Shown: positions 1-64,000 of the stretch, piece by piece
Layout: the number at the start of each line of letters is the position of its first letter
Numbering within the stretch: the stretch's first letter is position 1
Source: SAR92 clade bacterium
GTDB taxonomy: Bacteria > Pseudomonadota > Gammaproteobacteria > Pseudomonadales > Porticoccaceae
Direction of reading: 5' to 3'
DNA: 64,000 bases
Assembly: GCA_004211905.1 (NCBI GenBank)
Contig: SHBP01000008.1
Coordinates: forward strand, 1 to 64,000
The notes under the pieces: model-generated
The model's input: only the letters and a program-made list of their open reading frames with translations
Told to the model about the DNA's origin: nothing
Databases searched by the model: none
Position numbers and translations under genes: made by a program

Positions 1-79
1 TAAGTTCTGATTTAGTTGTTGAGTCAATGGCATGTCAAATCATCAAACTACCACAGATCCTAGATTTCCGGAGTAACCA

Positions 80-1237
80 ATGTCTGCCAAAATTGTGCTT
101 CCTCGCGTTTTACAAATTGGTGCTGGTGCTAGCAGCGAAGTAGGTCCCATCTTGAAAAGCTTAGGCTTAAATCACCCTTTGATTGTGACTGATAAAGTTA
201 TGGTCCTTCTTGGTTATATTGAAAGTCTGCAAAAGTCTCTAGTTGAATCAGAAATAAACGCAGATGTCTTTGATGATACGGTGCCAGAACCGACGGTGGC
301 TTCAATACAGGCTGGAGTTAAACAAGTTCGTAACGGAAACTATGATTGCGTTATTGCTCTGGGTGGCGGAAGCCCAATCGACAGCGCCAAGGCGATCGCG
401 ATATTAGGTAAATATGGCGGCGAAATGCGCGATTATAAATTCCCTAGAATCGTCGACGAACCAGGCCTACCAGTTATTGCCATTCCCACGACCGCTGGTA
501 CCGGTTCGGAAGTAACCAGAGTAACAATTATCTCCGATGAGATTACCGATGAAAAAATGATGTGCTTAGGGATTGGTTTCATGCCAACAGTCGCTTTAGT
601 TGACTATGAGTTGTCAATAAGTGTGCCTGCGCGCACCACCGCCGACACGGGCATTGATGCCATGACTCATGCTATCGAAGCCTATGTCAGTAAAAAAGCC
701 AGCGCGTACACGGACACTCAGGCAATTGCTGCGATGAAGCTAATTGGCCCTAATCTTCGAAAGGTATACCACAACGGTGGTGATAGAGACGCGCGCGAAC
801 AGATGATGCTAGGCTCTACGCTAGCTGGAGTAGCCTTTTCTAACGCCTCTGTAGCGTTAGTGCACGGCATGAGCAGACCTATTGGAGCGGCTTATCATGT
901 ACCCCATGGCCTTTCTAACGCAATGTTACTCCCAGCAGTAACAGAATTCTCAATTCCAGCTGCAGCCGAGCGTTACGCAGACTGCGCCCGAGCAATCGGC
1001 GTGGCGGATAATAGTGATGATACTGAAGTTGCCAACAATAAATTAATGGACGAACTTCACGCTCTGAATAAAGAGCTACAAGTGCCTTCCCCTGAGGAGT
1101 TCGGGATTGACCGTCAGCATTTCTTTAATAATCTGCAGACGATGGCAGAGCAAGCTCTAGCGTCAGGATCACCAGCAAATAATCCAAGAGCACCCAATGC
1201 TGAAGAAATTATCGAGTTGTACAAGAAGCTCTGGTAA
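80..1237 (+). CDS. Iron-containing alcohol dehydrogenase (group III)
   Basis: NAD(P)-dependent oxidation of an alcohol or reduction of an aldehyde in the cytoplasm. The 385-aa length is normal for the family. The nucleotide-binding GGGSPIDSAKA motif is near residue 95, and the four metal ligands expected for Fe-ADHs are visible as Asp193, His197, His262 and His276. An SD (GGAG) precedes the ATG. It is followed 54 bp later by a CoA-acylating semialdehyde dehydrogenase and then an IclR regulator, so the three probably form one transcript that turns an alcohol into an acyl-CoA through an aldehyde. The exact substrate (3-hydroxyacid, lactaldehyde or another) cannot be read from the sequence. Confidence 0.9.
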   Translation: MSAKIVLPRVLQIGAGASSEVGPILKSLGLNHPLIVTDKVMVLLGYIESLQKSLVESEINADVFDDTVPEPTVASIQAGVKQVRNGNYDCVIALGGGSPIDSAKAIAILGKYGGEMRDYKFPRIVDEPGLPVIAIPTTAGTGSEVTRVTIISDEITDEKMMCLGIGFMPTVALVDYELSISVPARTTADTGIDAMTHAIEAYVSKKASAYTDTQAIAAMKLIGPNLRKVYHNGGDRDAREQMMLGSTLAGVAFSNASVALVHGMSRPIGAAYHVPHGLSNAMLLPAVTEFSIPAAAERYADCARAIGVADNSDDTEVANNKLMDELHALNKELQVPSPEEFGIDRQHFFNNLQTMAEQALASGSPANNPRAPNAEEIIELYKKLW

Positions 1238-1291
1238 CCAATAAAGTGATACACCATGTACATTTAACCATTTAATATCGAGGAAAATATT

Positions 1292-2788
1292 ATGACCACA
1301 GTAGGGCATTTAATTAACGGTCAAATACTCGCAGATAGCGAGCGTACGCAAGACGTGTACAACCCATCCACAGGAAAAGTAAGTAAACAGGTTGCACTGG
1401 CATCCAAAACGACCGTTGAGCAAGCGATTTCTGCCGCAGAGGCAGCCTATCCTGCATGGCGCAATACCCCCGCTATCAAGCGTGCTAGAGTCATGTTTAA
1501 ATTCAAAGACTTGTTAGAGCAGAATGCTGACAAAATCTGTGCACTTATAGGTGAGGAGCATGGAAAAATCTCCCATGACGCAGCCGGTGAATTGCAGCGC
1601 GGTATCGAAAATGTTGAATATGCCTGTGGTGCTCCTGAATTACTCAAGGGCGAACACAGTAAGAATGTCGCTCCCAATATTGACTCTTGGAGCGAGTTTC
1701 AACCACTAGGCGTGGTTGCGGGAATCACTCCATTTAACTTCCCTGCAATGGTGCCTTTATGGATGTATCCAATGGCAATTGTGTGTGGCAACTGTTTTAT
1801 TTTAAAACCCTCTGAGAGAGATCCAAGTTCTACTCTATTTATCGCTGGGCTACTTAAAGAGGCAGGGCTGCCAGATGGTGTTATGAATGTAGTCAACGGC
1901 GATAAAGAAGCCGTTGACACTCTTTTAACGGATGAACGCATCAAGGCCGTTAGTTTTGTAGGCTCAACACCTATTGCGGAGTACATCTATAGCACTGCAA
2001 GCGCCCATGGCAAACGTTGTCAGGCTCTAGGAGGGGCTAAAAACCACGCTATTGTGATGCCTGACGCCGACATGGACAATGCGGTAGCTCAGCTTTTGGG
2101 AGCGGCTTTTGGCTCTTCTGGTGAGCGCTGCATGGCACTATCTGTCGCTGTTGCTGTCGGCGATGCCGCCGCAGATCTGCTAGTAAGTAAGATGGCTGTG
2201 GCGATGAAAACTTTGAAAATAGGTCCCTGCCATGATGCCAACAATGACTTCGGGCCTGTGATTACAAAACAACATCAACAAAAAGTTTTTGGGTACATTG
2301 ATAGCGCTGAAAACCAAGGGGCAACAATTGTTGTCGATGGTCGGAATCCCAGTGTTACTGGCCATGAAAATGGTTTCTATGTGGGCGGTACTCTTATTGA
2401 TCAAGTGACTCCCGAGATGGAGAGCTATGATGCGGAAATTTTTGGCCCTGTTCTTCAAGTAGTGCGCGTGGATACCATGCAACAAGCTATGGACCTTATT
2501 GATGCTCACGAATACGGCAACGGTACCTGCATCTTTACCCGCGATGGTGAAGCTGCGCGCTACTTCTCTGATCATATTCAGGTGGGCATGGTTGGGATCA
2601 ATATTCCACTCCCTGTGCCTGTGGCGTACCACAGTTTTGGTGGGTGGAAGCGTTCATTATTTGGTGATTTACATGCCTACGGTCCAGACGGTATCCGGTT
2701 TTACACCAAGCGGAAAACCATTACCCAGAGATGGCCCTCAGCCGGAGTTCGAGAAGGTGCCGAATTCTCTATGCCAACCATGAGTTAA
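1292..2788 (+). CDS. mmsA: CoA-acylating (methyl)malonate-semialdehyde dehydrogenase
   Basis: Converts methylmalonate or malonate semialdehyde to propionyl-CoA or acetyl-CoA with NAD and CoA, as known for the MmsA family. The 498-aa protein has the FNFP segment near residue 148, catalytic Cys280 in GERCMAL, and LGGAKNH where hydrolytic aldehyde dehydrogenases carry LELGGK, so the general-base Glu is absent as expected for CoA-acylating members. The C-terminal KTITQRWP is also typical. It lies between the Fe-ADH and the IclR gene (10-13 bp spacing). It may serve valine, beta-alanine or inositol-type degradation, but no other genes of those pathways are adjacent, so here it more likely acts with the Fe-ADH. 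Confidence 0.9.
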   Translation: MTTVGHLINGQILADSERTQDVYNPSTGKVSKQVALASKTTVEQAISAAEAAYPAWRNTPAIKRARVMFKFKDLLEQNADKICALIGEEHGKISHDAAGELQRGIENVEYACGAPELLKGEHSKNVAPNIDSWSEFQPLGVVAGITPFNFPAMVPLWMYPMAIVCGNCFILKPSERDPSSTLFIAGLLKEAGLPDGVMNVVNGDKEAVDTLLTDERIKAVSFVGSTPIAEYIYSTASAHGKRCQALGGAKNHAIVMPDADMDNAVAQLLGAAFGSSGERCMALSVAVAVGDAAADLLVSKMAVAMKTLKIGPCHDANNDFGPVITKQHQQKVFGYIDSAENQGATIVVDGRNPSVTGHENGFYVGGTLIDQVTPEMESYDAEIFGPVLQVVRVDTMQQAMDLIDAHEYGNGTCIFTRDGEAARYFSDHIQVGMVGINIPLPVPVAYHSFGGWKRSLFGDLHAYGPDGIRFYTKRKTITQRWPSAGVREGAEFSMPTMS

Positions 2789-2801
2789 TTTAGGTATCTT
2801 G

Positions 2802-3593
2802 ATGACAAATAACGGTAGAGAGAAAGGATCTGCTATTGCCCGGGTAATGGCTATTATTGAAGCTGTATCTAAGGCGGAGAGACCGCTATCTCCTGCCGAT
2901 CTCTCTTACCAGTTAAGTATCCCAAAACCCAGCGTACATCGCTTACTAAACCAGCTGGAAAGTGATGGTTATCTGCAAACGTCGATGCGCGGACTCATCG
3001 TGCCGGGCAATCGGTTGCATGGAATGGCCTTAGGAATATTGTATAGCAGTCGATTTAAAGCGCTAAGACAGGCAATTTTAGAAACATTAACAAGTGAAAT
3101 TGGTGAAACTTGTGGTATCGCCATCCCAAATGGCACCGAAATGATCTATTACGATAGAGTCCAGACTGATTGGCCTCTGCAAATTCATCTACAGGTTGGT
3201 AGCCGTACACCGACCTGGTGCACCGCCAGCGGTAAGCTTTATCTCAGTTCTATCAACAGAGATCGGCGTTTACGTCTAACTAAAAGACTTCCTCTCAAGC
3301 AATATACTCGCAACACCATTGTCGACTCAGATATTCTTGAAGAAGAGTTAGGGATTATAAGGAAAGCGGGGATTGGTACAGATAATGAAGAGTTCGTCGA
3401 CGGAATGGTAGCCTGTGCTGTACCTGTTTTAGATCGACATGGAAAACTTTTTGCTTGTCTCTTTACCCATGCACCGGTCATCCGCAAAAGCCTTGATGAA
3501 TTACTCGGTTATGTACCAATGCTAACTAATGCTGCGATGGAACTAAGCCGTTTAATTGATGATCCTGACGGTGACCTTGAGGGTGCCAAATAG
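2802..3593 (+). CDS. IclR family transcriptional regulator
   Basis: DNA-binding regulator of about 263 aa. An N-terminal winged helix-turn-helix (about residues 12-75, including the PKPSVHRLLNQLESDGYL segment) is followed by the IclR effector-binding domain, with CGIAIPNGTEMIYYDRV in its first strand and a late Cys-containing ACAVPVLD segment. I chose the ATG at 2802 over the TTG at 2799 because AGG lies seven bases upstream. It ends the three-gene + strand unit and probably controls the Fe-ADH/semialdehyde dehydrogenase pair, and perhaps the facing - strand genes. The ligand is unknown. Confidence 0.88.
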   Translation: MTNNGREKGSAIARVMAIIEAVSKAERPLSPADLSYQLSIPKPSVHRLLNQLESDGYLQTSMRGLIVPGNRLHGMALGILYSSRFKALRQAILETLTSEIGETCGIAIPNGTEMIYYDRVQTDWPLQIHLQVGSRTPTWCTASGKLYLSSINRDRRLRLTKRLPLKQYTRNTIVDSDILEEELGIIRKAGIGTDNEEFVDGMVACAVPVLDRHGKLFACLFTHAPVIRKSLDELLGYVPMLTNAAMELSRLIDDPDGDLEGAK

Positions 3594-3614
3594 TTAGTTC
3601 AGCGGTCTATGAAA

Positions 3615-4346
3615 CTAATCTCCTGCACCAGCGCGGGAAAGCTCCGTAGATTCAACGAGTACTCTAGCGACTAGATCATCAAGAGTTTTCCATAGCGCCT
3701 CGTCTATCTCGATACCCTGCTCAAGAGAATCTCTATAGCAGTCCTCCATTTTCGCGGAGTCATAGGTATCAATTAACCTTCCAAACTTAAGATATTGCGC
3801 GTATTGATTTTCGACAATCTTCAAACTAGGACCACAAAAAACCCTCAAAGATTGTATATCAAACTCCTCAATTAAACTAAACGTCTTGTATTCAGGTAGT
3901 AAGCCGCCTGCTTCGACAGATACTTTTACGCAATAATCAAGCTGTCTCCAATAAGCAACGAAAGCAACATTCCTTTCTGCGGCTTTGACCAACCGCTGAA
4001 TAATAAAGGTGCGGTTATAGCAATTGATCAATTCCAGTCCCGCACTCGAATTTGCTGTGCTCGCCGCTCTGAGGAGATCGACTGCCTCACTACCGCACAA
4101 TAAAATCGATGTCCCTCTGCCATCCAAAACGAAATTATGTCCGTCTTCTTGAGTAAGATCTGCATGGACGGGTGCAGTGGTATTTAGATAAGATAGGGCC
4201 GCTATTAACCGATCAAAACCATAAAAACCATGGGCTTCCAACCAAATCACCATATCAGTAGCGTTATGGTAATCTCCAGAATGAAAGCCCAAACCTTCAA
4301 ATGCCTTATGCAAGGAAGCCTTTAGTTCATTCTTCGAGACTTTCAT
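3615..4346 (-). CDS. DUF3726-like protein of unknown function
   Basis: A soluble 243-aa protein. The N-terminal pattern (SKNELKASLHKAFEGLGF, then a WLEAHGFYG segment) and the length resemble DUF3726 proteins; this is recognition by eye. No catalytic motif, signal peptide or membrane segment is visible. It starts five bases after the stop of the upstream 581-aa protein gene, so the two are almost certainly co-transcribed and may form a complex. In the same strand run are an M19-like protein and an aldehyde dehydrogenase, suggesting a role in a catabolic enzyme system. The function is not known to me. Confidence 0.65.
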   Translation of the reverse strand: MKVSKNELKASLHKAFEGLGFHSGDYHNATDMVIWLEAHGFYGFDRLIAALSYLNTTAPVHADLTQEDGHNFVLDGRGTSILLCGSEAVDLLRAASTANSSAGLELINCYNRTFIIQRLVKAAERNVAFVAYWRQLDYCVKVSVEAGGLLPEYKTFSLIEEFDIQSLRVFCGPSLKIVENQYAQYLKFGRLIDTYDSAKMEDCYRDSLEQGIEIDEALWKTLDDLVARVLVESTELSRAGAGD

Positions 4347-4351
4347 ACTAA

Positions 4352-6097
4352 TTAACCAGCCGTAAAGATGGGTTTAATGGGAAAATGCCAGTCATCGCAA
4401 AGAGGTTTACCAAAATCATCAATCAACGGGGCGCCTTGAAACATAGTGTTACGCACCCAAAGGCGTGAACGAGGATCAAATTTACTAACCCCGAAAAACG
4501 ATAGTTTGCAGCGCAAAAGATGGATTGGCAGAACATCAGTATGAAGCAAATTCTCGCGGATATCCCCATAAAGGCTGTTAGCCATAGTTTGGATGCGAGC
4601 CACGATACCGCTACGTGTCGGATTCTTAATAATGAAATGAGCAACATTCTGGTTTGGCTGTTCGAGATTATAGCTACACATTTGATCGTAACAATCACGA
4701 ACTCGGCGGCCAATACCTAAAGGCATCTCTTTTTCCATTCCTAGGTCAATATCGGTCTGTCCCAGACGTGGCTCCATTTTTTCTTCAGAGCGATACCAAA
4801 AAGCTCCTGTGGACTCATGCTTGCTGAAATCTATTGCCAGTGCCCAATCATATTTGTCTTCAATAATACTGATCAGGTCAGAGACACTCATTTCGGGAGT
4901 CACGTCATAGCATTCCTCCACCCACATCCGCTCTTCCAACTCATCGACCAACTCAGGATAAAGTTCAATCAATAGAGTATTGATTATTTCTTGAGTTTCT
5001 ACATGCCAATGCTGCTCTGCATACTCAATGAGAGTCCTCCATACGAGATGGTTGCTCGCAAGCTCTGGGCCCTCCTCTTGCAGCCACAACCGAAGTAAGT
5101 GCAATTCCTTCTGTACTGTTAGATTTGACTTGTGCTGTCGTTCATCGCCAGTGACAATCTCACTTAAATGCTGGATAACCCTCTTTGCACCCATATCAAG
5201 ATGCACAAGAATCTCTTTTTCCACCCCGAATTCACTGGCAGCCACAACCCGAGCCAACGCAGTTTCACGCATTTCAACCCACTGATTGATTAATAGTGGA
5301 TGATTTATTAAAAATGGTGCCATACCAAGACCTGTAGAATTACCAATGCCTATATAGCGTTTAATATTCTCATCTAGTTTTACTGCAGTTTTTGGGGCCC
5401 GCTTTGCTGCCAGGTAGTCAGCTTGTTCCATACTAAAGTGACGAAGTATGTAGCAGGTGAACATTTCCGCAGCAAAGGGTCGAGCAAAATCGCGATGTTT
5501 GGTCCACACTTTCTCCCAATCTGCCATACCCAACTTACCGCTACCGTAGGCCGCAGTCGTCCTATACAGATAACCAACCTCGGCAATCACATCAATATTG
5601 GGCTGACAACCATTGGTCAGCTCATTAACTACATACTCGAAGGTTCGTGCACTGCGATTGGCACGAGATAACACCATGACCCTTGAGTCTACACGCCCCG
5701 CTTCTTGCTTAGGTACATTCTCTCGCAAAAAAGCCAATTGCTCTGCATCTACTGTGCCTTCACAAAGAGCCATGGTTAGATCCCACTGGTCAGCAATGAC
5801 ACGATCGTTTCGACACTCTGGATCAAGGTAATGGGAGAACAAAACATAACTGAAAGTGCCATATTTGGCCACGACTTGATAGACTACAGTTCCGTATCCC
5901 TGCTCATCTAGATCAAATACTGGGGTACTGATCTGCCAGTTCTCCGTGACCATACGTCGCACCAAAGTTCGCATAAAACTTAATCGAGTTTGGTGGAAAC
6001 TACCTAGCCGATCTAATTGCATAACTTGACTGGCAGGGCGCATTGCCAAGATATTAAACTCGCTTAAAATTCCAGTATTTTGAATTGAGCTATGCAT
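4352..6097 (-). CDS. Unrecognised 581-aa conserved-looking protein
   Basis: I do not recognise this family. The predicted protein is large, soluble, rich in Trp, Arg and acidic residues, with no signal peptide or membrane helix. A distinctive segment near residues 430-450 reads FWYRSEEKMEPRLG, and the C-terminus carries several Trp/Arg/Pro-rich stretches (for example RSRLWVRNTMFQGAPL). I place the start at the ATG at 6097; the upstream TTG at 6106 is too close to the AGGGTG ribosome site. It sits between the M19-like gene (about 120 bp upstream) and the DUF3726-like gene (5 bp downstream). The strict pairing with DUF3726 suggests an enzyme subunit or scaffold, but this is inference. Confidence 0.8.
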   Translation of the reverse strand: MHSSIQNTGILSEFNILAMRPASQVMQLDRLGSFHQTRLSFMRTLVRRMVTENWQISTPVFDLDEQGYGTVVYQVVAKYGTFSYVLFSHYLDPECRNDRVIADQWDLTMALCEGTVDAEQLAFLRENVPKQEAGRVDSRVMVLSRANRSARTFEYVVNELTNGCQPNIDVIAEVGYLYRTTAAYGSGKLGMADWEKVWTKHRDFARPFAAEMFTCYILRHFSMEQADYLAAKRAPKTAVKLDENIKRYIGIGNSTGLGMAPFLINHPLLINQWVEMRETALARVVAASEFGVEKEILVHLDMGAKRVIQHLSEIVTGDERQHKSNLTVQKELHLLRLWLQEEGPELASNHLVWRTLIEYAEQHWHVETQEIINTLLIELYPELVDELEERMWVEECYDVTPEMSVSDLISIIEDKYDWALAIDFSKHESTGAFWYRSEEKMEPRLGQTDIDLGMEKEMPLGIGRRVRDCYDQMCSYNLEQPNQNVAHFIIKNPTRSGIVARIQTMANSLYGDIRENLLHTDVLPIHLLRCKLSFFGVSKFDPRSRLWVRNTMFQGAPLIDDFGKPLCDDWHFPIKPIFTAG

Positions 6098-6216
6098 GTT
6101 ATTCAAGCACCCTAATCTCTAACATAATTCATGAGAAACTAATGTTATCACTGCTCTTACGTTGCCAGGCTTGACCAAGATCAAACAGATCTTTGATAAT
6201 CTGGTCCCTTAATTTT

Positions 6217-7215
6217 TCAAGATTTTATCAAGCTACCAGAAAAGGATTTTTCAAAAAACGACAACCAGTTTCTACCCATCACTTTGGCCACATCAACTTC
6301 TTTGAAGCCATGATCTTCAAGACCCTTTGCAACCTTATGGAAGTCTTCAGCGCCTTTAAACCAAACGGGTTGTTCAGGCCAAGATAGTTTATCTGCAGAA
6401 CCTTCACCGTGATCAACACTCGTCGTCCATCGACCACTTCGCATCCATTCTAAAGTTTTGTAATCCCAATTTAAACAGAGATCAGACCCAATACCAATGC
6501 GATCAATGCCTATCATTTCAGCGGTCTGGGCAATCATCATACAAAAATCTTCCAACGTACAATCAGAGCCATTCTTTAAATGAAAGGGATACATACTAAA
6601 CCCAAGCATACCCTCTGATTCGCCAATCGCCCTTAGCACAGTGTCCGACTTGTTACGCAATGCATTATGGAAAAAACTAGGATTGGCATGAGTAATAGCA
6701 ATAGGCCTTTCCGATATATCTATTGCTTCTAAGGTCGATTTTTCCGCACTGTGGGACATGTCGATCACCATACCAACACGGTTCATCTCTTTAATCACTT
6801 GTCGTCCAAATCGCGTAATACCACCATCTTGCTCTTCGTAACAACCAGTAGCCAAGAAACTCTGATTGTTATAGGAAAGCTGCATAATCCGCACACCAAG
6901 CTGATGCAGAATTTCTACCATTTTGACGTCATCTTCAATAGGTGAGCAGTTTTGGAATCCAAAGATAATACCCACTTTACCCAACCGCTGTGCTTCTAAA
7001 ATATCCGCAGCCTGGTGCACCGGCATAATAAGATCACTATTGTTGATAAAGTGCCTGTTCCAAGTGCCTATATTTTCGAGAGTTTCTCTGATATTTTCCC
7101 AGTAAGCAATGGTCACATGAATGGTGTGAACGCCGCTTTTTTGGGCTTCTTTAAATAATTGACGATTCCAGTTAACGTACTGAAGGCCATCTATCATTAG
7201 CATATCTTTACGCAT
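6217..7215 (-). CDS. Peptidase M19 (renal dipeptidase) family protein with degenerate metal site
   Basis: 332 aa with an M19 amidohydrolase-type barrel. Known dipeptidases use an N-terminal His-x-Asp (DGHND), a bridging Glu, two later His and an Asp. Here the first motif is DGLQYVNW (residues 9-16), the bridging Glu region reads GFQNCSP (Gln88), and only DMSHS (His155), THANP (His176) and GIGSDL (Asp245) look conserved; the second late His appears to be replaced in MMIAQTAEMIG. So the two-zinc site is probably absent and ordinary dipeptidase activity is doubtful. A GAGAG ribosome site precedes the ATG. It follows the aldehyde dehydrogenase by about 32 bp, in one operon with the unknown 581-aa protein. 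Confidence 0.85.
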   Translation of the reverse strand: MRKDMLMIDGLQYVNWNRQLFKEAQKSGVHTIHVTIAYWENIRETLENIGTWNRHFINNSDLIMPVHQAADILEAQRLGKVGIIFGFQNCSPIEDDVKMVEILHQLGVRIMQLSYNNQSFLATGCYEEQDGGITRFGRQVIKEMNRVGMVIDMSHSAEKSTLEAIDISERPIAITHANPSFFHNALRNKSDTVLRAIGESEGMLGFSMYPFHLKNGSDCTLEDFCMMIAQTAEMIGIDRIGIGSDLCLNWDYKTLEWMRSGRWTTSVDHGEGSADKLSWPEQPVWFKGAEDFHKVAKGLEDHGFKEVDVAKVMGRNWLSFFEKSFSGSLIKS

Positions 7216-7247
7216 TTAAAACTCTCTCAAGTCCAAATCTTTTGACT

Positions 7248-8693
7248 TTAGTAAGGTTTGCTATAGTTGGTTTTTATAATCGTGTAAAAATCCCTAGCAT
7301 ACTGACCCTGCTCCCGTGGTCCATAACTTGAGGCTTTTCTGCCACCAAAAGGAACATGGTAGTCAGTGCCGGCAGTAGGTAAATTAACCATAACGCACCC
7401 CGATTTTGAGTGACGTTTAAAATGCCCTGCATGCTTCAAAGACGTGGTGATAATGCCTGAGGTTAAACCAAAATCAGAATCATTAGACACTTCTAATGCC
7501 TGCTCATAACTGTCTACCTTAATAACACAGGCAATCGGCCCAAATATTTCTTCTCGATTAATTTGCATCTGATTGTCAGTATTAACAAACAGAGCCGGTG
7601 ACATAAAGTAACCCTCAGTATCTAGTGACAGTTTTTCACCGCCCTGAACTAGCTCAGCGCCTTCCGCCTTAGCAATCTCCATGTATTTGAGGTTTTGATT
7701 AAGCTGGCGCTCATCGACCACAGCACCAATATGAACTCCAGGCGTCAAAGAATTTCCAACAACCAAATTATTCATCGCCTCAGTCATTTTGGTGACAAAT
7801 TCATCATGAATACCTGACTCCACAATAATACGAGAAGAAGCCGTGCACTTTTGTCCAGTACCAAAGTATGCGCCGGCCACTGCACATTGCACGGCAGTAT
7901 CTATGTCAGCATCGTTCAGCACTACCAAGGCGTTCTTACTACCCATTTCTAACTGAATTCTAGCCATGTTATCAATCGCATTACGGGCGATATGACGACC
8001 AACATCAACTGATCCAGTAAATGTTACTGCTTGAATATCTGGTGATGTGCACAGCGTTTCGCCCACTTCTCGGCCAGACCCCATCACTAAATTAAAAACG
8101 CCCGCAGGAAGACCGCTGCGGCTAATAATGTCCGCTAATAACCATGCACTTCCAGGAACTAATTCAGCTGGCTTAAGAACAACACAGTTGCCATAGGCAA
8201 TTGCCGGTGCGACTTTCCATGCAGCTACAGCCATGGGGAAATTCCAAGGCGTAACTATACCGACGACACCAAGAGGCTCCCGATGAACCTCCACATCAAC
8301 ACCAGGTCGAACTGAGGCTGTATTTTCACCCATTAAACGAAGTACTTCAGCGCCATAGTATTGGAAGAACTGCCCAGAACGAGCAACCTCACCAACACCC
8401 TCTGCCAGAGTCTTACCTTCTTCTCGCGCGAGAACTTCACCAATCTCGGCACTTCGTGCAATTAACTCAGCACCAATCATGTCCAATGATGCCTTGCGCT
8501 GTTCAAGACCGCTCTGAGACCAACTTTCGAAGGCCATATTCGCCGCTTTAATAGCAGCTAAGCAATCATCTGAATTAGCTTTAGCGTAACGGCCCACAAT
8601 ATCGCTGGTATCAGAGGGGTTCACATTAACTATCTCGTCATAACCTTCTACCCATTCGCCGTTAATATAATTTCGATATACTTGACTGGTCAT
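7248..8693 (-). CDS. NAD(P)-dependent aldehyde dehydrogenase (alpha-ketoglutarate-semialdehyde DH-like)
   Basis: Oxidises an aldehyde to an acid in the cytoplasm. The 481-aa protein has TPWNFPMA, the general-base Glu in LEMGSKN (about 249) and catalytic Cys283 in GQKCTASS, so it is hydrolytic, unlike the MmsA-type enzyme at 1292. The N-terminus (NYINGEWVEG, then NPSDTSDIVGRYA) resembles 2-oxoglutarate-semialdehyde dehydrogenases; the substrate remains a guess. I place the start at the ATG at 8693, which has a strong AGAGGAAAAGAA upstream, rather than the in-frame ATG twelve codons earlier. It heads the - strand unit with the M19-like, 581-aa and DUF3726-like genes and diverges from a LysR gene. 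Confidence 0.92.
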   Translation of the reverse strand: MTSQVYRNYINGEWVEGYDEIVNVNPSDTSDIVGRYAKANSDDCLAAIKAANMAFESWSQSGLEQRKASLDMIGAELIARSAEIGEVLAREEGKTLAEGVGEVARSGQFFQYYGAEVLRLMGENTASVRPGVDVEVHREPLGVVGIVTPWNFPMAVAAWKVAPAIAYGNCVVLKPAELVPGSAWLLADIISRSGLPAGVFNLVMGSGREVGETLCTSPDIQAVTFTGSVDVGRHIARNAIDNMARIQLEMGSKNALVVLNDADIDTAVQCAVAGAYFGTGQKCTASSRIIVESGIHDEFVTKMTEAMNNLVVGNSLTPGVHIGAVVDERQLNQNLKYMEIAKAEGAELVQGGEKLSLDTEGYFMSPALFVNTDNQMQINREEIFGPIACVIKVDSYEQALEVSNDSDFGLTSGIITTSLKHAGHFKRHSKSGCVMVNLPTAGTDYHVPFGGRKASSYGPREQGQYARDFYTIIKTNYSKPY

Positions 8694-8869
8694 TTCTTTT
8701 CCTCTGGAATAATTACCGATTTTCGCCACTTTCGTTGATAAACAATAGTTTAACCCTTTCTAATAATAAATCTATTTACAAATTTATATAGATATATAAG
8801 AATTATTAATCTATAACTGTAATACCGTACTAACTCACCTAAAGATCCTACAAAATAAAGAGGGTACAT
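8694..8869. promoter_or_regulatory. Divergent promoter region with a possible LysR operator
   Basis: The 176-bp gap between the divergent aldehyde dehydrogenase and LysR genes is very A+T-rich. It holds an inverted repeat TTATATA-GA-TATATAA (8784-8799) and an outer TAGAT/ATCTA pair (8789-8793 and 8809-8813). LysR proteins commonly bind interrupted dyads in such divergent regions, so this is a plausible operator. In DNA this A+T-rich, dyads also occur by chance. Confidence 0.4.
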
Positions 8870-9805
8870 ATGAAGTATCTCAATATTACACTGCGGCATT
8901 TACGCACATTTGTCATCGTCGCTAGATACGGCAGTTTCAATAGGGCTGCAGAGGAACTCTCCCGAACTCAGCCGGCCATTACCCTAGCCATTAAACAACT
9001 GGAGGAGTTTGTGGGGCTCAAACTATTAGATAGAACGACTCGCCGCGTCATACCAACTGCCGAGGGTGAAAACTTTATGCCGATTGCTGAACGGCTAGTC
9101 CGTGACTTTGATACTGCTATCTCTGACCTCAAGGCAACAGCGGAGAAAAGAATTGGTAATGTCAGTATCGCCATAGTGCCCTCGGTTGCCAATCAACTCC
9201 TGCCACCTATCATAAAAACCTTCTCGAGAAATTTTCCAGGGATTAATTTATTGCTAAATGATGATACTGCTAGAGGTGTCCAGCAAAAAGTAGAACGTAA
9301 TGAGGTAGACTTTGGTATCGGGAGTGTTTGGCAATCAAGTAAACTCTTGAAGTTTACCCCCTTATTTTCGGACAATTTAGAACTAGTCTTTCATAAAGAC
9401 CATGATCTTGCACAGAACCAAGAACCTATTAATTGGAGTGCACTGAGTAACGAAACATTCCTAGATTCCGGCATTACTAAAAATATGCGTTCCAGACTAC
9501 TTCTTGGTCCATCGAAATTTGACTTTCCGAGTATTACGACACTCTTAGCAATGCTGAGATCTAACTTGGGCGTCAGCGTGCTGCCATCTTTAGCTATACC
9601 CCGGTCCAATGGAGAATTAAGATCAAGGCCACTTCTTCCATTAGAGAAGCGAGACATCTGTATGATTACGCGTCACGATTGGACGCTATCCCCCGCTGCC
9701 GAGGCTATGATTGACACTATCATAAAAGAGATACCCGCTCAGATTGAACACCTCAATCTTTCCCCACCTAACGGACTCAATCCAAAATCAAGTTATCAGC
9801 TTTAA
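8870..9805 (+). CDS. LysR family transcriptional regulator
   Basis: 311 aa. The N-terminal LysR winged helix-turn-helix (about residues 5-64, including FNRAAEELSRTQPAITLAIKQLEE) is followed by the periplasmic-binding-protein-like effector domain. A GAGGG ribosome site precedes the ATG. The gene diverges from the aldehyde dehydrogenase operon and converges with the Ldh2-type gene; the two stop codons interleave in one TTAA. Its location between the two catabolic - strand units makes it the likely activator of both. The inducer is unknown. Confidence 0.92.
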   Translation: MKYLNITLRHLRTFVIVARYGSFNRAAEELSRTQPAITLAIKQLEEFVGLKLLDRTTRRVIPTAEGENFMPIAERLVRDFDTAISDLKATAEKRIGNVSIAIVPSVANQLLPPIIKTFSRNFPGINLLLNDDTARGVQQKVERNEVDFGIGSVWQSSKLLKFTPLFSDNLELVFHKDHDLAQNQEPINWSALSNETFLDSGITKNMRSRLLLGPSKFDFPSITTLLAMLRSNLGVSVLPSLAIPRSNGELRSRPLLPLEKRDICMITRHDWTLSPAAEAMIDTIIKEIPAQIEHLNLSPPNGLNPKSSYQL

Positions 9806-10821
9806 TCAGTTGCTTTAGTGAGCTCAATGCAGTTCTCGTAAACTGACTGCTTAACTGCGATTCCTTTGTCACTGTTCCTTGCGCGATTGGCATAACGCCG
9901 ATTACCTGGCATATGAGCACCTTCCATTCCCCCTAATAATTGCAAGAATGATTCTGAGTGCTGTAACCAATTCTCCGAATCACCAAAGCGATTGGGATCT
10001 ATAGCGAGCATAAATTCACCACCATTAGGTGGCCCACCGTCGTTGTTATCATTTTTCTGAGCTTCAAAACTAAAGTCCTGACCGGTGAGGCCGGCTACTA
10101 GTAGCTCGATCATCATGGCAATCGTTGAGCCTTTATGACCACCGAACGGGAGCAATGCTCCTCCATTAATGATTTTATCTGCGTCAGTTGTAGGCGCACC
10201 ATCAGAATCAACACCTGTGCCCGCTGGAACTGGGTGACCATCACGAGCCGCGATCATAACCTCTCCTCTCGCCATGGCAGCCGAGGCCTGATCAAAGACC
10301 AAGGGTGGCTGATCCCCCCGAGGCCAACCAAAGCACATAGGGTTAGTGCCAAATAATGGCTGTTTTGCACCCGCAGGAACAACAGCAGGCTTATAGGTAG
10401 TAAAAGCCATTGCAGCCAATCCTGCTTCTGCAATTGGCTCGACCTCAACCCACAGAGCAGCAAAATGGTGCACGTTGACCAGAGCCATAGCAGCTATTCC
10501 ATTTTCACTGGCAGCCTCAATAAGAGCAGCTCTACCCATCTCAAGAGCTAAAGGTGCATAACCATGATCACCATCTACCCTTACTACTCCAGGAGAAATT
10601 CGAGATACTGTTGGATTAGCATTTCCATTAACTTTACCGCTGCGAAGGGAAGCCACGTAGCCTGGCATACGGAAAAGACCGTGGGCAGCACAGCCATCTA
10701 ATTCTGCCGCCGCTATCGTACGGGCAACAGCCGATGCATTCTGCGAATTACAACCATTAGTTTCAAGACCTTGCTCTACTAAGGTTTGAATTTCTTGTTT
10801 AGTCATTATTACATCAGACAC
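9802..10821 (-). CDS. Ldh2/malate-lactate dehydrogenase family NAD(P)-dependent oxidoreductase
   Basis: 339 aa, PF02615-type fold, which includes malate/sulfolactate/ureidoglycolate dehydrogenases and Delta1-piperideine/pyrroline-2-carboxylate reductases. Visible family landmarks are the AAELDGCAAHGLFRMPGY N-terminal segment, the VHHFAALW catalytic-His loop, FGTNPMCFGWPR, and LPFGGHKGSTIAMMIELL near the C-terminus. Translation most likely starts at a GTG (10821), because AGAGGAG lies seven bases upstream and the in-frame ATG five codons later has no ribosome site. It would oxidise a 2-hydroxyacid or reduce a cyclic imino acid; with the nearby aldehyde dehydrogenase it fits a pathway ending in a 2-oxoacid. 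Confidence 0.88.
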   Translation of the reverse strand: MSDVIMTKQEIQTLVEQGLETNGCNSQNASAVARTIAAAELDGCAAHGLFRMPGYVASLRSGKVNGNANPTVSRISPGVVRVDGDHGYAPLALEMGRAALIEAASENGIAAMALVNVHHFAALWVEVEPIAEAGLAAMAFTTYKPAVVPAGAKQPLFGTNPMCFGWPRGDQPPLVFDQASAAMARGEVMIAARDGHPVPAGTGVDSDGAPTTDADKIINGGALLPFGGHKGSTIAMMIELLVAGLTGQDFSFEAQKNDNNDGGPPNGGEFMLAIDPNRFGDSENWLQHSESFLQLLGGMEGAHMPGNRRYANRARNSDKGIAVKQSVYENCIELTKATD

Positions 10822-10863
10822 TTTATCTCTCCTCTGATTAGGCTACTCGCCCGTTATTATTCT

Positions 10864-12873
10864 TTAAATAGGGTATCGTTCAAGCATTGGACCCAGCGCT
10901 TGCTTAAGCGGATCCAAATTTGACTCAAAATTTTTCCACTGCTCTATACCACTCTGGTAGATTGGCTGGCGAACTTGCTCTGAACTGGGCGTGCGAACAG
11001 ATCGGTCTGTCTCATGGAAATTGATACAGCTTTCTTCAAACTCTAGCCCACAATAGTCAAGAATTCTCCTGACCTGAGTGTCCAAATCGGCGACAACCTC
11101 TTCATACTGAACCCGTAACACCTGCCCCGGGAGCACTTTGTCCCAGTGATCCATTAGCTCAACATAGTCTCTATAATAGGTACCCACCTCCTCAAGACCA
11201 TAGGTGAACTCCTGACCCTCTGCAAACAACTGCTTGAAACCACTAAAGCAACTCCCCATGGGATGCCGGCGAGCATCTATAATCTTTGCGTTAGGTAGCA
11301 TTAGTTTGATCAATCCCACATGTCTGAAGTTATTTGGCATCTTATCGATAAAGAATGGAGCCGAACCTCGATGCACTCGAGTTTCATCAATGAACTTTTC
11401 ACCAAACTCCAAAAATTGCTCTGCGGGTAACTCTTTTAATATTCCAGGGTAATGATTAACAGCACTCATTCGTTCTCCTCGGCGCAGCTTTTGCGCCAAA
11501 GCGAGCATATTGGGCAACTCCATCGTCCCGTCCACCTGGCTGTGAGAAGCAAGAATTTGCTCTAGCAGCGTGGAGCCAGATCTAGGTAATCCCACGATAA
11601 ATATTGGATCAGGAGAGGTAAAGCCAGTATTCGCGTGACTGGCAATAAATGCATCATCGAACACCTCGGTTTGGGCTTTAAATTCAGCCGTTAAATCACT
11701 TGCTTTGTACCGACTCTGAGATTTTTTAAACGCATTACCTCGCTCGTAAAACATAAATGCTTTATCAAATAAGCCTTTGTCTTCATAGGCTTTGCCTAAA
11801 GCAAAATTGAGATAAATTCGGCTCTGGTGAGAAATCCCAAGATTAGACTCTTGGGCTTCCATAGCCTGAATCTCTTCGTCGCTAAAACTAAACAATTTTA
11901 AATTAGCAAGGGAGTAGTATGCCTCACCATGAGCAGCATACTTTTTGATCGCGCGACGGTAAGAATCGATAGCATCCTCCGTTTGACCCTGAGTTTTTAA
12001 AGCATGGCCTCGAGAAGTCAAAGTCACCGGATCTTCAGGTAATATTTTTAAAATAGACTCAAACATCGAGAGCGCGGTATCGTAATCACCAGACTGCATA
12101 GATTCAACCGCAAAAACTGATTGAAACTGTGGGTTAGAAGGATCCGTATCAAGCAACAGCTTAGCTTGACGCAAAGATTCTTGATAATTCTGACGTTTTC
12201 TCAATACCTGTATGTAATCAATCCGAGCCTTCGTATGATCTGGAGCAAATTCAACTGCACTCTCTAACAAAAACTCAGCATCCTCTAGAACGCCAAGACG
12301 ACTCCCAATATCAGCTAGTAATCGCATCCCCTCAATATTTCGAGGTACTTTCTGCATAAATGCTTTACACAACTGCTCAGCTTTAATTAACTTACCCTGC
12401 GCAATAAGATCTGTGACAGCCACCAAGGGCTTGGGCAAAGCCTCTAGGGATTCTAATTGCTGTTTTAATTGACCGGTCAAATGGGAGCGGTCAGTCGCAG
12501 TGAGAATATCGATCTGAGCACGAAAACTAGCTGCCAGAGCAGGATTTATTTGAGTAGCACGACTGAAAGCATTAAGAGCAGCTCCAGCATTATTCATTGC
12601 GCGATAAACGTGCCCTGTCTCTTGAAATGCACGGCTATGCTCTGGAACCAAAGACTTAAGTTTTTCGAGGGTGGCCAACGCTGAAGAATGCTTACTTAAA
12701 TAACGCTGGCATACAGCCAACATGTATAGCACATCATCATTTTTCTCTACTTCGTCATGCATTTTAAGTAACTGCTTCTCTGCCTTGCCAAAATCTCCGG
12801 CTTGCATAAGCTTCTTAACACTATCTAACGCTGCTTCAGTTGCAGATGCTTCTTGCATTACATGTTCCACCAT
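10864..12873 (-). CDS. TPR-repeat sulfotransferase
   Basis: 669 aa. About residues 1-380 are tandem tetratricopeptide-like helices (repeated LAxxxxxxGxxxxA spacing). The C-terminal domain starts near residue 425 with PIFIVGLPRSGSTLLEQIL, the 5'-phosphosulfate-binding loop of PAPS-dependent sulfotransferases, followed by DKMPNNFRHVGLI and DARRHPMGSCFSGFKQLF, the 3'-phosphate-binding region. Predicted to sulfate, or act on the sulfate of, a small molecule or carbohydrate. It lies directly downstream of a TBDR, but a terminator separates the two transcripts. TPR-sulfotransferases are frequent in marine Gammaproteobacteria and rarely characterised; the acceptor is unknown. Confidence 0.9.
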   Translation of the reverse strand: MVEHVMQEASATEAALDSVKKLMQAGDFGKAEKQLLKMHDEVEKNDDVLYMLAVCQRYLSKHSSALATLEKLKSLVPEHSRAFQETGHVYRAMNNAGAALNAFSRATQINPALAASFRAQIDILTATDRSHLTGQLKQQLESLEALPKPLVAVTDLIAQGKLIKAEQLCKAFMQKVPRNIEGMRLLADIGSRLGVLEDAEFLLESAVEFAPDHTKARIDYIQVLRKRQNYQESLRQAKLLLDTDPSNPQFQSVFAVESMQSGDYDTALSMFESILKILPEDPVTLTSRGHALKTQGQTEDAIDSYRRAIKKYAAHGEAYYSLANLKLFSFSDEEIQAMEAQESNLGISHQSRIYLNFALGKAYEDKGLFDKAFMFYERGNAFKKSQSRYKASDLTAEFKAQTEVFDDAFIASHANTGFTSPDPIFIVGLPRSGSTLLEQILASHSQVDGTMELPNMLALAQKLRRGERMSAVNHYPGILKELPAEQFLEFGEKFIDETRVHRGSAPFFIDKMPNNFRHVGLIKLMLPNAKIIDARRHPMGSCFSGFKQLFAEGQEFTYGLEEVGTYYRDYVELMDHWDKVLPGQVLRVQYEEVVADLDTQVRRILDYCGLEFEESCINFHETDRSVRTPSSEQVRQPIYQSGIEQWKNFESNLDPLKQALGPMLERYPI

Positions 12874-12885
12874 TTAATTAGACCT

Positions 12886-12917
12886 ATAAAAATAATGCCC
12901 CTCGAGAGGGGCATTAT
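12886..12917 (-). terminator. Intrinsic terminator of the TBDR gene
   Basis: A perfect 12-bp inverted repeat (12892-12903 with 12906-12917, ATAATGCCCCTC arms) is followed on the - strand by a TTTTT run (complement of 12888-12892). It lies just past the TBDR stop at 12948 and ahead of the TPR-sulfotransferase start, so it should end the TBDR transcript. Confidence 0.85.
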
Positions 12918-12947
12918 GATCTAGCTTTTTAAACTACTTTTCAATGA

Positions 12948-15506
12948 TTAGAAATTGTAGGTCATGCGAACACCCATGGTACGAGGGGCTGCGTATGAAA
13001 CACGCTCTCTATCGTTGATGTAGTTTCGTGACATTTCAGCACGCTCGTCAGTCAGGTTGTTAATGAAAAGCTCTGCACCCCAAGTGTCAGTCGTGACACC
13101 AGCGGTAAGGCCTAACATAGTCCAACCAGCAATACGGTCGCGATTTATACGGATAATATCACTGTAGGACTCAGCTGAATGCGCTAAGTGAGGCATGATG
13201 TGAGCCGTCATTCCTGACGCTGTCTGCCACTCATAACGAGCCTGAAGGTTACCTTGGAACTCAGGGGCAAATGCCAATGAATCACCAGCAACAACATCAC
13301 CAGAAGGAGTAAGCGTCTTAGTGATCTCTGTATCAAGCATAGAGATACTCGCACTAACAGTTAGGCCCTCGACACTCGCTGGAGCCCAAATCATGTCAGC
13401 TTCTACACCTCTAACCTCAGCATCGGCTGCGTTATCAGAGAAGAACAAGTTAGCGATGCTTGGGTCAAAGATAGTGGTTTGTAAACCACCGATCTGTGCA
13501 ACAAACGCGCTACCATTGAAACGCATACGGCCATCCATAAGATCAGCCTTCCAACCCATCTCATAGTTAGTCATATCATCTGAATCAAACGCATAGGGAA
13601 CAGTGTAGCTACCATCAGCGGTTGTTCTACCTCCAGGACGGTTCAAGAAGCCCGATCGGAAACCTTCAGAGATTGTCACATACAACAACACATCCTCATT
13701 AGGAGTATAAGAAGTAGTGAACTTCATTACCGTTCCATCATCAGTGGCCTTATCTATACCTGATGTAGGATTGTCACCGCCGTAAAGTGTCGCAATGTTA
13801 GTACCAAATACTTGAGCATCAACACAAGAAGGGTTAGCACTACCACAGAAGTTGTAGAAAGAACCTGCGGCACTACCATCAAAGTCAATCTCAACATCGT
13901 AGTAACGTGCACCAACAGTCACAGACAGATCATCACTGACGTCATAGCTCAATTCACCAAACACACCCCATTGCTCATCAGTCCGCTGAACATCGTTACG
14001 GAAGATCTCACCGGGAGCATATTTTTCATTCGTCGACAGATACCCATCGCCGTATGAATAGTTAGGATCCGCGAATCCAGGGCCAGAACCCTCTCCACCC
14101 CAACCCTGAGCCTTTATGCTGCCTGGGTAGGTAAAGCTTACGCGCTCTTGCAGTGTAGTATCACTGAAGAAAGCACCACCAGTAAGACGAGTTCTCTTAT
14201 CTTGGTCAGTAGTAAAGCGAACCTCATGAGTACTTACTTCTGTCTCTGTATGGCTTGGCGCCAACATATCAGGCTCATAACATGTACCCGTTCCGTCACC
14301 GTAAGTTACAGAGTAATCACAGATGTAGTACGGCAAGTACTGACCGACAAACATATAATCAGAATATCCAATCACCTGATCCGCAGTACGCTCGGTATAA
14401 GCACCAGTATAGACAACGTCTAAGCCAGCAACTCTGCCTGTTAGCGTCCAACTTGTGTTGTCGAACTCATCTTTAATCGTATCATCAGAATAACTTTGGA
14501 TTTCAAGGTCACCTAAGTTAGGATCAGCATAGAACACACCATCCGAATCTAATTCCTGAGTGGTATGGGCTAACAATAGATCCCAATCATCGCTCAGGCT
14601 AATCAATGCACTGAGTCGCCCACCAGTGTATTTAGTATCATTGAAATCGTCTTCTACAAGGTCAGTGTTGTCTGCTGCGATAAAGGTAACACCAGGCATA
14701 TCAGTATAGCCGTCACCGTCCGCATCAACGCCAGTTCCTTGGAAACCAGTACGTCGAGCACTCACAGGCACGCCGTTGGACCGCATAAACCCTTCTTGGC
14801 GGAAGCGTGCACTCTCTTCGACAGTGCGAGTACCATGCACGTTATCAATGTAACCACCCTTGTCATCACTATAAACAACGCCACGCAAAGTAATGTTGTC
14901 ACTAATAGGTAGGTTGTACATTGCTTCGAAGTTACTGTTATTTCCGCCCTCGTTTATGGTAGAGAAGCCAACCTTCAATTTACCATAAGCACCACTTGGA
15001 TCAGGCTTATTGGTGATTAAGCGGACTGTACCCGCCTGAGAACTCGCTCCGAACAGTGTACCCTGGGGTCCTGCTAACACTTCCACTCGATTCAAGTCGG
15101 CAGCATAAACATCAAGGTTACGGCCAGGTTGTGCCAAAGGCTGCTCATCGAGGTAAAAAGCTACGTTCGGGGCAAGACCAGCAACACCAGCAATCGAAAT
15201 TGCAGGCGTAGTCGATGCTATACCACGTATATAAATTGTATTCTGTCCTGGGCCGCTACCGCCCGCAGAAACACCTGGCAACTGAACAAGATAATCTTGG
15301 AAATTGGAAACGCCCATTTGGTCAAGCTTCTCTGACGTCAACGCAGACACTGCAACTGGAATGTCTTGCGTACTTGCAGACGTCTTTGTCGCTGTTACGA
15401 TAACCTCTTCAATCCCCTGAGATGCTGCCAAACTGGCACCTGTTGCGGCAAAACCTGCGGCAATAATAGACGCCACCGCTCGGTTTACTTTTGTCTTATG
15501 AAACAT
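12948..15506 (-). CDS. TonB-dependent outer-membrane receptor
   Basis: 852 aa. The N-terminus is a signal peptide (KTKVNRAVASIIAAGF... ending near Ala-Ala-Ser), then a TonB-box-like IEEVIVTATK, a plug domain (VSNFQDYLVQLPGVS, NRVEVLAGPQGTLFGASSQAG) and a 22-strand barrel ending in an aromatic residue (MGVRMTYNF). The start is the ATG at 15506 with GGGGAG six bases upstream, rather than the longer frame, which would mask the signal peptide. It imports an unknown substrate across the outer membrane using the proton motive force. Proximity to the Ldh2/ALDH block suggests it takes up that pathway's substrate; this is inference. Confidence 0.92.
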   Translation of the reverse strand: MFHKTKVNRAVASIIAAGFAATGASLAASQGIEEVIVTATKTSASTQDIPVAVSALTSEKLDQMGVSNFQDYLVQLPGVSAGGSGPGQNTIYIRGIASTTPAISIAGVAGLAPNVAFYLDEQPLAQPGRNLDVYAADLNRVEVLAGPQGTLFGASSQAGTVRLITNKPDPSGAYGKLKVGFSTINEGGNNSNFEAMYNLPISDNITLRGVVYSDDKGGYIDNVHGTRTVEESARFRQEGFMRSNGVPVSARRTGFQGTGVDADGDGYTDMPGVTFIAADNTDLVEDDFNDTKYTGGRLSALISLSDDWDLLLAHTTQELDSDGVFYADPNLGDLEIQSYSDDTIKDEFDNTSWTLTGRVAGLDVVYTGAYTERTADQVIGYSDYMFVGQYLPYYICDYSVTYGDGTGTCYEPDMLAPSHTETEVSTHEVRFTTDQDKRTRLTGGAFFSDTTLQERVSFTYPGSIKAQGWGGEGSGPGFADPNYSYGDGYLSTNEKYAPGEIFRNDVQRTDEQWGVFGELSYDVSDDLSVTVGARYYDVEIDFDGSAAGSFYNFCGSANPSCVDAQVFGTNIATLYGGDNPTSGIDKATDDGTVMKFTTSYTPNEDVLLYVTISEGFRSGFLNRPGGRTTADGSYTVPYAFDSDDMTNYEMGWKADLMDGRMRFNGSAFVAQIGGLQTTIFDPSIANLFFSDNAADAEVRGVEADMIWAPASVEGLTVSASISMLDTEITKTLTPSGDVVAGDSLAFAPEFQGNLQARYEWQTASGMTAHIMPHLAHSAESYSDIIRINRDRIAGWTMLGLTAGVTTDTWGAELFINNLTDERAEMSRNYINDRERVSYAAPRTMGVRMTYNF

Positions 15507-15821
15507 ATGTTTCTCCCCTAAATAAATTTTAAAATGCATGCAAGCTTGTATGTTTTTACTTTTAGCCGTCAAACCATAGCACATAATTAGCGAAATTTTT
15601 AGCTAATCCGTGTTGATCGTCTACCACTGGAGGGCCTTGAACAAATTAAAAAAGCAAATACATTGATCATTTTTATTTATAAACTAACAAAAATCAATAG
15701 AAAACTCAGCATTTACGGTACCTTCAGCCTTTATATTTATAGTGACAACTCAAGTACCACAACACGATAAACCTAAAATAAGTCATCGTAATGCCTTTAT
15801 CGAACCAATTTGAAGCTCGAT
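15507..15821. other. Intergenic region upstream of the TBDR
   Basis: 315 bp without a gene. It must hold the promoter of the TBDR (- strand). It is A+T-rich and contains an inverted repeat ATTAGC-N10-GCTAAT (15586-15591 with 15602-15607), a possible operator. I see no RNA gene or small ORF with a credible ribosome site. Confidence 0.5.
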
Positions 15822-16655
15822 TTACTCTACTATTTGGATTTGTTGAGATGAGATCGTAATTTTTTTACTTTTATAAAGATTCCCTAGCGCCTGCTTATAC
15901 TTTTTCTTAGAAACCTTAAATACACGGTAAATTTCCTCGGGGTTACTCTTATCAGTAAGAGTAGAAGTCCCGCCTTGATTAATTAAGTACTGAACAATTT
16001 GCTGAGATAGATCATGGCCCCCTTGGAGTGTTGCTTGTGAAATAAGTAGATCAATTTTTCCATCTGATCGAATTGATTTAACAAAACCCGGTAAGCGTTC
16101 GCCAATCTTCAACGGTCGATACGCATCAGCTCTAAAAAGAAGACCTAAATATTTGTCATCTATGATTGCCTTGTAGCCCAACTCCGTGCGGCTCGCGATT
16201 TGCAAATTGACCGACTGCCGAGGCTTCAGCCAAACCGACTGCTCATCCAAATGATGGCTCAACTTAGTCGAAGCTGCGATTCGATCTGAAGCCTCATCAT
16301 GGTATACATAGACCACATAAGAATAGCCAACTTCCATGGGTTTTTGTTGCTCGTTATAGGGAACCAACAAATCCTTAGGTAATCCCCAATCCATGAAAGC
16401 GCCCGCTTGATTAATATCCACTACCTTGAGCATCTCACAACAACCCACCTCTACCTTAGGCTTTTCTGTTGTAGCGATTAGCAAGTCATCAGAATCAAAG
16501 TATAGAAATACGTCAATCCAATCACCAATTTCACACCCGGTTGGCACATAGCGTTTTGGCAATAAAATCGTATCTAAGTCATCACCATCTAAATAGACGC
16601 CAAAATCGACCTGCTTGACGACCTGCAGATTATTGAACGTTCCGATTGTTACCAT
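15822..16655 (-). CDS. CvfB-type S1-domain RNA-binding protein
   Basis: 277 aa from the ATG at 16655, whose product (MVTIGTFNNLQVVKQVDFGVYLDGD) starts like known CvfB/YitL proteins; an upstream ATG at 16688 would add eleven atypical residues. The family has three S1-like beta-barrels and a C-terminal winged helix. Here barrel segments are seen as GVYLDGDDLDTILLPKRYVP, GAFMDWGLPKDLLVPYNEQ and GLLFRADAYRPLKIGERLPG, and the C-terminus (EEIYRVFKVSKKKYKQALGNLYKSKKI) matches the winged helix. It is thought to bind RNA in the cytoplasm. The gene stands alone, diverging from an MFS transporter. Confidence 0.85.
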   Translation of the reverse strand: MVTIGTFNNLQVVKQVDFGVYLDGDDLDTILLPKRYVPTGCEIGDWIDVFLYFDSDDLLIATTEKPKVEVGCCEMLKVVDINQAGAFMDWGLPKDLLVPYNEQQKPMEVGYSYVVYVYHDEASDRIAASTKLSHHLDEQSVWLKPRQSVNLQIASRTELGYKAIIDDKYLGLLFRADAYRPLKIGERLPGFVKSIRSDGKIDLLISQATLQGGHDLSQQIVQYLINQGGTSTLTDKSNPEEIYRVFKVSKKKYKQALGNLYKSKKITISSQQIQIVE

Positions 16656-16822
16656 AGAGTTAGGCCAGATAAAAAGTGACAGTACCATACCGGATAGACA
16701 ACGATTGTACAGGACTTCTTAATTAGGAATAACTAAAAGCTACTAGATAAACTGATGAATTCGTTTATGCTTGCGCTTTTCCAAGTTGATATCTGATCTC
16801 CGTATTCAACTTAACACGAGAT

Positions 16823-18025
16823 ATGGTGATGGGTATCATTTTTTCCAAAGACTATAAAAACGCTTGGGTCTTAAGCCTAAGCAATGCCGTGGCAGGCTCG
16901 ATTTTACCCCTAATGCATCTAGCAGGCACCCTAGCGGGAAGCACCTTGGCTCCTTCCCCAAGCTGGGCTACAGCTCCCATTGCCTTGATGATACTAGGCA
17001 CCGCAAGCAGTGTTGTCCTAGTTACTCGTACAATGCAAAATCTAGGCAGGAAGATGGGAATATATGTTTTCTTGGGCGTTGGCTTACTTGTTTGTATGCT
17101 TGCAATGACCGCGTTGGAGTTTGGCAGTTTTAGTTTATTTTGTCTTGCTTCATTTATGCTCGGCTCATTTAATGCAACACTTCTTCAAGGACGATTTGCC
17201 GCAATGGAATCCGTCGGAATTGAACATCGCACCACTGCGGCGTCTATGTTTATGGGTAGTGGAATTATTGCAGCTTTCATCGGTCCAGAGATAGCTCTGA
17301 TCGGGAAAGACGTCTTTAGCACAGCCTACCAAGGTTCATTTTTGCTGGCAGCTGGATGCATTTTAATCTCCTCGCTCATGTTGACTGCCTACACCCCTAA
17401 ATTAGTGCCACAAGCACCTGATATAAAGAGCAACTTACCCAAAGCTCAACTATTTAAGAACCCTACATTTTGTTTGGCTCTTGCCAGTGGAACAATTGCC
17501 TATGTTGTCATGTCTTTCATAATGACTGGAACCCCTATCAGCATGCATGAATCTTACGGTCACTCATTAACTGACACCAAATGGGTACTCCAAAGCCACA
17601 TTGCCGCAATGTTCTTACCCTCTTTTATCACGCCAGTTCTAGTTCGCTACATGGGCCTTAGGGGCATGATGGTTGCGGGATTAGTCTGCTATTGCCTTGC
17701 CATCGCAGTAGGTTATTCAGACAACAGCCCACAGGGATTCTGGACTCAACTGGTTTTATTAGGAATTGGTTGGAATTTTTTATTTATTGGCGGCACAACG
17801 CTACTGCCTGATACTCATCATGAAAATGAACGATTTAAGGCTCAAAGTATCAATGACTTTACTGTATTTTCCTTCCAAGCATTAGCTGCCTTATCTGCAG
17901 GATGGGCTCTAAATCTTATAGGTTGGCAGCCAATGGTTCTTTTATGCCTGATACCTGTGGCTATTATGCTAATGGCATTATTGTGGGAAAGAATTAAAAC
18001 ACGCAAAATGAAATCTATTAGCTAA
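16823..18025 (+). CDS. MFS transporter
   Basis: 400 aa, about twelve hydrophobic segments, ending in a basic tail (KTRKMKSI). The layout fits the major facilitator superfamily: an early [16 protein letters not shown] helix, a basic loop after helix two to three ([12 protein letters not shown]) and a charged central loop near residues 195-210. No substrate signature is visible. The ribosome site is weak, and the ATG at 16829 is a possible alternative start. It diverges from the CvfB-like gene and converges with queD, overlapping it by four bases at the stop codons. Confidence 0.85.
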
Positions 18026-18384
18026 CTCTCACCGCGATAAATACATCCGCTGGTGCAGGTTTCTTTAATCTGAATACAACTTAACAGAGGCAGGTTAGGT
18101 TTTAGCTGGGCCCATATCCAAGCAGCAAGATTTTCACTAGTTGGGTTCTCAAGGCCTTCGATATCATTTAAGTAGTGATGATCCAATCTGTCGAAAACTG
18201 GAGCAAAGGCCGCTTTAATATCACCAAAGTCCATTATCCAGCCAGTCTCCGCACCAACTGGCCCCTCTACATATATAGTCACTTGAAAGGAATGACCATG
18301 GAGACGAGCGCATTTATGACCTTCGGGGACATTTGGCAAGCGGTGAGCAGCTTCAATACTAAACTCTTTATAAATTTGCATCAT
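18022..18384 (-). CDS. queD: 6-carboxy-5,6,7,8-tetrahydropterin synthase
   Basis: Second step of queuosine/7-deazaguanine synthesis: converts dihydroneopterin triphosphate to 6-carboxytetrahydropterin. The 120-aa length is typical. Zinc ligands are seen as His14, His29 and His31 (EAAHRLP and LHGHSF), the catalytic Cys is Cys25 ([10 protein letters not shown]), and DHHYLND and [10 protein letters not shown] complete the active site. The ATG could be at 18384 or one codon later. No other queuosine gene is adjacent. Confidence 0.93.
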
Positions 18385-18461
18385 TTTCAGCTTAAATTAG
18401 ATCAAATAGGGGCTGTATATTAGGGCCCTGTGAAAGATATGTACATAGCCTCAGAAAAAGT

Positions 18462-18489
18462 TTGACAGTGCCCTCCAGTTCGGTAGAAT
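18462..18489 (+). promoter_or_regulatory. Sigma-70 promoter of the tRNA-Val/tRNA-Asp unit
   Basis: A consensus -35 TTGACA (18462-18467), a 16-bp spacer and a -10 TAGAAT (18484-18489; five of six matches) lie 18 bp upstream of the first tRNA. This is the expected layout of a strong tRNA promoter. Confidence 0.85.
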
Positions 18490-18506
18490 GCCTGCTCTCT
18501 CTGAGG

Positions 18507-18582
18507 GGGTGGTTAGCTCAGCTGGTAGAGCATCGCCCTTACAAGGCGAGGGTCACAGGTTCAATCCCTGTACCACCCACCA
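18507..18582 (+). tRNA. tRNA-Val (anticodon TAC)
   Basis: 76 nt. The acceptor stem GGGTGGT/ACCACCC, the D-arm GCTCAGCTGGTAGAGC, an anticodon stem-loop with TAC in CTTACAA, a T-arm containing GGTTCAATCC, and an encoded CCA end (18580-18582) are all present. It is the first gene of a two-tRNA transcript. Confidence 0.96.
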
Positions 18583-18601
18583 TTAGAGAAGATGCTTTCA
18601 C

Positions 18602-18678
18602 GGACCGGTAGTTCAGCTGGTTAGAATGCCGGCCTGTCACGCCGGAGGTCGCGGGTTCGAGTCCCGTCCGGTCCGCCA
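18602..18678 (+). tRNA. tRNA-Asp (anticodon GTC)
   Basis: 77 nt. The acceptor stem GGACCGG/CCGGTCC, a D-arm, an anticodon loop CTGTCAC with GTC, a T-arm GGTTCGAGTCC and an encoded CCA end (18676-18678) are seen. It lies 19 bp after tRNA-Val and is followed by a terminator, so the two are co-transcribed. Confidence 0.96.
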
Positions 18679-18690
18679 TAAGCAATTATT

Positions 18691-18718
18691 AAACCTCTGT
18701 TATTTCAGGGGTTTTTTT
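18691..18718 (+). terminator. Intrinsic terminator after the tRNA pair
   Basis: Stem AACCTCTG/CAGGGGTT (one G-T pair), loop of about six bases, then seven T residues. It ends the tRNA transcript. Confidence 0.88.
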
Positions 18719-18884
18719 GATTATGTGACCTGTAAATTTTCCGTTGTGCCACTTGCTGTATCTTAAAGCTGGGCATTCCTTCGTCTGTTGATAGACTCAT
18801 TACTCATCCTCCCAAAGATTATGGCTTTTATTGCAGTCGAGGACTCTTTAAACTTAGGTTTTTTAGAAACAACAGAGAGGATTC

Positions 18885-19280
18885 ATTATCACTATTAAGT
18901 TTAACCACAGTCTTCCTTACTCAGCAGAGGAAGTTTGGGCTGTCTTGGGCAAGCCGGATCGAGTTGACTGGGTGCCTGGCGTAAAAAGCTGTGACTTCGA
19001 TGGAGAAGTAAGATCTTTGATCTTGCCGGGCGCTGGAGCAATTAAAGAAAGAATCCTACTGCATGACAATAGTAAAAGACGAATTGAATATTCGTGCTTT
19101 GAATCCCCTGGAGCTCTAACATACCATCACGCCAAGATGGAAATTATACAAGATGGACAGCATTCATCGTTAGCTTGGGAAGCAAACATCGAACCCGTTG
19201 AATTGGAAGCTTTTGTCAAAGAGAGCATGGAAGGTGCTCTGTCTCAACTTGAAGATGTTCTAGCTAGAAACCGTCTTTAA
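18885..19280 (+). CDS. SRPBCC (START-like) family protein, apparent AUU/AUC start
   Basis: A small lipid/ligand-binding-fold protein of about 131 aa. The reading frame is open from an in-frame TAG at 18864. The typical SRPBCC opening (ITIKFNHSLPYSAEEVWAVL) lies upstream of the first conventional start, a TTG at 18945 which would remove the first strand and helix. No ATG, GTG or TTG exists between the TAG and 18945, but AGAGAGG (18874-18880) sits just ahead of ATT (18885) and ATC (18888). So initiation probably uses one of these rare codons. The SAEEVWAVLGKPDRVDWVPGV and C-terminal amphipathic helix fit the fold. The ligand is unknown. Confidence 0.7.
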   Translation: MITIKFNHSLPYSAEEVWAVLGKPDRVDWVPGVKSCDFDGEVRSLILPGAGAIKERILLHDNSKRRIEYSCFESPGALTYHHAKMEIIQDGQHSSLAWEANIEPVELEAFVKESMEGALSQLEDVLARNRL

Positions 19281-19305
19281 ATTGCATGGATTAAAGAATA
19301 AAAAT

Positions 19306-20517
19306 CTAGAGCAGAGAATAAAGTGTCTTGGCTAATTTATTGGACGTTTCGTAGAGTTTTAAGTCCTTGTGTTGTTGATTGTTAAAGTAAGAAAAACCAA
19401 TCTTTTTATCAATGTCCCCAAAAACAACTGCTCCTCCAATACCAGTATGTCCAAACATATTGGTGCTTTTATTGAGGCCTATTGGAGTAAAGGGTGCATT
19501 GACCATATGACCTAATCCAAACCGATAAGGCAAACCAAAAAGCACTAAATCAGGTCCATGAGAATGGACTTTACGAAGTAACTCTACTGTTTCAGCCTTC
19601 AACACCTCAACACCATTCCTGCTACCGCCATTACTCAAAATTCCGTATAGCTTTGCTAAACTTGACGCCACCCCGTGTCCATTTGCAGCGGGTATCTCTG
19701 CGCTCCTCCACTCCCTAGTATTAGAGACATCAGGATCATTGATGGCATTAGGGTCAAAAGCTACTGAATTAAAATCTTTAGCAACAGCTAGCTTCATGTC
19801 CTTTAATGCTTTGGACAAAAAGAGGTCAGGCACGAATTTAAGTAACTTAAATTGATCGATAGTAGGTAGCTTACCCAGCATCAACATATCTGCACATCTC
19901 GCCATGTCTTTATCGCCCATGCCGATTACGAAATCCAACTCTAGGGGTTCTGCTAGTTCCTCTTTGAAGTACTGACCAACTGACCGCCCATCAACTCGTC
20001 TAATAAGCTCTCCCACCAACCAACCAAACGTTAAGGCGTGATAACCCTGTATTGAACTGGGTTCAACAAAAGGCTTTTGAGCACCAAGCAAATCCGTAAA
20101 TTGATGCCAATCAGTCCATTGATTAAGCGGAATCCCGTTCTGAAAACCAAACATGCCAGCTCTGTGACACAGTACATCAAGAACAGTGGTATTTTCTTTA
20201 CCATTGCAACCATACTCTGGCCAGTAATGAGATACTTTTTGCGTAAAATCCAAACGGCCCTGTTCAATCAATCGTGCCGCACAAATGGCAGTGACTCCTT
20301 TGGTGACCGAAAATACATTAACCAGAGTATTCTCCTGCCAAGGCTGTGATCTCTGCGCATCTTGATGACCACCCCATAAGTTGATCACCATTTCACCTTC
20401 AATCTCTACAGCGAACGAAGCACCCACCTCAAATTTAGACTCGAATGACCGATTGAAGACTTCGGCAACTTTCTCAAATTTAGAATCGCAGTATCCAGAA
20501 ACAAGTTCGGTAGGCAT
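19306..20517 (-). CDS. Serine hydrolase, beta-lactamase class C/esterase EstB-like
   Basis: 403 aa, penicillin-binding-protein-like serine hydrolase. The nucleophile motif is Ser70-Val-Thr-Lys73 (FSVTKG), the probable catalytic base is Tyr159 in GYHALTFGWLVGELIRR, and HTGIGG near residue 350 replaces the KTG triad. The absence of a clear signal peptide points to a cytoplasmic esterase or peptidase rather than a periplasmic beta-lactamase. It is the last gene of a five-gene - strand run, 16 bp after the metallo-beta-lactamase-fold gene. The substrate is unknown. Confidence 0.87.
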   Translation of the reverse strand: MPTELVSGYCDSKFEKVAEVFNRSFESKFEVGASFAVEIEGEMVINLWGGHQDAQRSQPWQENTLVNVFSVTKGVTAICAARLIEQGRLDFTQKVSHYWPEYGCNGKENTTVLDVLCHRAGMFGFQNGIPLNQWTDWHQFTDLLGAQKPFVEPSSIQGYHALTFGWLVGELIRRVDGRSVGQYFKEELAEPLELDFVIGMGDKDMARCADMLMLGKLPTIDQFKLLKFVPDLFLSKALKDMKLAVAKDFNSVAFDPNAINDPDVSNTREWRSAEIPAANGHGVASSLAKLYGILSNGGSRNGVEVLKAETVELLRKVHSHGPDLVLFGLPYRFGLGHMVNAPFTPIGLNKSTNMFGHTGIGGAVVFGDIDKKIGFSYFNNQQHKDLKLYETSNKLAKTLYSLL

Positions 20518-20533
20518 GTGGTTTAACTCTCTT

Positions 20534-21556
20534 TTAGTTCTTCAATGGGATTATAGCTCCAGGTGTTGGTGCAACAAGAAAGTCACTGGCTAAGTTTCGT
20601 TTTTCAAGCTCTTGGAGCAGCACAGTTCTGGGCTCCTCGATAGCTTCATCGGTTAAAATAAAAGTACCCCAATGCATACCAAATGACTTTGAAGCCTCCA
20701 AATCCAACGCTACCTGTATCGCTTCCGCAGGGTCAACATGTTGATTCTTCATGAACCATCTTGGCTTGTACGCACCGATGGGTACGAAGGCAAAATCAGG
20801 GGCACCCAAGCGTTGCCTGGTATCCAAAAAGTCCTTTGAGTAACCCGTATCGCCTGCATGGTAAAGGGATAAGTTTGGGCTCTGCATATACCACCCACCC
20901 CACCAGCTACTATTTCTGCCTGTAATACCGCGTCCGGACCAATGCTGCACAGGAGTGAAAGTAAAATCCGTTTGCTTAAGGCGCTTGGTTTGCCACCATC
21001 TAAACTCGGTAACATTGTCTAAGCCCTCCCCCGCCAGCAAATCTTTGTCACCTTGGGGAACCAAAATAAGAAGATTTGGGTTAGTTAACTGCAATGCGTT
21101 AAGACTGGGCAGATCTAGGTGGTCGTAGTGATTATGACTAATAACTACTGCATCAATGTGAGGTAGACGCTCTATCGGTATGGCGGGAGGAATGAGTCGC
21201 TCCGGACCAGCCCACCCAACGGGGGAAGCTCGCTCCGAAAAAATAGGATCAGTGAGAATCGTTAAATCACCATTATTGATCAAATAAGTCGCATGTCCAA
21301 TCCAAACAGCATAGTTAGCAGAGTCAGCTTTTAGTTTTTCCCAATCATTAGAAAGCTCAATAGAAACTCTTTCAGGGGGAGAATCTTTGGTCATTCGCCA
21401 TTTGATAAACTCCGAAAACGACTTGGGAGCAGCAGCTGGATCAGAGTTACTAAAGGTTTCCGCAACACTGCATGATTGGGATGCAAGTGATAAAAAGAGT
21501 ACGAAGACGATAATTGCTGATTGTCGCCATCTAGATAGGGAGGGCTGTGAAGTCAA
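20534..21556 (-). CDS. Metallo-beta-lactamase-fold hydrolase (NAPE-PLD/UlaG-like), exported
   Basis: 340 aa. The N-terminus is a hydrophobic signal (IIVFVLFLSLASQSC) with Cys29 in a weak lipobox-like position. The zinc motif His141-x-His143-x-Asp145-His146 (SHNHYDHLD) is intact, with TDPIFSERASP before it and HAGDTGYSKDF and MHWGTF after it, a pattern shared with N-acyl-phosphatidylethanolamine phospholipase D-like proteins. Probably acts in the periplasm or on the inner face of the outer membrane on a phosphodiester or ester. It lies between the BNR-repeat lipoprotein gene (36 bp) and the serine hydrolase gene (16 bp). Confidence 0.87.
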   Translation of the reverse strand: MTSQPSLSRWRQSAIIVFVLFLSLASQSCSVAETFSNSDPAAAPKSFSEFIKWRMTKDSPPERVSIELSNDWEKLKADSANYAVWIGHATYLINNGDLTILTDPIFSERASPVGWAGPERLIPPAIPIERLPHIDAVVISHNHYDHLDLPSLNALQLTNPNLLILVPQGDKDLLAGEGLDNVTEFRWWQTKRLKQTDFTFTPVQHWSGRGITGRNSSWWGGWYMQSPNLSLYHAGDTGYSKDFLDTRQRLGAPDFAFVPIGAYKPRWFMKNQHVDPAEAIQVALDLEASKSFGMHWGTFILTDEAIEEPRTVLLQELEKRNLASDFLVAPTPGAIIPLKN

Positions 21557-21592
21557 CGAATGCTCCTATACATTTAATAATTGGACATATAT

Positions 21593-22846
21593 TTAAAGGG
21601 TATCAAACTGGGTCGTGGCTACCTTAACGGCTTTATAAGTCTCACCACCCCCAGTCCAAGTCGTTACGGCCAAATTATCAAAGAGGACCATCTGAGGCAG
21701 ACCTGCTCTGCGTGTCATGTTAATTTTGGTAGCCTCAAAGACTGAACTAGCCACGCCTTCTCTATCAACATATCTAAGATTCAGTTGACCCGCAGTGCCC
21801 TCTGAAAAGGTCATCCAACTCACCAGAAATCCGCCATTAGACGTTGCAGCCAGCCCTACTTGTCCTAAAACAGAATCCCCTTCGTCAACAACTAATGGAT
21901 CAGAGAATGAGTCAACACCAGCTCCAGAAACAGCCAATTTAACTTCACCATAACTCTTGGCTTGGGTATACCAAGCAACAGCTGTAGCCTCATCATTTGT
22001 CGCTACAGATGGACCATTGACCGGACATCCAGCAATCTTCCATCCGTCCACAGATACTGGTTTGGGCTCACTCCACCGCCCTTCAATCATGCGTGAGAAA
22101 TAAATGTCTCGGTATTCATCTTTGGTTCGATTGCGAAAAACCAACACAGGGCCCTGATCAGACTGAGCTATATCCGTCTGACAACAATCACAAACCAAAC
22201 TATCAATAACTTGGTCTTTGGTCAGAGTTCCATCGCTTTTAATCTGCGTCGAGCGAAGCGTCATGCCACCAGCGTTACCGTGTGCGCCGTCAGCTGACAT
22301 TGATAGACCATGAGTTGCAACCATTTCTCGCCCATCGAGCCAGACTGCGCCAACGTCATCTCCATTGACAAAGAAACTAACGAAGCCATGCTCACTGAAA
22401 GTTCCATCTGTATGTGGCGTCAGTGGAGCATCCCAAGTAACTCCACCATCTGTTGATAGGCTTACAACAACATCGTACGCAAATATAGCAGGGTCTGTCA
22501 TGACCAGCCAATGCGAAGCCCATAGCGATTCAGTTAACTGCACAACTGACGGGAAATCAGCGCGATTAACCAACCAATTATCACCTTTCGCCACAGTAAC
22601 TGGACTCGACCAACGACTACCCTCCCAGCGCGAGTACTCAAGAGCAACAGTATTCTCTCCAACTTTCATCCAACTCAATATTGGAGATCCACTGAGATCC
22701 AGACTTAAGTTAGGTGAAACAGAATTTTGTCCCGCAGGGGATGACCAATCTACTAATGTTCGGGTTTCATTAGATTGCTCGGCACAAGATCCCGCGGCCA
22801 GCAGCATAATGATCATCATCGTAAATTTTCTAAAGTATCTCTGCAT
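21593..22846 (-). CDS. BNR/sialidase-like beta-propeller lipoprotein
   Basis: 417 aa. The signal peptide ends in LLAAGSC, a lipobox, so it is probably anchored in the outer membrane. At least one clear Asp-box (STDGGVTW) and repeated GxxxLSWxxx strands indicate a six-bladed sialidase-type propeller. A CDCCQTD motif near residue 215 is unusual and looks like a conserved disulfide or metal site. No catalytic Arg triad can be confirmed, so sialidase activity is not claimed. It is in the - strand run between the DDAH-like gene and the exported metallohydrolase gene. Confidence 0.75.
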   Translation of the reverse strand: MQRYFRKFTMMIIMLLAAGSCAEQSNETRTLVDWSSPAGQNSVSPNLSLDLSGSPILSWMKVGENTVALEYSRWEGSRWSSPVTVAKGDNWLVNRADFPSVVQLTESLWASHWLVMTDPAIFAYDVVVSLSTDGGVTWDAPLTPHTDGTFSEHGFVSFFVNGDDVGAVWLDGREMVATHGLSMSADGAHGNAGGMTLRSTQIKSDGTLTKDQVIDSLVCDCCQTDIAQSDQGPVLVFRNRTKDEYRDIYFSRMIEGRWSEPKPVSVDGWKIAGCPVNGPSVATNDEATAVAWYTQAKSYGEVKLAVSGAGVDSFSDPLVVDEGDSVLGQVGLAATSNGGFLVSWMTFSEGTAGQLNLRYVDREGVASSVFEATKINMTRRAGLPQMVLFDNLAVTTWTGGGETYKAVKVATTQFDTL

Positions 22847-22933
22847 GATTTTTAATCGTTGGGTTAATAAGACAAATATACACGCCGCACTGAGTGCCGT
22901 CGAGACGCTAAAGCAGGGGTTGATTCAGCCTGA

Positions 22934-23800
22934 TTACCCTCGCACTAAAGGACGAGTCAAACAGGTGGGTCCGCCTTCGCCTTTGCGACTGATCTCTAAT
23001 CCTTTGTAGGTTGTCACAGAACAGCCTGCAACCTCTAACCCACTCTTAACACCAGGTAAGTTTTCTAACATCAATACTTGTCTCGGCCCCAGTGCGAGAA
23101 CATTGCAACCCATTGGCAGATACTCAGCCTCTGGCACATCAACAAAGGCTATGCCCAATTGCTCGAGCCAATCAATAAATTGAGTGGGCATCAACGTACG
23201 ATAGATCAATGCTAAATCTTTATCCAGAGGAGAAATAATCGACATAAGGTGCAAAACATCATCAGGGTGTTCTGGAGTCGGCAATTCAACGATATGTAAA
23301 TCTACCTCTTCACCCAAAATAGCCTGCAACTGAGCAATCCCCTCTTTGTTTGTCCTCGGACCAAGACCAACGGCCGCATGATGTTGATCAACCCAAATAA
23401 AATCACCTCCCTCCAACGTTCCAGGGGCAACAATTTCACCAGCAACTTGATGACCAAAAGACTTATAAACTTCAGCATTAGATCTTGCCTCAGGAGTCCG
23501 AGTGGCTCGGCCCATGTTACATAGTATTAACCCTTTTGGACTGATCAAAATACTGTCTCGAGTATAAATGCTGTCAATGGTCAGGGTTTCATCTCTCGGA
23601 AGATCAATAATGTCTGCACCAGACTTCTGTAAAACACGCCTGAACTGACCATACTCGTTATGAGCCTCATCAATATCTGGCATGTCATGGAAACGAAGAG
23701 GTTTCCATTCGTCTCTTAGTTTTTGCTGGTTAATAAAAGCATTTTCAGTATTGCGCAGAGCAACCTGCGCTATGGCGGAATATTCATTGAATTGGTTCAT
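22934..23800 (-). CDS. Dimethylarginine dimethylaminohydrolase (DDAH)/arginine-deiminase-fold hydrolase
   Basis: 288 aa from the ATG at 23800, one base after the permease stop, so the two are translationally coupled; the longer frame starting inside the permease gene is unlikely. The guanidine-modifying fold is shown by the acidic pair region GGDFIW, the HLMS segment containing the catalytic His (DDVLHLMSI) and the nucleophile Cys280 in GGPTCLTRPL near the C-terminus. DDAHs hydrolyse methylated arginines to citrulline and methylamines. Coupling to an amino-acid permease supports use of imported arginine or methylarginine as a nutrient; arginine deiminase-like activity is an alternative. Confidence 0.85.
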   Translation of the reverse strand: MNQFNEYSAIAQVALRNTENAFINQQKLRDEWKPLRFHDMPDIDEAHNEYGQFRRVLQKSGADIIDLPRDETLTIDSIYTRDSILISPKGLILCNMGRATRTPEARSNAEVYKSFGHQVAGEIVAPGTLEGGDFIWVDQHHAAVGLGPRTNKEGIAQLQAILGEEVDLHIVELPTPEHPDDVLHLMSIISPLDKDLALIYRTLMPTQFIDWLEQLGIAFVDVPEAEYLPMGCNVLALGPRQVLMLENLPGVKSGLEVAGCSVTTYKGLEISRKGEGGPTCLTRPLVRG

Positions 23801-23801
23801 A

Positions 23802-25118
23802 CTATAGGTCTCTAGCGTCTTCTCGAACGAGTGCGTAAAAAGGCATGCCAATGATAATTAGCATGAAGGAATAAAATACAACTTCTACCCCTGCACCCCA
23901 AATAGCAAAAAAGGAATACAGGAAGGCCGCAACCGAGAGAACAATTGCTCGATTTCGCGCCGGGCCTGGCTGATCTCTCTTCAAAAAGTAGAACTCAGAG
24001 ACTGCTGAGAATGCGTAGGCCATCAAAGTAGACAATGTTGATAACATCGCCATAAAGGTAAATGCAGCAACCAAACCCTTGGTGTAATTAAGTAATAACA
24101 AAAGGGACATAAATCCGCCAGACACAAGGAATGAGAATATTGGCGTGCCTGTTGAACTTAAAGTCAAAAATTTAACTGGGAGCAAATGATCCTTAGCAGC
24201 TGCCAAAGGTACCTGCCCTGCTGTTAATGTATTCGCATTCAGCGAACCTAGGGTGGAGATGAGGGCTCCAATAGTTATAATTGCTCCACCAATCGGTCCC
24301 ATAACCTTTGTTGCCGCTAATGCAAAAGGCGCAGTTGAACCCAGCAGTTCGTTTGCTGGCACAATGAGCGCGATAGCCAAGCTCACCAAAAAATAAATAA
24401 CTAGCACGGTTAAAACCGATGCAATGAGTATGCGTGGAATAGTTTTTTCTGGTTCAACAATATTGTCTGCAGGAACCGTAGCCGTCTCAATTCCGATAAA
24501 AGACCACATTACTAAGGTGGTTACTGTCGCTAACAGTGCCACAGGATGCAGATCAGTAGGATTTACAGGCGGTAAAATCTCAGGTTGCATATTGAAAAAG
24601 CCCAACACAATAATAAATATCAAGGGCAATATTTTTAGAAATGTTGTGACAACCTGGAATGTGCCACTGCTTTCGATACTGCGAATATTTAGACCCACTA
24701 TGGACCATATCAATGCCAGAGCAACTAAAAGGCTGAGTACCGAAGATTCTGTTATCGATGGCAAAAAGACTCCCAGATACCCCACAAAGGCAACCGCAAT
24801 ACCCGAGGCTGCAGCGATACAGGAAATCCAATATGTCCAGGCAATCAAAAATCCAGCGAAGTTACCAAGCCCTGCTTGAACGTAAGCATAAGGGCCCCCA
24901 ATTTTCGGTACTCGCCTCACCAGTCTGGATAAACACAGAGCCACTAGCAATGTACCGGCCCCGGCAGTCAACCAACCAGCCAAACCAAGCATGCCATAGG
25001 GAGCCAGTAGTGTTGGCATCATAAAGATCCCAGACCCAATAGCGCAGCCCACGGCGATAGACCAACCGCGCCAAAAACCTATTTCTTTACCCGACCGACT
25101 TTTTGAGACATTGTTCAT
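23802..25118 (-). CDS. APC superfamily amino-acid permease
   Basis: About 438 aa with twelve hydrophobic segments. The first helix carries GCAIGSGIFMMPT, the APC substrate-binding signature, and GWLTAGAGTLLVALCLSRLVRRVPKIGGPYAYV follows as in basic amino-acid/polyamine exchangers. I prefer the ATG at 25118, which has GAGA upstream; the ATG at 25142 is the alternative. It heads the five-gene - strand run and overlaps or abuts the DDAH-like gene, suggesting uptake of arginine, a methylarginine or agmatine-like compound. Confidence 0.9.
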   Translation of the reverse strand: MNNVSKSRSGKEIGFWRGWSIAVGCAIGSGIFMMPTLLAPYGMLGLAGWLTAGAGTLLVALCLSRLVRRVPKIGGPYAYVQAGLGNFAGFLIAWTYWISCIAAASGIAVAFVGYLGVFLPSITESSVLSLLVALALIWSIVGLNIRSIESSGTFQVVTTFLKILPLIFIIVLGFFNMQPEILPPVNPTDLHPVALLATVTTLVMWSFIGIETATVPADNIVEPEKTIPRILIASVLTVLVIYFLVSLAIALIVPANELLGSTAPFALAATKVMGPIGGAIITIGALISTLGSLNANTLTAGQVPLAAAKDHLLPVKFLTLSSTGTPIFSFLVSGGFMSLLLLLNYTKGLVAAFTFMAMLSTLSTLMAYAFSAVSEFYFLKRDQPGPARNRAIVLSVAAFLYSFFAIWGAGVEVVFYSFMLIIIGMPFYALVREDARDL

Positions 25119-25684
25119 TGTAGCTTTCTCTTTTATTGGCATTACCGTAACAGGGGTGAAGAATAATACAAGTACATCCGCGCGCGCGATCTAGGCTTGA
25201 AAATGAAAAACATGATAGACCGATCACTAATAACCTCCTCAGACAACTGAACCCTATCAAGTCTATTTCTGGTTCTTACAGGCGGTTATTTCTTAAGGGT
25301 GCATGCAAATAACATAGTTTTTGAGCTTTTCAGATCCTGAAGAATAATTCTACAATTCACTATCGCAAACCCGTAAATTCAAACTAAAACTATCAAAGTC
25401 AATGGCATTTAGCTTGAAGTAAATACCATCCCAAATCACAAATACACTTATATAGTAGATCCGTTGAGAAATTGTCTTAAAAAAGAAAGCATCGAAATTC
25501 AATAATTATCATATAAATCAATCACTTTAAACCTAAAAAGCCATCTAAAAATTATGTTTTAACGAGTAAATCTTATGCTGTGTTGTATTGCGTATAGCGC
25601 TATCTTATAAGTGGCTTTCTATTTTTAAGGCATATAAAGGCATCAAAAATAAGTCATTCATCTATCGAAAAGGGGTCTATTAAA
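25119..25684. other. Divergent intergenic region, permease operon and first TBDR
   Basis: About 560 bp without a gene. It should hold the promoters of the permease operon (- strand) and the TBDR at 25685 (+). It is A+T-rich with an isolated alternating (CG)5 tract at 25179-25188. The TBDR ribosome site AGGGG lies at about 25671-25675. I saw no riboswitch-like or tRNA-like structure. Confidence 0.5.
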
Positions 25685-28342
25685 ATGAAATCACTTCGCA
25701 CTCGCGGTTTATTGGCAGTAGCCATCACCGCTTTCTTCGGCAACACCTATGCGGCGGAGCTCGAAGAAATTATCGTTACAGCTCAAAAAAGAGCTGAAAG
25801 TCTACAAGATGTTCCTATTTCAATGTCAGCCATTGATGGCAGCAAAATTGAGGAAGTTGGTATAAACAGCTTTCAAGAACTAACTGGATATGTTCCTAAT
25901 CTGACCATCACCGAGAATGCTGTAAATACTATTATCGGTATGCGTGGCGTTGGCATCGGTGCTAACCAGTCGTTTGAGCAGTCTGTTGGTATATACGTTG
26001 ATGGCATTCACTACGGAAAAAGCCGTCAAGTTAGAACTGGATTATTTGATTTACAACAAGTTGAAGTCTTGAGAGGCCCGCAGGGCATCTTATTTGGTAA
26101 GAATACTCTCGCTGGGGCAATCAATGTCACTTCCGCCTCACCTCAGACCGGTCAAGACACTGGCGGCAAAATCGCTGTTAGTAAAGAATCTTATGGCGGA
26201 CAAGTCGTTGAAGGCCACTTGACTGGGTCCTTAACTGACTCACTGGCGTGGCGATTTGCCTACAAAGACCGAGAAGGTGATGGCCATCTGAAGAACACCT
26301 ATCCTGACACTGAAGTTTCATTGGGACCTACAACTGACGAGGAAATGTGGCGCGCAAGTTTGCTATGGGAGCCTACGGATAACACATCAGTTGAATTCAA
26401 GCATTCGGAGAGCGAGTACATCCGCCTAGGTGCGAACCCTCTGGTAACTCTGTTTAGTCCTTTGCCTAACATTCCGTCATCCAATGCTCTGATGTACGGC
26501 ACCATGGGGGCAGTTTTCCCCTCTTATGCGGCTTACATAAACTCGCAACCAAGAGACGGTTTTCGAGATATGCGCTCATTTGGCGGTTGTGCTTTAGAAA
26601 GTTATATGGGTATGAGTTCTTCAATCTGTGAAAGTGGTGGAGAAAGACCTGAAGGAACAGATACAGAGACAGCTGATAGTTCGCTAAATATTGAGATGGA
26701 ACTACCCAATGGCTACACATTGAATGTTGTTGCTGGTCGGGGTCGTTACTCCTATCAAGATGGCATTGATGCTGACTTTTTACCTTTACGATTCATTGGC
26801 CGGAGTGACATTTCTGATTATGACCACAATAGCCAAGAATTTCGCATCAGCTCTCCCACAGACGGTAAATTCTCTTGGGTAGGTGGTGTGTACTTAGACA
26901 AGCAGGAACAAGAAATTGATCGCTTGGTCACTGTTGATGGAACCTTCGGTATCCCTCAAATTATGCCAGCTATTGTTGGTCTTGATACCTTCTTAGCCTA
27001 CTCACCAGCTCAGGTCGCTGGTGTAAACGCGGTAACACCTGTTCCTGGAACACCGTACACTCTCCAAAGTCTCTATGATGCAACCGGATGTGCTGTTGGG
27101 GCTGCCTCGTGCCTAGACTATAGACTGTATCCAGGGGTTGAAGGCGTAACCAAGTGGCAGCAGGTAGGCCGGCTTTCTAACTGGAAGCAAAACACTAACT
27201 CACGGGCTGTATTCTTACAGGGAACTTTAAACCTGAGTGACTCCCTTTCTCTAACAGCCGGTGTCCGATATACCGAGGAAGAGAAGCGAGCCCATGCAGA
27301 GATGCAGATAGTGACTAACTCAACCGGCATGACGACGCCTAATTACAGTCCTTTACTAGCAGGCCTAATGGGTTCGTTCTTTGCCTCCTATGAGCACGAG
27401 TTTGATGAGCAGCGCTCAACCAACCAGTTGATCCCAGCCATGAACTTGCAATGGACTCGATCCGAGGACAGTAAGTTTTACTTCAGCTATTCAGAAGGCT
27501 TTAAAACTGGTGGCTTTAATGCGGTAGATGATCAAGATCCATTATTTACAGCAGAAGGTCCTCAGAGAACAATTCCTGGGATTGGTTTTGAGTACGATGA
27601 TGAAACCGCAGCTTCTTATGAAATCGGCGGAAAGCATACGCTATTAGATGGCGCCATGAATCTGAACTGGGCATACTTCAATAGTGAGTACAAGGATCAA
27701 CAGGTATCAACCTTCGTTGGTCTTGGCTTTGTTGTAACCAATGCTGCATCGACAGATGTTGAAGGTCTGGAGATTGATATGACCTGGCAAGCAACTGATA
27801 ACCTAAGGCTTGGTGCTAGCGTTGCATTTACCGATGGATCTTATGGTTCATTCCCAGGAGCTGGCTGTACTGCTCAACAAGCCTCAGACCTACTAGCACT
27901 TGGGACTTTGACAGTTAATTCTCCTGTTACTGAAGCGGGCGGTTGTTCTGCAAAATTCAAGGGCGACGGAACTCAAGCTGGTGCTGGACAGGATCTTGCT
28001 GGGTCTCAAGTAGGCACAGACTACAATGGATCGTTCTGGGCTGATTATACAAGACCTCTGGCATCTGGCCTTCTGTGGTTTACAAGCGTTGATATGAACT
28101 TTACAGATGGTTATTTCATGACAGGTGATCGAGATCCAATTGACTACCATGATGGTTTCGAGAAGTTTAATATCCGAACAGGAGTCCGAGCTGAAAACTG
28201 GACCGCAATGTTGTACGGTAAAAACATCACAGATGAGGAAACTGCCACTGGAGCCTATGACATTCCTTTAGCTGCTGGCTCTCATGGCCAATATACAAGC
28301 GAAGGATCGGTATGGGGTGCTAGACTGACCTATAGCTTCTAA
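25685..28342 (+). CDS. TonB-dependent outer-membrane receptor (tandem copy 1)
   Basis: 885 aa. Signal peptide (RGLLAVAITAFFGNTYA), TonB-box-like ELEEIIVTAQKR, plug domain (VEVLRGPQGILFGKNTLAGAINV) and a barrel ending in WGARLTYSF. Extracellular loops have conserved Cys pairs, for example GGCALESYMGMSSSICESGGE and YDATGCAVGAASCLDY. It is paralogous along its full length to the next gene. It imports an unknown ligand. The N-terminal KRAESLQDVPISMSAI opening is common in receptors of marine Gammaproteobacteria that take up organic substrates, but ligand assignment is not possible. It diverges from the permease/DDAH run. Confidence 0.94.
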   Translation: MKSLRTRGLLAVAITAFFGNTYAAELEEIIVTAQKRAESLQDVPISMSAIDGSKIEEVGINSFQELTGYVPNLTITENAVNTIIGMRGVGIGANQSFEQSVGIYVDGIHYGKSRQVRTGLFDLQQVEVLRGPQGILFGKNTLAGAINVTSASPQTGQDTGGKIAVSKESYGGQVVEGHLTGSLTDSLAWRFAYKDREGDGHLKNTYPDTEVSLGPTTDEEMWRASLLWEPTDNTSVEFKHSESEYIRLGANPLVTLFSPLPNIPSSNALMYGTMGAVFPSYAAYINSQPRDGFRDMRSFGGCALESYMGMSSSICESGGERPEGTDTETADSSLNIEMELPNGYTLNVVAGRGRYSYQDGIDADFLPLRFIGRSDISDYDHNSQEFRISSPTDGKFSWVGGVYLDKQEQEIDRLVTVDGTFGIPQIMPAIVGLDTFLAYSPAQVAGVNAVTPVPGTPYTLQSLYDATGCAVGAASCLDYRLYPGVEGVTKWQQVGRLSNWKQNTNSRAVFLQGTLNLSDSLSLTAGVRYTEEEKRAHAEMQIVTNSTGMTTPNYSPLLAGLMGSFFASYEHEFDEQRSTNQLIPAMNLQWTRSEDSKFYFSYSEGFKTGGFNAVDDQDPLFTAEGPQRTIPGIGFEYDDETAASYEIGGKHTLLDGAMNLNWAYFNSEYKDQQVSTFVGLGFVVTNAASTDVEGLEIDMTWQATDNLRLGASVAFTDGSYGSFPGAGCTAQQASDLLALGTLTVNSPVTEAGGCSAKFKGDGTQAGAGQDLAGSQVGTDYNGSFWADYTRPLASGLLWFTSVDMNFTDGYFMTGDRDPIDYHDGFEKFNIRTGVRAENWTAMLYGKNITDEETATGAYDIPLAAGSHGQYTSEGSVWGARLTYSF

Positions 28343-28360
28343 CACCTAAGGCCACATCTA

Positions 28361-28387
28361 AAAGGACGGGGTAACCCGTCCTTTTTT
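28361..28387 (+). terminator. Intrinsic terminator after TBDR copy 1
   Basis: Stem AAAGGACGGG/CCCGTCCTTT (28361-28370 with 28375-28384), GTAA loop, followed by T residues. It separates the two TBDR transcripts, so copy 2 needs its own promoter. Confidence 0.92.
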
Positions 28388-28942
28388 ATTGTATGCCCAT
28401 TAAACACACAAAGACTTTAAAACCGCCTATGGGTACTTCAAAAGAAACTCAAGTTATTGGGGTGATCTTGATACGCTTGAACCAGAGCGATCAGCTAACC
28501 CCGTGGAAAATCATTAAAATAATTAATAGCTAAAAAGACACTCCCTCCTAAAGTCCGCTTATTTGCAGAAGGTATTTTAAACCACCCTCTAACTAAACAT
28601 TTATACAATTAGCAGTAACGCAATAAAGTCCAGTTAACAACGCCTCTTCTCTTAATGGTTAGATAAATTCTAAATAAATCATGCAGTTATAGAAATTTCG
28701 CATAGCACAAAATTACACTGTTAAAAAAGGTTATTTCATCAAATGACTCATGTTCATTATTTATTTATTAAACTATTGTTATTCACTTTTGAGAAAGACT
28801 CATGTATGGTGCCCGTTAGTGCAGTTTCGTCAATATATGCGTAGTTGCATCGTTCGTCATCACTCGAACAACGACACAGAAAAGTTACCATCGAGTAATT
28901 AAAAAAATATACAAAATTATAAACTATCTACAGGGGTCTTTT
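28388..28942. other. Intergenic region between the two TBDR genes
   Basis: About 555 bp, strongly A+T-rich, no credible ORF. It must carry the promoter of the second TBDR. The ribosome site AGGGGTCT (about 28931-28938) shares GGGGTCT with the leader of copy 1, so part of the leader was probably duplicated with the gene. Confidence 0.5.
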
Positions 28943-31606
28943 ATGAACAAAAAATCATTCCGCACACTTAGTAGCCTTGCTATTGCTATAGCAACGGTAA
29001 CTAGCGGTGCATACGCAGCTGAACTTGAAGAAGTTATCGTAACCGCTCAAAAACGTGCAGAGAGCTTACAAGAAGTTCCTGTCTCTCTTACTGCAATATC
29101 AGGGACTAAAATTGAAGAAGCGGGCATGAACACGTTTGGCGAGCTTTCTACCTATGTGCCTAATTTGAGTATTACAGAAAATGCCGTAAACACTATTATT
29201 GAAATGAGAGGCATTAGCGTTGGAGCTAACCAATCTTTCGAGCAATCAGTAGGTGTGTTTGTTGATGGTATTCACTACGGTAAAGGCCGCCAAATCAGAA
29301 CAGGTTTATTCGACATCCAGCAAGCTGAAGTAGTGCGAGGACCACAGGGGGTTTTGTTCGGCAAAAATACTCTTGCTGGTGCCATTAATATTAAGACAGC
29401 GACGCCAGATCCCGACCAAGAATTTGGCGGTAAAGTTTCTGTCAGCAAAGAGTCATTTGACGGTACTACGATGCAGGGTCACCTCACAGGCTCAATTGGA
29501 GACACCATTGGATTGCGTCTTGCCTATAAAGATCGCACCAGCGATGGTGCATGGACCAACACCTATGCTGGCGCTTTAAACAAGAACATGCCAACCACGG
29601 ATGAGACAATGTGGCGTGCCAGCGCTACTTGGGAGCCTACTGAGTCAACAAGAGTTGAATTAAAGCATTCTAACAATGACAACGTGAAGCTTGGTCAAGA
29701 CTCAATGGCTGTACTGTTTAGTCCAGTTCAAAATCTCGGCGCAGCCGCTGGCTTAATGTATGGCGTTATGGGTGTTGTGCATCCTAATTTTGCTTCGATC
29801 ACCTCTAACGGTACTAATGATCCATACAGAGACTCAATCGCCCTTGGCGGTTGTGCGCACGAGGCGGCCCTAGGAAAGAGCTCCGCGTGGTGTGATGCCG
29901 GTGGTGAACGACCCGAAGGTACTGATACTACGTCATCAGACACATCTCTCAACTTTGAGATGGAGATGGACAATGGCTACACGCTAAATGCCACTATCGG
30001 TAGAGGACGTTACGATTATCAAGATGGTCTAGATGCTGATTGGTTGCCACTACGCTTCATCGGTCAGTCTACATTTTCAGAGTATGATATGAATAGCCAA
30101 GAGATTCGTCTTTCATCTCCAACTGATGGAAAATTTTCTTGGGTAGGTGGTATTTATTTAGCTAAATCAACTCAAGAGCAGTGGACACTTACTTCGGTAG
30201 ACGGTCAATTTGGACTGCCCGATATGACTATGAGAGCAATTCTAGGTGGCGGTAACCCTGCTTTAGGATTGCCTAGCTTTCTTGCCTACAATCCCACTCA
30301 AATTGCAGGTATAAATGCTACTACACCAGCGGGCGACACAGGTTTAACTCTGCAGCAACTTTATGATGCAACGGGTTGTGCTGCTGGCGCTCCTACTTGT
30401 GTGGATTACACGTTCAAGTTGGGTGTTGAAGGGTCTACGCTGTGGAATCAAATGGGGCGGATTGGTCAGTATAGACAAGATACAAATTCGCGTGCGATCT
30501 TCTATCAAGGCACATGGAATCTAACTGATTCTGTGTCGTTGACAGCTGGTGCTCGATACACTGAGGAAGAGAAACGAGCATTTGCTTCGACCTACAATAC
30601 CTCTAGCTATAATGGCTTAGCTGTTCCGGACGCTCACCCTCTACTAGGTGGCCTCTCGGCAGCTTTATTCAATATTTATGATCATGAGTTTAATGAAGAT
30701 AGAGGAACTCACCAGTTCATTCCTGCGGTAAATTTGGAATGGGCGCGATCAGATGACAGCATGTTGTATATGAGCTATTCAGAGGGCTTTAAGAGTGGAG
30801 GCTTTAACTCAACAGACTCTCAGCTCCCTCTCTTCACAGCTGATGGTCCACAGGCAAACATTCCAGGACCAGGGTTTGAATATGAAGATGAGAATGCTGA
30901 ATCTTGGGAGATCGGTGGAAAGCACACACTTCTTGATGGTTCTATGACCTTAAACTGGGCTTACTTCGATAGTGTCTACAAAAATCAACAGGTATCAACA
31001 TTTGTGGGTCTTGGGTTCGTAGTAACCAACGCGGCAAGCGCTAGCGTCTCGGGCCTTGAAGTTGATATGTTGTGGCAGGCAACTGATCACCTACGATTAG
31101 GTGTTAACCTCGCTCTTAATGATGGTAAGTATGACGACTTCCCTGGAGCGGGCTGTACCGCAATACAGGCGTCTGATTTGGCGGGAGGAGCAACATCTTC
31201 TGGAAGTTGTGTCGCCGAGATTGCAGCTGATGGGACACAGATTGGGATAAGCCAGAATCTAGCAGGCGCTCAGATTGGAACTGACTACAATGGTACTGTT
31301 ACCGCAGATTATACCCGCTCTGTACTTGGTGGCTTGATCTGGGCTACAGGCGTAGACCTCCAGTTTACTGATGGCTTTTTCATGACGGGAGATCGCGATC
31401 CGATCGATTATGAGGAAGGGTTTACTAAAACTAACTTCCGTACCGGCTTAGCTGGAGAGAATTGGTCCGTTATGCTGTATGGCAAAAACGTATTTGATAA
31501 GGTTACCCCTCAAGGTGCTTTTGATATACCACTTGCTAGCGGCTCACACGCTCAGTATGTTCTTCCAGGAGCAGTTTGGGGCGCAACGCTTAACTACAGC
31601 TTCTAA
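28943..31606 (+). CDS. TonB-dependent outer-membrane receptor (tandem copy 2)
   Basis: 887 aa, the same architecture as the gene upstream: signal peptide (SSLAIAIATVTSGAYA), ELEEVIVTAQKR box, plug with VEVVR-type GPQGVLFGKNTLAGAINIK, and a barrel ending in WGATLNYSF. Most plug and strand segments are identical or conservative between copies, while several surface loops differ, including the region around residues 270-310 and the last extracellular loops. The loop Cys residues (GGCAHEAALGKSSAWCDAGGE, YDATGCAAGAPTCVDY) are kept. This suggests duplication followed by ligand-specificity drift. The terminator at 31633 ends the transcript. Confidence 0.94.
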   Translation: MNKKSFRTLSSLAIAIATVTSGAYAAELEEVIVTAQKRAESLQEVPVSLTAISGTKIEEAGMNTFGELSTYVPNLSITENAVNTIIEMRGISVGANQSFEQSVGVFVDGIHYGKGRQIRTGLFDIQQAEVVRGPQGVLFGKNTLAGAINIKTATPDPDQEFGGKVSVSKESFDGTTMQGHLTGSIGDTIGLRLAYKDRTSDGAWTNTYAGALNKNMPTTDETMWRASATWEPTESTRVELKHSNNDNVKLGQDSMAVLFSPVQNLGAAAGLMYGVMGVVHPNFASITSNGTNDPYRDSIALGGCAHEAALGKSSAWCDAGGERPEGTDTTSSDTSLNFEMEMDNGYTLNATIGRGRYDYQDGLDADWLPLRFIGQSTFSEYDMNSQEIRLSSPTDGKFSWVGGIYLAKSTQEQWTLTSVDGQFGLPDMTMRAILGGGNPALGLPSFLAYNPTQIAGINATTPAGDTGLTLQQLYDATGCAAGAPTCVDYTFKLGVEGSTLWNQMGRIGQYRQDTNSRAIFYQGTWNLTDSVSLTAGARYTEEEKRAFASTYNTSSYNGLAVPDAHPLLGGLSAALFNIYDHEFNEDRGTHQFIPAVNLEWARSDDSMLYMSYSEGFKSGGFNSTDSQLPLFTADGPQANIPGPGFEYEDENAESWEIGGKHTLLDGSMTLNWAYFDSVYKNQQVSTFVGLGFVVTNAASASVSGLEVDMLWQATDHLRLGVNLALNDGKYDDFPGAGCTAIQASDLAGGATSSGSCVAEIAADGTQIGISQNLAGAQIGTDYNGTVTADYTRSVLGGLIWATGVDLQFTDGFFMTGDRDPIDYEEGFTKTNFRTGLAGENWSVMLYGKNVFDKVTPQGAFDIPLASGSHAQYVLPGAVWGATLNYSF

Positions 31607-31632
31607 TCTATATTAGAAAAGTAGTAACTCTT

Positions 31633-31664
31633 AAAGGGGCAGTTTTTAACTGCCCCTTTTTTTT
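31633..31664 (+). terminator. Intrinsic terminator after TBDR copy 2
   Basis: Stem AAAGGGGCAGTT/AACTGCCCCTTT (31633-31644 with 31648-31659), three-base loop, then a run of T residues to 31664. Confidence 0.93.
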
Positions 31665-31903
31665 ATGTCCACTATTGTGACTAGACTGTCATATTCAGAC
31701 AGTGCGATGAAAATATATTAGACTATGATAAGACGCTTAAAAAATATAAATAAAGTCTAATCTATGCCCCTGCTACGGGGATTATCGCACCGATGAACAA
31801 GATGATTGCCAAAAACCTCTCGGTCAACAAGCCTGGTGATCGCCAATATTCGTCGATAATAAATAATAACTACACTTAAACTGAACGGTAGGGGTAACAC
31901 AAC

Positions 31904-32698
31904 ATGGCAAATAAAATAGCACTGGTAACAGGTGCATCCGATGGCATTGGCTTGGAGTTTGCTGATATTCTGGGTGCTCGAGGCTATGACTTAATTCTCG
32001 TGGCACGAAGAGAAGACAAACTTAACAGTATTGCTACATCACTCACTCAAGAGCATGGTGTTAATTGCACGGTAATCGTCGCTGATTTATCTCAACCTCA
32101 GGCCGCACAGCAGCTATTTCAAAACACTCAGTCAAATAATCTAAGGGTAGACTTCTTAGTCAACAATGCTGGGCTTCTGCACAATGGTTTCTTTACTGAA
32201 TTGGACATTAATGCTCAAGAGAGGATGATTGCTGTCAACGTACTGGCTCTAACCTCTCTAACACATCTCTATGCAAATGATATGTCTGCTAGAAAAAACG
32301 GCCATATTCTTAATGTAGCCTCCCTAGCTGGTTGGATGCCAATTCCAAATCAAAATGTCTATGCTGCAACTAAATCTTACGTATTATCCTTTACTCAAGC
32401 TCTTGCCGATGAACTAAACGCTGCAGAAAATGGCGTAGTCGTCTCGGCTCTTTGCCCAGGCTATACAGCAACAAAAATGATGGATAATCCAGATCAAGGT
32501 GCCAAGCTAAACATCGCACCGAACATGATGATGTCAGCTAAAGAGGTGGCTGAGCAAGGTATCCGTGACTGCCTCTCTGGCAAAATGACCATTGTTCCAG
32601 GGATGGCTAATAAATTCACTGCAGCGATCACTCATATATTTTCTAAAACACGACTAACTAAATTGGTTGGCAGTTTTTATCGGAAGAATATGGGCTAA
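31904..32698 (+). CDS. Short-chain dehydrogenase/reductase
   Basis: 264 aa, classical SDR. Cofactor motif TGASDGIG (9-16), the Arg-rich VARRED after strand two favouring NADP(H), NNAG (87-90), and the catalytic Ser140, Tyr153 and Lys157 (YAATK). The sequence around residues 190-200 (CPGYTATKM) fits acyl- or ketone-reducing SDRs of the DltE/YqjQ kind. A GGTAGGGG ribosome site precedes the ATG. It is followed 38 bp later by an epimerase-type SDR. Placed beside an alkyl-DHAP-synthase-like operon it could reduce a keto- or aldehyde intermediate; this is inference. Confidence 0.9.
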   Translation: MANKIALVTGASDGIGLEFADILGARGYDLILVARREDKLNSIATSLTQEHGVNCTVIVADLSQPQAAQQLFQNTQSNNLRVDFLVNNAGLLHNGFFTELDINAQERMIAVNVLALTSLTHLYANDMSARKNGHILNVASLAGWMPIPNQNVYAATKSYVLSFTQALADELNAAENGVVVSALCPGYTATKMMDNPDQGAKLNIAPNMMMSAKEVAEQGIRDCLSGKMTIVPGMANKFTAAITHIFSKTRLTKLVGSFYRKNMG

Positions 32699-32736
32699 TT
32701 AGGTAAACATCAGCACAAATCAACATTGAGGTATCT

Positions 32737-33717
32737 ATGAGCGAACAATCGATAAAAAAAGTATTAGTTACTGGTGCCAATGGTTTTATTGGTAATTCTC
32801 TAATGCGCTTTTATCAACAGAATAATCAAGCCGCGGTTGGCGTTGATTTGGTTGGTAATGGTACAGATATTATTGAGGGCGATATCGCCAAACCTGAGAG
32901 CATTGCCAACGTCCTAGACGAGTGTGATGTCATCATTCACACCGCGGCATTGGTTTCAAATGCCATGGAAGACAGTGATATGTGGCGAGTAAATGTGCAG
33001 GCTACTGGTAACTTAATCAATGCCGCAAAAAAACATAAGGTGCGACGTTTTGTGCAGATATCTTCTATCGTGGCCTATGGTAATGCCGCAGAGGGAGAGC
33101 TTGACGAGAACCACCCTGTACATGCAGATGGTGGCAGTTATGTGCTCACCAAGCTAGCCTCTGAGCACACTGTACTTGCGGCCTCGGCAAATGATGACAT
33201 TGAGGTAGTAATTGTGCGTCCAGGTGATGCCTATGGCCCGGGTAGCCGTCCGTGGATCATCGCACCCTTAGAAGCCATTGCTAAAAATCAATTTATGCTA
33301 CCCGCCAAAGGTGAGGGTTTCTTTAGGCCCATTTATATAGATGATTTAGTCAAGGGTATTGCGCTTGCCGCTCAACATCCAGATGCGGTAGGTGAGATAT
33401 TTAACCTTTCTTGTGAAGGCTACATGACCACTAAAGAATATTTTGCGCCACACTACCAATGGTTGAACAAAAAAGGGCCTATGCTTGTCTCCACTAAGCT
33501 TGCGCTTAGAGTCGCCGCCATAGCCTCAAAAATTGCCGACCTTATGGGCAATCTAAACGAAGCATCTCCTGCAACCGTGGTTCAACTCGCCACCAAGAGC
33601 TGGTTCTCGATCAAGAAAGCCGAGCGCATTCTTGGTTGGAAGCCTGAAATACCATTTGATGAGGGCATGAAACGGTCTAAACAATGGGCAGATGATAATG
33701 GTCTTTTAGGTAAATGA
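32737..33717 (+). CDS. NAD-dependent epimerase/dehydratase family protein
   Basis: 326 aa, extended SDR. TGANGFIG (12-19) binds the dinucleotide, and the catalytic Tyr135-x-x-x-Lys139 (SYVLTK) is present with ISSIVAYG before it and RPGDAYGPGSRPW after it. The C-terminal ILGWKPEIPFDEGMKRS is characteristic of sugar-nucleotide epimerases and of 3-beta-hydroxysteroid/dihydroflavonol-type reductases. In this setting (SDR upstream, cupin downstream, no sugar-nucleotide genes) a reductase acting on a small alcohol or ketone is as likely as epimerase activity. Confidence 0.88.
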   Translation: MSEQSIKKVLVTGANGFIGNSLMRFYQQNNQAAVGVDLVGNGTDIIEGDIAKPESIANVLDECDVIIHTAALVSNAMEDSDMWRVNVQATGNLINAAKKHKVRRFVQISSIVAYGNAAEGELDENHPVHADGGSYVLTKLASEHTVLAASANDDIEVVIVRPGDAYGPGSRPWIIAPLEAIAKNQFMLPAKGEGFFRPIYIDDLVKGIALAAQHPDAVGEIFNLSCEGYMTTKEYFAPHYQWLNKKGPMLVSTKLALRVAAIASKIADLMGNLNEASPATVVQLATKSWFSIKKAERILGWKPEIPFDEGMKRSKQWADDNGLLGK

Positions 33718-33754
33718 TGGTTATGGTATTTACTCGTTACCAGAGGATTCTCCC

Positions 33755-34114
33755 ATGCCTAAAAATATTACTAACATAGTTGCGCTGGCAAAAAGCACTG
33801 CAAAAGTAGAGCACTATCCAACCCCTCACGACCGTTTGGTTAAAGGCAAACCTGAGCAAAATAATACTCTTCATTTTTCAGCCGATGATCAGTTCTTTGT
33901 GGGAGAATGGGGCGCAGAAGTTGGCTGTTGGAAAGTTAGCTACACCGAAAATGAGTATTTCCATATATTGAGTGGCAAATCGATTTTACGAGATACCGAA
34001 GGCAATGAGTTAACCATTATTGCCGGTGATAAAATTTGTGTACCTGCTGGCTTTGAAGGGGAGTGGGAAGTTATAGAACCAACGCAAAAAATCTATGCTA
34101 TCTACGAAAAATAA
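33755..34114 (+). CDS. Cupin (DUF861-type) domain protein
   Basis: 119 aa, a single cupin barrel resembling (S)-ureidoglycine aminohydrolase/ethanolamine-utilisation-type cupins: GEWGAEVGCWKVSYTENEYFHILSGKSILRDTEGN followed by IIAGDKICVPAGFEGEWEV. The metal-binding His/Glu set is only partly recognisable (EYFHIL), so it may bind rather than transform a ligand. An AGAGG ribosome site precedes the ATG. It is the third gene of the SDR-epimerase-cupin unit, converging with the AraC regulator. Confidence 0.82.
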   Translation: MPKNITNIVALAKSTAKVEHYPTPHDRLVKGKPEQNNTLHFSADDQFFVGEWGAEVGCWKVSYTENEYFHILSGKSILRDTEGNELTIIAGDKICVPAGFEGEWEVIEPTQKIYAIYEK

Positions 34115-34117
34115 ATC

Positions 34118-35161
34118 TTACTTAGTGGCAAGGTTTTCTGTAAGCTCAGCTCTATAAGAACCTGCAGTGCGACCAGTCCAAAGTTTAAAACTTCGATAGA
34201 ACGAACGCCCCTCTGCATAACCCAATTGGTATGCAATAGACTCGAGTGATAGATCGGTGTTTTTTAAATAATAAAGAGCTAACTCTAGGCGCAACTCGTT
34301 GAGCAGATCTTTATAACTTGTCCCCTCTTCGTCGAGCTTTCTCTGAAGTGTTCGGCTACTCACACCAAGCATCTCAGCAATAATTTGGCTAGAAGGCGTC
34401 TGCTGCTTTAACACCAGTCGCAAGAGGTTTTTAACTTGATCTGTCACAGATTGATTTTTGTCTAAACTAGCCAAAATGCTCGTTGCGTGCTCCAATAACA
34501 TTTGAAGTAACTGCTCATTTGCCTGAGGAAACACCTCGTCTAAAGCACTCTCTACAAACCTAAACCCACTGGCTGGCTGATTGAATAAAACGTCACACCC
34601 AAAAATTTGTTTGTAGTCTTGCAATAATGTCTGTTCAGTTGGGCCTTCATGCTCAAACCAAATACTATGCCAGCCCTCAAAGTTCAAAAACCGTCGGGCA
34701 AAAAGGCACCAAGATGCCAAAACATTTTCAACCTCGTGTTTCCTTACTATTTTGTCATTAAATCGGCATGTCCAGCGCTGAAGCGCATAGCCGTCAGCGA
34801 TTTCAATAGAGGTAACCCCCATATCACCGACAATTTTTTCATAGATTGGGATCTTGGCTTGGATCATCCTTAGTGTGGAGCAGTTCATTGATATATAACC
34901 CAGCACGCTATAGGAAGCAGGTTCCACAAACTGCGCAGAATGAAGACCAAAACAGGGGTCGCCACTAGCCTCGATTAATAATGACAATAGCTGTTCCATG
35001 GCATGAGATGGCACATGTTTGCTGTTATCTTTTAAGATATCAGCATCAATACCCACTTTGGCTAACATTACGGAATAATCAACACCACAGGCCTCCGCGG
35101 AACGCAGATATTGCGTTATCGCTGGCACAGACGCTAAGCCGCTGTTACTGGTTATATCCAT
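34118..35161 (-). CDS. AraC family regulator with OruR/ArgR-type N-terminal domain
   Basis: 347 aa from the ATG at 35161, with GGA upstream; a TTG six codons earlier is the alternative. The N-terminal two thirds match the 'arabinose-binding-like' sensor of AraC regulators such as those controlling ornithine or lipid catabolism (CFGLHSAQFVEPASYSVLGYISMNCSTL). The C-terminus has two helix-turn-helix units (SSQIIAEMLGVSSRTLQRKLDEEG and SIAYQLGYAEGRSFYRSFKLWTG). It lies between the SDR/epimerase/cupin genes and the divergent flavoprotein-GlpD-kinase operon, so it is their likely regulator. Confidence 0.9.
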   Translation of the reverse strand: MDITSNSGLASVPAITQYLRSAEACGVDYSVMLAKVGIDADILKDNSKHVPSHAMEQLLSLLIEASGDPCFGLHSAQFVEPASYSVLGYISMNCSTLRMIQAKIPIYEKIVGDMGVTSIEIADGYALQRWTCRFNDKIVRKHEVENVLASWCLFARRFLNFEGWHSIWFEHEGPTEQTLLQDYKQIFGCDVLFNQPASGFRFVESALDEVFPQANEQLLQMLLEHATSILASLDKNQSVTDQVKNLLRLVLKQQTPSSQIIAEMLGVSSRTLQRKLDEEGTSYKDLLNELRLELALYYLKNTDLSLESIAYQLGYAEGRSFYRSFKLWTGRTAGSYRAELTENLATK

Positions 35162-35365
35162 GTATTTATTCCGTACCAATACAGTGACCGAAATAGTGAC
35201 TAAGCCGTCGTACTTTGACAGGGACTATTTCAGATCCACCGGTTAATATTACTTCAAATAGTATACCTCAAGAGTTGAGGGTTTCATTGCCATTAACGCT
35301 ATACTAAATGGGGTTAAATTGGCAGACTTAGCTAAATCTGCAAACAATTATTTAGGGTGATTCAT

Positions 35366-36982
35366 ATGCGGTTATGGAATGGTTGGGGAAATGAAAATAG
35401 CAATTTGAGCATGGAATTAAATAGTGGTCTGCGTATGTTATTGACCGCACTCGTTGGCCCTGCAAAATCTCTACCCCAGGCAACCTTAGATGAAGTAATT
35501 GCCAAGGTGCCTGCCACCAAATTAACTGCCCACCCTTTAATCAACACAGACCCTGAAACTCGCGTGCGCCATGCTAGAGGTCAAAGCCTGCCCGATTGGC
35601 TAGACATGCATAGTGGCAATGTTGATACCTTCCCAGATGGTGTTGCCATGCCTGAATCATCTGAGCAGGTACGCGACCTATTGGCCCACGCTAAAGCTAA
35701 TGATCTTGTGGTTATTCCCTACGGCGGTGGAACCTCAGTGGTGGGTCATATCAACCCTGAGGAAAGTAAAAAGCCAGTACTCACCGTTGATATGGGTAAA
35801 ATGAATTCCATGCTGCACATTGACACCGAAAGTCAGCTCGCCACCTTTGGCGCCGGAACACCAGGCCCAAAAATTGAAGAAGAACTTAAAAAACACGGTT
35901 ACACCTTGGGTCATTTCCCTCAATCTTGGGAGCTGTCTACCGTTGGTGGCTGGGTCGCTAGTCGCTCCAGTGGTCAGCAATCATTGCATTACGGGCGCAT
36001 CGAAAATTTATTTGCTGGCGGCAGCATAGAAACCCTCGCTGGCACTCTAGACATACCCACGATTCCCGCCTCCTCTGCAGGGCCTGATGTACGCGAGATG
36101 ATTTTAGGCTCTGAGGGCAGAATGGGGATCATTACCGAAGTGAAGGTACGCATAACTCCCCTGCCTGAGCAAGAGCAGTTTCAGGTTGTATTTTTCCCTT
36201 CTTGGGACGTTGGTATCACTGTCGCAAGAGAGCTGATCCAACAGCGTGTTGCACTCTCTATGGTACGTCTAAGCAATCCTCTTGAAACCACCAGCCTACT
36301 GTATATGGGTGCCGGTGAAGATAGTGGCGGTGTGGTTGCCCTAGAACAGGCTCTCTCTGAAAAAGGCATTGGCTCAGGCAAAGTGATGATGACTTTCGGT
36401 GTCACAGGATCCGCCAGACACTGTGAAACAGCACACCAATTGGCTCTTGATCACTGCGCTAACCATGGCGGTGTGGCTGATCAATCTGGACTTGGTGATA
36501 ACTGGGCACATGGCCGATTTCGAGCACCCTACTTGCGTGACCCTTTAGGTGCTGCAGGCTATGCCGCAGACACAATGGAAACTGCTGTAGACTGGGCTAA
36601 AGTACCCACAGCAGCAGAGAATATAGAGCAGGCTATTCGCACCGCATTGGCCGATGAGGGCGAGCAAGTGCACGCCTATACTCATCTGTCCCATGTTTAT
36701 GGTCAGGGCTCAAGTATCTACACGACTTATCTATTCCGGTTGGGGGAGAGTTACCAACAAGGTATGGATCGATGGGTCAAGCTCAAAAAAGCAGGTGCAG
36801 AACAAATTGTGGCCCATGGCGGTACCATCAGCCATCAACATGGGGTTGGTCGTGATCACAGGCAATATTTGAGTGCTGAGAAAGGCACCTTGGGAATTGT
36901 TGCAATTAACAACCTCTGCGAATTGTTTGACCCTAATGGTCAAATGAATCCCGGTAAACTTCTTCCAGACAGCGAGTACTAA
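35366..36982 (+). CDS. FAD-binding oxidase/alkyl-DHAP-synthase (AGPS)-like protein
   Basis: 538 aa. The PCMH-type FAD domain is clear (VVIPYGGGTSVVGH, FGAGTPGPKIEEELKKHGYTLGHFPQSWELSTVGGWVASRSSGQ, GSEGRMGIITEVKVR), and the C-terminal domain ends with SHQHGVGRDHRQY (His490-Gln491-His492) and PNGQMNPGKLLP. Alkylglycerone-phosphate synthases have SHHHG at this place, so the middle His is replaced by Gln. Known AGPS enzymes swap the acyl chain of acyl-DHAP for a fatty alcohol to make an ether. The ATG at 35366 has AGGGTG upstream. It is followed 6 bp later by a GlpD-like gene. Confidence 0.87.
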   Translation: MRLWNGWGNENSNLSMELNSGLRMLLTALVGPAKSLPQATLDEVIAKVPATKLTAHPLINTDPETRVRHARGQSLPDWLDMHSGNVDTFPDGVAMPESSEQVRDLLAHAKANDLVVIPYGGGTSVVGHINPEESKKPVLTVDMGKMNSMLHIDTESQLATFGAGTPGPKIEEELKKHGYTLGHFPQSWELSTVGGWVASRSSGQQSLHYGRIENLFAGGSIETLAGTLDIPTIPASSAGPDVREMILGSEGRMGIITEVKVRITPLPEQEQFQVVFFPSWDVGITVARELIQQRVALSMVRLSNPLETTSLLYMGAGEDSGGVVALEQALSEKGIGSGKVMMTFGVTGSARHCETAHQLALDHCANHGGVADQSGLGDNWAHGRFRAPYLRDPLGAAGYAADTMETAVDWAKVPTAAENIEQAIRTALADEGEQVHAYTHLSHVYGQGSSIYTTYLFRLGESYQQGMDRWVKLKKAGAEQIVAHGGTISHQHGVGRDHRQYLSAEKGTLGIVAINNLCELFDPNGQMNPGKLLPDSEY

Positions 36983-36988
36983 AACAAC

Positions 36989-38587
36989 ATGAAAGGGTTC
37001 ACTGACCGCAACCAACTGCTAGCTAAAATGCGCGATGGCCAATGTTGTGACTGGGACATTATCATTGTTGGCGGCGGTATCACTGGCGCTGGAGTGCTTC
37101 GCGAAGCAACAAGACGTGGTTACAAAGCTCTACTCTTGGAACAGCAAGATTTCTCTTGGGGAACATCTAGTCGCTCATCAAAAATGGTTCATGGTGGCTT
37201 GCGTTACCTCGCAGCTGGCGATCTAAAACTCACTAAAGAGTCAGTGGAAGAGCGTGAAAGGCTGCTTAATGAAGCGCCCGGTTTAGTTGACCGTATCGCT
37301 TTCTACTTCACCTTTCGTAAAGGTCTTTTTCCTGGCCGTTTGGCAATGACAATCATACTGGCTATCTACGACTTTTTGGCAGGTATCAGAGATCATCGCT
37401 TCATCAAAACCGCTGAGTTGTTGCAACGATTCAAAGGGTTAAACGACACAAACCTAAAAGGTGCCAGCTATTATACCGATGCCATGGTAGATGACTCTCG
37501 GCTTGTATTGCGTGTACTCCAAGACAGCATGGCAGATGGGGGTCAGGCTCTTAATTACACTAAAGTCCAAAAATTACTTATTGAAAAAGACAAAGTCTGC
37601 GGTGTTGTTATTGATGACCCGCAAACATCTCAGCCTATCCAACTGCGAGCCTCTGTAGTGGTTAATGCAACAGGCGCTTGGGCTGACCGGTTGCGTAATG
37701 CCGTTAACAGTGAAAAACGTATTCGACCCTTACGGGGCAGCCATATAATTTTCCCTAAACGCCTGTACCCAGTGTCTGACGTGATGACCTTTTTACACCA
37801 AGACGATAAACGTGGCATCTATGTTTACCCCTGGGAAGGCACAACGGTGCTTGGCACCACTGATTTAGATCATGATGAAGATTTAGACATTGAAGCTAGC
37901 ATCTCTAACCAAGAAACCGACTATTTATTGAGAGGCTTTAACTATCAGTTTCCAAACAATAAGCTAACAACTGCAGACATCTTATCCACATGGGCCGGTG
38001 TTAGACCTGTTATTGGTAGTGAAAAGTCAAAAGACCCCTCTAAAGAGCGACGCGACCATGCTGTTTGGTCTGACAGCGGGCTAATAACCGTGAGTGGAGG
38101 TAAACTCACCACATTTAGGTTAATCGCATTAGATGCCCTTGCAGTAGCGCAAGATATGCTGCCAACACCTAAATCGTTTAATGATGACAGAATATTTATC
38201 ACTCCCTGCATTAGCCCAAATGCGCTGCTACCTGAGAACCCCAACTGGGCACAGCGTTTGTTAGGACGCTATGGTGCTACAGCCAAAGCCCTGTTATCTG
38301 AAAGCACAGCACAGGAGCATCAAAGTATCGGTGACACTGATTTTTCTCTGGCAGAGTGTCGCTGGGCTATAAAATACGAAGGAGTGCAGCACTTAGACGA
38401 TTTGCTGTTACGAAGAACCCGCTTGGGCATGTGCCTTGCAAACGGCGGTGCCGAAATTTACCCAGTTTTGGAAGCACTATTTAAAAGCGAACGGCAATGG
38501 GACAGCCAACAATGGGAAGCTGAACTCAATCGCTACAAAGCCATTTGGCAAGATTACTATAGCTTGCCGCAAACCTCCGAAGAGTAG
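36989..38587 (+). CDS. FAD-dependent glycerol-3-phosphate dehydrogenase family protein
   Basis: 532 aa, GlpD-type. The FAD dinucleotide motif is VGGGITGAGVLREA (from about residue 27), followed by the family signatures FSWGTSSRSSKMVHGGLRYL, GSHIIFPK and TTDLDHDEDL, with a C-terminal helical domain. GlpD oxidises sn-glycerol-3-phosphate to DHAP at the inner membrane and feeds electrons to quinone. Sandwiched between the AGPS-like gene (6 bp) and the FGGY kinase gene, it may act on 1-O-alkyl-glycerol-3-phosphate rather than plain glycerol-3-phosphate; no glycerol facilitator gene is present. Confidence 0.9.
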   Translation: MKGFTDRNQLLAKMRDGQCCDWDIIIVGGGITGAGVLREATRRGYKALLLEQQDFSWGTSSRSSKMVHGGLRYLAAGDLKLTKESVEERERLLNEAPGLVDRIAFYFTFRKGLFPGRLAMTIILAIYDFLAGIRDHRFIKTAELLQRFKGLNDTNLKGASYYTDAMVDDSRLVLRVLQDSMADGGQALNYTKVQKLLIEKDKVCGVVIDDPQTSQPIQLRASVVVNATGAWADRLRNAVNSEKRIRPLRGSHIIFPKRLYPVSDVMTFLHQDDKRGIYVYPWEGTTVLGTTDLDHDEDLDIEASISNQETDYLLRGFNYQFPNNKLTTADILSTWAGVRPVIGSEKSKDPSKERRDHAVWSDSGLITVSGGKLTTFRLIALDALAVAQDMLPTPKSFNDDRIFITPCISPNALLPENPNWAQRLLGRYGATAKALLSESTAQEHQSIGDTDFSLAECRWAIKYEGVQHLDDLLLRRTRLGMCLANGGAEIYPVLEALFKSERQWDSQQWEAELNRYKAIWQDYYSLPQTSEE

Positions 38588-38593
38588 GTGAAC

Positions 38594-40144
38594 ATGGATA
38601 ATCAACAATATTTTTTAAGCATCGACAACGGTACTCAAAGCGTCAGAGCCATGGTTTTTGATGGCCTGGGTCAACTCATCGCAAAAAGTAAGGTTGATAT
38701 AGAACCGTACTTTTCAGAACAACCCGGTTGGGCAGAACAGCACGCTGACTATTTTTGGGCTGCTCTGTGTGACGCCTGTCAGGCACTTTGGCCCCAACTA
38801 CCTGTTTCAAAAGACGATATTGCGGCGGTTTCTGTTACTACCCAGCGAGCAACCGCTATTGCCATGGGAGCAGACAACCAACCATTGCGCCCAGCCATTA
38901 GTTGGCTAGACCAAAGACAAGTAGAAACCAAGCCAACACTGAGCGCACTAGAATCTGCTTTATTTACCCTAGTCAGAGCAAAACCGTTAGTAGACCTAAT
39001 GCACAAACAGGCCGAAGCCAACTGGATAGAGCAAAACGAGCCTAACATTTGGAACAAGGTGCATAAGTTTGTACTGCTCTCTGGCTACCACAACTACAAG
39101 TTAACCGGCGAATACAAAGATGCCATAGCCAGTACCGTTGGTTTTGTGCCCTTTGACTACAAAACCCAACAATGGGCAGGCAAAAAAGACTGGAAATGGC
39201 GCGCCATGCCAATAACCCAAGAGATGCTGCCCGAGGTTTTACCCGCCGGCGCCGAACTGGGCAAAATAAACCCACAAGCAGCAACAGAAACCGGCATACC
39301 CGAAGGGCTACCACTGATTGCCAGCGGCTCAGACAAGGCCTGCGAAGTACTAGGCACGGGCTGTACTGATGCTCACACCGGCAGCCTCAGCTATGGCAGT
39401 TTGGCCACTATTAATATTGCTACCGACAAATATGTAGAAGCCATTCCCTTCTACCCCGCATACCCCGGCGTGATTCCAGAGACTTTTAACATTGAAATGA
39501 TGGTACAACGCGGATACTGGATGGTTAGCTGGTTTAAACAAGAATTTGGCCTGCTTGAAACCCAACAGGGTGAACAACAAAAAGTATCGCCAGAATCACT
39601 ATTTGATCAACTACTGGCAGACGTACCCGCCGGCTCAGATGGCCTAATGCTGCAACCCTACTGGTCACCCTCTAATGGAGATGGCCCAGAAACCAGAGGC
39701 GCAATTATTGGCTTTACCGAGGCCCACACCAGAGCTCACCTATACCGCGCCATGATCGAGGGTCTCACCTTCGCCCTTCGGGAAAGCAAAGAACTTCTTG
39801 AAAAACGCAGCGGGAAAGCCATCAACCGTTTGGTCGTCTCTGGTGGTGGCTCCCAAAGTGATCAGGTAATGCAAATTACCGCCGATATTTTTGGCATGCC
39901 GGTCTATCGGCCTCACACCTTTGAAACTTCCTCTTTAGGCGCCGCGATTGCCAGCGCAGTGGGCGTAGGTATGTACCCAAATTTCGTTACTGCTGTTGGG
40001 CAAATGACCCATGAAGGGGAAAGCTTTGAACCCATAGAAGCCAATAGTGTGCTCTATAACAGCCTGTATCAAAAGGTATACAAGAAGATGTATGGTCAAC
40101 TGAAGCCCAGCTATGAAGCTTTACAGTCCATAACTGGCCGATAA
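38594..40144 (+). CDS. FGGY-family carbohydrate/polyol kinase (glycerol kinase-like)
   Basis: 516 aa from the ATG at 38594, AGGTGAAC upstream; a GTG at 38588 is the alternative. ATP-dependent kinase of the sugar-kinase/HSP70 fold: phosphate-1 motif SIDNGTQSVRAMVFD, the PAISWLDQRQ segment and the adenosine loop VVSGGGSQSDQVMQITADIFGMPV. Many substrate-binding residues differ from canonical GlpK, and the protein most resembles FGGY enzymes found with GlpD and AGPS-like genes. Its stop region overlaps nothing; MsrQ converges 13 bp later. It probably phosphorylates the polyol or alkylglycerol that the next two enzymes use. Confidence 0.88.
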   Translation: MDNQQYFLSIDNGTQSVRAMVFDGLGQLIAKSKVDIEPYFSEQPGWAEQHADYFWAALCDACQALWPQLPVSKDDIAAVSVTTQRATAIAMGADNQPLRPAISWLDQRQVETKPTLSALESALFTLVRAKPLVDLMHKQAEANWIEQNEPNIWNKVHKFVLLSGYHNYKLTGEYKDAIASTVGFVPFDYKTQQWAGKKDWKWRAMPITQEMLPEVLPAGAELGKINPQAATETGIPEGLPLIASGSDKACEVLGTGCTDAHTGSLSYGSLATINIATDKYVEAIPFYPAYPGVIPETFNIEMMVQRGYWMVSWFKQEFGLLETQQGEQQKVSPESLFDQLLADVPAGSDGLMLQPYWSPSNGDGPETRGAIIGFTEAHTRAHLYRAMIEGLTFALRESKELLEKRSGKAINRLVVSGGGSQSDQVMQITADIFGMPVYRPHTFETSSLGAAIASAVGVGMYPNFVTAVGQMTHEGESFEPIEANSVLYNSLYQKVYKKMYGQLKPSYEALQSITGR

Positions 40145-40157
40145 TCAGCGTCTTTTG

Positions 40158-40772
40158 TCACTGAGGTCGCTTTTTTCTCCAGCCTTGTACTTTCTGGTGC
40201 CGAAACCCCATAAGAATCGCATAGAGCCCACCGTATATCAGCGGCTCAATAATCTCAGACTTGACTGACCAGTAGAAGTGAACCACCCCAAGCAAAGCGA
40301 TGAGGTAGGTAAAGTTGTGCAGTGTTTGCCAGTTTTTCTTCATTTTGCGGCGTATTTTTGCGATTGAGGTGACTGCCAGAGCGGTTAATAACAAAAATGC
40401 TGTCATACCCACAGTGATGTAGGGGCGTTCAAATACTTCGTCTATGAATAACTGCAGGTCAAACTGCACTTCAAAAGACAAAAAGTTGAGTATGTGACAC
40501 AACGCATAAAAAAAAGCGTAGAGTCCAATCATCCGTCGAAATTGTATTAGAGCGCCAATTTTAAAAAATTTAGCGGCCGGCGATATTAATAAGCTAATCA
40601 GCAATAAATTAAGCGCGCCAATACCTGTGAAGTGAATAACTACCTCAACAGGGTCAGCCCCAAGACGGTCACTAATTGCCTGATAGTACAAATTTACTAA
40701 AGGGTAAAGGGCGGTAATGTGCACCAGTGCTTTAAGATAGGGAATAGCCTTTTGAGAGACAGCAATCGCCAT
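40158..40772 (-). CDS. msrQ: Heme-binding membrane subunit of the MsrPQ methionine-sulfoxide reductase
   Basis: 204 aa, six transmembrane helices with the ferric-reductase-like pattern: VIHFTGIGALNLLLISLLISP, RRMIGLYAFFYALCHILNF and HNFTYLIALLGVVHFYWSVKSE, whose His residues ligate heme. MsrQ passes electrons from the quinone pool to periplasmic MsrP. It starts 13 bp after the msrP stop, so the two form an operon. The charged C-terminus matches the family. Confidence 0.93.
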   Translation of the reverse strand: MAIAVSQKAIPYLKALVHITALYPLVNLYYQAISDRLGADPVEVVIHFTGIGALNLLLISLLISPAAKFFKIGALIQFRRMIGLYAFFYALCHILNFLSFEVQFDLQLFIDEVFERPYITVGMTAFLLLTALAVTSIAKIRRKMKKNWQTLHNFTYLIALLGVVHFYWSVKSEIIEPLIYGGLYAILMGFRHQKVQGWRKKRPQ

Positions 40773-40785
40773 AGGGTCAGTAAAG

Positions 40786-41793
40786 TTAGTAAAGCTTTCT
40801 AAGGTTCATGCCTTTATAGAGCCCAGCAACCTGATCTCCATAACCATTAAAGGGCAATGTGGCAATGCGGTTTTGAGCAAAAATGCCGCCTGTCGTAATT
40901 CGTCGCTCGCTGGCCTGACTCCAACGCGGGTGATCTACGTCGGGGTTTACGTTAGCATAAAAGCCGTATTCATTAGCGGCTAAAATATTCCAAGTTGTTG
41001 GTGGCTGTTTTTCAACAAACTTAATACCGACAACAGACTTGATGCTTTTAAACCCGTATTTCCAGGGCACCACTAGACGAATGGGTGCGCCATTTTGTGG
41101 TGGTAGGGTTTTACCGTAAAGGCCAACACTCATTATTGCAAGCGGGTTCATTGCCTCGTCCATTCTTAGGCCTTCTAGGTAAGGGTAGTCTATGCCACCC
41201 CCTAACCGACGATTTCTCTGGCCGGGCATCTGCTTTGGGTCATAGAGCGTTTCAAACGCCAAATATTTTGCTTTCGAGGTGGGTTTTGCCTTTTTAACTA
41301 GGTCAGCTAATGAGAAGCCAATCCACGGCACCACCATTGACCATGCCTCAACACAGCGCAACCGATAAATACGTTCTTCGAGATCAAAAGAAGAGTAAAG
41401 ATCGTCGTAATCTAGAGTAAACGGCTTTTCCACCTCACCGGAAATTTTTAATTGCCAAGGGTCAACTTTAAACCCCTGAGCCAACTCTGCTGGTTGGTGC
41501 TTTTGAGCACCAAACTCGTAAAAGTTGTTGTGGGTGATAGTCTTTTCCTCAGGGGTTAGCTCTTCGGCAAAAGGTTTATCAGGGGTAAACTCAAGGTTGG
41601 TCTGTTTGAATAGTGCTGGCGGTGTGTCGTCGCCAAAAAGATCAAACACGCTCGCTGCAGCACTGGTGCTAAGTAGGGTTCCAGCACCTAGAAACCCCAT
41701 GTTCTTGACGATTTCTCGACGATTTAGATAAATTTTCTCATCTGTTACGTCAGATTCTTTCGAGTCACTGCGATTGGTGCTCTTTATTAACAT
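40786..41793 (-). CDS. msrP: Periplasmic molybdopterin-dependent methionine-sulfoxide reductase catalytic subunit
   Basis: About 335 aa. A Tat signal precedes the mature protein ([26 protein letters not shown]), so the folded Mo-cofactor enzyme is exported. The Mo-ligating Cys is in [14 protein letters not shown], with [20 protein letters not shown] and [16 protein letters not shown] as further family signatures. It repairs oxidised methionine in envelope proteins. I prefer the second ATG (41793) because GGGAA is well spaced from it. It is the only obvious Tat substrate in the window, which also encodes TatABC. Confidence 0.93.
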
Positions 41794-41876
41794 AATCATT
41801 TCCCAATTTTCGATACCACTAATAGTAATGTGAATTGACTATTGACATCGATAAATAATTTAAAAGTGTGAAATGG

Positions 41877-43226
41877 TTACGTTAGAAGTCCCTGTTTGGT
41901 GCAATGCTGGAGGGTGGCGTCTAATGCTTTGGATAACTTGCCGACCATTTCATCAACCTGTTGCTCGGTGATAATTAACGGCGGGCAGATTCCTAAACTA
42001 CTGCCTGCCACTGCACGAATCAACAAACCATTATCTTGAGCCATCTTCTGCGCGTAGCCACCCACTGCTCCACCTATAAAGGCTTCTCCTGTTTCTTTGT
42101 TGGCCACTAATTCAAGAGCACCGAGTAAACCACTGCCACGTACTTCACCCACTAAGGGATGATCTGCAAAACCAACTAGACGCTGTTGCAAGTAAGCACC
42201 TGTTTTGGCGGCTTTTTCAAAAATTTGATCGCGCTGGTAAATCTCTAATACTTTTAACGCCACCGCACAGGCTACTGGATGCCCTGAGTAGGTATAACCA
42301 TGTCCGAAAGCACCCGCATTGGCTGTTTGATCGATCATGGCATCGTACATGTCGCGGCGTATGGCAGATGCACTAATAGGCATATAAGCAGAGGACAGTT
42401 GCTTAGCAAAAGTCATCATATCTGGTGATTCAATGCCCATGGTGTTGCAACCAAAGTCACTGCCGGTGCGGCCAAAGCCAGTGATCACTTCATCTGCCCA
42501 AAACATGATGTCATAGCGATTAAGCACCGCTTGAACTTTTTGGTAATAACCCGTGGGCGGCACAATAACGCCACTGGCACCGGTAATGGGCTCAGCAATA
42601 AAAGCGGCGATAGTTTCAGGCCCCTCTGCCACAATCATGGCTTCGAGATTACCCACAATGCGATCAACGAACTCATCTTCGGTTTCTTCACCTTGCTTGC
42701 CGCGATAATAATGCGGATGGTCAGTACGCAAAATACCGAGGGCATCTACGGGCAGGTCGAAGTGATTTTGTGTCACTGGCAAGCCGGTTAAAGAGGCTGC
42801 CGCCACAGTGACGCCGTGGTAGGAGCGCTCGCGGGATATAATTTTGCGTCGCTCAGGCTTACCTATGGCTTCATGGTAATAACGCAATAATTTAATGTGG
42901 GTGTCGTTGGCATCACTGCCAGAGTTACCAAAAGAGATGACCGAGTCAGCCATAGGAATCATTTCAGCAAGTTTGTCGGCCAAATCAATGGCAACCTGGT
43001 GGGTCTTGCCCCCAAACATATGGCTAAAAGTTAGCTTGCTCATCTGCTCAGTGGCAGTGGCTATAACTTCTTGGTTGCCATAACCAAGAGCTGTACACCA
43101 AAGGCCTGCAAGGCCCTCAAGGTATTTATTGCCGTGGTTATCCCAAACATAGCAACCTTCGCCGCGTTCTATGGTGACCTGTTCGATTGCCTTGAAGTTA
43201 GTTGTGGGGTAAATAAGGTGTGTCAT
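41877..43226 (-). CDS. Class III omega-aminotransferase (GABA/putrescine/beta-alanine type)
   Basis: 449 aa, PLP-dependent. The fold-type I class III pattern is seen: ISRERSYHGVTVAA, MFWADEVITGFGRTG and the PLP Lys in FAKQLSSAYMPISA. The SpuC-like opening (GCYVWDNHGNKYLEGLAGLWC) matches polyamine or omega-amino acid:pyruvate transaminases. AGGAAAC precedes the ATG. It follows the succinate-semialdehyde dehydrogenase by 21 bp, so the pair probably converts GABA (or putrescine-derived aminobutyrate) to succinate, with the divergent agmatinase-family enzyme supplying substrate. Confidence 0.9.
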   Translation of the reverse strand: MTHLIYPTTNFKAIEQVTIERGEGCYVWDNHGNKYLEGLAGLWCTALGYGNQEVIATATEQMSKLTFSHMFGGKTHQVAIDLADKLAEMIPMADSVISFGNSGSDANDTHIKLLRYYHEAIGKPERRKIISRERSYHGVTVAAASLTGLPVTQNHFDLPVDALGILRTDHPHYYRGKQGEETEDEFVDRIVGNLEAMIVAEGPETIAAFIAEPITGASGVIVPPTGYYQKVQAVLNRYDIMFWADEVITGFGRTGSDFGCNTMGIESPDMMTFAKQLSSAYMPISASAIRRDMYDAMIDQTANAGAFGHGYTYSGHPVACAVALKVLEIYQRDQIFEKAAKTGAYLQQRLVGFADHPLVGEVRGSGLLGALELVANKETGEAFIGGAVGGYAQKMAQDNGLLIRAVAGSSLGICPPLIITEQQVDEMVGKLSKALDATLQHCTKQGLLT

Positions 43227-43247
43227 GATTGTTTCCTGTTGTTTTTA

Positions 43248-44711
43248 TTATTTGTCGATACCGCCAATACACATGTACTTTATGTCTAGGTAATCGTCCA
43301 TGCCGTACTTTGATCCTTCACGACCACCGCCAGACTCTTTAACCCCACCGAAGGGTGCCATCTCGTTAGAGATGATGCCTTCGTTAATACCGACGATGCC
43401 GTATTCAAGCTTTTCAGCTATACGGTAAACACGGCCGATATCTCTAGAATAAAAATATGCAGCTAAACCAAACTCGGTGTCGTTTGCCATCTCAATAGCC
43501 TGCTCTTCTGTGTCAAAACTAAATATCGGCGCCACTGGGCCAAAAATTTCTTCAGAAAATACACGCATGTCTCTGGAAACATTGGTCAAAATAGTAGGCT
43601 CTACAAAACAGTCACCCAGTGCGCTCATTCCGCCACCCGCTTGCACCACCGCTCCTTTAGTCACAGCATCATCAATAAATTCACAGACACTTACTGCCGC
43701 TTTGTGATCAATTAATGGTCCAACCACTACACCCTCTTCTGCACCATTACCCATAGCCAACGCTTTAACCGCCGCGGTAAATTTGGTGGTAAATTCTTCT
43801 GCGATAGGCGATTGCACTAATATTCGGTTGGAACAAACACAGGTTTGACCGGCGTTGCGATACTTAGAAATCATGGCTCCAGTTACTGCAGAGTCAATGT
43901 CCGCATCATCAAAAACAATAAAGGGTGCGTTACCCCCTAGCTCCATAGAGGTGCGTTTAACAGTTGCAGCACACTCGGCCATTAATTGCTTGCCCACCGG
44001 AGTTGAACCTGTAAATGTCACCTTGCGAACCAATGGGTTGCTAGTGATCTCAGCACCAATCTGTGAGGTGCGGCCGGTGAGAATATTCATTAGCCCCGGC
44101 GGAAACCCTGCACGCTCTGCCAGTACCATCAGCGCTAAAGCTGATAAGGGTGTGGCATTGGCGGGTTTAACTACAACAGAGCAGCCCGCGGCGATTGCAG
44201 GCGCTATTTTTCGCGTGAGCATCGCATTGGGGAAATTCCATGGCGTGATACAGGCCACAACCCCTACCGGCTGTTTAATAACCATGACTCGCTTGTCATT
44301 GGATGGCTGCGGAATAGTATCGCCATAGACACGTTTCGACTCTTCACCAAACCACTCAATGTAATTGGCTCCGTAGGCAATCTCACCTCGGGCTTCAGCT
44401 AAAGGTTTGCCCTGCTCAGCGGTTAAAATTTGAGCAAGATCTTCCTGGTTTTCCATAATCAGTGTAAACCACCGGCGCAATAGTGCCGCCCGCTCTTTGG
44501 CCGTGGTTTCCGACCATGATTTTTGCGCATCGGCGGCTGCCTCGATCATTCGTCGAGTCTCAGCGGTACCACATTTCGCTACCGATGAAATTACTTCACC
44601 CGTTGCTGGGTTGGTCACCTCAAGGGTCTCGCCGTTATCGGCATCTACCCAAACGCCATTAATATGCGCTTGGTGGGTAATTAAACCGTTATCTTTTAAG
44701 TTCAGTGTCAT
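43248..44711 (-). CDS. gabD: NAD(P)-dependent succinate-semialdehyde dehydrogenase
   Basis: 487 aa, hydrolytic aldehyde dehydrogenase of the GabD subgroup. [34 protein letters not shown] (general-base Glu) and [10 protein letters not shown] (catalytic Cys followed by the second Cys of redox-sensitive SSADHs) are present. Oxidises succinate semialdehyde to succinate. It is upstream of and co-oriented with the class III aminotransferase, and diverges from the agmatinase-family gene with 276 bp between them, which should hold both promoters. Confidence 0.9.
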
Positions 44712-44987
44712 TGGGTTTTCCGGTATTTGTCAGTGTTGGTCACAGTTATTTTCTTACGTGCTTTTACACAAGGCGTTAGCATAGCTGAATATTAACAAAA
44801 ATAAATTATCTTTACGGGCCTTTGCAATACCCCCGCTTAGGTATAGGGCTTGTGGTGCATCCAAGTTTCTAATCATAGACTACTGTTATTGCTCAGTGTT
44901 CTTTGGTTTAGAGATTTAACCTATAATGCTCTAACATTATTGACATTGGCTGCATAACTAACAAGTCCGAACCGAGAGAGTAAAACC

Positions 44988-45944
44988 ATGAGCAATAAAA
45001 ACACCAACCAGCCCCTTGGTGGCAATGAGATGCCTCGATTTGCAGGCATAGCATCCATGTTTCGACTACCGGTGCATGCAAATGCTGAGAATCTAGATAT
45101 TGCACTACTCGGAATTCCTCTGGACATAGGCACCAGCAACCGCGGCGGCACACGCTTTGGCCCCCGTGAAATTCGTTGTGAATCGGTGATGGTTAGACCT
45201 TATGGCATGCACACAAAAGCCGCGCCTTTTGATTCTTTTCAAATTGCTGATGTGGGGGATGTGCCTTTAAACACCTTTAATCTGCTCAAATCTATCGACA
45301 TTATTGAGAAGTTTGCTGACGAAGTCATTAGCCACGGTGCTAAGCCGGTTTCTTTTGGTGGTGACCACACTATGACCTTGCCTTTGTTGCGCTCAATAAC
45401 AAAAAAACATGGCCCTGTGGCCCTTATTCATGTTGATGCTCATGCTGACACTAATGATGTGATGTTTGGAGAAAAGGTAGCCCATGGCACTGTATTCAGA
45501 CGTGCTATTGAAGAAGGTTTAGTAGATTGCAATAAAATGTTTCAGATCGGTCTTAGAACCACAGGCTATTCATCAGAGGACTTTGACTGGGCGAGTAATC
45601 AGGGCGTTCGGGTGATTCAAGCTGAGGAATGCTGGTACAAATCTCTTGCGCCACTTATGGAAGAAATCAGAGTAACCATAGGCCCTGATACACCCGCTTA
45701 TCTCTCTTTTGATATCGACGGTTTAGATCCCTCAGTGGCTCCGGGAACAGGGACTCCAGAACCCGGTGGGTTAACAAGTACCCAGGGAATTGAGATTGTT
45801 CGAGGCTGTTGGGGGCTTAATATGGTTGGCGCGGATCTAACGGAGGTTTCACCCCCCTATGACACTACAGGGAACACCTCCCTGCTGGCAGCTAACCTAG
45901 TTTTTGAAATGTTGTGCACCTTCCCTGGTTGCAAACGCGCCTAG
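44988..45944 (+). CDS. speB: Agmatinase/guanidinobutyrase family ureohydrolase
   Basis: 318 aa, binuclear-Mn ureohydrolase. Metal motifs GGDHTM, DAHADTND and SFDIDGLDPS are intact. The GTPEPGGLTS and GADLTEVSPPYD segments fit agmatinase/guanidinobutyrase rather than arginase. Agmatinase yields putrescine; guanidinobutyrase yields GABA, which would directly feed the divergent aminotransferase-gabD pair. On context I favour guanidinobutyrase or an agmatinase used catabolically. A GAGAGAG ribosome site precedes the ATG, and a TATAAT-like -10 lies at 44922-44927 with a poor -35. Confidence 0.88.
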   Translation: MSNKNTNQPLGGNEMPRFAGIASMFRLPVHANAENLDIALLGIPLDIGTSNRGGTRFGPREIRCESVMVRPYGMHTKAAPFDSFQIADVGDVPLNTFNLLKSIDIIEKFADEVISHGAKPVSFGGDHTMTLPLLRSITKKHGPVALIHVDAHADTNDVMFGEKVAHGTVFRRAIEEGLVDCNKMFQIGLRTTGYSSEDFDWASNQGVRVIQAEECWYKSLAPLMEEIRVTIGPDTPAYLSFDIDGLDPSVAPGTGTPEPGGLTSTQGIEIVRGCWGLNMVGADLTEVSPPYDTTGNTSLLAANLVFEMLCTFPGCKRA

Positions 45945-45990
45945 TACCATCTGAGGCTATCGTAGTTACTTTAAACCCTGTAATCTGAGC

Positions 45991-46017
45991 AGGGAGCTTG
46001 CGAGCGCTCTCCCTTTT
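45991..46017 (+). terminator. Probable terminator after the agmatinase-family gene
   Basis: Stem AGGGAG/CTCCCT (45991-45996 with 46009-46014), a 12-base loop that can form an inner small stem, then TTTT. The T-run is short, so the call is tentative. Confidence 0.55.
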
Positions 46018-46047
46018 AACAGGCCACTATTGAAATAGTTTAAATAA

Positions 46048-47379
46048 ATGCAAATTCCTGACTCCATCAGTTACCGATTCCTGTTGCAAAAAGCATGGCC
46101 AATCATTTTGGCTAATGCGTCAGTCCCACTGTTGGGGCTTGTTGATACGGCTGTGATCGGTAACGTTGCTACTGTAGAAGATCTTGGAGCTATCGCCTTT
46201 GGTGCATTGATTTTTTCTTTTGTCTATTGGAGCTTTGGCTTTTTAAGAATGGGCACAACGGGTTTTGCTGCCCAAGCTTCCGGCGCTGGAGATGAACAAG
46301 AAGTAAGAGCAGTACTCGGCAGGGCCCTACTGATTGCAGCCTGTATTGGTATGGCTTTAATTTTGATCCAATTGCCCATCGAGTTGACTGCCTTTTCACT
46401 GCTAGATGGAAGCGCCCAAGTTGAAGCTGTGGCCAAAGAGTATTTTAATATCCGTATCTGGGGTGCCCCCGCTACGCTTGCTACCTTTGCTTTGATGGGG
46501 CTTTTAATTGGCTTGGGTAAAAGTCGCACCTTGCTAGTGATTCAACTATTCTTAAACGGCCTAAATATTCTATTAGATATCTGGTTTGCCGGCTTTTTAG
46601 GCTGGGGTGCTAGTGGCATAGCCTTGGGTACTGTTATCGCAGAATGGACAACTGTGCTGTTCGCAGGATTATTGATATTTAAAACATTGAGTAAGCGCAA
46701 GATATTGAACGAGGAATTTTGGCCTAAGACCAGAATCATGGACTGGCCGGCGCTACTAAAAACTATATCGTCAAATGTTGATATTATGCTGCGAACGCTG
46801 ATTTTGGTGTTTTCCTTCGCCTTCTTTACTAATCAGAGCGCAAAGTTTGGTGACACACTACTAGCCAGTAACCATATCTTACTGCAATTAATTGCATTCT
46901 CAGCGTTCTTTCTTGATGGGTATGCTTTTGTAGTGGAGGCTCTAGTTGGCAACGCCATAGGCGCAAAGCGCAGAGATATTTTTGATCTCGCGGTTCGACG
47001 AACAACCATTTTGGCCATAGCCACTGCCATGCTGTTGGCACTAGCTATTATGATATTGGGTGATGTGGCTGTCATGCTACTAACCGATATTAGTGCAGTG
47101 CGCCATGCCGTCAATCCATTGCTCCCATTGGCTGCGCTCTATGTGTTGCTCTCTTTTGCAGCCTTTCAGCTAGATGGCATTTTTATCGGCGCTTCGTTTA
47201 CCCGACAAATGCGAGATGCCGCTGTGCTATCTATTGCGGTTTACCTTATCGTTTGGTGGGCCCTAGCAGACCACTTCGGCGTTCAAGGTCTTTGGGGAGC
47301 AATGATTATTTATGTTGTTGCCCGCGCTCTGGCTTTGTTGCTATTTTATAAGTCGCTGCGCCGGTCAGTTGGCGTTTAA
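46048..47379 (+). CDS. MATE family efflux transporter (DinF-like)
   Basis: 443 aa with twelve hydrophobic helices in two homologous halves. The N-terminal KAWPIILANASVPLLGLVDTAVIG and the TGFAAQASGAGDEQEV and GFLGWGASGIALGTVIAEW segments are typical of DinF-type MATE proteins, which export cationic compounds with Na+ or H+. The ribosome site is weak. It stands alone between the agmatinase-family gene and DUF2459; no link to either is evident. Confidence 0.9.
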   Translation: MQIPDSISYRFLLQKAWPIILANASVPLLGLVDTAVIGNVATVEDLGAIAFGALIFSFVYWSFGFLRMGTTGFAAQASGAGDEQEVRAVLGRALLIAACIGMALILIQLPIELTAFSLLDGSAQVEAVAKEYFNIRIWGAPATLATFALMGLLIGLGKSRTLLVIQLFLNGLNILLDIWFAGFLGWGASGIALGTVIAEWTTVLFAGLLIFKTLSKRKILNEEFWPKTRIMDWPALLKTISSNVDIMLRTLILVFSFAFFTNQSAKFGDTLLASNHILLQLIAFSAFFLDGYAFVVEALVGNAIGAKRRDIFDLAVRRTTILAIATAMLLALAIMILGDVAVMLLTDISAVRHAVNPLLPLAALYVLLSFAAFQLDGIFIGASFTRQMRDAAVLSIAVYLIVWWALADHFGVQGLWGAMIIYVVARALALLLFYKSLRRSVGV

Positions 47380-47459
47380 AACATTCGAGCGTTAACATTA
47401 ACTTTTCCAATGATCGACAACTTGGCAAGCCTTGTGTAGCTACTGGAGACAACCAGTTT

Positions 47460-48017
47460 ATGACAGATACCTCCATTTACTTTAGTAATAATGGCCTACA
47501 CACCCATTTGCTGTTACCTACGGCTAAGGTGAATGATCGTGTACCCTCCCTGCAAGCCTATTTCCCTAATTCTGCCTGGTTACAAATAGGCTGGGGCGAC
47601 TATGAATACTACGGTAATCCTAAGCAGACAAAATGGATGGGGTTAAAAGCACTTTTCTCACCCACAGCTGCTGTTATGGGGATACTGGGTGTCAATGCGA
47701 TACCTAATGACATATCCAGAAAAAGAAAGCTTTATGAAATTCATCTAGACAGTATGCACTGGAATGCCATATTGGATTTTGTCTGCGAGCATCTGAAACT
47801 TGATGCCTCTAACCAAGCGACAGAGGTAAGGGTTAAGGATAATGGTGAGATGTTTTTTGAAGCTCATGGGACTTACACCATTTTTAATACCTGCAATCAT
47901 TGGACTGCAAGGGCATTAAATGTCGCTGGTTTAAGAATGAATCCCCGGCGGTCATTCTCGCCGAATTATGTTGAGCATTGGGTTAAGATTAATGACTGCA
48001 AAACTGTGGCGCGATAA
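47460..48017 (+). CDS. DUF2459 (TIGR02117-type) protein, lacking the usual N-terminal membrane helix
   Basis: 185 aa. The core matches DUF2459: SNNGLHTHLLLP, WLQIGWGDYEYYGNP and NTCNHWTARALNVAGLRM. Many family members have an N-terminal membrane anchor or lipobox; here the protein starts at the core, with GGAGAC ahead of the ATG. No enzyme activity is established to my knowledge; the conserved His/Cys/Asn set (HTH, NTCNHW) suggests a papain-like or NlpC/P60-related hydrolase fold. It is encoded between a MATE transporter and a desaturase. Confidence 0.78.
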   Translation: MTDTSIYFSNNGLHTHLLLPTAKVNDRVPSLQAYFPNSAWLQIGWGDYEYYGNPKQTKWMGLKALFSPTAAVMGILGVNAIPNDISRKRKLYEIHLDSMHWNAILDFVCEHLKLDASNQATEVRVKDNGEMFFEAHGTYTIFNTCNHWTARALNVAGLRMNPRRSFSPNYVEHWVKINDCKTVAR

Positions 48018-48059
48018 GTTACCACCCTAGGGAAGGTGATTCCTTAAAGAAATTATGTA

Positions 48060-48989
48060 CTATAAATCTGCCGCTTGTATTTTTCGTAATCCCGACCAGG
48101 TTAACTGGTAAATGGGCGCACCCATCTCGTCCATTATGCCGCTGATGTCGTCAAACAGCCGACGATAATGGAAGAAGGGGACGCTAGGGAAAAGGTGGTG
48201 AATAGAATGATAGTTCTGGTAACCCCAAAATAAAGTAACGACTTTTGAAAAAGGACCTTTGATGACAATGGTTGAAGTATCTCGGTATCGTCCGGTCTCT
48301 GTATGAGGGCGATGGACGATATAGGCAAATAGATATACCAATATATAGACACCAAGAAAACCTGACACCAAAAAAAGCACCACAAGCCGCCACCAGCCAG
48401 ATGTTAGTTCTGGAGTATTCGTGCTGAAAAGAACAATAAATGGCAGAACACGCAGCCCAAGACCTAAAAATACTTCAAGTATTAGCATGGCGTTCTTACT
48501 GACCGATGCCTTATGCCAGTGATTGCTCATGTAAAAACGATATTGGGTGGCTATCCCATGCCAAACCGATCGAAATATTTCCCTTGGTGAGCCAACAATA
48601 CCTGCTGAATACTGGTCTGGATCACGGTCACCATGGTTAGTATTAGCATGATGACTTAAGTGCTCTGGGCGATGCACAGTAAGAGGGGTGAATAAAATAG
48701 TCCCAGAAAGATACCCTAATCCATCGTTTAGCCACTGCAGAGATTTCTTGGTGCCTCTAATCGATCCATGAACAGATTCGTGCAAAACGGTATATGCGGC
48801 ATAGGTAAGCACTGCCATTAAAGGAATGGCCGCCCATAAGCTAAAATTAGAAAATGCTACTAAGTAAGGAATCGTCCAATAGGCTAAGAACACGACAAGC
48901 CCCAGTAAAATCGTTGGCCAAGCTACCCGCCCGGTTAACTGTTTTGCATGGTCTCTGGCAGCTCTATTTAAGCTTGTTGGGTCAGTCAT
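48060..48989 (-). CDS. Membrane fatty-acid desaturase/carotenoid hydroxylase-like protein
   Basis: 309 aa, integral membrane di-iron enzyme. Three His boxes are seen: HESVHG, HLSHHANTN and YHSIHHLFPSVPFFHYRRL, separated by two hydrophobic pairs. The spacing fits acyl-lipid desaturases or beta-carotene hydroxylase/ketolase-type proteins; no ferredoxin partner is adjacent to decide. It diverges from the aminotransferase at 49268. Confidence 0.88.
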   Translation of the reverse strand: MTDPTSLNRAARDHAKQLTGRVAWPTILLGLVVFLAYWTIPYLVAFSNFSLWAAIPLMAVLTYAAYTVLHESVHGSIRGTKKSLQWLNDGLGYLSGTILFTPLTVHRPEHLSHHANTNHGDRDPDQYSAGIVGSPREIFRSVWHGIATQYRFYMSNHWHKASVSKNAMLILEVFLGLGLRVLPFIVLFSTNTPELTSGWWRLVVLFLVSGFLGVYILVYLFAYIVHRPHTETGRYRDTSTIVIKGPFSKVVTLFWGYQNYHSIHHLFPSVPFFHYRRLFDDISGIMDEMGAPIYQLTWSGLRKIQAADL

Positions 48990-49267
48990 TAAAACCCTCC
49001 GATTACTGTTTTTGTTATTATCATCGCGAGTCTTGAACTCTCTGTAGCAGTATAGTTCACATTTTTGGCTAAGACAGACTCTAATACGGTCATAGAAGGA
49101 CTCTATTTTGGTCTATGTAGGGTGCTTTATCGGTCAATTTTCCAATCTATTTCTAAGAGAAAATCAGGCTCCTTAGTGTTGCTAACACCATTAGGGTATA
49201 AGGGTTAAATTGTCATAGGCGTTAATCTGTTGATTATCCGTTGGCTTACTACTAGGAAATTTTCCTC

Positions 49268-50692
49268 ATGAGTGACAATAAGTTCTCATCACATGATCAG
49301 TCCTATTTTGATCAATTTGATACTGACATAATTAATCAGCAAGACAAAAATCATTTTCTACACCCTTTCCAAGTATTTGATGCATTTACAGAAGAAGGCG
49401 CGTTGCCCATTGCTGCCGCTCACGAGGCCTATATCTATGACAGCGATGGTAATCGATATTTAGATGCTGTTGGTGGTCTTTGGTGCACCAATATCGGTCT
49501 TGGAAGAGAAGAGATGGCAGAGGCTATTGCCGATCAAGTGCGCAACATGGCCTATGCTAGCCCGTTTGTGGACATGACTAATATTCCTGCAGCCCAACTG
49601 TCCGCGAAATTAGCAGATTTAGCTCCGGGAGACCTTAACCATATCGCCCTATCATGCGGTGGCTCTACTGCTGTTGATACGGCTTATCGGTTAATACATT
49701 TCTATCAGAACTGCCGAGGTAAGCACGACAAAAAGCATATTATCTCTCGAGTAAATTCTTATCACGGTACTACCTATGCCGCAATGTCTATCGGCGGTAA
49801 GCCTGGGGATCACCCCCCAGAATTCGACTACATTAAAGATACTATTCATCATATTTCTTGCCCCAACTTCTATAGGGCGGAGGCAGGTGTTACGGAAACT
49901 GAATTTCTCGCTGCAAAATTAGCTGAATTAGAAAACAAAATTCTATCTATTGGTGCTGATAAGGTGGCCGCATTTTTTGCCGAGCCCATCTTTGGTGCCG
50001 GTGGCGTTATTGTGCCGCCTAAGGGTTATCACCGAGGAACATGGGAAATATGTCAAAAGTACGATGTTTTGTATGTGTCCGATGAAGTCGTTACCGCCTT
50101 TGGTCGACTCGGACACTGGTTTGCCTCCAAGGAAGTGTTTGATTTTCAGCCCGACATTATTTGTTCAGCCAAGGGCTTAACATCAGGGTATCAACCGCTG
50201 GGAGCAACAATTTACTCAAGTGCGATTCATGATGTCATCAGTGAATTAGGGCATGGTCGATGCTTTACCCATGGTTACACCTATTCTGGCCATCCGGTCG
50301 CCTGTGCTGCGGCGCTCAAAAATATTGAAATCATGGAGCGCGAGCAATTATTGCCTCATGTACAACACCTCGGTCCCTACTTTCAAGAGCAGCTGAAAAC
50401 ATTGACTGATCTCCCTATCGTTGGTGATGTCAGAGGCGTGGGTTTGATGGCCTGTGTTGAGTTTGTGAAAGACAAAGAGACTAAGGAACTATTTTCAGAG
50501 GATTTGGATATTGGTAAGTGGGTATCAAACCAAGCGGATTCTCGAGGTCTCATTGTTCGCCCCATCATCAATCTTAACGTGATGTCGCCTCCGTTAATTA
50601 TTGACCGTGCTCAAGTAGACTTCATTGTAGCCACCTTGCGAGATAGTATTCTTGCTTGTATAAAAGATTTACAGAAAGAGGGGCATTTCTAA
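49268..50692 (+). CDS. Class III aminotransferase (putative omega-amino acid)
   Basis: 474 aa, PLP-dependent. The signatures are GSTAVDTAYRLIHFYQN, RVNSYHGTTYAAMS, VLYVSDEVVTAFGRLGHWFAS and the PLP Lys in CSAKGLTSGYQPLG, with HGYTYSGHPVACAAALKNIE following. It is a paralogue of the enzyme at 41877 but belongs to a different subgroup. It stands alone between the desaturase and hslV. A short palindrome (AGGAAA-T-TTTCCT, 49254-49266) covers the ribosome site and abuts the ATG. Confidence 0.88.
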   Translation: MSDNKFSSHDQSYFDQFDTDIINQQDKNHFLHPFQVFDAFTEEGALPIAAAHEAYIYDSDGNRYLDAVGGLWCTNIGLGREEMAEAIADQVRNMAYASPFVDMTNIPAAQLSAKLADLAPGDLNHIALSCGGSTAVDTAYRLIHFYQNCRGKHDKKHIISRVNSYHGTTYAAMSIGGKPGDHPPEFDYIKDTIHHISCPNFYRAEAGVTETEFLAAKLAELENKILSIGADKVAAFFAEPIFGAGGVIVPPKGYHRGTWEICQKYDVLYVSDEVVTAFGRLGHWFASKEVFDFQPDIICSAKGLTSGYQPLGATIYSSAIHDVISELGHGRCFTHGYTYSGHPVACAAALKNIEIMEREQLLPHVQHLGPYFQEQLKTLTDLPIVGDVRGVGLMACVEFVKDKETKELFSEDLDIGKWVSNQADSRGLIVRPIINLNVMSPPLIIDRAQVDFIVATLRDSILACIKDLQKEGHF

Positions 50693-50718
50693 ACATTACG
50701 ATTATTTAAGGTTAGAGT

Positions 50719-50746
50719 GTTGATATTCTTAGGATAGGCCCCATCT
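50719..50746 (+). promoter_or_regulatory. Sigma-32 (RpoH)-like heat-shock promoter of hslVU
   Basis: A -35-like GTTGATA (50719-50725), a 13-base spacer and an exact -10 CCCCATCT (50739-50746) match the heat-shock consensus CTTGAAA/CCCCATNT (five of seven and eight of eight). It lies 30 bp upstream of hslV, a classical sigma-32 target in gammaproteobacteria. Confidence 0.82.
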
Positions 50747-50775
50747 TAAAGATTAAATAGAAGAGGAGCTTAGCT

Positions 50776-51321
50776 TTGGAACAGTATCGTGGAACAACTA
50801 TTCTTTCAGTAAGGCGCAATGGTAAAGTCGTTATTGGTGGCGATGGCCAAGTCAGCTTGGGCAACACCATTATGAAAGGTAACGCACGCAAAGTTCGTCG
50901 TCTACACAACGACCAAGTCATCGCTGGTTTTGCAGGTGGTACCGCAGACGCCTTTACTCTTTTTGAGCGTTTTGAAGCAAAATTAGAGCAACACCAAGGT
51001 AATTTAACCCGTGCCGCCGTAGAGCTGGCCAAAGACTGGCGAACTGACCGGATGCTGCGCAAACTGGAGGCCCTGCTTGCAGTCGCAGATAGCGAAGCAT
51101 CCCTAATCATTACCGGTAACGGTGATGTCATTCAACCTGAAGACGATCTAATAGCAATAGGTTCAGGCGGACCTTTTGCCCAGTCTGCCGCTCGCGCGCT
51201 TTTGGAAAATACTGAATTGGATGCACGGACAATTGTCGAGCAAGGGCTCAAAATTGCCGGCGATATCTGCATCTATACCAATCAAAATAGAACTATTGAA
51301 GAGTTAGACTCTAAGGTTTAA
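50776..51321 (+). CDS. hslV: ATP-dependent protease proteolytic subunit HslV
   Basis: 181 aa, the N-terminal-Thr protease of the HslVU (ClpYQ) complex. The mature enzyme would begin at Thr in [25 protein letters not shown] after removal of a short leader. Translation starts at a TTG (50776), with AGAGGAG seven bases upstream and no ATG in position. The C-terminal [18 protein letters not shown] is typical. Co-transcribed with hslU two bases later. Confidence 0.95.
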
Positions 51322-51323
51322 TT

Positions 51324-52652
51324 ATGTCTCAAATGACCCCCCGAGAAATCGTACATGAACTCAATCGTCACATTATTGGACAAGATGACGCTAAACGGGC
51401 TGTTGCCATCGCGTTGAGGAATAGATGGCGTCGGTCCCAACTAGATAATGAAATGCGCAATGAAGTCACACCAAAAAATATCCTTATGATTGGACCTACT
51501 GGTGTTGGCAAAACCGAAATTGCCCGACGACTAGCAAAACTAGCCAATGCTCCTTTTGTAAAAGTTGAAGCTACTAAATTTACTGAGGTGGGTTACGTTG
51601 GGAAAGACGTAGAATCAATTATTCGTGATTTGGTTGAAACCTCCGTGAAACAGTGTCGCGAAACTGAGATGCTAAAAGTAGAGCAGCGAGCAATGGATGC
51701 TGCAGAAGAGCGTGTTTTAGACGCCCTTTTACCCCCTGCCAGAGGAGTCGACGGTAAGGAAGAAGCCGGCTCAACTACGCGACAAGTTTTTCGCAAAAAA
51801 CTGCGTGAAGGGGCGCTCAACGACAAAGAGATTGAAATTGAGATGAGTCAAACTCCTGTGGGCGTTGAAATTATGGCTCCTCCTGGAATGGAAGAGATGA
51901 CCTCCCAGTTGCAGAACATGTTCAGCAATATGGGACAAGGAAAGACTGCAAGTCGCAAGGTTACTGTCGCAGATGCCCTGAAACATATTAAGGAAGAAGA
52001 AGCAGCTAAGTTGGTTAATGAGGAAGAAATCAAAACGACAGCCGTAGAGGCTGCCGAGCAAAACGGTATTGTCTTTCTTGATGAGATCGACAAAGTATGC
52101 CGACGTGGAGAAACCACTGGTGCCGATGTTTCTCGAGAGGGCGTTCAACGGGATCTGCTGCCCCTGATAGAAGGCTGCACTGTCTCGACCAAATTTGGGA
52201 TGATAAAAACAGATCACATCTTATTTATTGCATCTGGCGCTTTTCACCTTTCAAAGCCCTCAGATCTAATTCCAGAGTTGCAGGGTAGATTGCCGATTAG
52301 AGTAGAACTTAATGCTCTTGAGGTGGGTGATCTGGAACGTATTTTGACGGAACCAAAAGCCTCACTGACCAAGCAATATTGTGAACTTATGTCTACCGAA
52401 GGCTTAACTATCAATTTTACCAAAGATGGTACCCGTCGAATTGCTGAAATTGCTTTTGAAGTTAATGAAGGAACTGAAAACATTGGAGCTCGTCGGCTAC
52501 ATACCATTTTAGAGCGCCTGCTTGAAGATATTTCTTACAATGCGTCAGATTTGGGTTCAAAAGATGAAAAGATCTCAATTAATAAGGCATTTGTAGAAAA
52601 GAATCTTGGTGAACTCGCCAGCGATGAAGATCTAACTAGGTTCATATTGTAA
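51324..52652 (+). CDS. hslU: ATPase subunit of the HslVU protease
   Basis: 442 aa, AAA+ unfoldase. Walker A GPTGVGKT (57-64), Walker B VFLDEIDK (about 250), an inserted I domain rich in charged residues (about 110-240), the sensor region [17 protein letters not shown], and the C-terminal tail ending in FIL that docks into HslV. It feeds unfolded substrates to HslV. Confidence 0.96.
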
Positions 52653-52671
52653 AAATTAAGGGTTAGAACCC

Positions 52672-53049
52672 ATGCCAATACCGAAGAGTATCTTAGTTAC
52701 TGAGTCTAAAGATGTACTCGTGATGAAATACGCCGAGAATCAACAACACCAACTCCCCGCTGAGTATCTGCGAGTTTTTTCTCCTAGCGCTGAAGTTCGC
52801 GGACATGGAAAAGGGCAAGAGGTTCTTCAGTATGGTAAGCGCCGAGTGCTCATTCAAGGTATTCAACAAGCTGGCAATTACGCTATTCAAATTACCTTTA
52901 ACGACGGTCATGATTCAGGTATTTTTACTTGGGATTATCTTTACGAATTGGGCGAAGGTTACACTGACAATTGGATAAGCTATCTTGGCAGATTGCACGA
53001 AGCAGGACAATCCCGCGAACCCGGAGTGCAGGTTGTTAATCTCACCTAG
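52672..53049 (+). CDS. DUF971 domain protein
   Basis: 125 aa. DUF971 (the N-terminal domain of gamma-butyrobetaine hydroxylases) is recognisable: LPAEYLRVFSPSAEVRGHGKGQEVL, AIQITFNDGHDSGIFTWDYLYELG. It occurs here as a stand-alone protein, and its position after hslU and before ubiE is commonly seen in gammaproteobacteria. It is probably an Fe/S-related or metal-binding accessory protein; the function is unsettled. Confidence 0.88.
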   Translation: MPIPKSILVTESKDVLVMKYAENQQHQLPAEYLRVFSPSAEVRGHGKGQEVLQYGKRRVLIQGIQQAGNYAIQITFNDGHDSGIFTWDYLYELGEGYTDNWISYLGRLHEAGQSREPGVQVVNLT

Positions 53050-53180
53050 AATTGGGTTACCAAAACACGTGATACTGTTGATCTAATTAATACCGTGATG
53101 ATTTATTTTAGTATCCTCGTCCATTCATATCTAAACCGCTCAACTAAGGCTACAATAGTCAGCCAAATTTTTAATGCACT

Positions 53181-53936
53181 ATGATAAAGATGTCTGAAAA
53201 AACTACTCATTTTGGTTATAAAACCGTTGATGTCGAGGAAAAAGCTGGCAAAGTCGCCGATGTATTTCACTCTGTGGCAGGTAACTATGATCTCATGAAC
53301 GATTTGATGTCTGGTGGTGTTCATCGACTCTGGAAACGCATGACAATTGAAATGTCTGGCGTTCGGAAAGGACACAAGGTTTTAGATATCGCCGGTGGTA
53401 CTGGTGATTTAGCCGCAAAATTCTCCGGTATTGTTGGCCCAGAAGGCTGTGTTGTATTAGCTGACATTAATGATTCGATGCTAAAGGTGGGCCGTGATCG
53501 CCTGGTGGATCGAGGGATCGTTAACAATGTTCAATTCTCTCAAGCAGATGCGCAACATTTGCCCTTCCCTGAAAATACTTTTGATGTGATCACTATCGCT
53601 TTTGGTCTCCGTAATGTTACTGACAAGGACATGGCGTTACGTTCAATGTTGCGAGTTTTAAAACCCGGCGGACGATTATTGATATTGGAGTTCTCTAAAC
53701 CCGTCAATCCTTTACTGGGCAAAATCTACGATACTTATTCATTCAACGTTTTACCTAAACTAGGTAAGGCATTTGCAGGTGACGCTGATAGCTACCAATA
53801 TTTGGCGGAATCCATTCGTATGCATCCCGATCAAGGGACTCTTTTGCAGATGCTAGATGATGCTGGTTTTGCCAATACTGACTTTCATAATATGACTGGC
53901 GGTATTGTTGCCCTGCATCGTGGAGTCAAGCCTTAA
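53181..53936 (+). CDS. ubiE: Ubiquinone/menaquinone C-methyltransferase UbiE
   Basis: 251 aa, SAM-dependent. HFGYKTV at the N-terminus, [25 protein letters not shown], the SAM-binding [11 protein letters not shown], and [34 protein letters not shown] are the family signatures. It catalyses the C2 methylation of the benzoquinol in ubiquinone synthesis. The ATG at 53181 gives the length expected before TTHFG; 53190 is possible. It starts the ubiE-ubiJ-ubiB run. Confidence 0.96.
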
Positions 53937-53938
53937 CG

Positions 53939-54583
53939 ATGCTGTCCCTATTCAAGAGAACTGCACTTGAAGGTGCAGAAACCCTGATTAATACTGCCCT
54001 GACAAAGGATCCGGCGTCCAAACGTGCTCTGTCCAAACTAAAAGGCCAGGTGTTATTAGTTGAAAGTACTCTACCCCCTCTGACAGTCGCTATTGAACCT
54101 ACCGCTACTGGTATTCAACTGCATGATGATTGGGATGGAGATGTCGCTGTCACAATTGATGGAACATTGATTGCAATGGGAGCTATCGCTGTCAACACTA
54201 AAGAGCCCATCTCTTTTTCGGGTACTGGTGTTAACGTCAGTGGTAATTTAGACACCCTGCATCAGCTCAATAAGATTATGGGAGATGTGGACATTGACTG
54301 GGAAGGAGCGTTAGCAGAAATTATTGGCGATGTCCCTGCTCATTTAATAGCCAAGGGTATTCGAAACTCAGCGGTGATTAGAAAAGACATTGTTACCCGT
54401 GCGTCAACTGGGGTGGCTGAAGTTGCTCAAGAGGAATTTAATCTCACACCCAGTAAAAATGAATTTGAAGCGATGATTCCAGATATTCGACAGCTTTCTG
54501 CTGATGCAGATCGTTTAGCCGCGAGAGTAAAACGCCTCTATCATAAGATAACTTCCAGTGATCCTGGAGCTTTAAACTCGTGA
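53939..54583 (+). CDS. ubiJ: Ubiquinone biosynthesis accessory factor UbiJ (SCP2 domain)
   Basis: 214 aa, starts two bases after ubiE. The SCP2/sterol-carrier-like domain in the first half ([30 protein letters not shown], then [39 protein letters not shown]) and a coiled C-terminal segment fit UbiJ, a lipid-binding scaffold of the Ubi complex. It overlaps ubiB by four bases. Confidence 0.9.
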
Positions 54584-56196
54584 TTAGACTGAGGCGCATA
54601 ATCAAAATAATCCGAGTGGTTGGTAAATATCGACTGGACTTGCTACTAGACAAGCATAAGCTGCCTTTAGGGGCTCGCCTTTTGCTGGCGCCAGCCATGT
54701 TATTTGGCCCTGCCCATGAAGATCGTGGAGAGCGATTAAGAAAATCCTTAGAAGAACTTGGCCCCATCTTTGTGAAGTTTGGCCAGTTGCTCTCAACCCG
54801 TCCAGATCTTGTTCCTGAAGATATCAGTATCGAGTTGTCCGCACTGCAAGATAATGTGCCACCCTTTTCCTCTGCGGTGTTTAAACAAAATGTAGAGACC
54901 GCTTTAGCTGGTAAGACGGATGATCTATTTCAAAGCTTCGAACCAGAACCCCTAGCGTCTGCATCTGTAGCTCAAGTCCATGCGGCAGTATTAGCTGACG
55001 GCCAAGAAGTGGTGGTTAAAGCGGTGCGGCCAAATATTGAGAAAACAATCCGCAAGGACCTTGCCCTACTTTATACCTTGGCCCGATTACTTCTAAAGTA
55101 CAGCGAGGATGGACAGCGGTTGCACCCTGTGGAAGTGGTCAAGGACTACGAGTCTGTCATTATCGAAGAGCTCAACCTGCAATCAGAGGGAGCAAATGCC
55201 TCCTTGCTGCGACACAATTTTTCAGCTTCACCAATGCTACATGTCCCAGAGATACACTGGCCATACTCAAACAAAGATGTTCTGGTTATGGAGCGAATCT
55301 ACGGCATTCCGGTTACAGACATGGATCAGTTGGAAGCGGCGGGTGTTGACCTCAAGATGCTGGCAGAACGTGGTGTAGAGATATTTTTCACCCAGGTATT
55401 TGAGCACAATTTTTTCCATGCTGACATGCATCCAGGCAATATTTTTGTCGATGCAAGTAACCCCAAGTCACCTACCTATATTGCTGTTGACTGCGCCATT
55501 ATGGGCTCACTTTCGAGTGAAGATCAGTTCTATATGGCTCGCAACCTGTTGGCCATGTTCCAGCGAGATTATCGCTTGGTTGCCGAACTTCATATTCGAT
55601 CGGGATGGGTACCTAAAGACACCTCCATTAATGATTTTACCGGGGCCATAAGGTCCGTATGCGAGCCTATTTTCCAACGACCGCTTAGCGAAATTTCATT
55701 GGGCCACATGCTCATCGATCTATTTGCAACAGCACGACGATTTGATATGGAAGTACAGCCTTCCTTGGTACTTTTACAAAAAACCCTACTTAATATCGAA
55801 GGGTTAGGTCGACAGCTTTACCCTGACTTAGATCTCTGGCAAACAGCGCAACCTTTTTTAGAGAAATGGCTTAAGGATCGCTACTCCCCAAAAAACATTT
55901 TCAATCAACTTAAGCGTTATGCACCTGATTGGTTGGAACACTTCCCTCAAATACCACCGATGATATTTCAGGCATTAAAAGCAGCGCAGCCTGATGGCCC
56001 AGCACATCCAAGTGAGGTTGTTCCAGAGCATAAAAGTGTGCCCTTCAGGAAAAGAATAATTAGCGGCCTAGGTTTTAGTGCCTTGGGTGGAGGTGTTGCA
56101 TTAGGCCTTTCCCAATGGGGAGAGATACTCCATCAGTCGGCAGATGTAAGTATTGCTCTGGTATTAACGGGTATTTTAATTCTACTCCTTCGCTAG
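54580..56196 (+). CDS. ubiB: Ubiquinone biosynthesis atypical kinase/ATPase UbiB
   Basis: 538 aa, starts with GTG overlapping the ubiJ stop. The ABC1/ADCK fold is seen: [23 protein letters not shown] (the KxGQ motif), the Ala-rich loop [25 protein letters not shown], the [14 protein letters not shown] catalytic segment and AVDCAIMG, then two C-terminal membrane helices that anchor it. It supports coenzyme Q head-group modification, probably by extracting lipid intermediates. Confidence 0.95.
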
Positions 56197-56267
56197 TCTC
56201 AGCTTTAGTTACACCGCAACACCTGCCATAATTGCCATTAACACTTTTCACTTACTGGCACTTAACA

Positions 56268-56645
56268 ATGAGTTACCTCGACGACATCAACTGGAACAGC
56301 GATGGATTAGTACCAGCCATCGCCCAAGATGCTGATACGGGCGTTATTTTAATGATGGCTTGGATGAACCGGGAAGCTCTAGAGCTCACTGTCACTGAGA
56401 ATAGAGCTATTTACTGGTCACGATCTCGGCAAAAGTTATGGCGCAAAGGTGAAGAGTCAGGTCATGTTCAACATCTGGTAGAGTTAAGACTCGACTGTGA
56501 TAGCGACGTAATCATAATGAAGGTTAATCAGGTCGGTGACATTGCCTGCCACACAGGCCGACAATCATGCTTTTATCGCGTGTTCAAAGACGGTGAATGG
56601 CATACAGTGGACAAAGTACTTAAAGATCCCAAGGATATTTACTGA
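56268..56645 (+). CDS. hisI: Phosphoribosyl-AMP cyclohydrolase
   Basis: 125 aa from the ATG at 56268; the earlier in-frame ATG adds twelve residues that are not family-like. Third step of histidine synthesis. The signatures [44 protein letters not shown] and the metal-binding DCDSD with [11 protein letters not shown] are seen. It is separate from HisE rather than fused, and overlaps hisE by one base. Confidence 0.95.
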
Positions 56646-56980
56646 TGAATGATTCAGTTTTAAAGCAGCTGAGCGATGTTATTGAGATGCGTAAGAGCAT
56701 GCCTGCTGAAAAGTCCTATGTAGCGAGTCTTCACCTCAAAGGACTCAATAAAATACTTGAAAAAGTCAGCGAAGAATCAGCCGAGACCATACTGGCAGCA
56801 AAGGACGCAGAACATAGCGGTGAAAATGATAAAGTTGTGTATGAAACAGCAGATCTCTGGTTTCATTCGCTAGTTATGCTGTCACATCTTGGTGAAAATG
56901 CCACGTCGGTAATAGAAGAATTAGAACGACGCTTTGGTTTATCTGGCCTTGAAGAAAAGGCTCAACGTAACACAGACTAA
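56645..56980 (+). CDS. hisE: Phosphoribosyl-ATP pyrophosphatase
   Basis: 111 aa, second step of histidine synthesis. The MazG-like all-alpha fold is seen with [30 protein letters not shown] and [26 protein letters not shown] overlaps the hisI stop (TGATG), so the two are translationally coupled. tatA follows after 18 bp, a common arrangement in gammaproteobacteria. Confidence 0.95.
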
Positions 56981-56998
56981 TAAAACAGGAGAATAGCA

Positions 56999-57208
56999 AT
57001 GGGTTTTGGATGGCAAGAATTATTAATCGTTTTAGTCATAGTGGCCCTTATTTTCGGCACTAAAAAACTACGCAATATCGGTTCAGATCTCGGTGGCGCG
57101 GTAAAAGGTTTTAAAGATTCGGTATCTCATGAGCCTGAGAAAGATGCAGGCGCTGACGAATCTGCAAACGCTGAACATCACTCAGAAAAAGATGAACAAA
57201 AAGACTAG
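56999..57208 (+). CDS. tatA: Twin-arginine translocase subunit TatA
   Basis: 69 aa. An N-terminal membrane helix ([20 protein letters not shown]) with the FG hinge is followed by an amphipathic helix ([18 protein letters not shown]) and a charged tail. Forms the Tat pore with TatBC for export of folded proteins such as MsrP. An AGGAG ribosome site precedes the ATG. Confidence 0.95.
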
Positions 57209-57241
57209 TCAGGGTAACTGGTATAAGGCTAAGTAATATTT

Positions 57242-57535
57242 ATGTTTGACATTGGTTTTTCTGAGTTACTTATTGTTGCGGTGCTCACTCTTATTGTGAT
57301 GGGTCCAGAGCGTCTGCCGGAAACCGTTCGTACTATAAGTCTTTGGTTTGGACGCCTAAGGCAGTTTTTATCTACTGCACGTAGTGAAATCGAAGATGAA
57401 GTGGGCATCGATGAAATTCGCAGGCAACTTCATAACGAACAAATTATGCGGGATCTTGAGAAAACCAAAAATCATTTAGAGGATGTTGCCCAAACGCAAC
57501 ATTCTATTCTCCCTGATGATCAAAAAAATGTCTGA
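57242..57535 (+). CDS. tatB: Twin-arginine translocase subunit TatB
   Basis: 97 aa, shorter than E. coli TatB. The N-terminus MFDIGFSELLIVAVLTLIVMGPERLPETVR is typical, with the invariant Glu in the first helix and the GPERLP hinge, followed by an amphipathic helix and a charged tail. The 3' end overlaps tatC by eight bases. Confidence 0.94.
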   Translation: MFDIGFSELLIVAVLTLIVMGPERLPETVRTISLWFGRLRQFLSTARSEIEDEVGIDEIRRQLHNEQIMRDLEKTKNHLEDVAQTQHSILPDDQKNV

Positions 57536-58283
57536 ATCAGAAACCTTAGAAACCCAACCATTTATGACACATCTGATTGAGTTCAGAAACCGTGTGTTGC
57601 GATCGGTTGTGGCAGTACTAGTTATTTTTGCAGGGCTATTTTCATTTAGTAATGAGCTATATTTATACATTTCAGAGCCCATAAGAGCTTATCTGCCGGA
57701 TAACCTCAGTATGATCGCCACGGAGGTTGCATCGCCATTTCTAACGCCATTTAAACTGACATTGGTGTTGTCGGTGTTTGCAGCTATGCCCTACATTCTC
57801 TACCAAACCTGGGCCTTCTTAGCGCCCGGGCTTTATAAACGTGAAAAGAAAATTGTTTTACCCTTATTCTTCTCAAGTGTTGTGCTTTTTTATAGTGGAA
57901 TGGCCTTTGCTTACTATGTGGTATTTCCACTGGTATTTATGTTTTTCACCAGCATAGTTCCAGAGGGCATCAGTGTCATGCCGGACATTCGCAGTTATCT
58001 TGATTTTGTACTTAAGTTGTTTTTTGCATTTGGCTTGAGTTTTGAAATTCCGATTGCGGTGGTTATCCTGTCTTGGATGGGAGCAGTAGACCCTGATAAT
58101 TTGGCCAAGAAAAGACCCTACGTCTTTGTTCTGTGTTTTATTCTCGGAATGTTGCTAACTCCGCCCGATATTATCTCCCAGACGCTTTTAGCGATCCCCA
58201 TGTGGCTACTATTTGAAGTGGGCATACTCTTTGGACGTATGGTTGCGCCCAAAAAAGAAGATGAAGAATCCCTAGCCGAATAA
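57528..58283 (+). CDS. tatC: Twin-arginine translocase subunit TatC
   Basis: 251 aa from the ATG at 57528; ATGs at 57516 and 57483 lie in frame, but the product MSESETLETQPFMTHLIEFRNR starts like known TatC proteins. Six transmembrane helices. The TatC signatures THLIEFRNRVLRSVV and YQTWAFLAPGLYKREKK (with the conserved Glu/Phe substrate-recognition region) are present. Its 3' end overlaps the convergent hydrolase gene by 12 bp. Confidence 0.94.
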   Translation: MSESETLETQPFMTHLIEFRNRVLRSVVAVLVIFAGLFSFSNELYLYISEPIRAYLPDNLSMIATEVASPFLTPFKLTLVLSVFAAMPYILYQTWAFLAPGLYKREKKIVLPLFFSSVVLFYSGMAFAYYVVFPLVFMFFTSIVPEGISVMPDIRSYLDFVLKLFFAFGLSFEIPIAVVILSWMGAVDPDNLAKKRPYVFVLCFILGMLLTPPDIISQTLLAIPMWLLFEVGILFGRMVAPKKEDEESLAE

Positions 58284-59234
58284 ACCTCGCTTAATAGCGC
58301 TGTAGTGCGTGTCTCTTGCCAATCTTGAGATGGCGGCATCTGGCACATAAAATTCAAACGCATGAAACCCTCCAGGAAATACTTCGAACTGCGTAGTAAC
58401 GCCTGAGGCATTTAGTCTTTCTGCGTAGTGTCTATTTTCATCTAAGAATAGGTCAACAGAACCAACGCCAATGTACGCCGGTGGCAAGCCATGTAAGTCA
58501 CTGGCATGGCTTGGGGCAGCATATTTAGATGCCGCATAGGGCTCTTGCTCCGACGTCTTTTGTAACCCCAAATAATACATCCATCCTTGAAGATTAGACT
58601 GTCGGTTCCAGATGCGCTTATCAGTAACACTAAAGCTTGAGTCTGAAGTGTTGTTATTGTCAATCATCGGACAAAGCAGCGCCTGAAAGACCACCGATAC
58701 TTCTGCCCTATCCCTAGCTAACAGCGCAAGACCTGCGGCTAAACCACCTCCCGCACTAATACCTCCGATGGCAATAGAAGACTTATCAATCTTGAGCATA
58801 TGCGCATTATCAAAAACCCAAAGTAAAGCGGCATAACAATCATTTAGTGGCACAGGGAAGGAAAATTCAGGTGCTAGACGATAATCCACTGATATCACGA
58901 CACAGCCGATTTCTTCTACCATCCGCTTTACTGAATAATCATCACCCTCCATACTACCAAAGCAGTATCCACCACCATGGATCCAGAGTAATGCAGGAAG
59001 GTTCTCTTTATGCCCAACAGGACGATAAACCCTGACTGGCACAGAGTCGTCGCTATCTTGTTGCACGTGGTAATCCGACGTTGTGACGCTACTAATCGGT
59101 GCCAGAGTGGCTGCGATAGCTTGACTACGCTGTAGTGACACCTGTCGCGTCACCGTTAAATCCGCCCATATATCAAACTCAGGTATAGCATCTAGTGCTG
59201 GTATGAGTTCAGGGTCAACTAACTTTAGGTCCAT
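58272..59234 (-). CDS. Alpha/beta hydrolase, hormone-sensitive-lipase (HSL) family esterase
   Basis: 320 aa. The oxyanion motif is WIHGGGYCFGS, the nucleophile elbow GGISAGGGLA, and the catalytic acid/His lie near VGSVDLFLDE and GGFHAFEF. Cytoplasmic carboxylesterase acting on short-chain esters; the substrate is unknown. It stands alone, convergent with tatC. Confidence 0.92.
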   Translation of the reverse strand: MDLKLVDPELIPALDAIPEFDIWADLTVTRQVSLQRSQAIAATLAPISSVTTSDYHVQQDSDDSVPVRVYRPVGHKENLPALLWIHGGGYCFGSMEGDDYSVKRMVEEIGCVVISVDYRLAPEFSFPVPLNDCYAALLWVFDNAHMLKIDKSSIAIGGISAGGGLAAGLALLARDRAEVSVVFQALLCPMIDNNNTSDSSFSVTDKRIWNRQSNLQGWMYYLGLQKTSEQEPYAASKYAAPSHASDLHGLPPAYIGVGSVDLFLDENRHYAERLNASGVTTQFEVFPGGFHAFEFYVPDAAISRLARDTHYSAIKRGLFG

Positions 59235-59281
59235 AGCTAATATTTACCTTAAATCAACTGATGATTATTGAGTTTCTAAGT

Positions 59282-59665
59282 CTATATAATCTCACCACCG
59301 ATATAAAACCATTGGTGCTCTATTCGAGTAAAAACTGACTTCTCATGCATTATGCTTTTACCACTGTTAGTTTGGTATATGGCTTTAAATTCCACCCAAC
59401 CCTCCGTGCCTGTGTGGCCTGACCCTAAAACATCAAGTTTGATCCATTGCTGGGTTTTTTCTGATAGCTCACTAACCCTAAGATTTTTCGCCATGGGTGG
59501 AAACCAGGTCTTTAACAAATACTCACCAAACCCACCCAAAGCATAAGCACTGTAGCGAGAGCGCATTAGCTGTTCAGGTGTGTTTGCCATTGCGCTACCT
59601 TTCAAATAAGGCTCACAGCAGTTTGAAAAAGCTCTTTTACTACAGCAGATACATGAGTTGATCAT
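59282..59665 (-). CDS. YchJ family (UPF0225) protein
   Basis: 127 aa. An N-terminal Cys cluster (INSCICCSKRAFSNCCEPYLKG) resembling SEC-C zinc motifs is followed by the NTF2-like core RSRYSAYALGGFGEYLLKTWFP and SVFTRIEHQWFYIGGEI. It fits YchJ, whose function is unknown. It diverges from yajQ; the C-terminal SEC-C repeat of longer members is absent. Confidence 0.88.
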   Translation of the reverse strand: MINSCICCSKRAFSNCCEPYLKGSAMANTPEQLMRSRYSAYALGGFGEYLLKTWFPPMAKNLRVSELSEKTQQWIKLDVLGSGHTGTEGWVEFKAIYQTNSGKSIMHEKSVFTRIEHQWFYIGGEII

Positions 59666-59732
59666 TGATTTTTATTGACCCAAGTACAATAAGTTAAAAT
59701 AATACCTTAAATCGATTAATAAGAGTTGTCCT

Positions 59733-60218
59733 ATGCCCAGTTTAGATATTGTTTCAGAAGTTGACAGTGCCGAGATATTGAATGCAACTAACAATGCAGC
59801 CCGAGAATTAACTACTCGATTCGACTTTAGGGGTGTCGATGCGAGTATTACTCTCGCTAATGATGCGGTGATACTGAAGGCTGAAGCTGATTTTCAGTGC
59901 CAACAGTTACTCGATATTTTTGCCACTCAGTTGGTTAAACGCAAAATCGATCCCACTGTGATGGAATACAATGAAGAGGCGTTCCATAGTGGCAAGACCT
60001 TCTCGCTAAATGTTAGCTTTAAACAGGGCATTGCTGCAGATGTCTCCAAAAAGTTAATCAAACTGATCAAAGAGAAAAAGCTGAAGGTCCAGGCCCAAGT
60101 GCAGGGAGACGAAGTGCGCGTAACTGGCAAGAAACGCGATGATCTGCAGTCTGTTATGGCGTCAGTGCGTAAGGCTGACCTTGGCCAGCCTTTCCAATTT
60201 AAAAACTTTCGGGATTAG
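59733..60218 (+). CDS. yajQ: YajQ family cyclic-di-GMP-binding protein
   Basis: 161 aa, two ferredoxin-like domains. The signature [15 protein letters not shown] near residue 28 and the C-terminal [26 protein letters not shown] are characteristic. Nucleotide-binding regulator; in Xanthomonas-type bacteria it senses cyclic di-GMP. Here the context gives no further hint. It converges with msrB. Confidence 0.94.
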
Positions 60219-60238
60219 TGTTTAAAAAGCTTCGATAT

Positions 60239-60607
60239 TTATTCGACGGCGACGAACTTCATTGAAATACTGTTGACGCAATGTCGGATGTTTTTTTCTG
60301 TGTAACCTTCACCGCTAAAAATATGTCCTAGATGGCCGCCGCAGTTGGCGCAAAGAATTTCGGTGCGCCGGCCATCAGCGTCTGGTTCTCTTGTAACTGC
60401 ATTTTCAATTTCATCATCAAAACTAGGCCAACCGCAGTGAGACTGGAATTTGTGTTCGGAACGATACAAAGGCGCATCACACTGTTTACATATATACAGC
60501 CCACCCTCAGAGTGATCATTTAGCAGACCTGTAAAAGGTCGCTCGGTACCCTTTTGCTGTATCACATATTGCTCTTCTGGAGTTAATTCATTAAGAGGCT
60601 TGTTCAT
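60239..60607 (-). CDS. msrB: Peptide methionine-(R)-S-oxide reductase
   Basis: 122 aa from the ATG at 60607 with AGGA upstream; a longer frame adds 47 residues that lie inside the upstream gene. The zinc CxxC pairs (CKQC, CANC), the HCGWPSF substrate loop and the catalytic Cys in [11 protein letters not shown] are all seen. Reduces methionine-R-sulfoxide with thioredoxin. It overlaps the 3' end of the kinase gene by 17 bp, so it is probably transcribed with it. The periplasmic counterpart MsrPQ is elsewhere in the window. Confidence 0.93.
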
Positions 60608-61394
60608 TCTTTTTTTCCTGTGATTCTCGATGATTTTTCTTTTCCATATCCTGCACTGCGTACCATAATATTTCAATACCACGCTGCAGGGTTTCCAGTG
60701 CGTTAATGGTCTGGGTATCTGCTTTATCTGCACAATAATCTCGGCCAAATAGTTTGATATGATCTATCAATGGATGACCAAGGTGTGCATATTCCCAATC
60801 AATAAAATACATTTTTTGGTCATTATAAATAACGTTCTCTAATACCAAATCGTGGTGGCCGATCACCGGAACCCAAATACTATTATCAATGGTAGTTGCT
60901 GCGTCCTCTATCTCAGCCAATCCTGGAAAATCAGTTAACTGATCACTGTAAAGATGGATATAACTAAGATAGTTTCGCGGATTCATATTTTTAATAGCAT
61001 ATGATTGAATACGGTTAATACAGGTTTCAAGATGATATTGAATATCTTTATCAGCCAAATCATTAACAGCTAAATGCCTGCCACGAATCAATTCAGTTAC
61101 CTGAGCATCCCCATCGACATATAAGAGTTTTGGAACACTTCCACTAGACTGAAGAGTTTTTAGTAACAGCTGTTCTCTATCTCGGTCAATCCCAAGAAAG
61201 TCGGTATTAGCCGCATTAACTCGCAACGCCGCCCTAAAGTCACCGCTGGCAACAAGAAATGTTTGATTGGTGAGCCCGCCTAACAATTGTTGGATCACTT
61301 TAGGTGGCTCTGCAAGCCTATACTCGGGACCGGCATCCCATTGTTGCCAGCGAGCTAGGGTATTATCGAGTATTTGAGCTGTTCTGGATAACAT
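60591..61394 (-). CDS. Aminoglycoside/choline-kinase-fold phosphotransferase, probably thiamine kinase-like
   Basis: 267 aa from the ATG at 61394, with GGAAGA upstream and overlapping the pnuC-like gene. The Brenner motif HHDLVLENV and the metal-binding [15 protein letters not shown] are intact, and [11 protein letters not shown] is the nucleotide-loop counterpart. The fold covers aminoglycoside, choline and thiamine kinases. With a PnuC-type permease, a thiamine-binding-like protein and a TBDR in the same operon, ThiK-like activity (thiamine to thiamine phosphate) is the best inference. Confidence 0.82.
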
Positions 61395-61953
61395 AAGCTT
61401 TCTTCCACACATATAACCCTATTGTAGCTAAGACTAAATACAGCACAAACATCGCCGCTGTCTGGTCTAAACCTCGATCAATATAGAGATAAATAGATAC
61501 AGTATTAATTACTATCCAGTACAACCAATTTTCAAGCACCTTTCGCGCCACCATAACCGTTGTGAAGACACTGCCCCAGGTGGTGAAAGAATCAAGATAT
61601 GGCAGTTGAGCGCTGGTATTCACAGACAAAAGGTAACCTGAGATAAACGATATTGTAAGAACCCCTAGAAGGCCTAAGCTGTGTTGTTTCAACGTCCAGC
61701 GGATAATCTTCACTCCTGTTTTGTCGACACCCCCTCTCTGCCACTGCGACCAACCATAAATAGCCATCCCCATGTAATAAACATTAAGTGCTGATTCCAT
61801 GTACAAATTAACATCGCGGAAAATCCAAACATAAAGCGCTGTACTAAAAAACGCACAGTACCAACAGAGACTGTTTTCACGCATTGCTAGCACAAGGTAG
61901 CCAACACCCAAAACCACCGCGAGTGTTTCAAGATTCACCCAATCAAAACTCAC
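61363..61953 (-). CDS. pnuT: PnuC/PnuT family vitamin transporter (probable thiamine permease)
   Basis: 196 aa, about seven transmembrane helices. The PnuC hallmark WxxW near YGWSQWQRGG (about residue 65) is present. Family members move a vitamin or vitamer by facilitated diffusion and trap it by phosphorylation: nicotinamide riboside for PnuC, thiamine for PnuT. The GTG start (61951-61953) follows the stop of the upstream gene directly, and a ThiK-like kinase gene overlaps the 3' end. Absence of NadR/Nmn genes and presence of a thiamine-binding-type protein favour thiamine. The pnuT symbol is therefore context-based. Confidence 0.8.
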   Translation of the reverse strand: MSFDWVNLETLAVVLGVGYLVLAMRENSLCWYCAFFSTALYVWIFRDVNLYMESALNVYYMGMAIYGWSQWQRGGVDKTGVKIIRWTLKQHSLGLLGVLTISFISGYLLSVNTSAQLPYLDSFTTWGSVFTTVMVARKVLENWLYWIVINTVSIYLYIDRGLDQTAAMFVLYLVLATIGLYVWKKAYVIQNSSNTR

Positions 61954-62202
61954 CTAAAGTGCCTCATAGCCGGGGATGATTTTAACCACATAGACTGCCA
62001 TGTTATATTCCAAATAACATGCCGCAATGGTATCTTGGACGGCTTTCATGGCATGCTCGTATTCTCCCTGAACCACTGTGCTAGTCGGGAATGTGGTAAC
62101 TTTAAGCTTCTCAATATCATTTATTTTGTCGATGAATCCATCAATGGGAGGAAGAAAGTCCTCCCGGTTGGGATACATACTGATATCAATTGTCACCTCC
62201 AT
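61954..62202 (-). CDS. Thiamine-binding YkoF/MTH1187-type protein
   Basis: 82 aa, starting MEVTIDISMYP. This small ferredoxin-like family (DUF77) includes YkoF, which binds thiamine or its pyrimidine part. The ISMYPNREDFLPPIDGFIDKIN and VVQGEYEHAMKAVQDTI segments fit. The start is the ATG at 62202, behind a perfect AGGAGGTGA, not the upstream ATG at 62220. It lies between the TBDR gene and the PnuT-like gene, so it probably binds the imported vitamin in the cytoplasm; the exact ligand is inference. Confidence 0.75.
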   Translation of the reverse strand: MEVTIDISMYPNREDFLPPIDGFIDKINDIEKLKVTTFPTSTVVQGEYEHAMKAVQDTIAACYLEYNMAVYVVKIIPGYEAL

Positions 62203-62207
62203 AAAAA

Positions 62208-62216
62208 TCACCTCCT
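62208..62216 (-). promoter_or_regulatory. Perfect Shine-Dalgarno of the thiamine-binding gene
   Basis: AGGAGGTGA on the - strand, spaced five bases from the ATG at 62202. It decides the start of this gene and implies strong translation compared with its neighbours. Confidence 0.85.
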
Positions 62217-62242
62217 CCAATTTTTACAGTTTAGATGCGCCA

Positions 62243-64000
62243 TCAGAAACTATACTGCCCTCTGATACCGAATGTTCGCGGTTCGCCAAACTGGTAATAG
62301 GGTTCTACTGCGTAGTATTTGCGTGGATCATTTCCAAAGCCGCCAAAACCACGAACAATGACATCTTTATTAGTAAGATTACGACCCCAAACAGTCAGAC
62401 TCCAGTGCTCAACACGATAGGTCAGATTGGTATTGAGCAACTCATAAGAGGTGGATTGCTCATCATGACTGGAGGATAAATAAAAGCTATCCTTCCCTTC
62501 AATGTCGATTGTCCAACTAAGATTATGGGTAACTTGTATGTTGCTGCCTGCAGCAAATTGATAACTGGGGGCATGAGCCTGATCACGACTATCTAAAGTA
62601 GCTGAAAGCGGGGTGTCATAGTCTGTTTCCAACAACCCAAGTGATCCAAATATCATTAAATCGTCAGTGGGCATCCAGTTGAGTTCAAGTTCTAGTCCGT
62701 AGTTACTGCCTTTGGCTGAATTGCCGAAATAGTCGATAAAATTACTGGCATTACTATCGTCTCTAGATTGAACCAGAGACTGTTTAATCTGAATATCTTC
62801 TCGCTGTTGATAAAATAATGAAAGCTGAACTTGCAATCTCTGGTCTAACCAGTTTCCTTTGACTCCAGTTTCTAGATTCCACATCACCTCAGTGTCAAAT
62901 TCACGATCTTTAGCAGCCAAGGATGAATCGCTATTCACACCACCTGCTTTATAACCTCGAGACAGCAGACCGTATATCATAGTAGTAGCATCAAGATTGT
63001 ATTGCAGGACAGCTCGTCCACCCCAAAGATTCTCATCAACACCATGGTTAACAGTATCGCTGTCACTGTATGCGGCTTTGCGGTTCTCAAATCTGATGCC
63101 AGCGATGATAGTTAGTGCGGGAGATATAACCGCATCCAACTGACCATAAACAGCCCGATTGCTAGTATCAAATTGGCTGCTAAAGTCATCAGCATTATAG
63201 GTGTACTGGCGCAGTAGATCCTCATCTTGGTCGCGAGAGTAGATACCTACTGCCCAATCCGTATTTTTGCCGAACAGGTGTTTTGGCTGACTGGAAACTA
63301 GTTTTATATCAACGACTCTATTGTCACGATCTCGTTGATAGTTATCCTCAGAGTTATATTCCCAACCTTCACACTCTTGGCCCATACATATTGCTGGAAA
63401 CGCCCAATCTTCATCATAGCCATACTCAAGTTCAGTATCGACAAAGCTTACTAGGCCAACCATATCGAACTGATTATTGCCCTGCCAATGACTTTGCATA
63501 GCAATTGCTGATGATTTTTGGCGGTCGTGCCCCGGATTGTCCGACAAGGTCCGTCGCGTATTATCAAGGGAAAAGCTGTCATAACCATTATCTGCATCCA
63601 CATGAAATAGAGTGAGTTTTAGGCTGAGATCATCGCCAGCTCGCCAGTCAAAAATGCTACGTAAACTAAGCTCATCAATATTATTGGTATCTTCTCTGTT
63701 CAAAAAATCATTAGATATATAACCATCGCTGCGATGGTGTTGGACTGCTAGGCGATAATTCGTTTCCTCACTTAAAGAGCCTCCCACCGCAGCGGACACT
63801 GTGCGAGCATCAAAACGCCCAACATCCAATGAGATATTACCCTCAGTCCTGCCTGTGGGCTGATTAGAGGTGATATTAATCAGCCCTGCCAATGCATTTG
63901 CCCCATAGAGGGTTCCCTGTGGTCCACGCAATATTTCAACTTTCTTGGTATCCATGGTGGTGGCTGCACCAGCGATACCCGTAAAGTCGATCCCATCAAC
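62243..64000 (-). CDS. TonB-dependent receptor, 5' end beyond the window
   Basis: The reading frame runs without a stop to the right edge, so the signal peptide, TonB box and first part of the plug are missing. The visible part starts in the plug (VDGIDFTGIAGAATT, then VEILRGPQGTLYGANALAGLINI) and continues through the barrel to GIRGQYSF. It is the first gene of the operon with the thiamine-binding protein, PnuT and ThiK-like kinase genes, and therefore probably imports thiamine (B1) or a vitamer. A TPP riboswitch, if present, would lie to the right of the window. Confidence 0.92.
   Translation of the reverse strand, partial: VDGIDFTGIAGAATTMDTKKVEILRGPQGTLYGANALAGLINITSNQPTGRTEGNISLDVGRFDARTVSAAVGGSLSEETNYRLAVQHHRSDGYISNDFLNREDTNNIDELSLRSIFDWRAGDDLSLKLTLFHVDADNGYDSFSLDNTRRTLSDNPGHDRQKSSAIAMQSHWQGNNQFDMVGLVSFVDTELEYGYDEDWAFPAICMGQECEGWEYNSEDNYQRDRDNRVVDIKLVSSQPKHLFGKNTDWAVGIYSRDQDEDLLRQYTYNADDFSSQFDTSNRAVYGQLDAVISPALTIIAGIRFENRKAAYSDSDTVNHGVDENLWGGRAVLQYNLDATTMIYGLLSRGYKAGGVNSDSSLAAKDREFDTEVMWNLETGVKGNWLDQRLQVQLSLFYQQREDIQIKQSLVQSRDDSNASNFIDYFGNSAKGSNYGLELELNWMPTDDLMIFGSLGLLETDYDTPLSATLDSRDQAHAPSYQFAAGSNIQVTHNLSWTIDIEGKDSFYLSSSHDEQSTSYELLNTNLTYRVEHWSLTVWGRNLTNKDVIVRGFGGFGNDPRKYYAVEPYYQFGEPRTFGIRGQYSF

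Follow-up and report, generated by a model that had tools for sequence, protein, structure and literature searches.

We analyzed a window of 64,000 nucleotides from a SAR92 clade bacterium, in which a block of genes on the reverse strand, interrupted by a LysR regulator, lies next to a three-gene unit on the forward strand. All genes named in the original prediction proved to be real, and they lie as follows:

80-1237, forward strand: Fe-ADH, DddB-like (PF00465)
1292-2788, forward strand: CoA-acylating malonate/methylmalonate-semialdehyde dehydrogenase (MMSDH), DddC-like (TIGR01722, 673 bits, cut-off 448.5)
2799-3593, forward strand: IclR regulator of the ddd-type module (PF01614, PF09339)
3615-4346, reverse strand: DUF3726 protein, 243 aa (Pfam PF12525, 2.6e-10)
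4352-6106, reverse strand: 584-aa protein with no known domain (581 aa if counted from the second Met)
6217-7215, reverse strand: M19-like (membrane-dipeptidase fold) protein (PF01244, 3e-76)
7248-8729, reverse strand: aldehyde dehydrogenase, ALDH (PF00171, 3.9e-157)
8870-9805, forward strand: LysR regulator, divergent from ALDH
9802-10821, reverse strand: Ldh2-family reductase of the DpkA type, 339 aa (PF02615, 7.7e-100)
10864-12873, reverse strand: TPR-sulfotransferase (PF13469, 3.5e-54, and TPRs)
12948-15506, reverse strand: TonB-dependent receptor, TBDR (PF00593, 7e-24; PF07715, 1.2e-17)

The longest ORF of the TBDR begins at 15584; we read the alternative Met at 15506, which opens a signal-peptide-like N-terminus, as its start.

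A gene-neighborhood search, proposed earlier as a check for the DUF3726 and 584-aa families, showed that the two genes are linked across genomes: a DUF3726-like ORF follows the 584-aa gene in 77 of 80 loci, and DUF3726 is its constant partner. Near the 584-aa gene in the 55 named loci with enough flank, we found M19 in 53, ALDH and LysR in 46 each, and a BCCT carrier in 41. LysR, ALDH, the M19-like protein, the 584-aa protein and DUF3726 make up a conserved cassette that is common to many distantly related bacteria, its order and strand varying somewhat between gammaproteobacterial, alphaproteobacterial and plasmid loci. The grouping exceeds chance, because the same core genes recur in Gammaproteobacteria, in Alphaproteobacteria and on plasmids, and the two proteins previously regarded as orphans (584-aa and DUF3726) are members of this widespread cassette. 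The 584-aa family comprises at least 576 genome loci and 168 plasmid records; it was present in 49/385 sampled alphaproteobacterial genomes, and extends to Brevibacillus, to the archaeon Natrinema and to a MAG from Anaerolineae. No BCCT match was found in the window, and ProXWV-type genes lie beside the core in loci L037, L043, L047, L060, L111, L217 and L218.

The block had been described as uptake and stepwise breakdown of one substrate. It still looks so, but the Fe-ADH/MMSDH/IclR unit, which had been placed in the same route, is the part of DMSP (ddd) clusters that deals with 3-hydroxypropionate and a module separate from the cassette. The pairing of Fe-ADH with a CoA-acylating dehydrogenase, as in ddd clusters, is found at 80-3593; Fe-ADH occurs with MMSDH and IclR in 20/20 related regions, 15 of which have DddD beside the unit. 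The window's own genome (91% complete) contained only weak partial matches to the DddD CoA-transferase/lyase.

The TBDR and the TPR-sulfotransferase are a probable uptake pair. Each of the four Sulfotransfer_3 domains in the genome has a TBDR plug domain no more than 3.5 kb away (chance about 3e-5), so the sulfotransferase is more likely part of the receptor pair, and the two kinds of domain are also close together at three other sites of the genome. This pairing speaks against the sulfated substrate considered originally. Although the domain match is clear (3.5e-54), the consistent proximity to plugs and the presence of a sulfotransferase near only 4/55 named cassettes make it extremely improbable that the gene points to a substrate carrying sulfate or to sulfation within the pathway. 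A related question is whether the cassette, the receptor pair and the ddd arm are independent modules merely adjoining in SAR92-type genomes, as the pairs elsewhere in the genome and the rarity of DddD (1/55), Fe-ADH (1/55) and TBDR (3/55) near named cassettes might suggest. We consider this unlikely, since L050, L064 (Woeseiaceae), L070 (Hellea) and L071 (another gammaproteobacterium) each have both a TBDR and a sulfotransferase gene upstream of the cassette, and L053 has a sulfotransferase gene.

We then compared the enzymes with characterized families. Set against the metal-binding residues assigned in M19 enzymes, the M19-like protein lacks the N-terminal HxD and has Gln88 in place of the expected Glu ligand in 8/8 aligned members, which bears out its earlier label of 'pseudo-M19'; with the HxD and bridging Glu ligands missing, the protein does not conform to a standard peptidase M19 dipeptidase. 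H155, H176 and D245 are invariant in the alignment of eight members, and the nearest PDB entry is 2i5g (5.1e-68). The predicted resemblance of ALDH to 2-oxoglutarate-semialdehyde dehydrogenases was recovered, the top curated models being those of 2,5-dioxovalerate/alpha-ketoglutarate-semialdehyde dehydrogenases, with scores below the curated cut-offs (NF052305, 491 vs 750 bits; NF042993, 490 vs 770). Nor did Ldh2 reach the cut-offs of its listed NCBIfam models; its best PDB match is the cyclic-imine reductase 1wtj (E 2.3e-88), in agreement with the suggested link to cyclic imino acids. Ldh2 is an optional module of the cassette: it lies within 10 kb of the 584-aa gene in 9/55 named loci and is absent from that distance in 46/55, and within the bacterial family of the window it is present in 34/40 cassette genomes and 0/72 others. 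Around four cassettes that lack Ldh2 (in Vibrio, Marinobacter and two Pseudomonas), ten proteins were scanned against Pfam, and no shared extra step emerged.

Sarcosine-oxidase-like genes lie near the cassette in loci L037, L044, L046, L052, L073, L088, L091, L093, L113, L168, L215 and L220, and a SoxA-type gene lies within 10 kb of the 584-aa gene in only 4/55 full-flank named loci. The window's own genome encodes such a complex on contig C6, separate from the island, whose alpha and beta subunits are 71% and 86% identical to those of the complex beside the HTCC2148 cassette. Among 112 genomes of the family, 36 have both the 584-aa gene and a C6-type beta subunit, 4 and 1 have a single one of them, and 71 have neither; the beta subunit is thus present in 36/40 cassette genomes, a co-occurrence that was counted within one family and partly reflects shared descent. 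Both genes are on one contig in 21 of the 36 genomes (22 pairs, 9.8-17.4 kb apart) and on different contigs in 15, own genome included. Cassette-linked demethylases fall into two subfamilies with alpha subunits about 34-36% alike. A reference Mgd was sought via a GmaS-bearing genome, where the reported neighbors of GmaS included no close SoxB-like gene. Since the own genome (91% complete) has no GmaS above cut-off, a role of the C6 complex in monomethylamine use is less likely.

The linked genes also bear on the proline/hydroxyproline-like substrate of the original prediction. A proline, hydroxyproline or pipecolate route, in which Ldh2 would reduce a cyclic imine and ALDH would oxidize 2-oxoglutarate semialdehyde, would draw on the nearest relatives of the two enzymes (1wtj; NF052305 and NF042993). 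However, the ten block proteins scanned matched no proline racemase or DHDPS-type deaminase model and included no hydroxyproline-pathway racemase/epimerase or DapA-like deaminase, most named loci lack a nearby Ldh2, and the cassette is repeatedly linked to genes for N-demethylases and for carriers of the BCCT or ProXWV type. We therefore regard this route as very unlikely.

The 584-aa protein matched no Pfam or NCBIfam model at E<=1e-3 and no PDB sequence at E<=10. Its AF2 model (pLDDT 90.9, pTM 0.91) retrieved no structure at E<=1e-3, either from the PDB or among viral models, which makes the predicted structure a candidate new fold, unlike the solved structures compared. The AF2 model of DUF3726 (pLDDT 93.4) was more informative: in a Foldseek search of the PDB, 27/27 chains at E<=1e-3 belong to the Ldh2 family, with TM scores by query of only 0.49-0.67 and rmsd of 7.2-13.6. 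Hhalign of DUF3726 against the cassette Ldh2 gave 93.8% and E 1.8e-7 for the one pair, the profile match being confined to Ldh2 residues 3-136. The modeled DUF3726 fold thus resembles a truncated Ldh2; with 243 aa against 339, and a match over residues 3-136 only, a full-length catalytic dehydrogenase was rejected. A limited literature search found no paper on DUF3726. In Mesorhizobium 131-2-1 a single annotated CDS contains both core proteins. We tentatively raise the possibility that the 584-aa protein and DUF3726 constitute a new two-subunit enzyme class, a fold absent from solved structures joined to a truncated Ldh2-like partner, which might open N-methylpyridinium rings without a recognizable flavin, Rieske or metal oxygenase center.

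On balance, we favor reading the block as an island of genes that break down a betaine-type, N-methylated compound. The likeliest candidate is homarine (N-methylpicolinate), which would be degraded via N-methylglutamate to glutamate, a route whose substrate and every chemical step we infer. That the same cassette, likewise ending in demethylation, serves another betaine-type substrate (trigonelline, proline betaine/hydroxyproline betaine or N-methylproline) is a fairly unlikely alternative. Genes for a Rieske-type oxygenase, RidA, a mandelate-racemase-like protein and BCCT adjoin some plasmid loci; we take the mandelate-racemase-like neighbor to be HpbD-like, and such neighbors to be like those of betaine islands. 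Sinorhizobium meliloti has a distant homologue; according to PMC4207669, its wild type grows on trigonelline and a strain without pSymA cannot. The homologue is on pSymB and is therefore not sufficient for trigonelline use, so we rejected trigonelline use via this homologue. Moreover, a Rieske gene is near 1/55 and RidA near 0/55 named cassettes.

Homarine, the preferred substrate, is an osmolyte of marine algae. The homABCDER operon reportedly comprises five genes and a regulator and is said to be found in Rhodobacterales and SAR11. We found the cassette in the Rhodobacterales Ruegeria TM1040 and Phaeobacter, and the M19-like, 584-aa and DUF3726 genes in four small alphaproteobacterial genomes (1.2-1.4 Mb), in 17-kb regions of 28-36% GC, which fits the SAR11 distribution given for homABCDER; ALDH and Ldh2 are present in only 2/4 of these regions. 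The cassette is probably this published operon, and the statement that the block matches no known catabolic operon is not supported for its core. As far as the accessible text of the two sources goes, homABCDER is a homarine operon linked with the demethylase Mgd (PMC13390433, citing Ferrer-Gonzalez et al., 2026, Nat Microbiol 11:1531), and homarine is among ten diatom metabolites that Ruegeria pomeroyi depleted to at most 2% within 10 h (PMC12817926).

In the homarine pathway that we propose, the substrate would enter through the outer membrane via the TBDR with its sulfotransferase partner, be imported by an inner-membrane carrier (BCCT in some relatives) and be sensed by LysR. The 584-aa protein and Ldh2-like DUF3726, as one two-subunit enzyme, would attack and open the pyridinium ring, ALDH would oxidize the five-carbon semialdehyde so formed to its acid, and the M19-like protein, as an amide/formamide hydrolase, would free the carbon that is left over, perhaps as an N-formyl group. 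The N-methyl imine may be reduced to N-methylglutamate by the DpkA-type Ldh2, and the sarcosine-oxidase-like demethylase (on C6 here, beside the island in relatives) may yield glutamate and a one-carbon unit. The nearest relatives of Ldh2 and ALDH, imine reductase and 2-oxoglutarate-semialdehyde enzymes, both suit the N-methylglutamate end. This end is not universal, because SoxA-type and Ldh2 genes lie within 10 kb in only 4/55 and 9/55 loci; Ldh2-less cassettes probably dispose of the intermediate by another way. If true, SAR92-type ocean bacteria pair genes for a nitrogen-bearing algal osmolyte with DMSP-product genes in one island, tying two osmolyte fluxes together. The widespread 584-aa family, without assigned domain or fold match, is a concrete target, and the DUF3726 family gains a predicted Ldh2-like fold.

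Several known systems can be set beside the island. The nearest solved relative of the M19-like protein, 2i5g, is presumably the P. aeruginosa amidohydrolase PA5396, whose genomic setting we take to differ from that of the cassette, and for which we know of no assay. The window Ldh2 resembles the delta1-piperideine-2-carboxylate reductase DpkA (1wtj) in sequence; a second Ldh2 group in other cassettes is only 32-37% identical to the window Ldh2. The complexes beside cassettes and on C6 share alpha and beta subunits with heterotetrameric sarcosine oxidase/N-methylglutamate dehydrogenase and have two small ORFs where delta and gamma would be, but the subunits on C6 fall short of the SoxA and SoxB cut-offs. 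With DddD-type DMSP clusters, whose genes we take to be named dddD, dddT, dddB and dddC, the flanking unit shares Fe-ADH, MMSDH and IclR, as do relatives' regions and Pseudomonas MPC6; unlike such clusters, the genome has DddD only as the weak partial matches noted above. The link of homABCDER to Mgd would be paralleled by the cassette-linked Sox-like complex, a candidate Mgd, and compared with that operon, the SAR92-type island would add the TBDR/sulfotransferase pair, the DpkA-type Ldh2 and the ddd arm.

The genes listed in the original prediction were all found where it had placed them, on a stretch taken from the left end of C37, one of 38 contigs in a 2.28-Mb genome. The named loci closest to it come from Porticoccaceae MAGs, and its source is therefore probably a gammaproteobacterium of the SAR92 type. 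The 584-aa protein (window 4352-6106, minus strand) and the DUF3726 protein (3615-4346, minus strand) are not the orphans they had been taken for, as both have homologues in many genomes. The proposed neighbourhood check across genomes showed that the two are linked: in 77 of the 80 named loci, an HMM search detected a DUF3726-like ORF that comes after the 584-aa gene in the same orientation, the HMM having been built from A4, which itself contains 52 of those 80 loci. One of the three misses, L056, does have a DUF3726 gene by tblastn, and in Mesorhizobium 131-2-1 both proteins are annotated as a single CDS of 2445 nt.

We then counted neighbours in the 55 of the 80 named loci whose 584-aa match is flanked by 6.5 kb or more upstream and 4 kb or more downstream, using single-sequence queries with identity and bit cut-offs of our own choosing.

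Neighbours at most 10 kb from the 584-aa gene in the 55 named loci
M19-like: 53/55
ALDH: 46/55
LysR: 46/55
BCCT: 41/55
Ldh2: 9/55
SoxA: 4/55
Sulfotransferase: 4/55
TBDR: 3/55
MMSDH: 2/55
ProX: 2/55
DddD: 1/55
Fe-ADH: 1/55
Rieske: 1/55
RidA: 0/55

On these counts the core consists of ALDH, the M19-like protein, the 584-aa protein, DUF3726 and LysR. A BCCT carrier commonly accompanies this core, and Ldh2, the demethylase and TBDR are add-ons to it. Within the window's own family, the window-type Ldh2 (9802-10821, minus strand) occurs in 34 of 40 genomes with the cassette versus 0 of 72 without it; on a 75-member tree the two Ldh2 groups, scored against each other only, need two changes each. A distant 584-aa/DUF3726-like pair lies on S. 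meliloti pSymB (L039, 10010-13456) with IclR and M19-like genes and an ALDH-family gene about 7 kb further, and this version of the core probably serves a different substrate. The same region also has ABC transporter, aminotransferase, succinate-semialdehyde dehydrogenase and RidA genes. The distant pair of Bosea and M. ciceri (L042 and L045) stands amid ABC-transporter genes where no M19 is annotated, and the 584-aa family gene and its small partner there have aldo/keto reductase and ALDH genes nearby.

A likeness of DUF3726 to the N-terminus of Ldh2 was suspected from sequence. At E<=1e-3 its AF2 model (pLDDT 93.4) hit 27 PDB chains, every one an Ldh2-family enzyme, with TM by query of only 0.49-0.67, rmsd of 7.2-13.6 and gapped alignments. 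Such figures would be expected if DUF3726 were a truncated or rearranged relative. Profile comparison was in agreement over residues 3-136 of Ldh2 (93.8%, E 1.8e-7 for one pair). Because DUF3726, at 243 aa, is shorter than Ldh2, it is more likely a partner subunit than a full dehydrogenase.

Searches of Pfam and NCBIfam at E<=1e-3, and of PDB sequences at E<=10, found nothing similar to the 584-aa protein. Its gene is present in 40 of the 112 genomes of the window's family; a scan of species genomes confirmed at least 576 loci, and tblastn found homologues in 168 plasmid records. The Aliiroseovarius version was matched at E<=1e-60 by 49 of 385 sampled alphaproteobacterial genomes, and the range of the family includes Brevibacillus, an Anaerolineae MAG and the archaeon Natrinema. 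The predicted structure is confident (pLDDT 90.9, pTM 0.91), yet its top PDB match reached just E 0.31 and TM 0.09, and no viral model in BFVD matched at E<=1e-3, so that the model represents an apparent new fold relative to these two collections. His and Cys are absent from the invariant columns of both 16 diverse and 59 closer members, which makes a classical metal centre less likely, provided that the distant members share the chemistry.

Upstream of the core, the window carries a TPR-sulfotransferase (10864-12873, minus strand) and a TBDR (12948-15506, minus strand). By domain positions, all four Sulfotransfer_3 domains of this genome (on C37 at window 10864-15506, and on C2, C9 and C3) are no more than 3.5 kb away from a TBDR plug domain, of which the genome has 22. 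The chance of a random site doing so is about 7.5%, and of four in four about 3e-5; we therefore read the TPR-sulfotransferase as a partner of the receptor, and the two together have the appearance of a general receptor module. Since such a pair is likewise found upstream of the cassette in Woeseiaceae, Hellea and another gammaproteobacterium, entry of the cassette substrate through the window TBDR is plausible. A CvfB-like S1/winged-helix protein (15822-16688) adjoins the receptor.

We compared 20 island regions picked from the 40 cassette genomes. As far as sequence extends, the order is TBDR, sulfotransferase, Ldh2, LysR, ALDH, M19-like, (BCCT in 5), 584-aa, DUF3726, IclR, MMSDH and Fe-ADH. 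TBDR was matched in 14 of the 20 regions and the sulfotransferase in 16; in L144, L147, L150, L152 and L161 the contig ends before reaching the missing genes, and L160 has the sulfotransferase with no TBDR match in the stretch examined. Two of the loci, L050 and L162, are apparently one and the same contig (each 56,620 bases). DddD is present in 15 of the 20 regions, and in L147, L149, L150, L152 and L157 a SoxA-type gene occupies its side instead. L157 is the closest relative, and in it the ORF between Fe-ADH and the Sox-side LysR encodes a DksA/TraR zinc finger. Window 80-3593 retains DddB/DddC/IclR-like genes, though DddD was not found in its genome, where the search gave weak partial matches only.

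Contig C6 of the same genome opens with LysR, followed by sarcosine-oxidase-like alpha and beta genes, two small ORFs in the delta/gamma positions and a formyl-transferase-domain gene read as PurU. Its alpha and beta subunits share 71% and 86% identity with the complex beside the HTCC2148 cassette, versus 34% and 45% with the complex on contig C1 of its own genome; the C1 set scored above the SoxA/SoxB cut-offs and the C6 set below. Calling the C6-type beta subunit at E<=1e-150, we found it together with the cassette in 36 of the 112 family genomes, the cassette alone in 4, beta alone in 1 and neither in 71 (genus only: 33, 3, 1 and 13; Fisher p 2e-8 without correction for descent). The two share a contig in 21 of the 36 genomes (22 pairs, 9.8-17.4 kb apart) and lie on separate contigs in the remaining 15, including the window's genome. 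Because relatives carry both at these distances, C6 and C37 are probably adjacent in the real chromosome, as judged from relatives and not from the assembly. In one relative (G057, contigs C14 and C2) the gene for the 584-aa protein and that for the Sox-like beta subunit are both present twice, each pair about 14.8 kb apart. No GmaS scored above cut-off in the window's genome. The C1 region (88000-106000) has a canonical-type sarcosine oxidase with neighbours whose translations read as trimethylamine-methyltransferase-like, corrinoid and methyl-THF proteins, and looks like a glycine betaine route.

We consider, with moderate confidence, that homarine is the most likely substrate of the cassette. 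Homarine has six skeletal carbons plus an N-methyl group and N-methylglutamate has five. In the scheme we propose, the 584-aa/DUF3726 pair would attack the ring, ALDH would oxidise a five-carbon semialdehyde, one carbon would be lost with the help of the M19-like hydrolase, Ldh2 would reduce an N-methyl imine and the Sox-like complex would demethylate; these five steps fit the enzyme families present. The hom operon (homABCDER) published in 2026 reportedly comprises five genes and a regulator, yields N-methylglutamate and is found in Rhodobacterales and SAR11. Four alphaproteobacterial genomes of 1.2-1.4 Mb have the 584-aa, DUF3726 and M19-like genes in 17-kb regions of 28-36% GC, with ALDH in 2 of 4, Ldh2 in 2, a DmdA-like gene in 3, a ProXWV-type gene in 2 and SoxA in 1, which agrees to a limited degree with that distribution. 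Published work lends support: N-methylglutamate dehydrogenase (Mgd) participates in homarine catabolism according to PMC13390433, itself citing a 2026 Nature Microbiology paper, and PMC12817926 names homarine as one of ten metabolites of which R. pomeroyi left 2% or less after 10 h.

We conclude that the block is a real, conserved catabolic system. As far as we have checked, four things are new here: DUF3726 is predicted to have an Ldh2-like fold, its partner apparently has no known fold, the system is built with optional modules, and ddd and demethylase genes join it in one island. The block itself is probably the SAR92-type version of the operon published in 2026.
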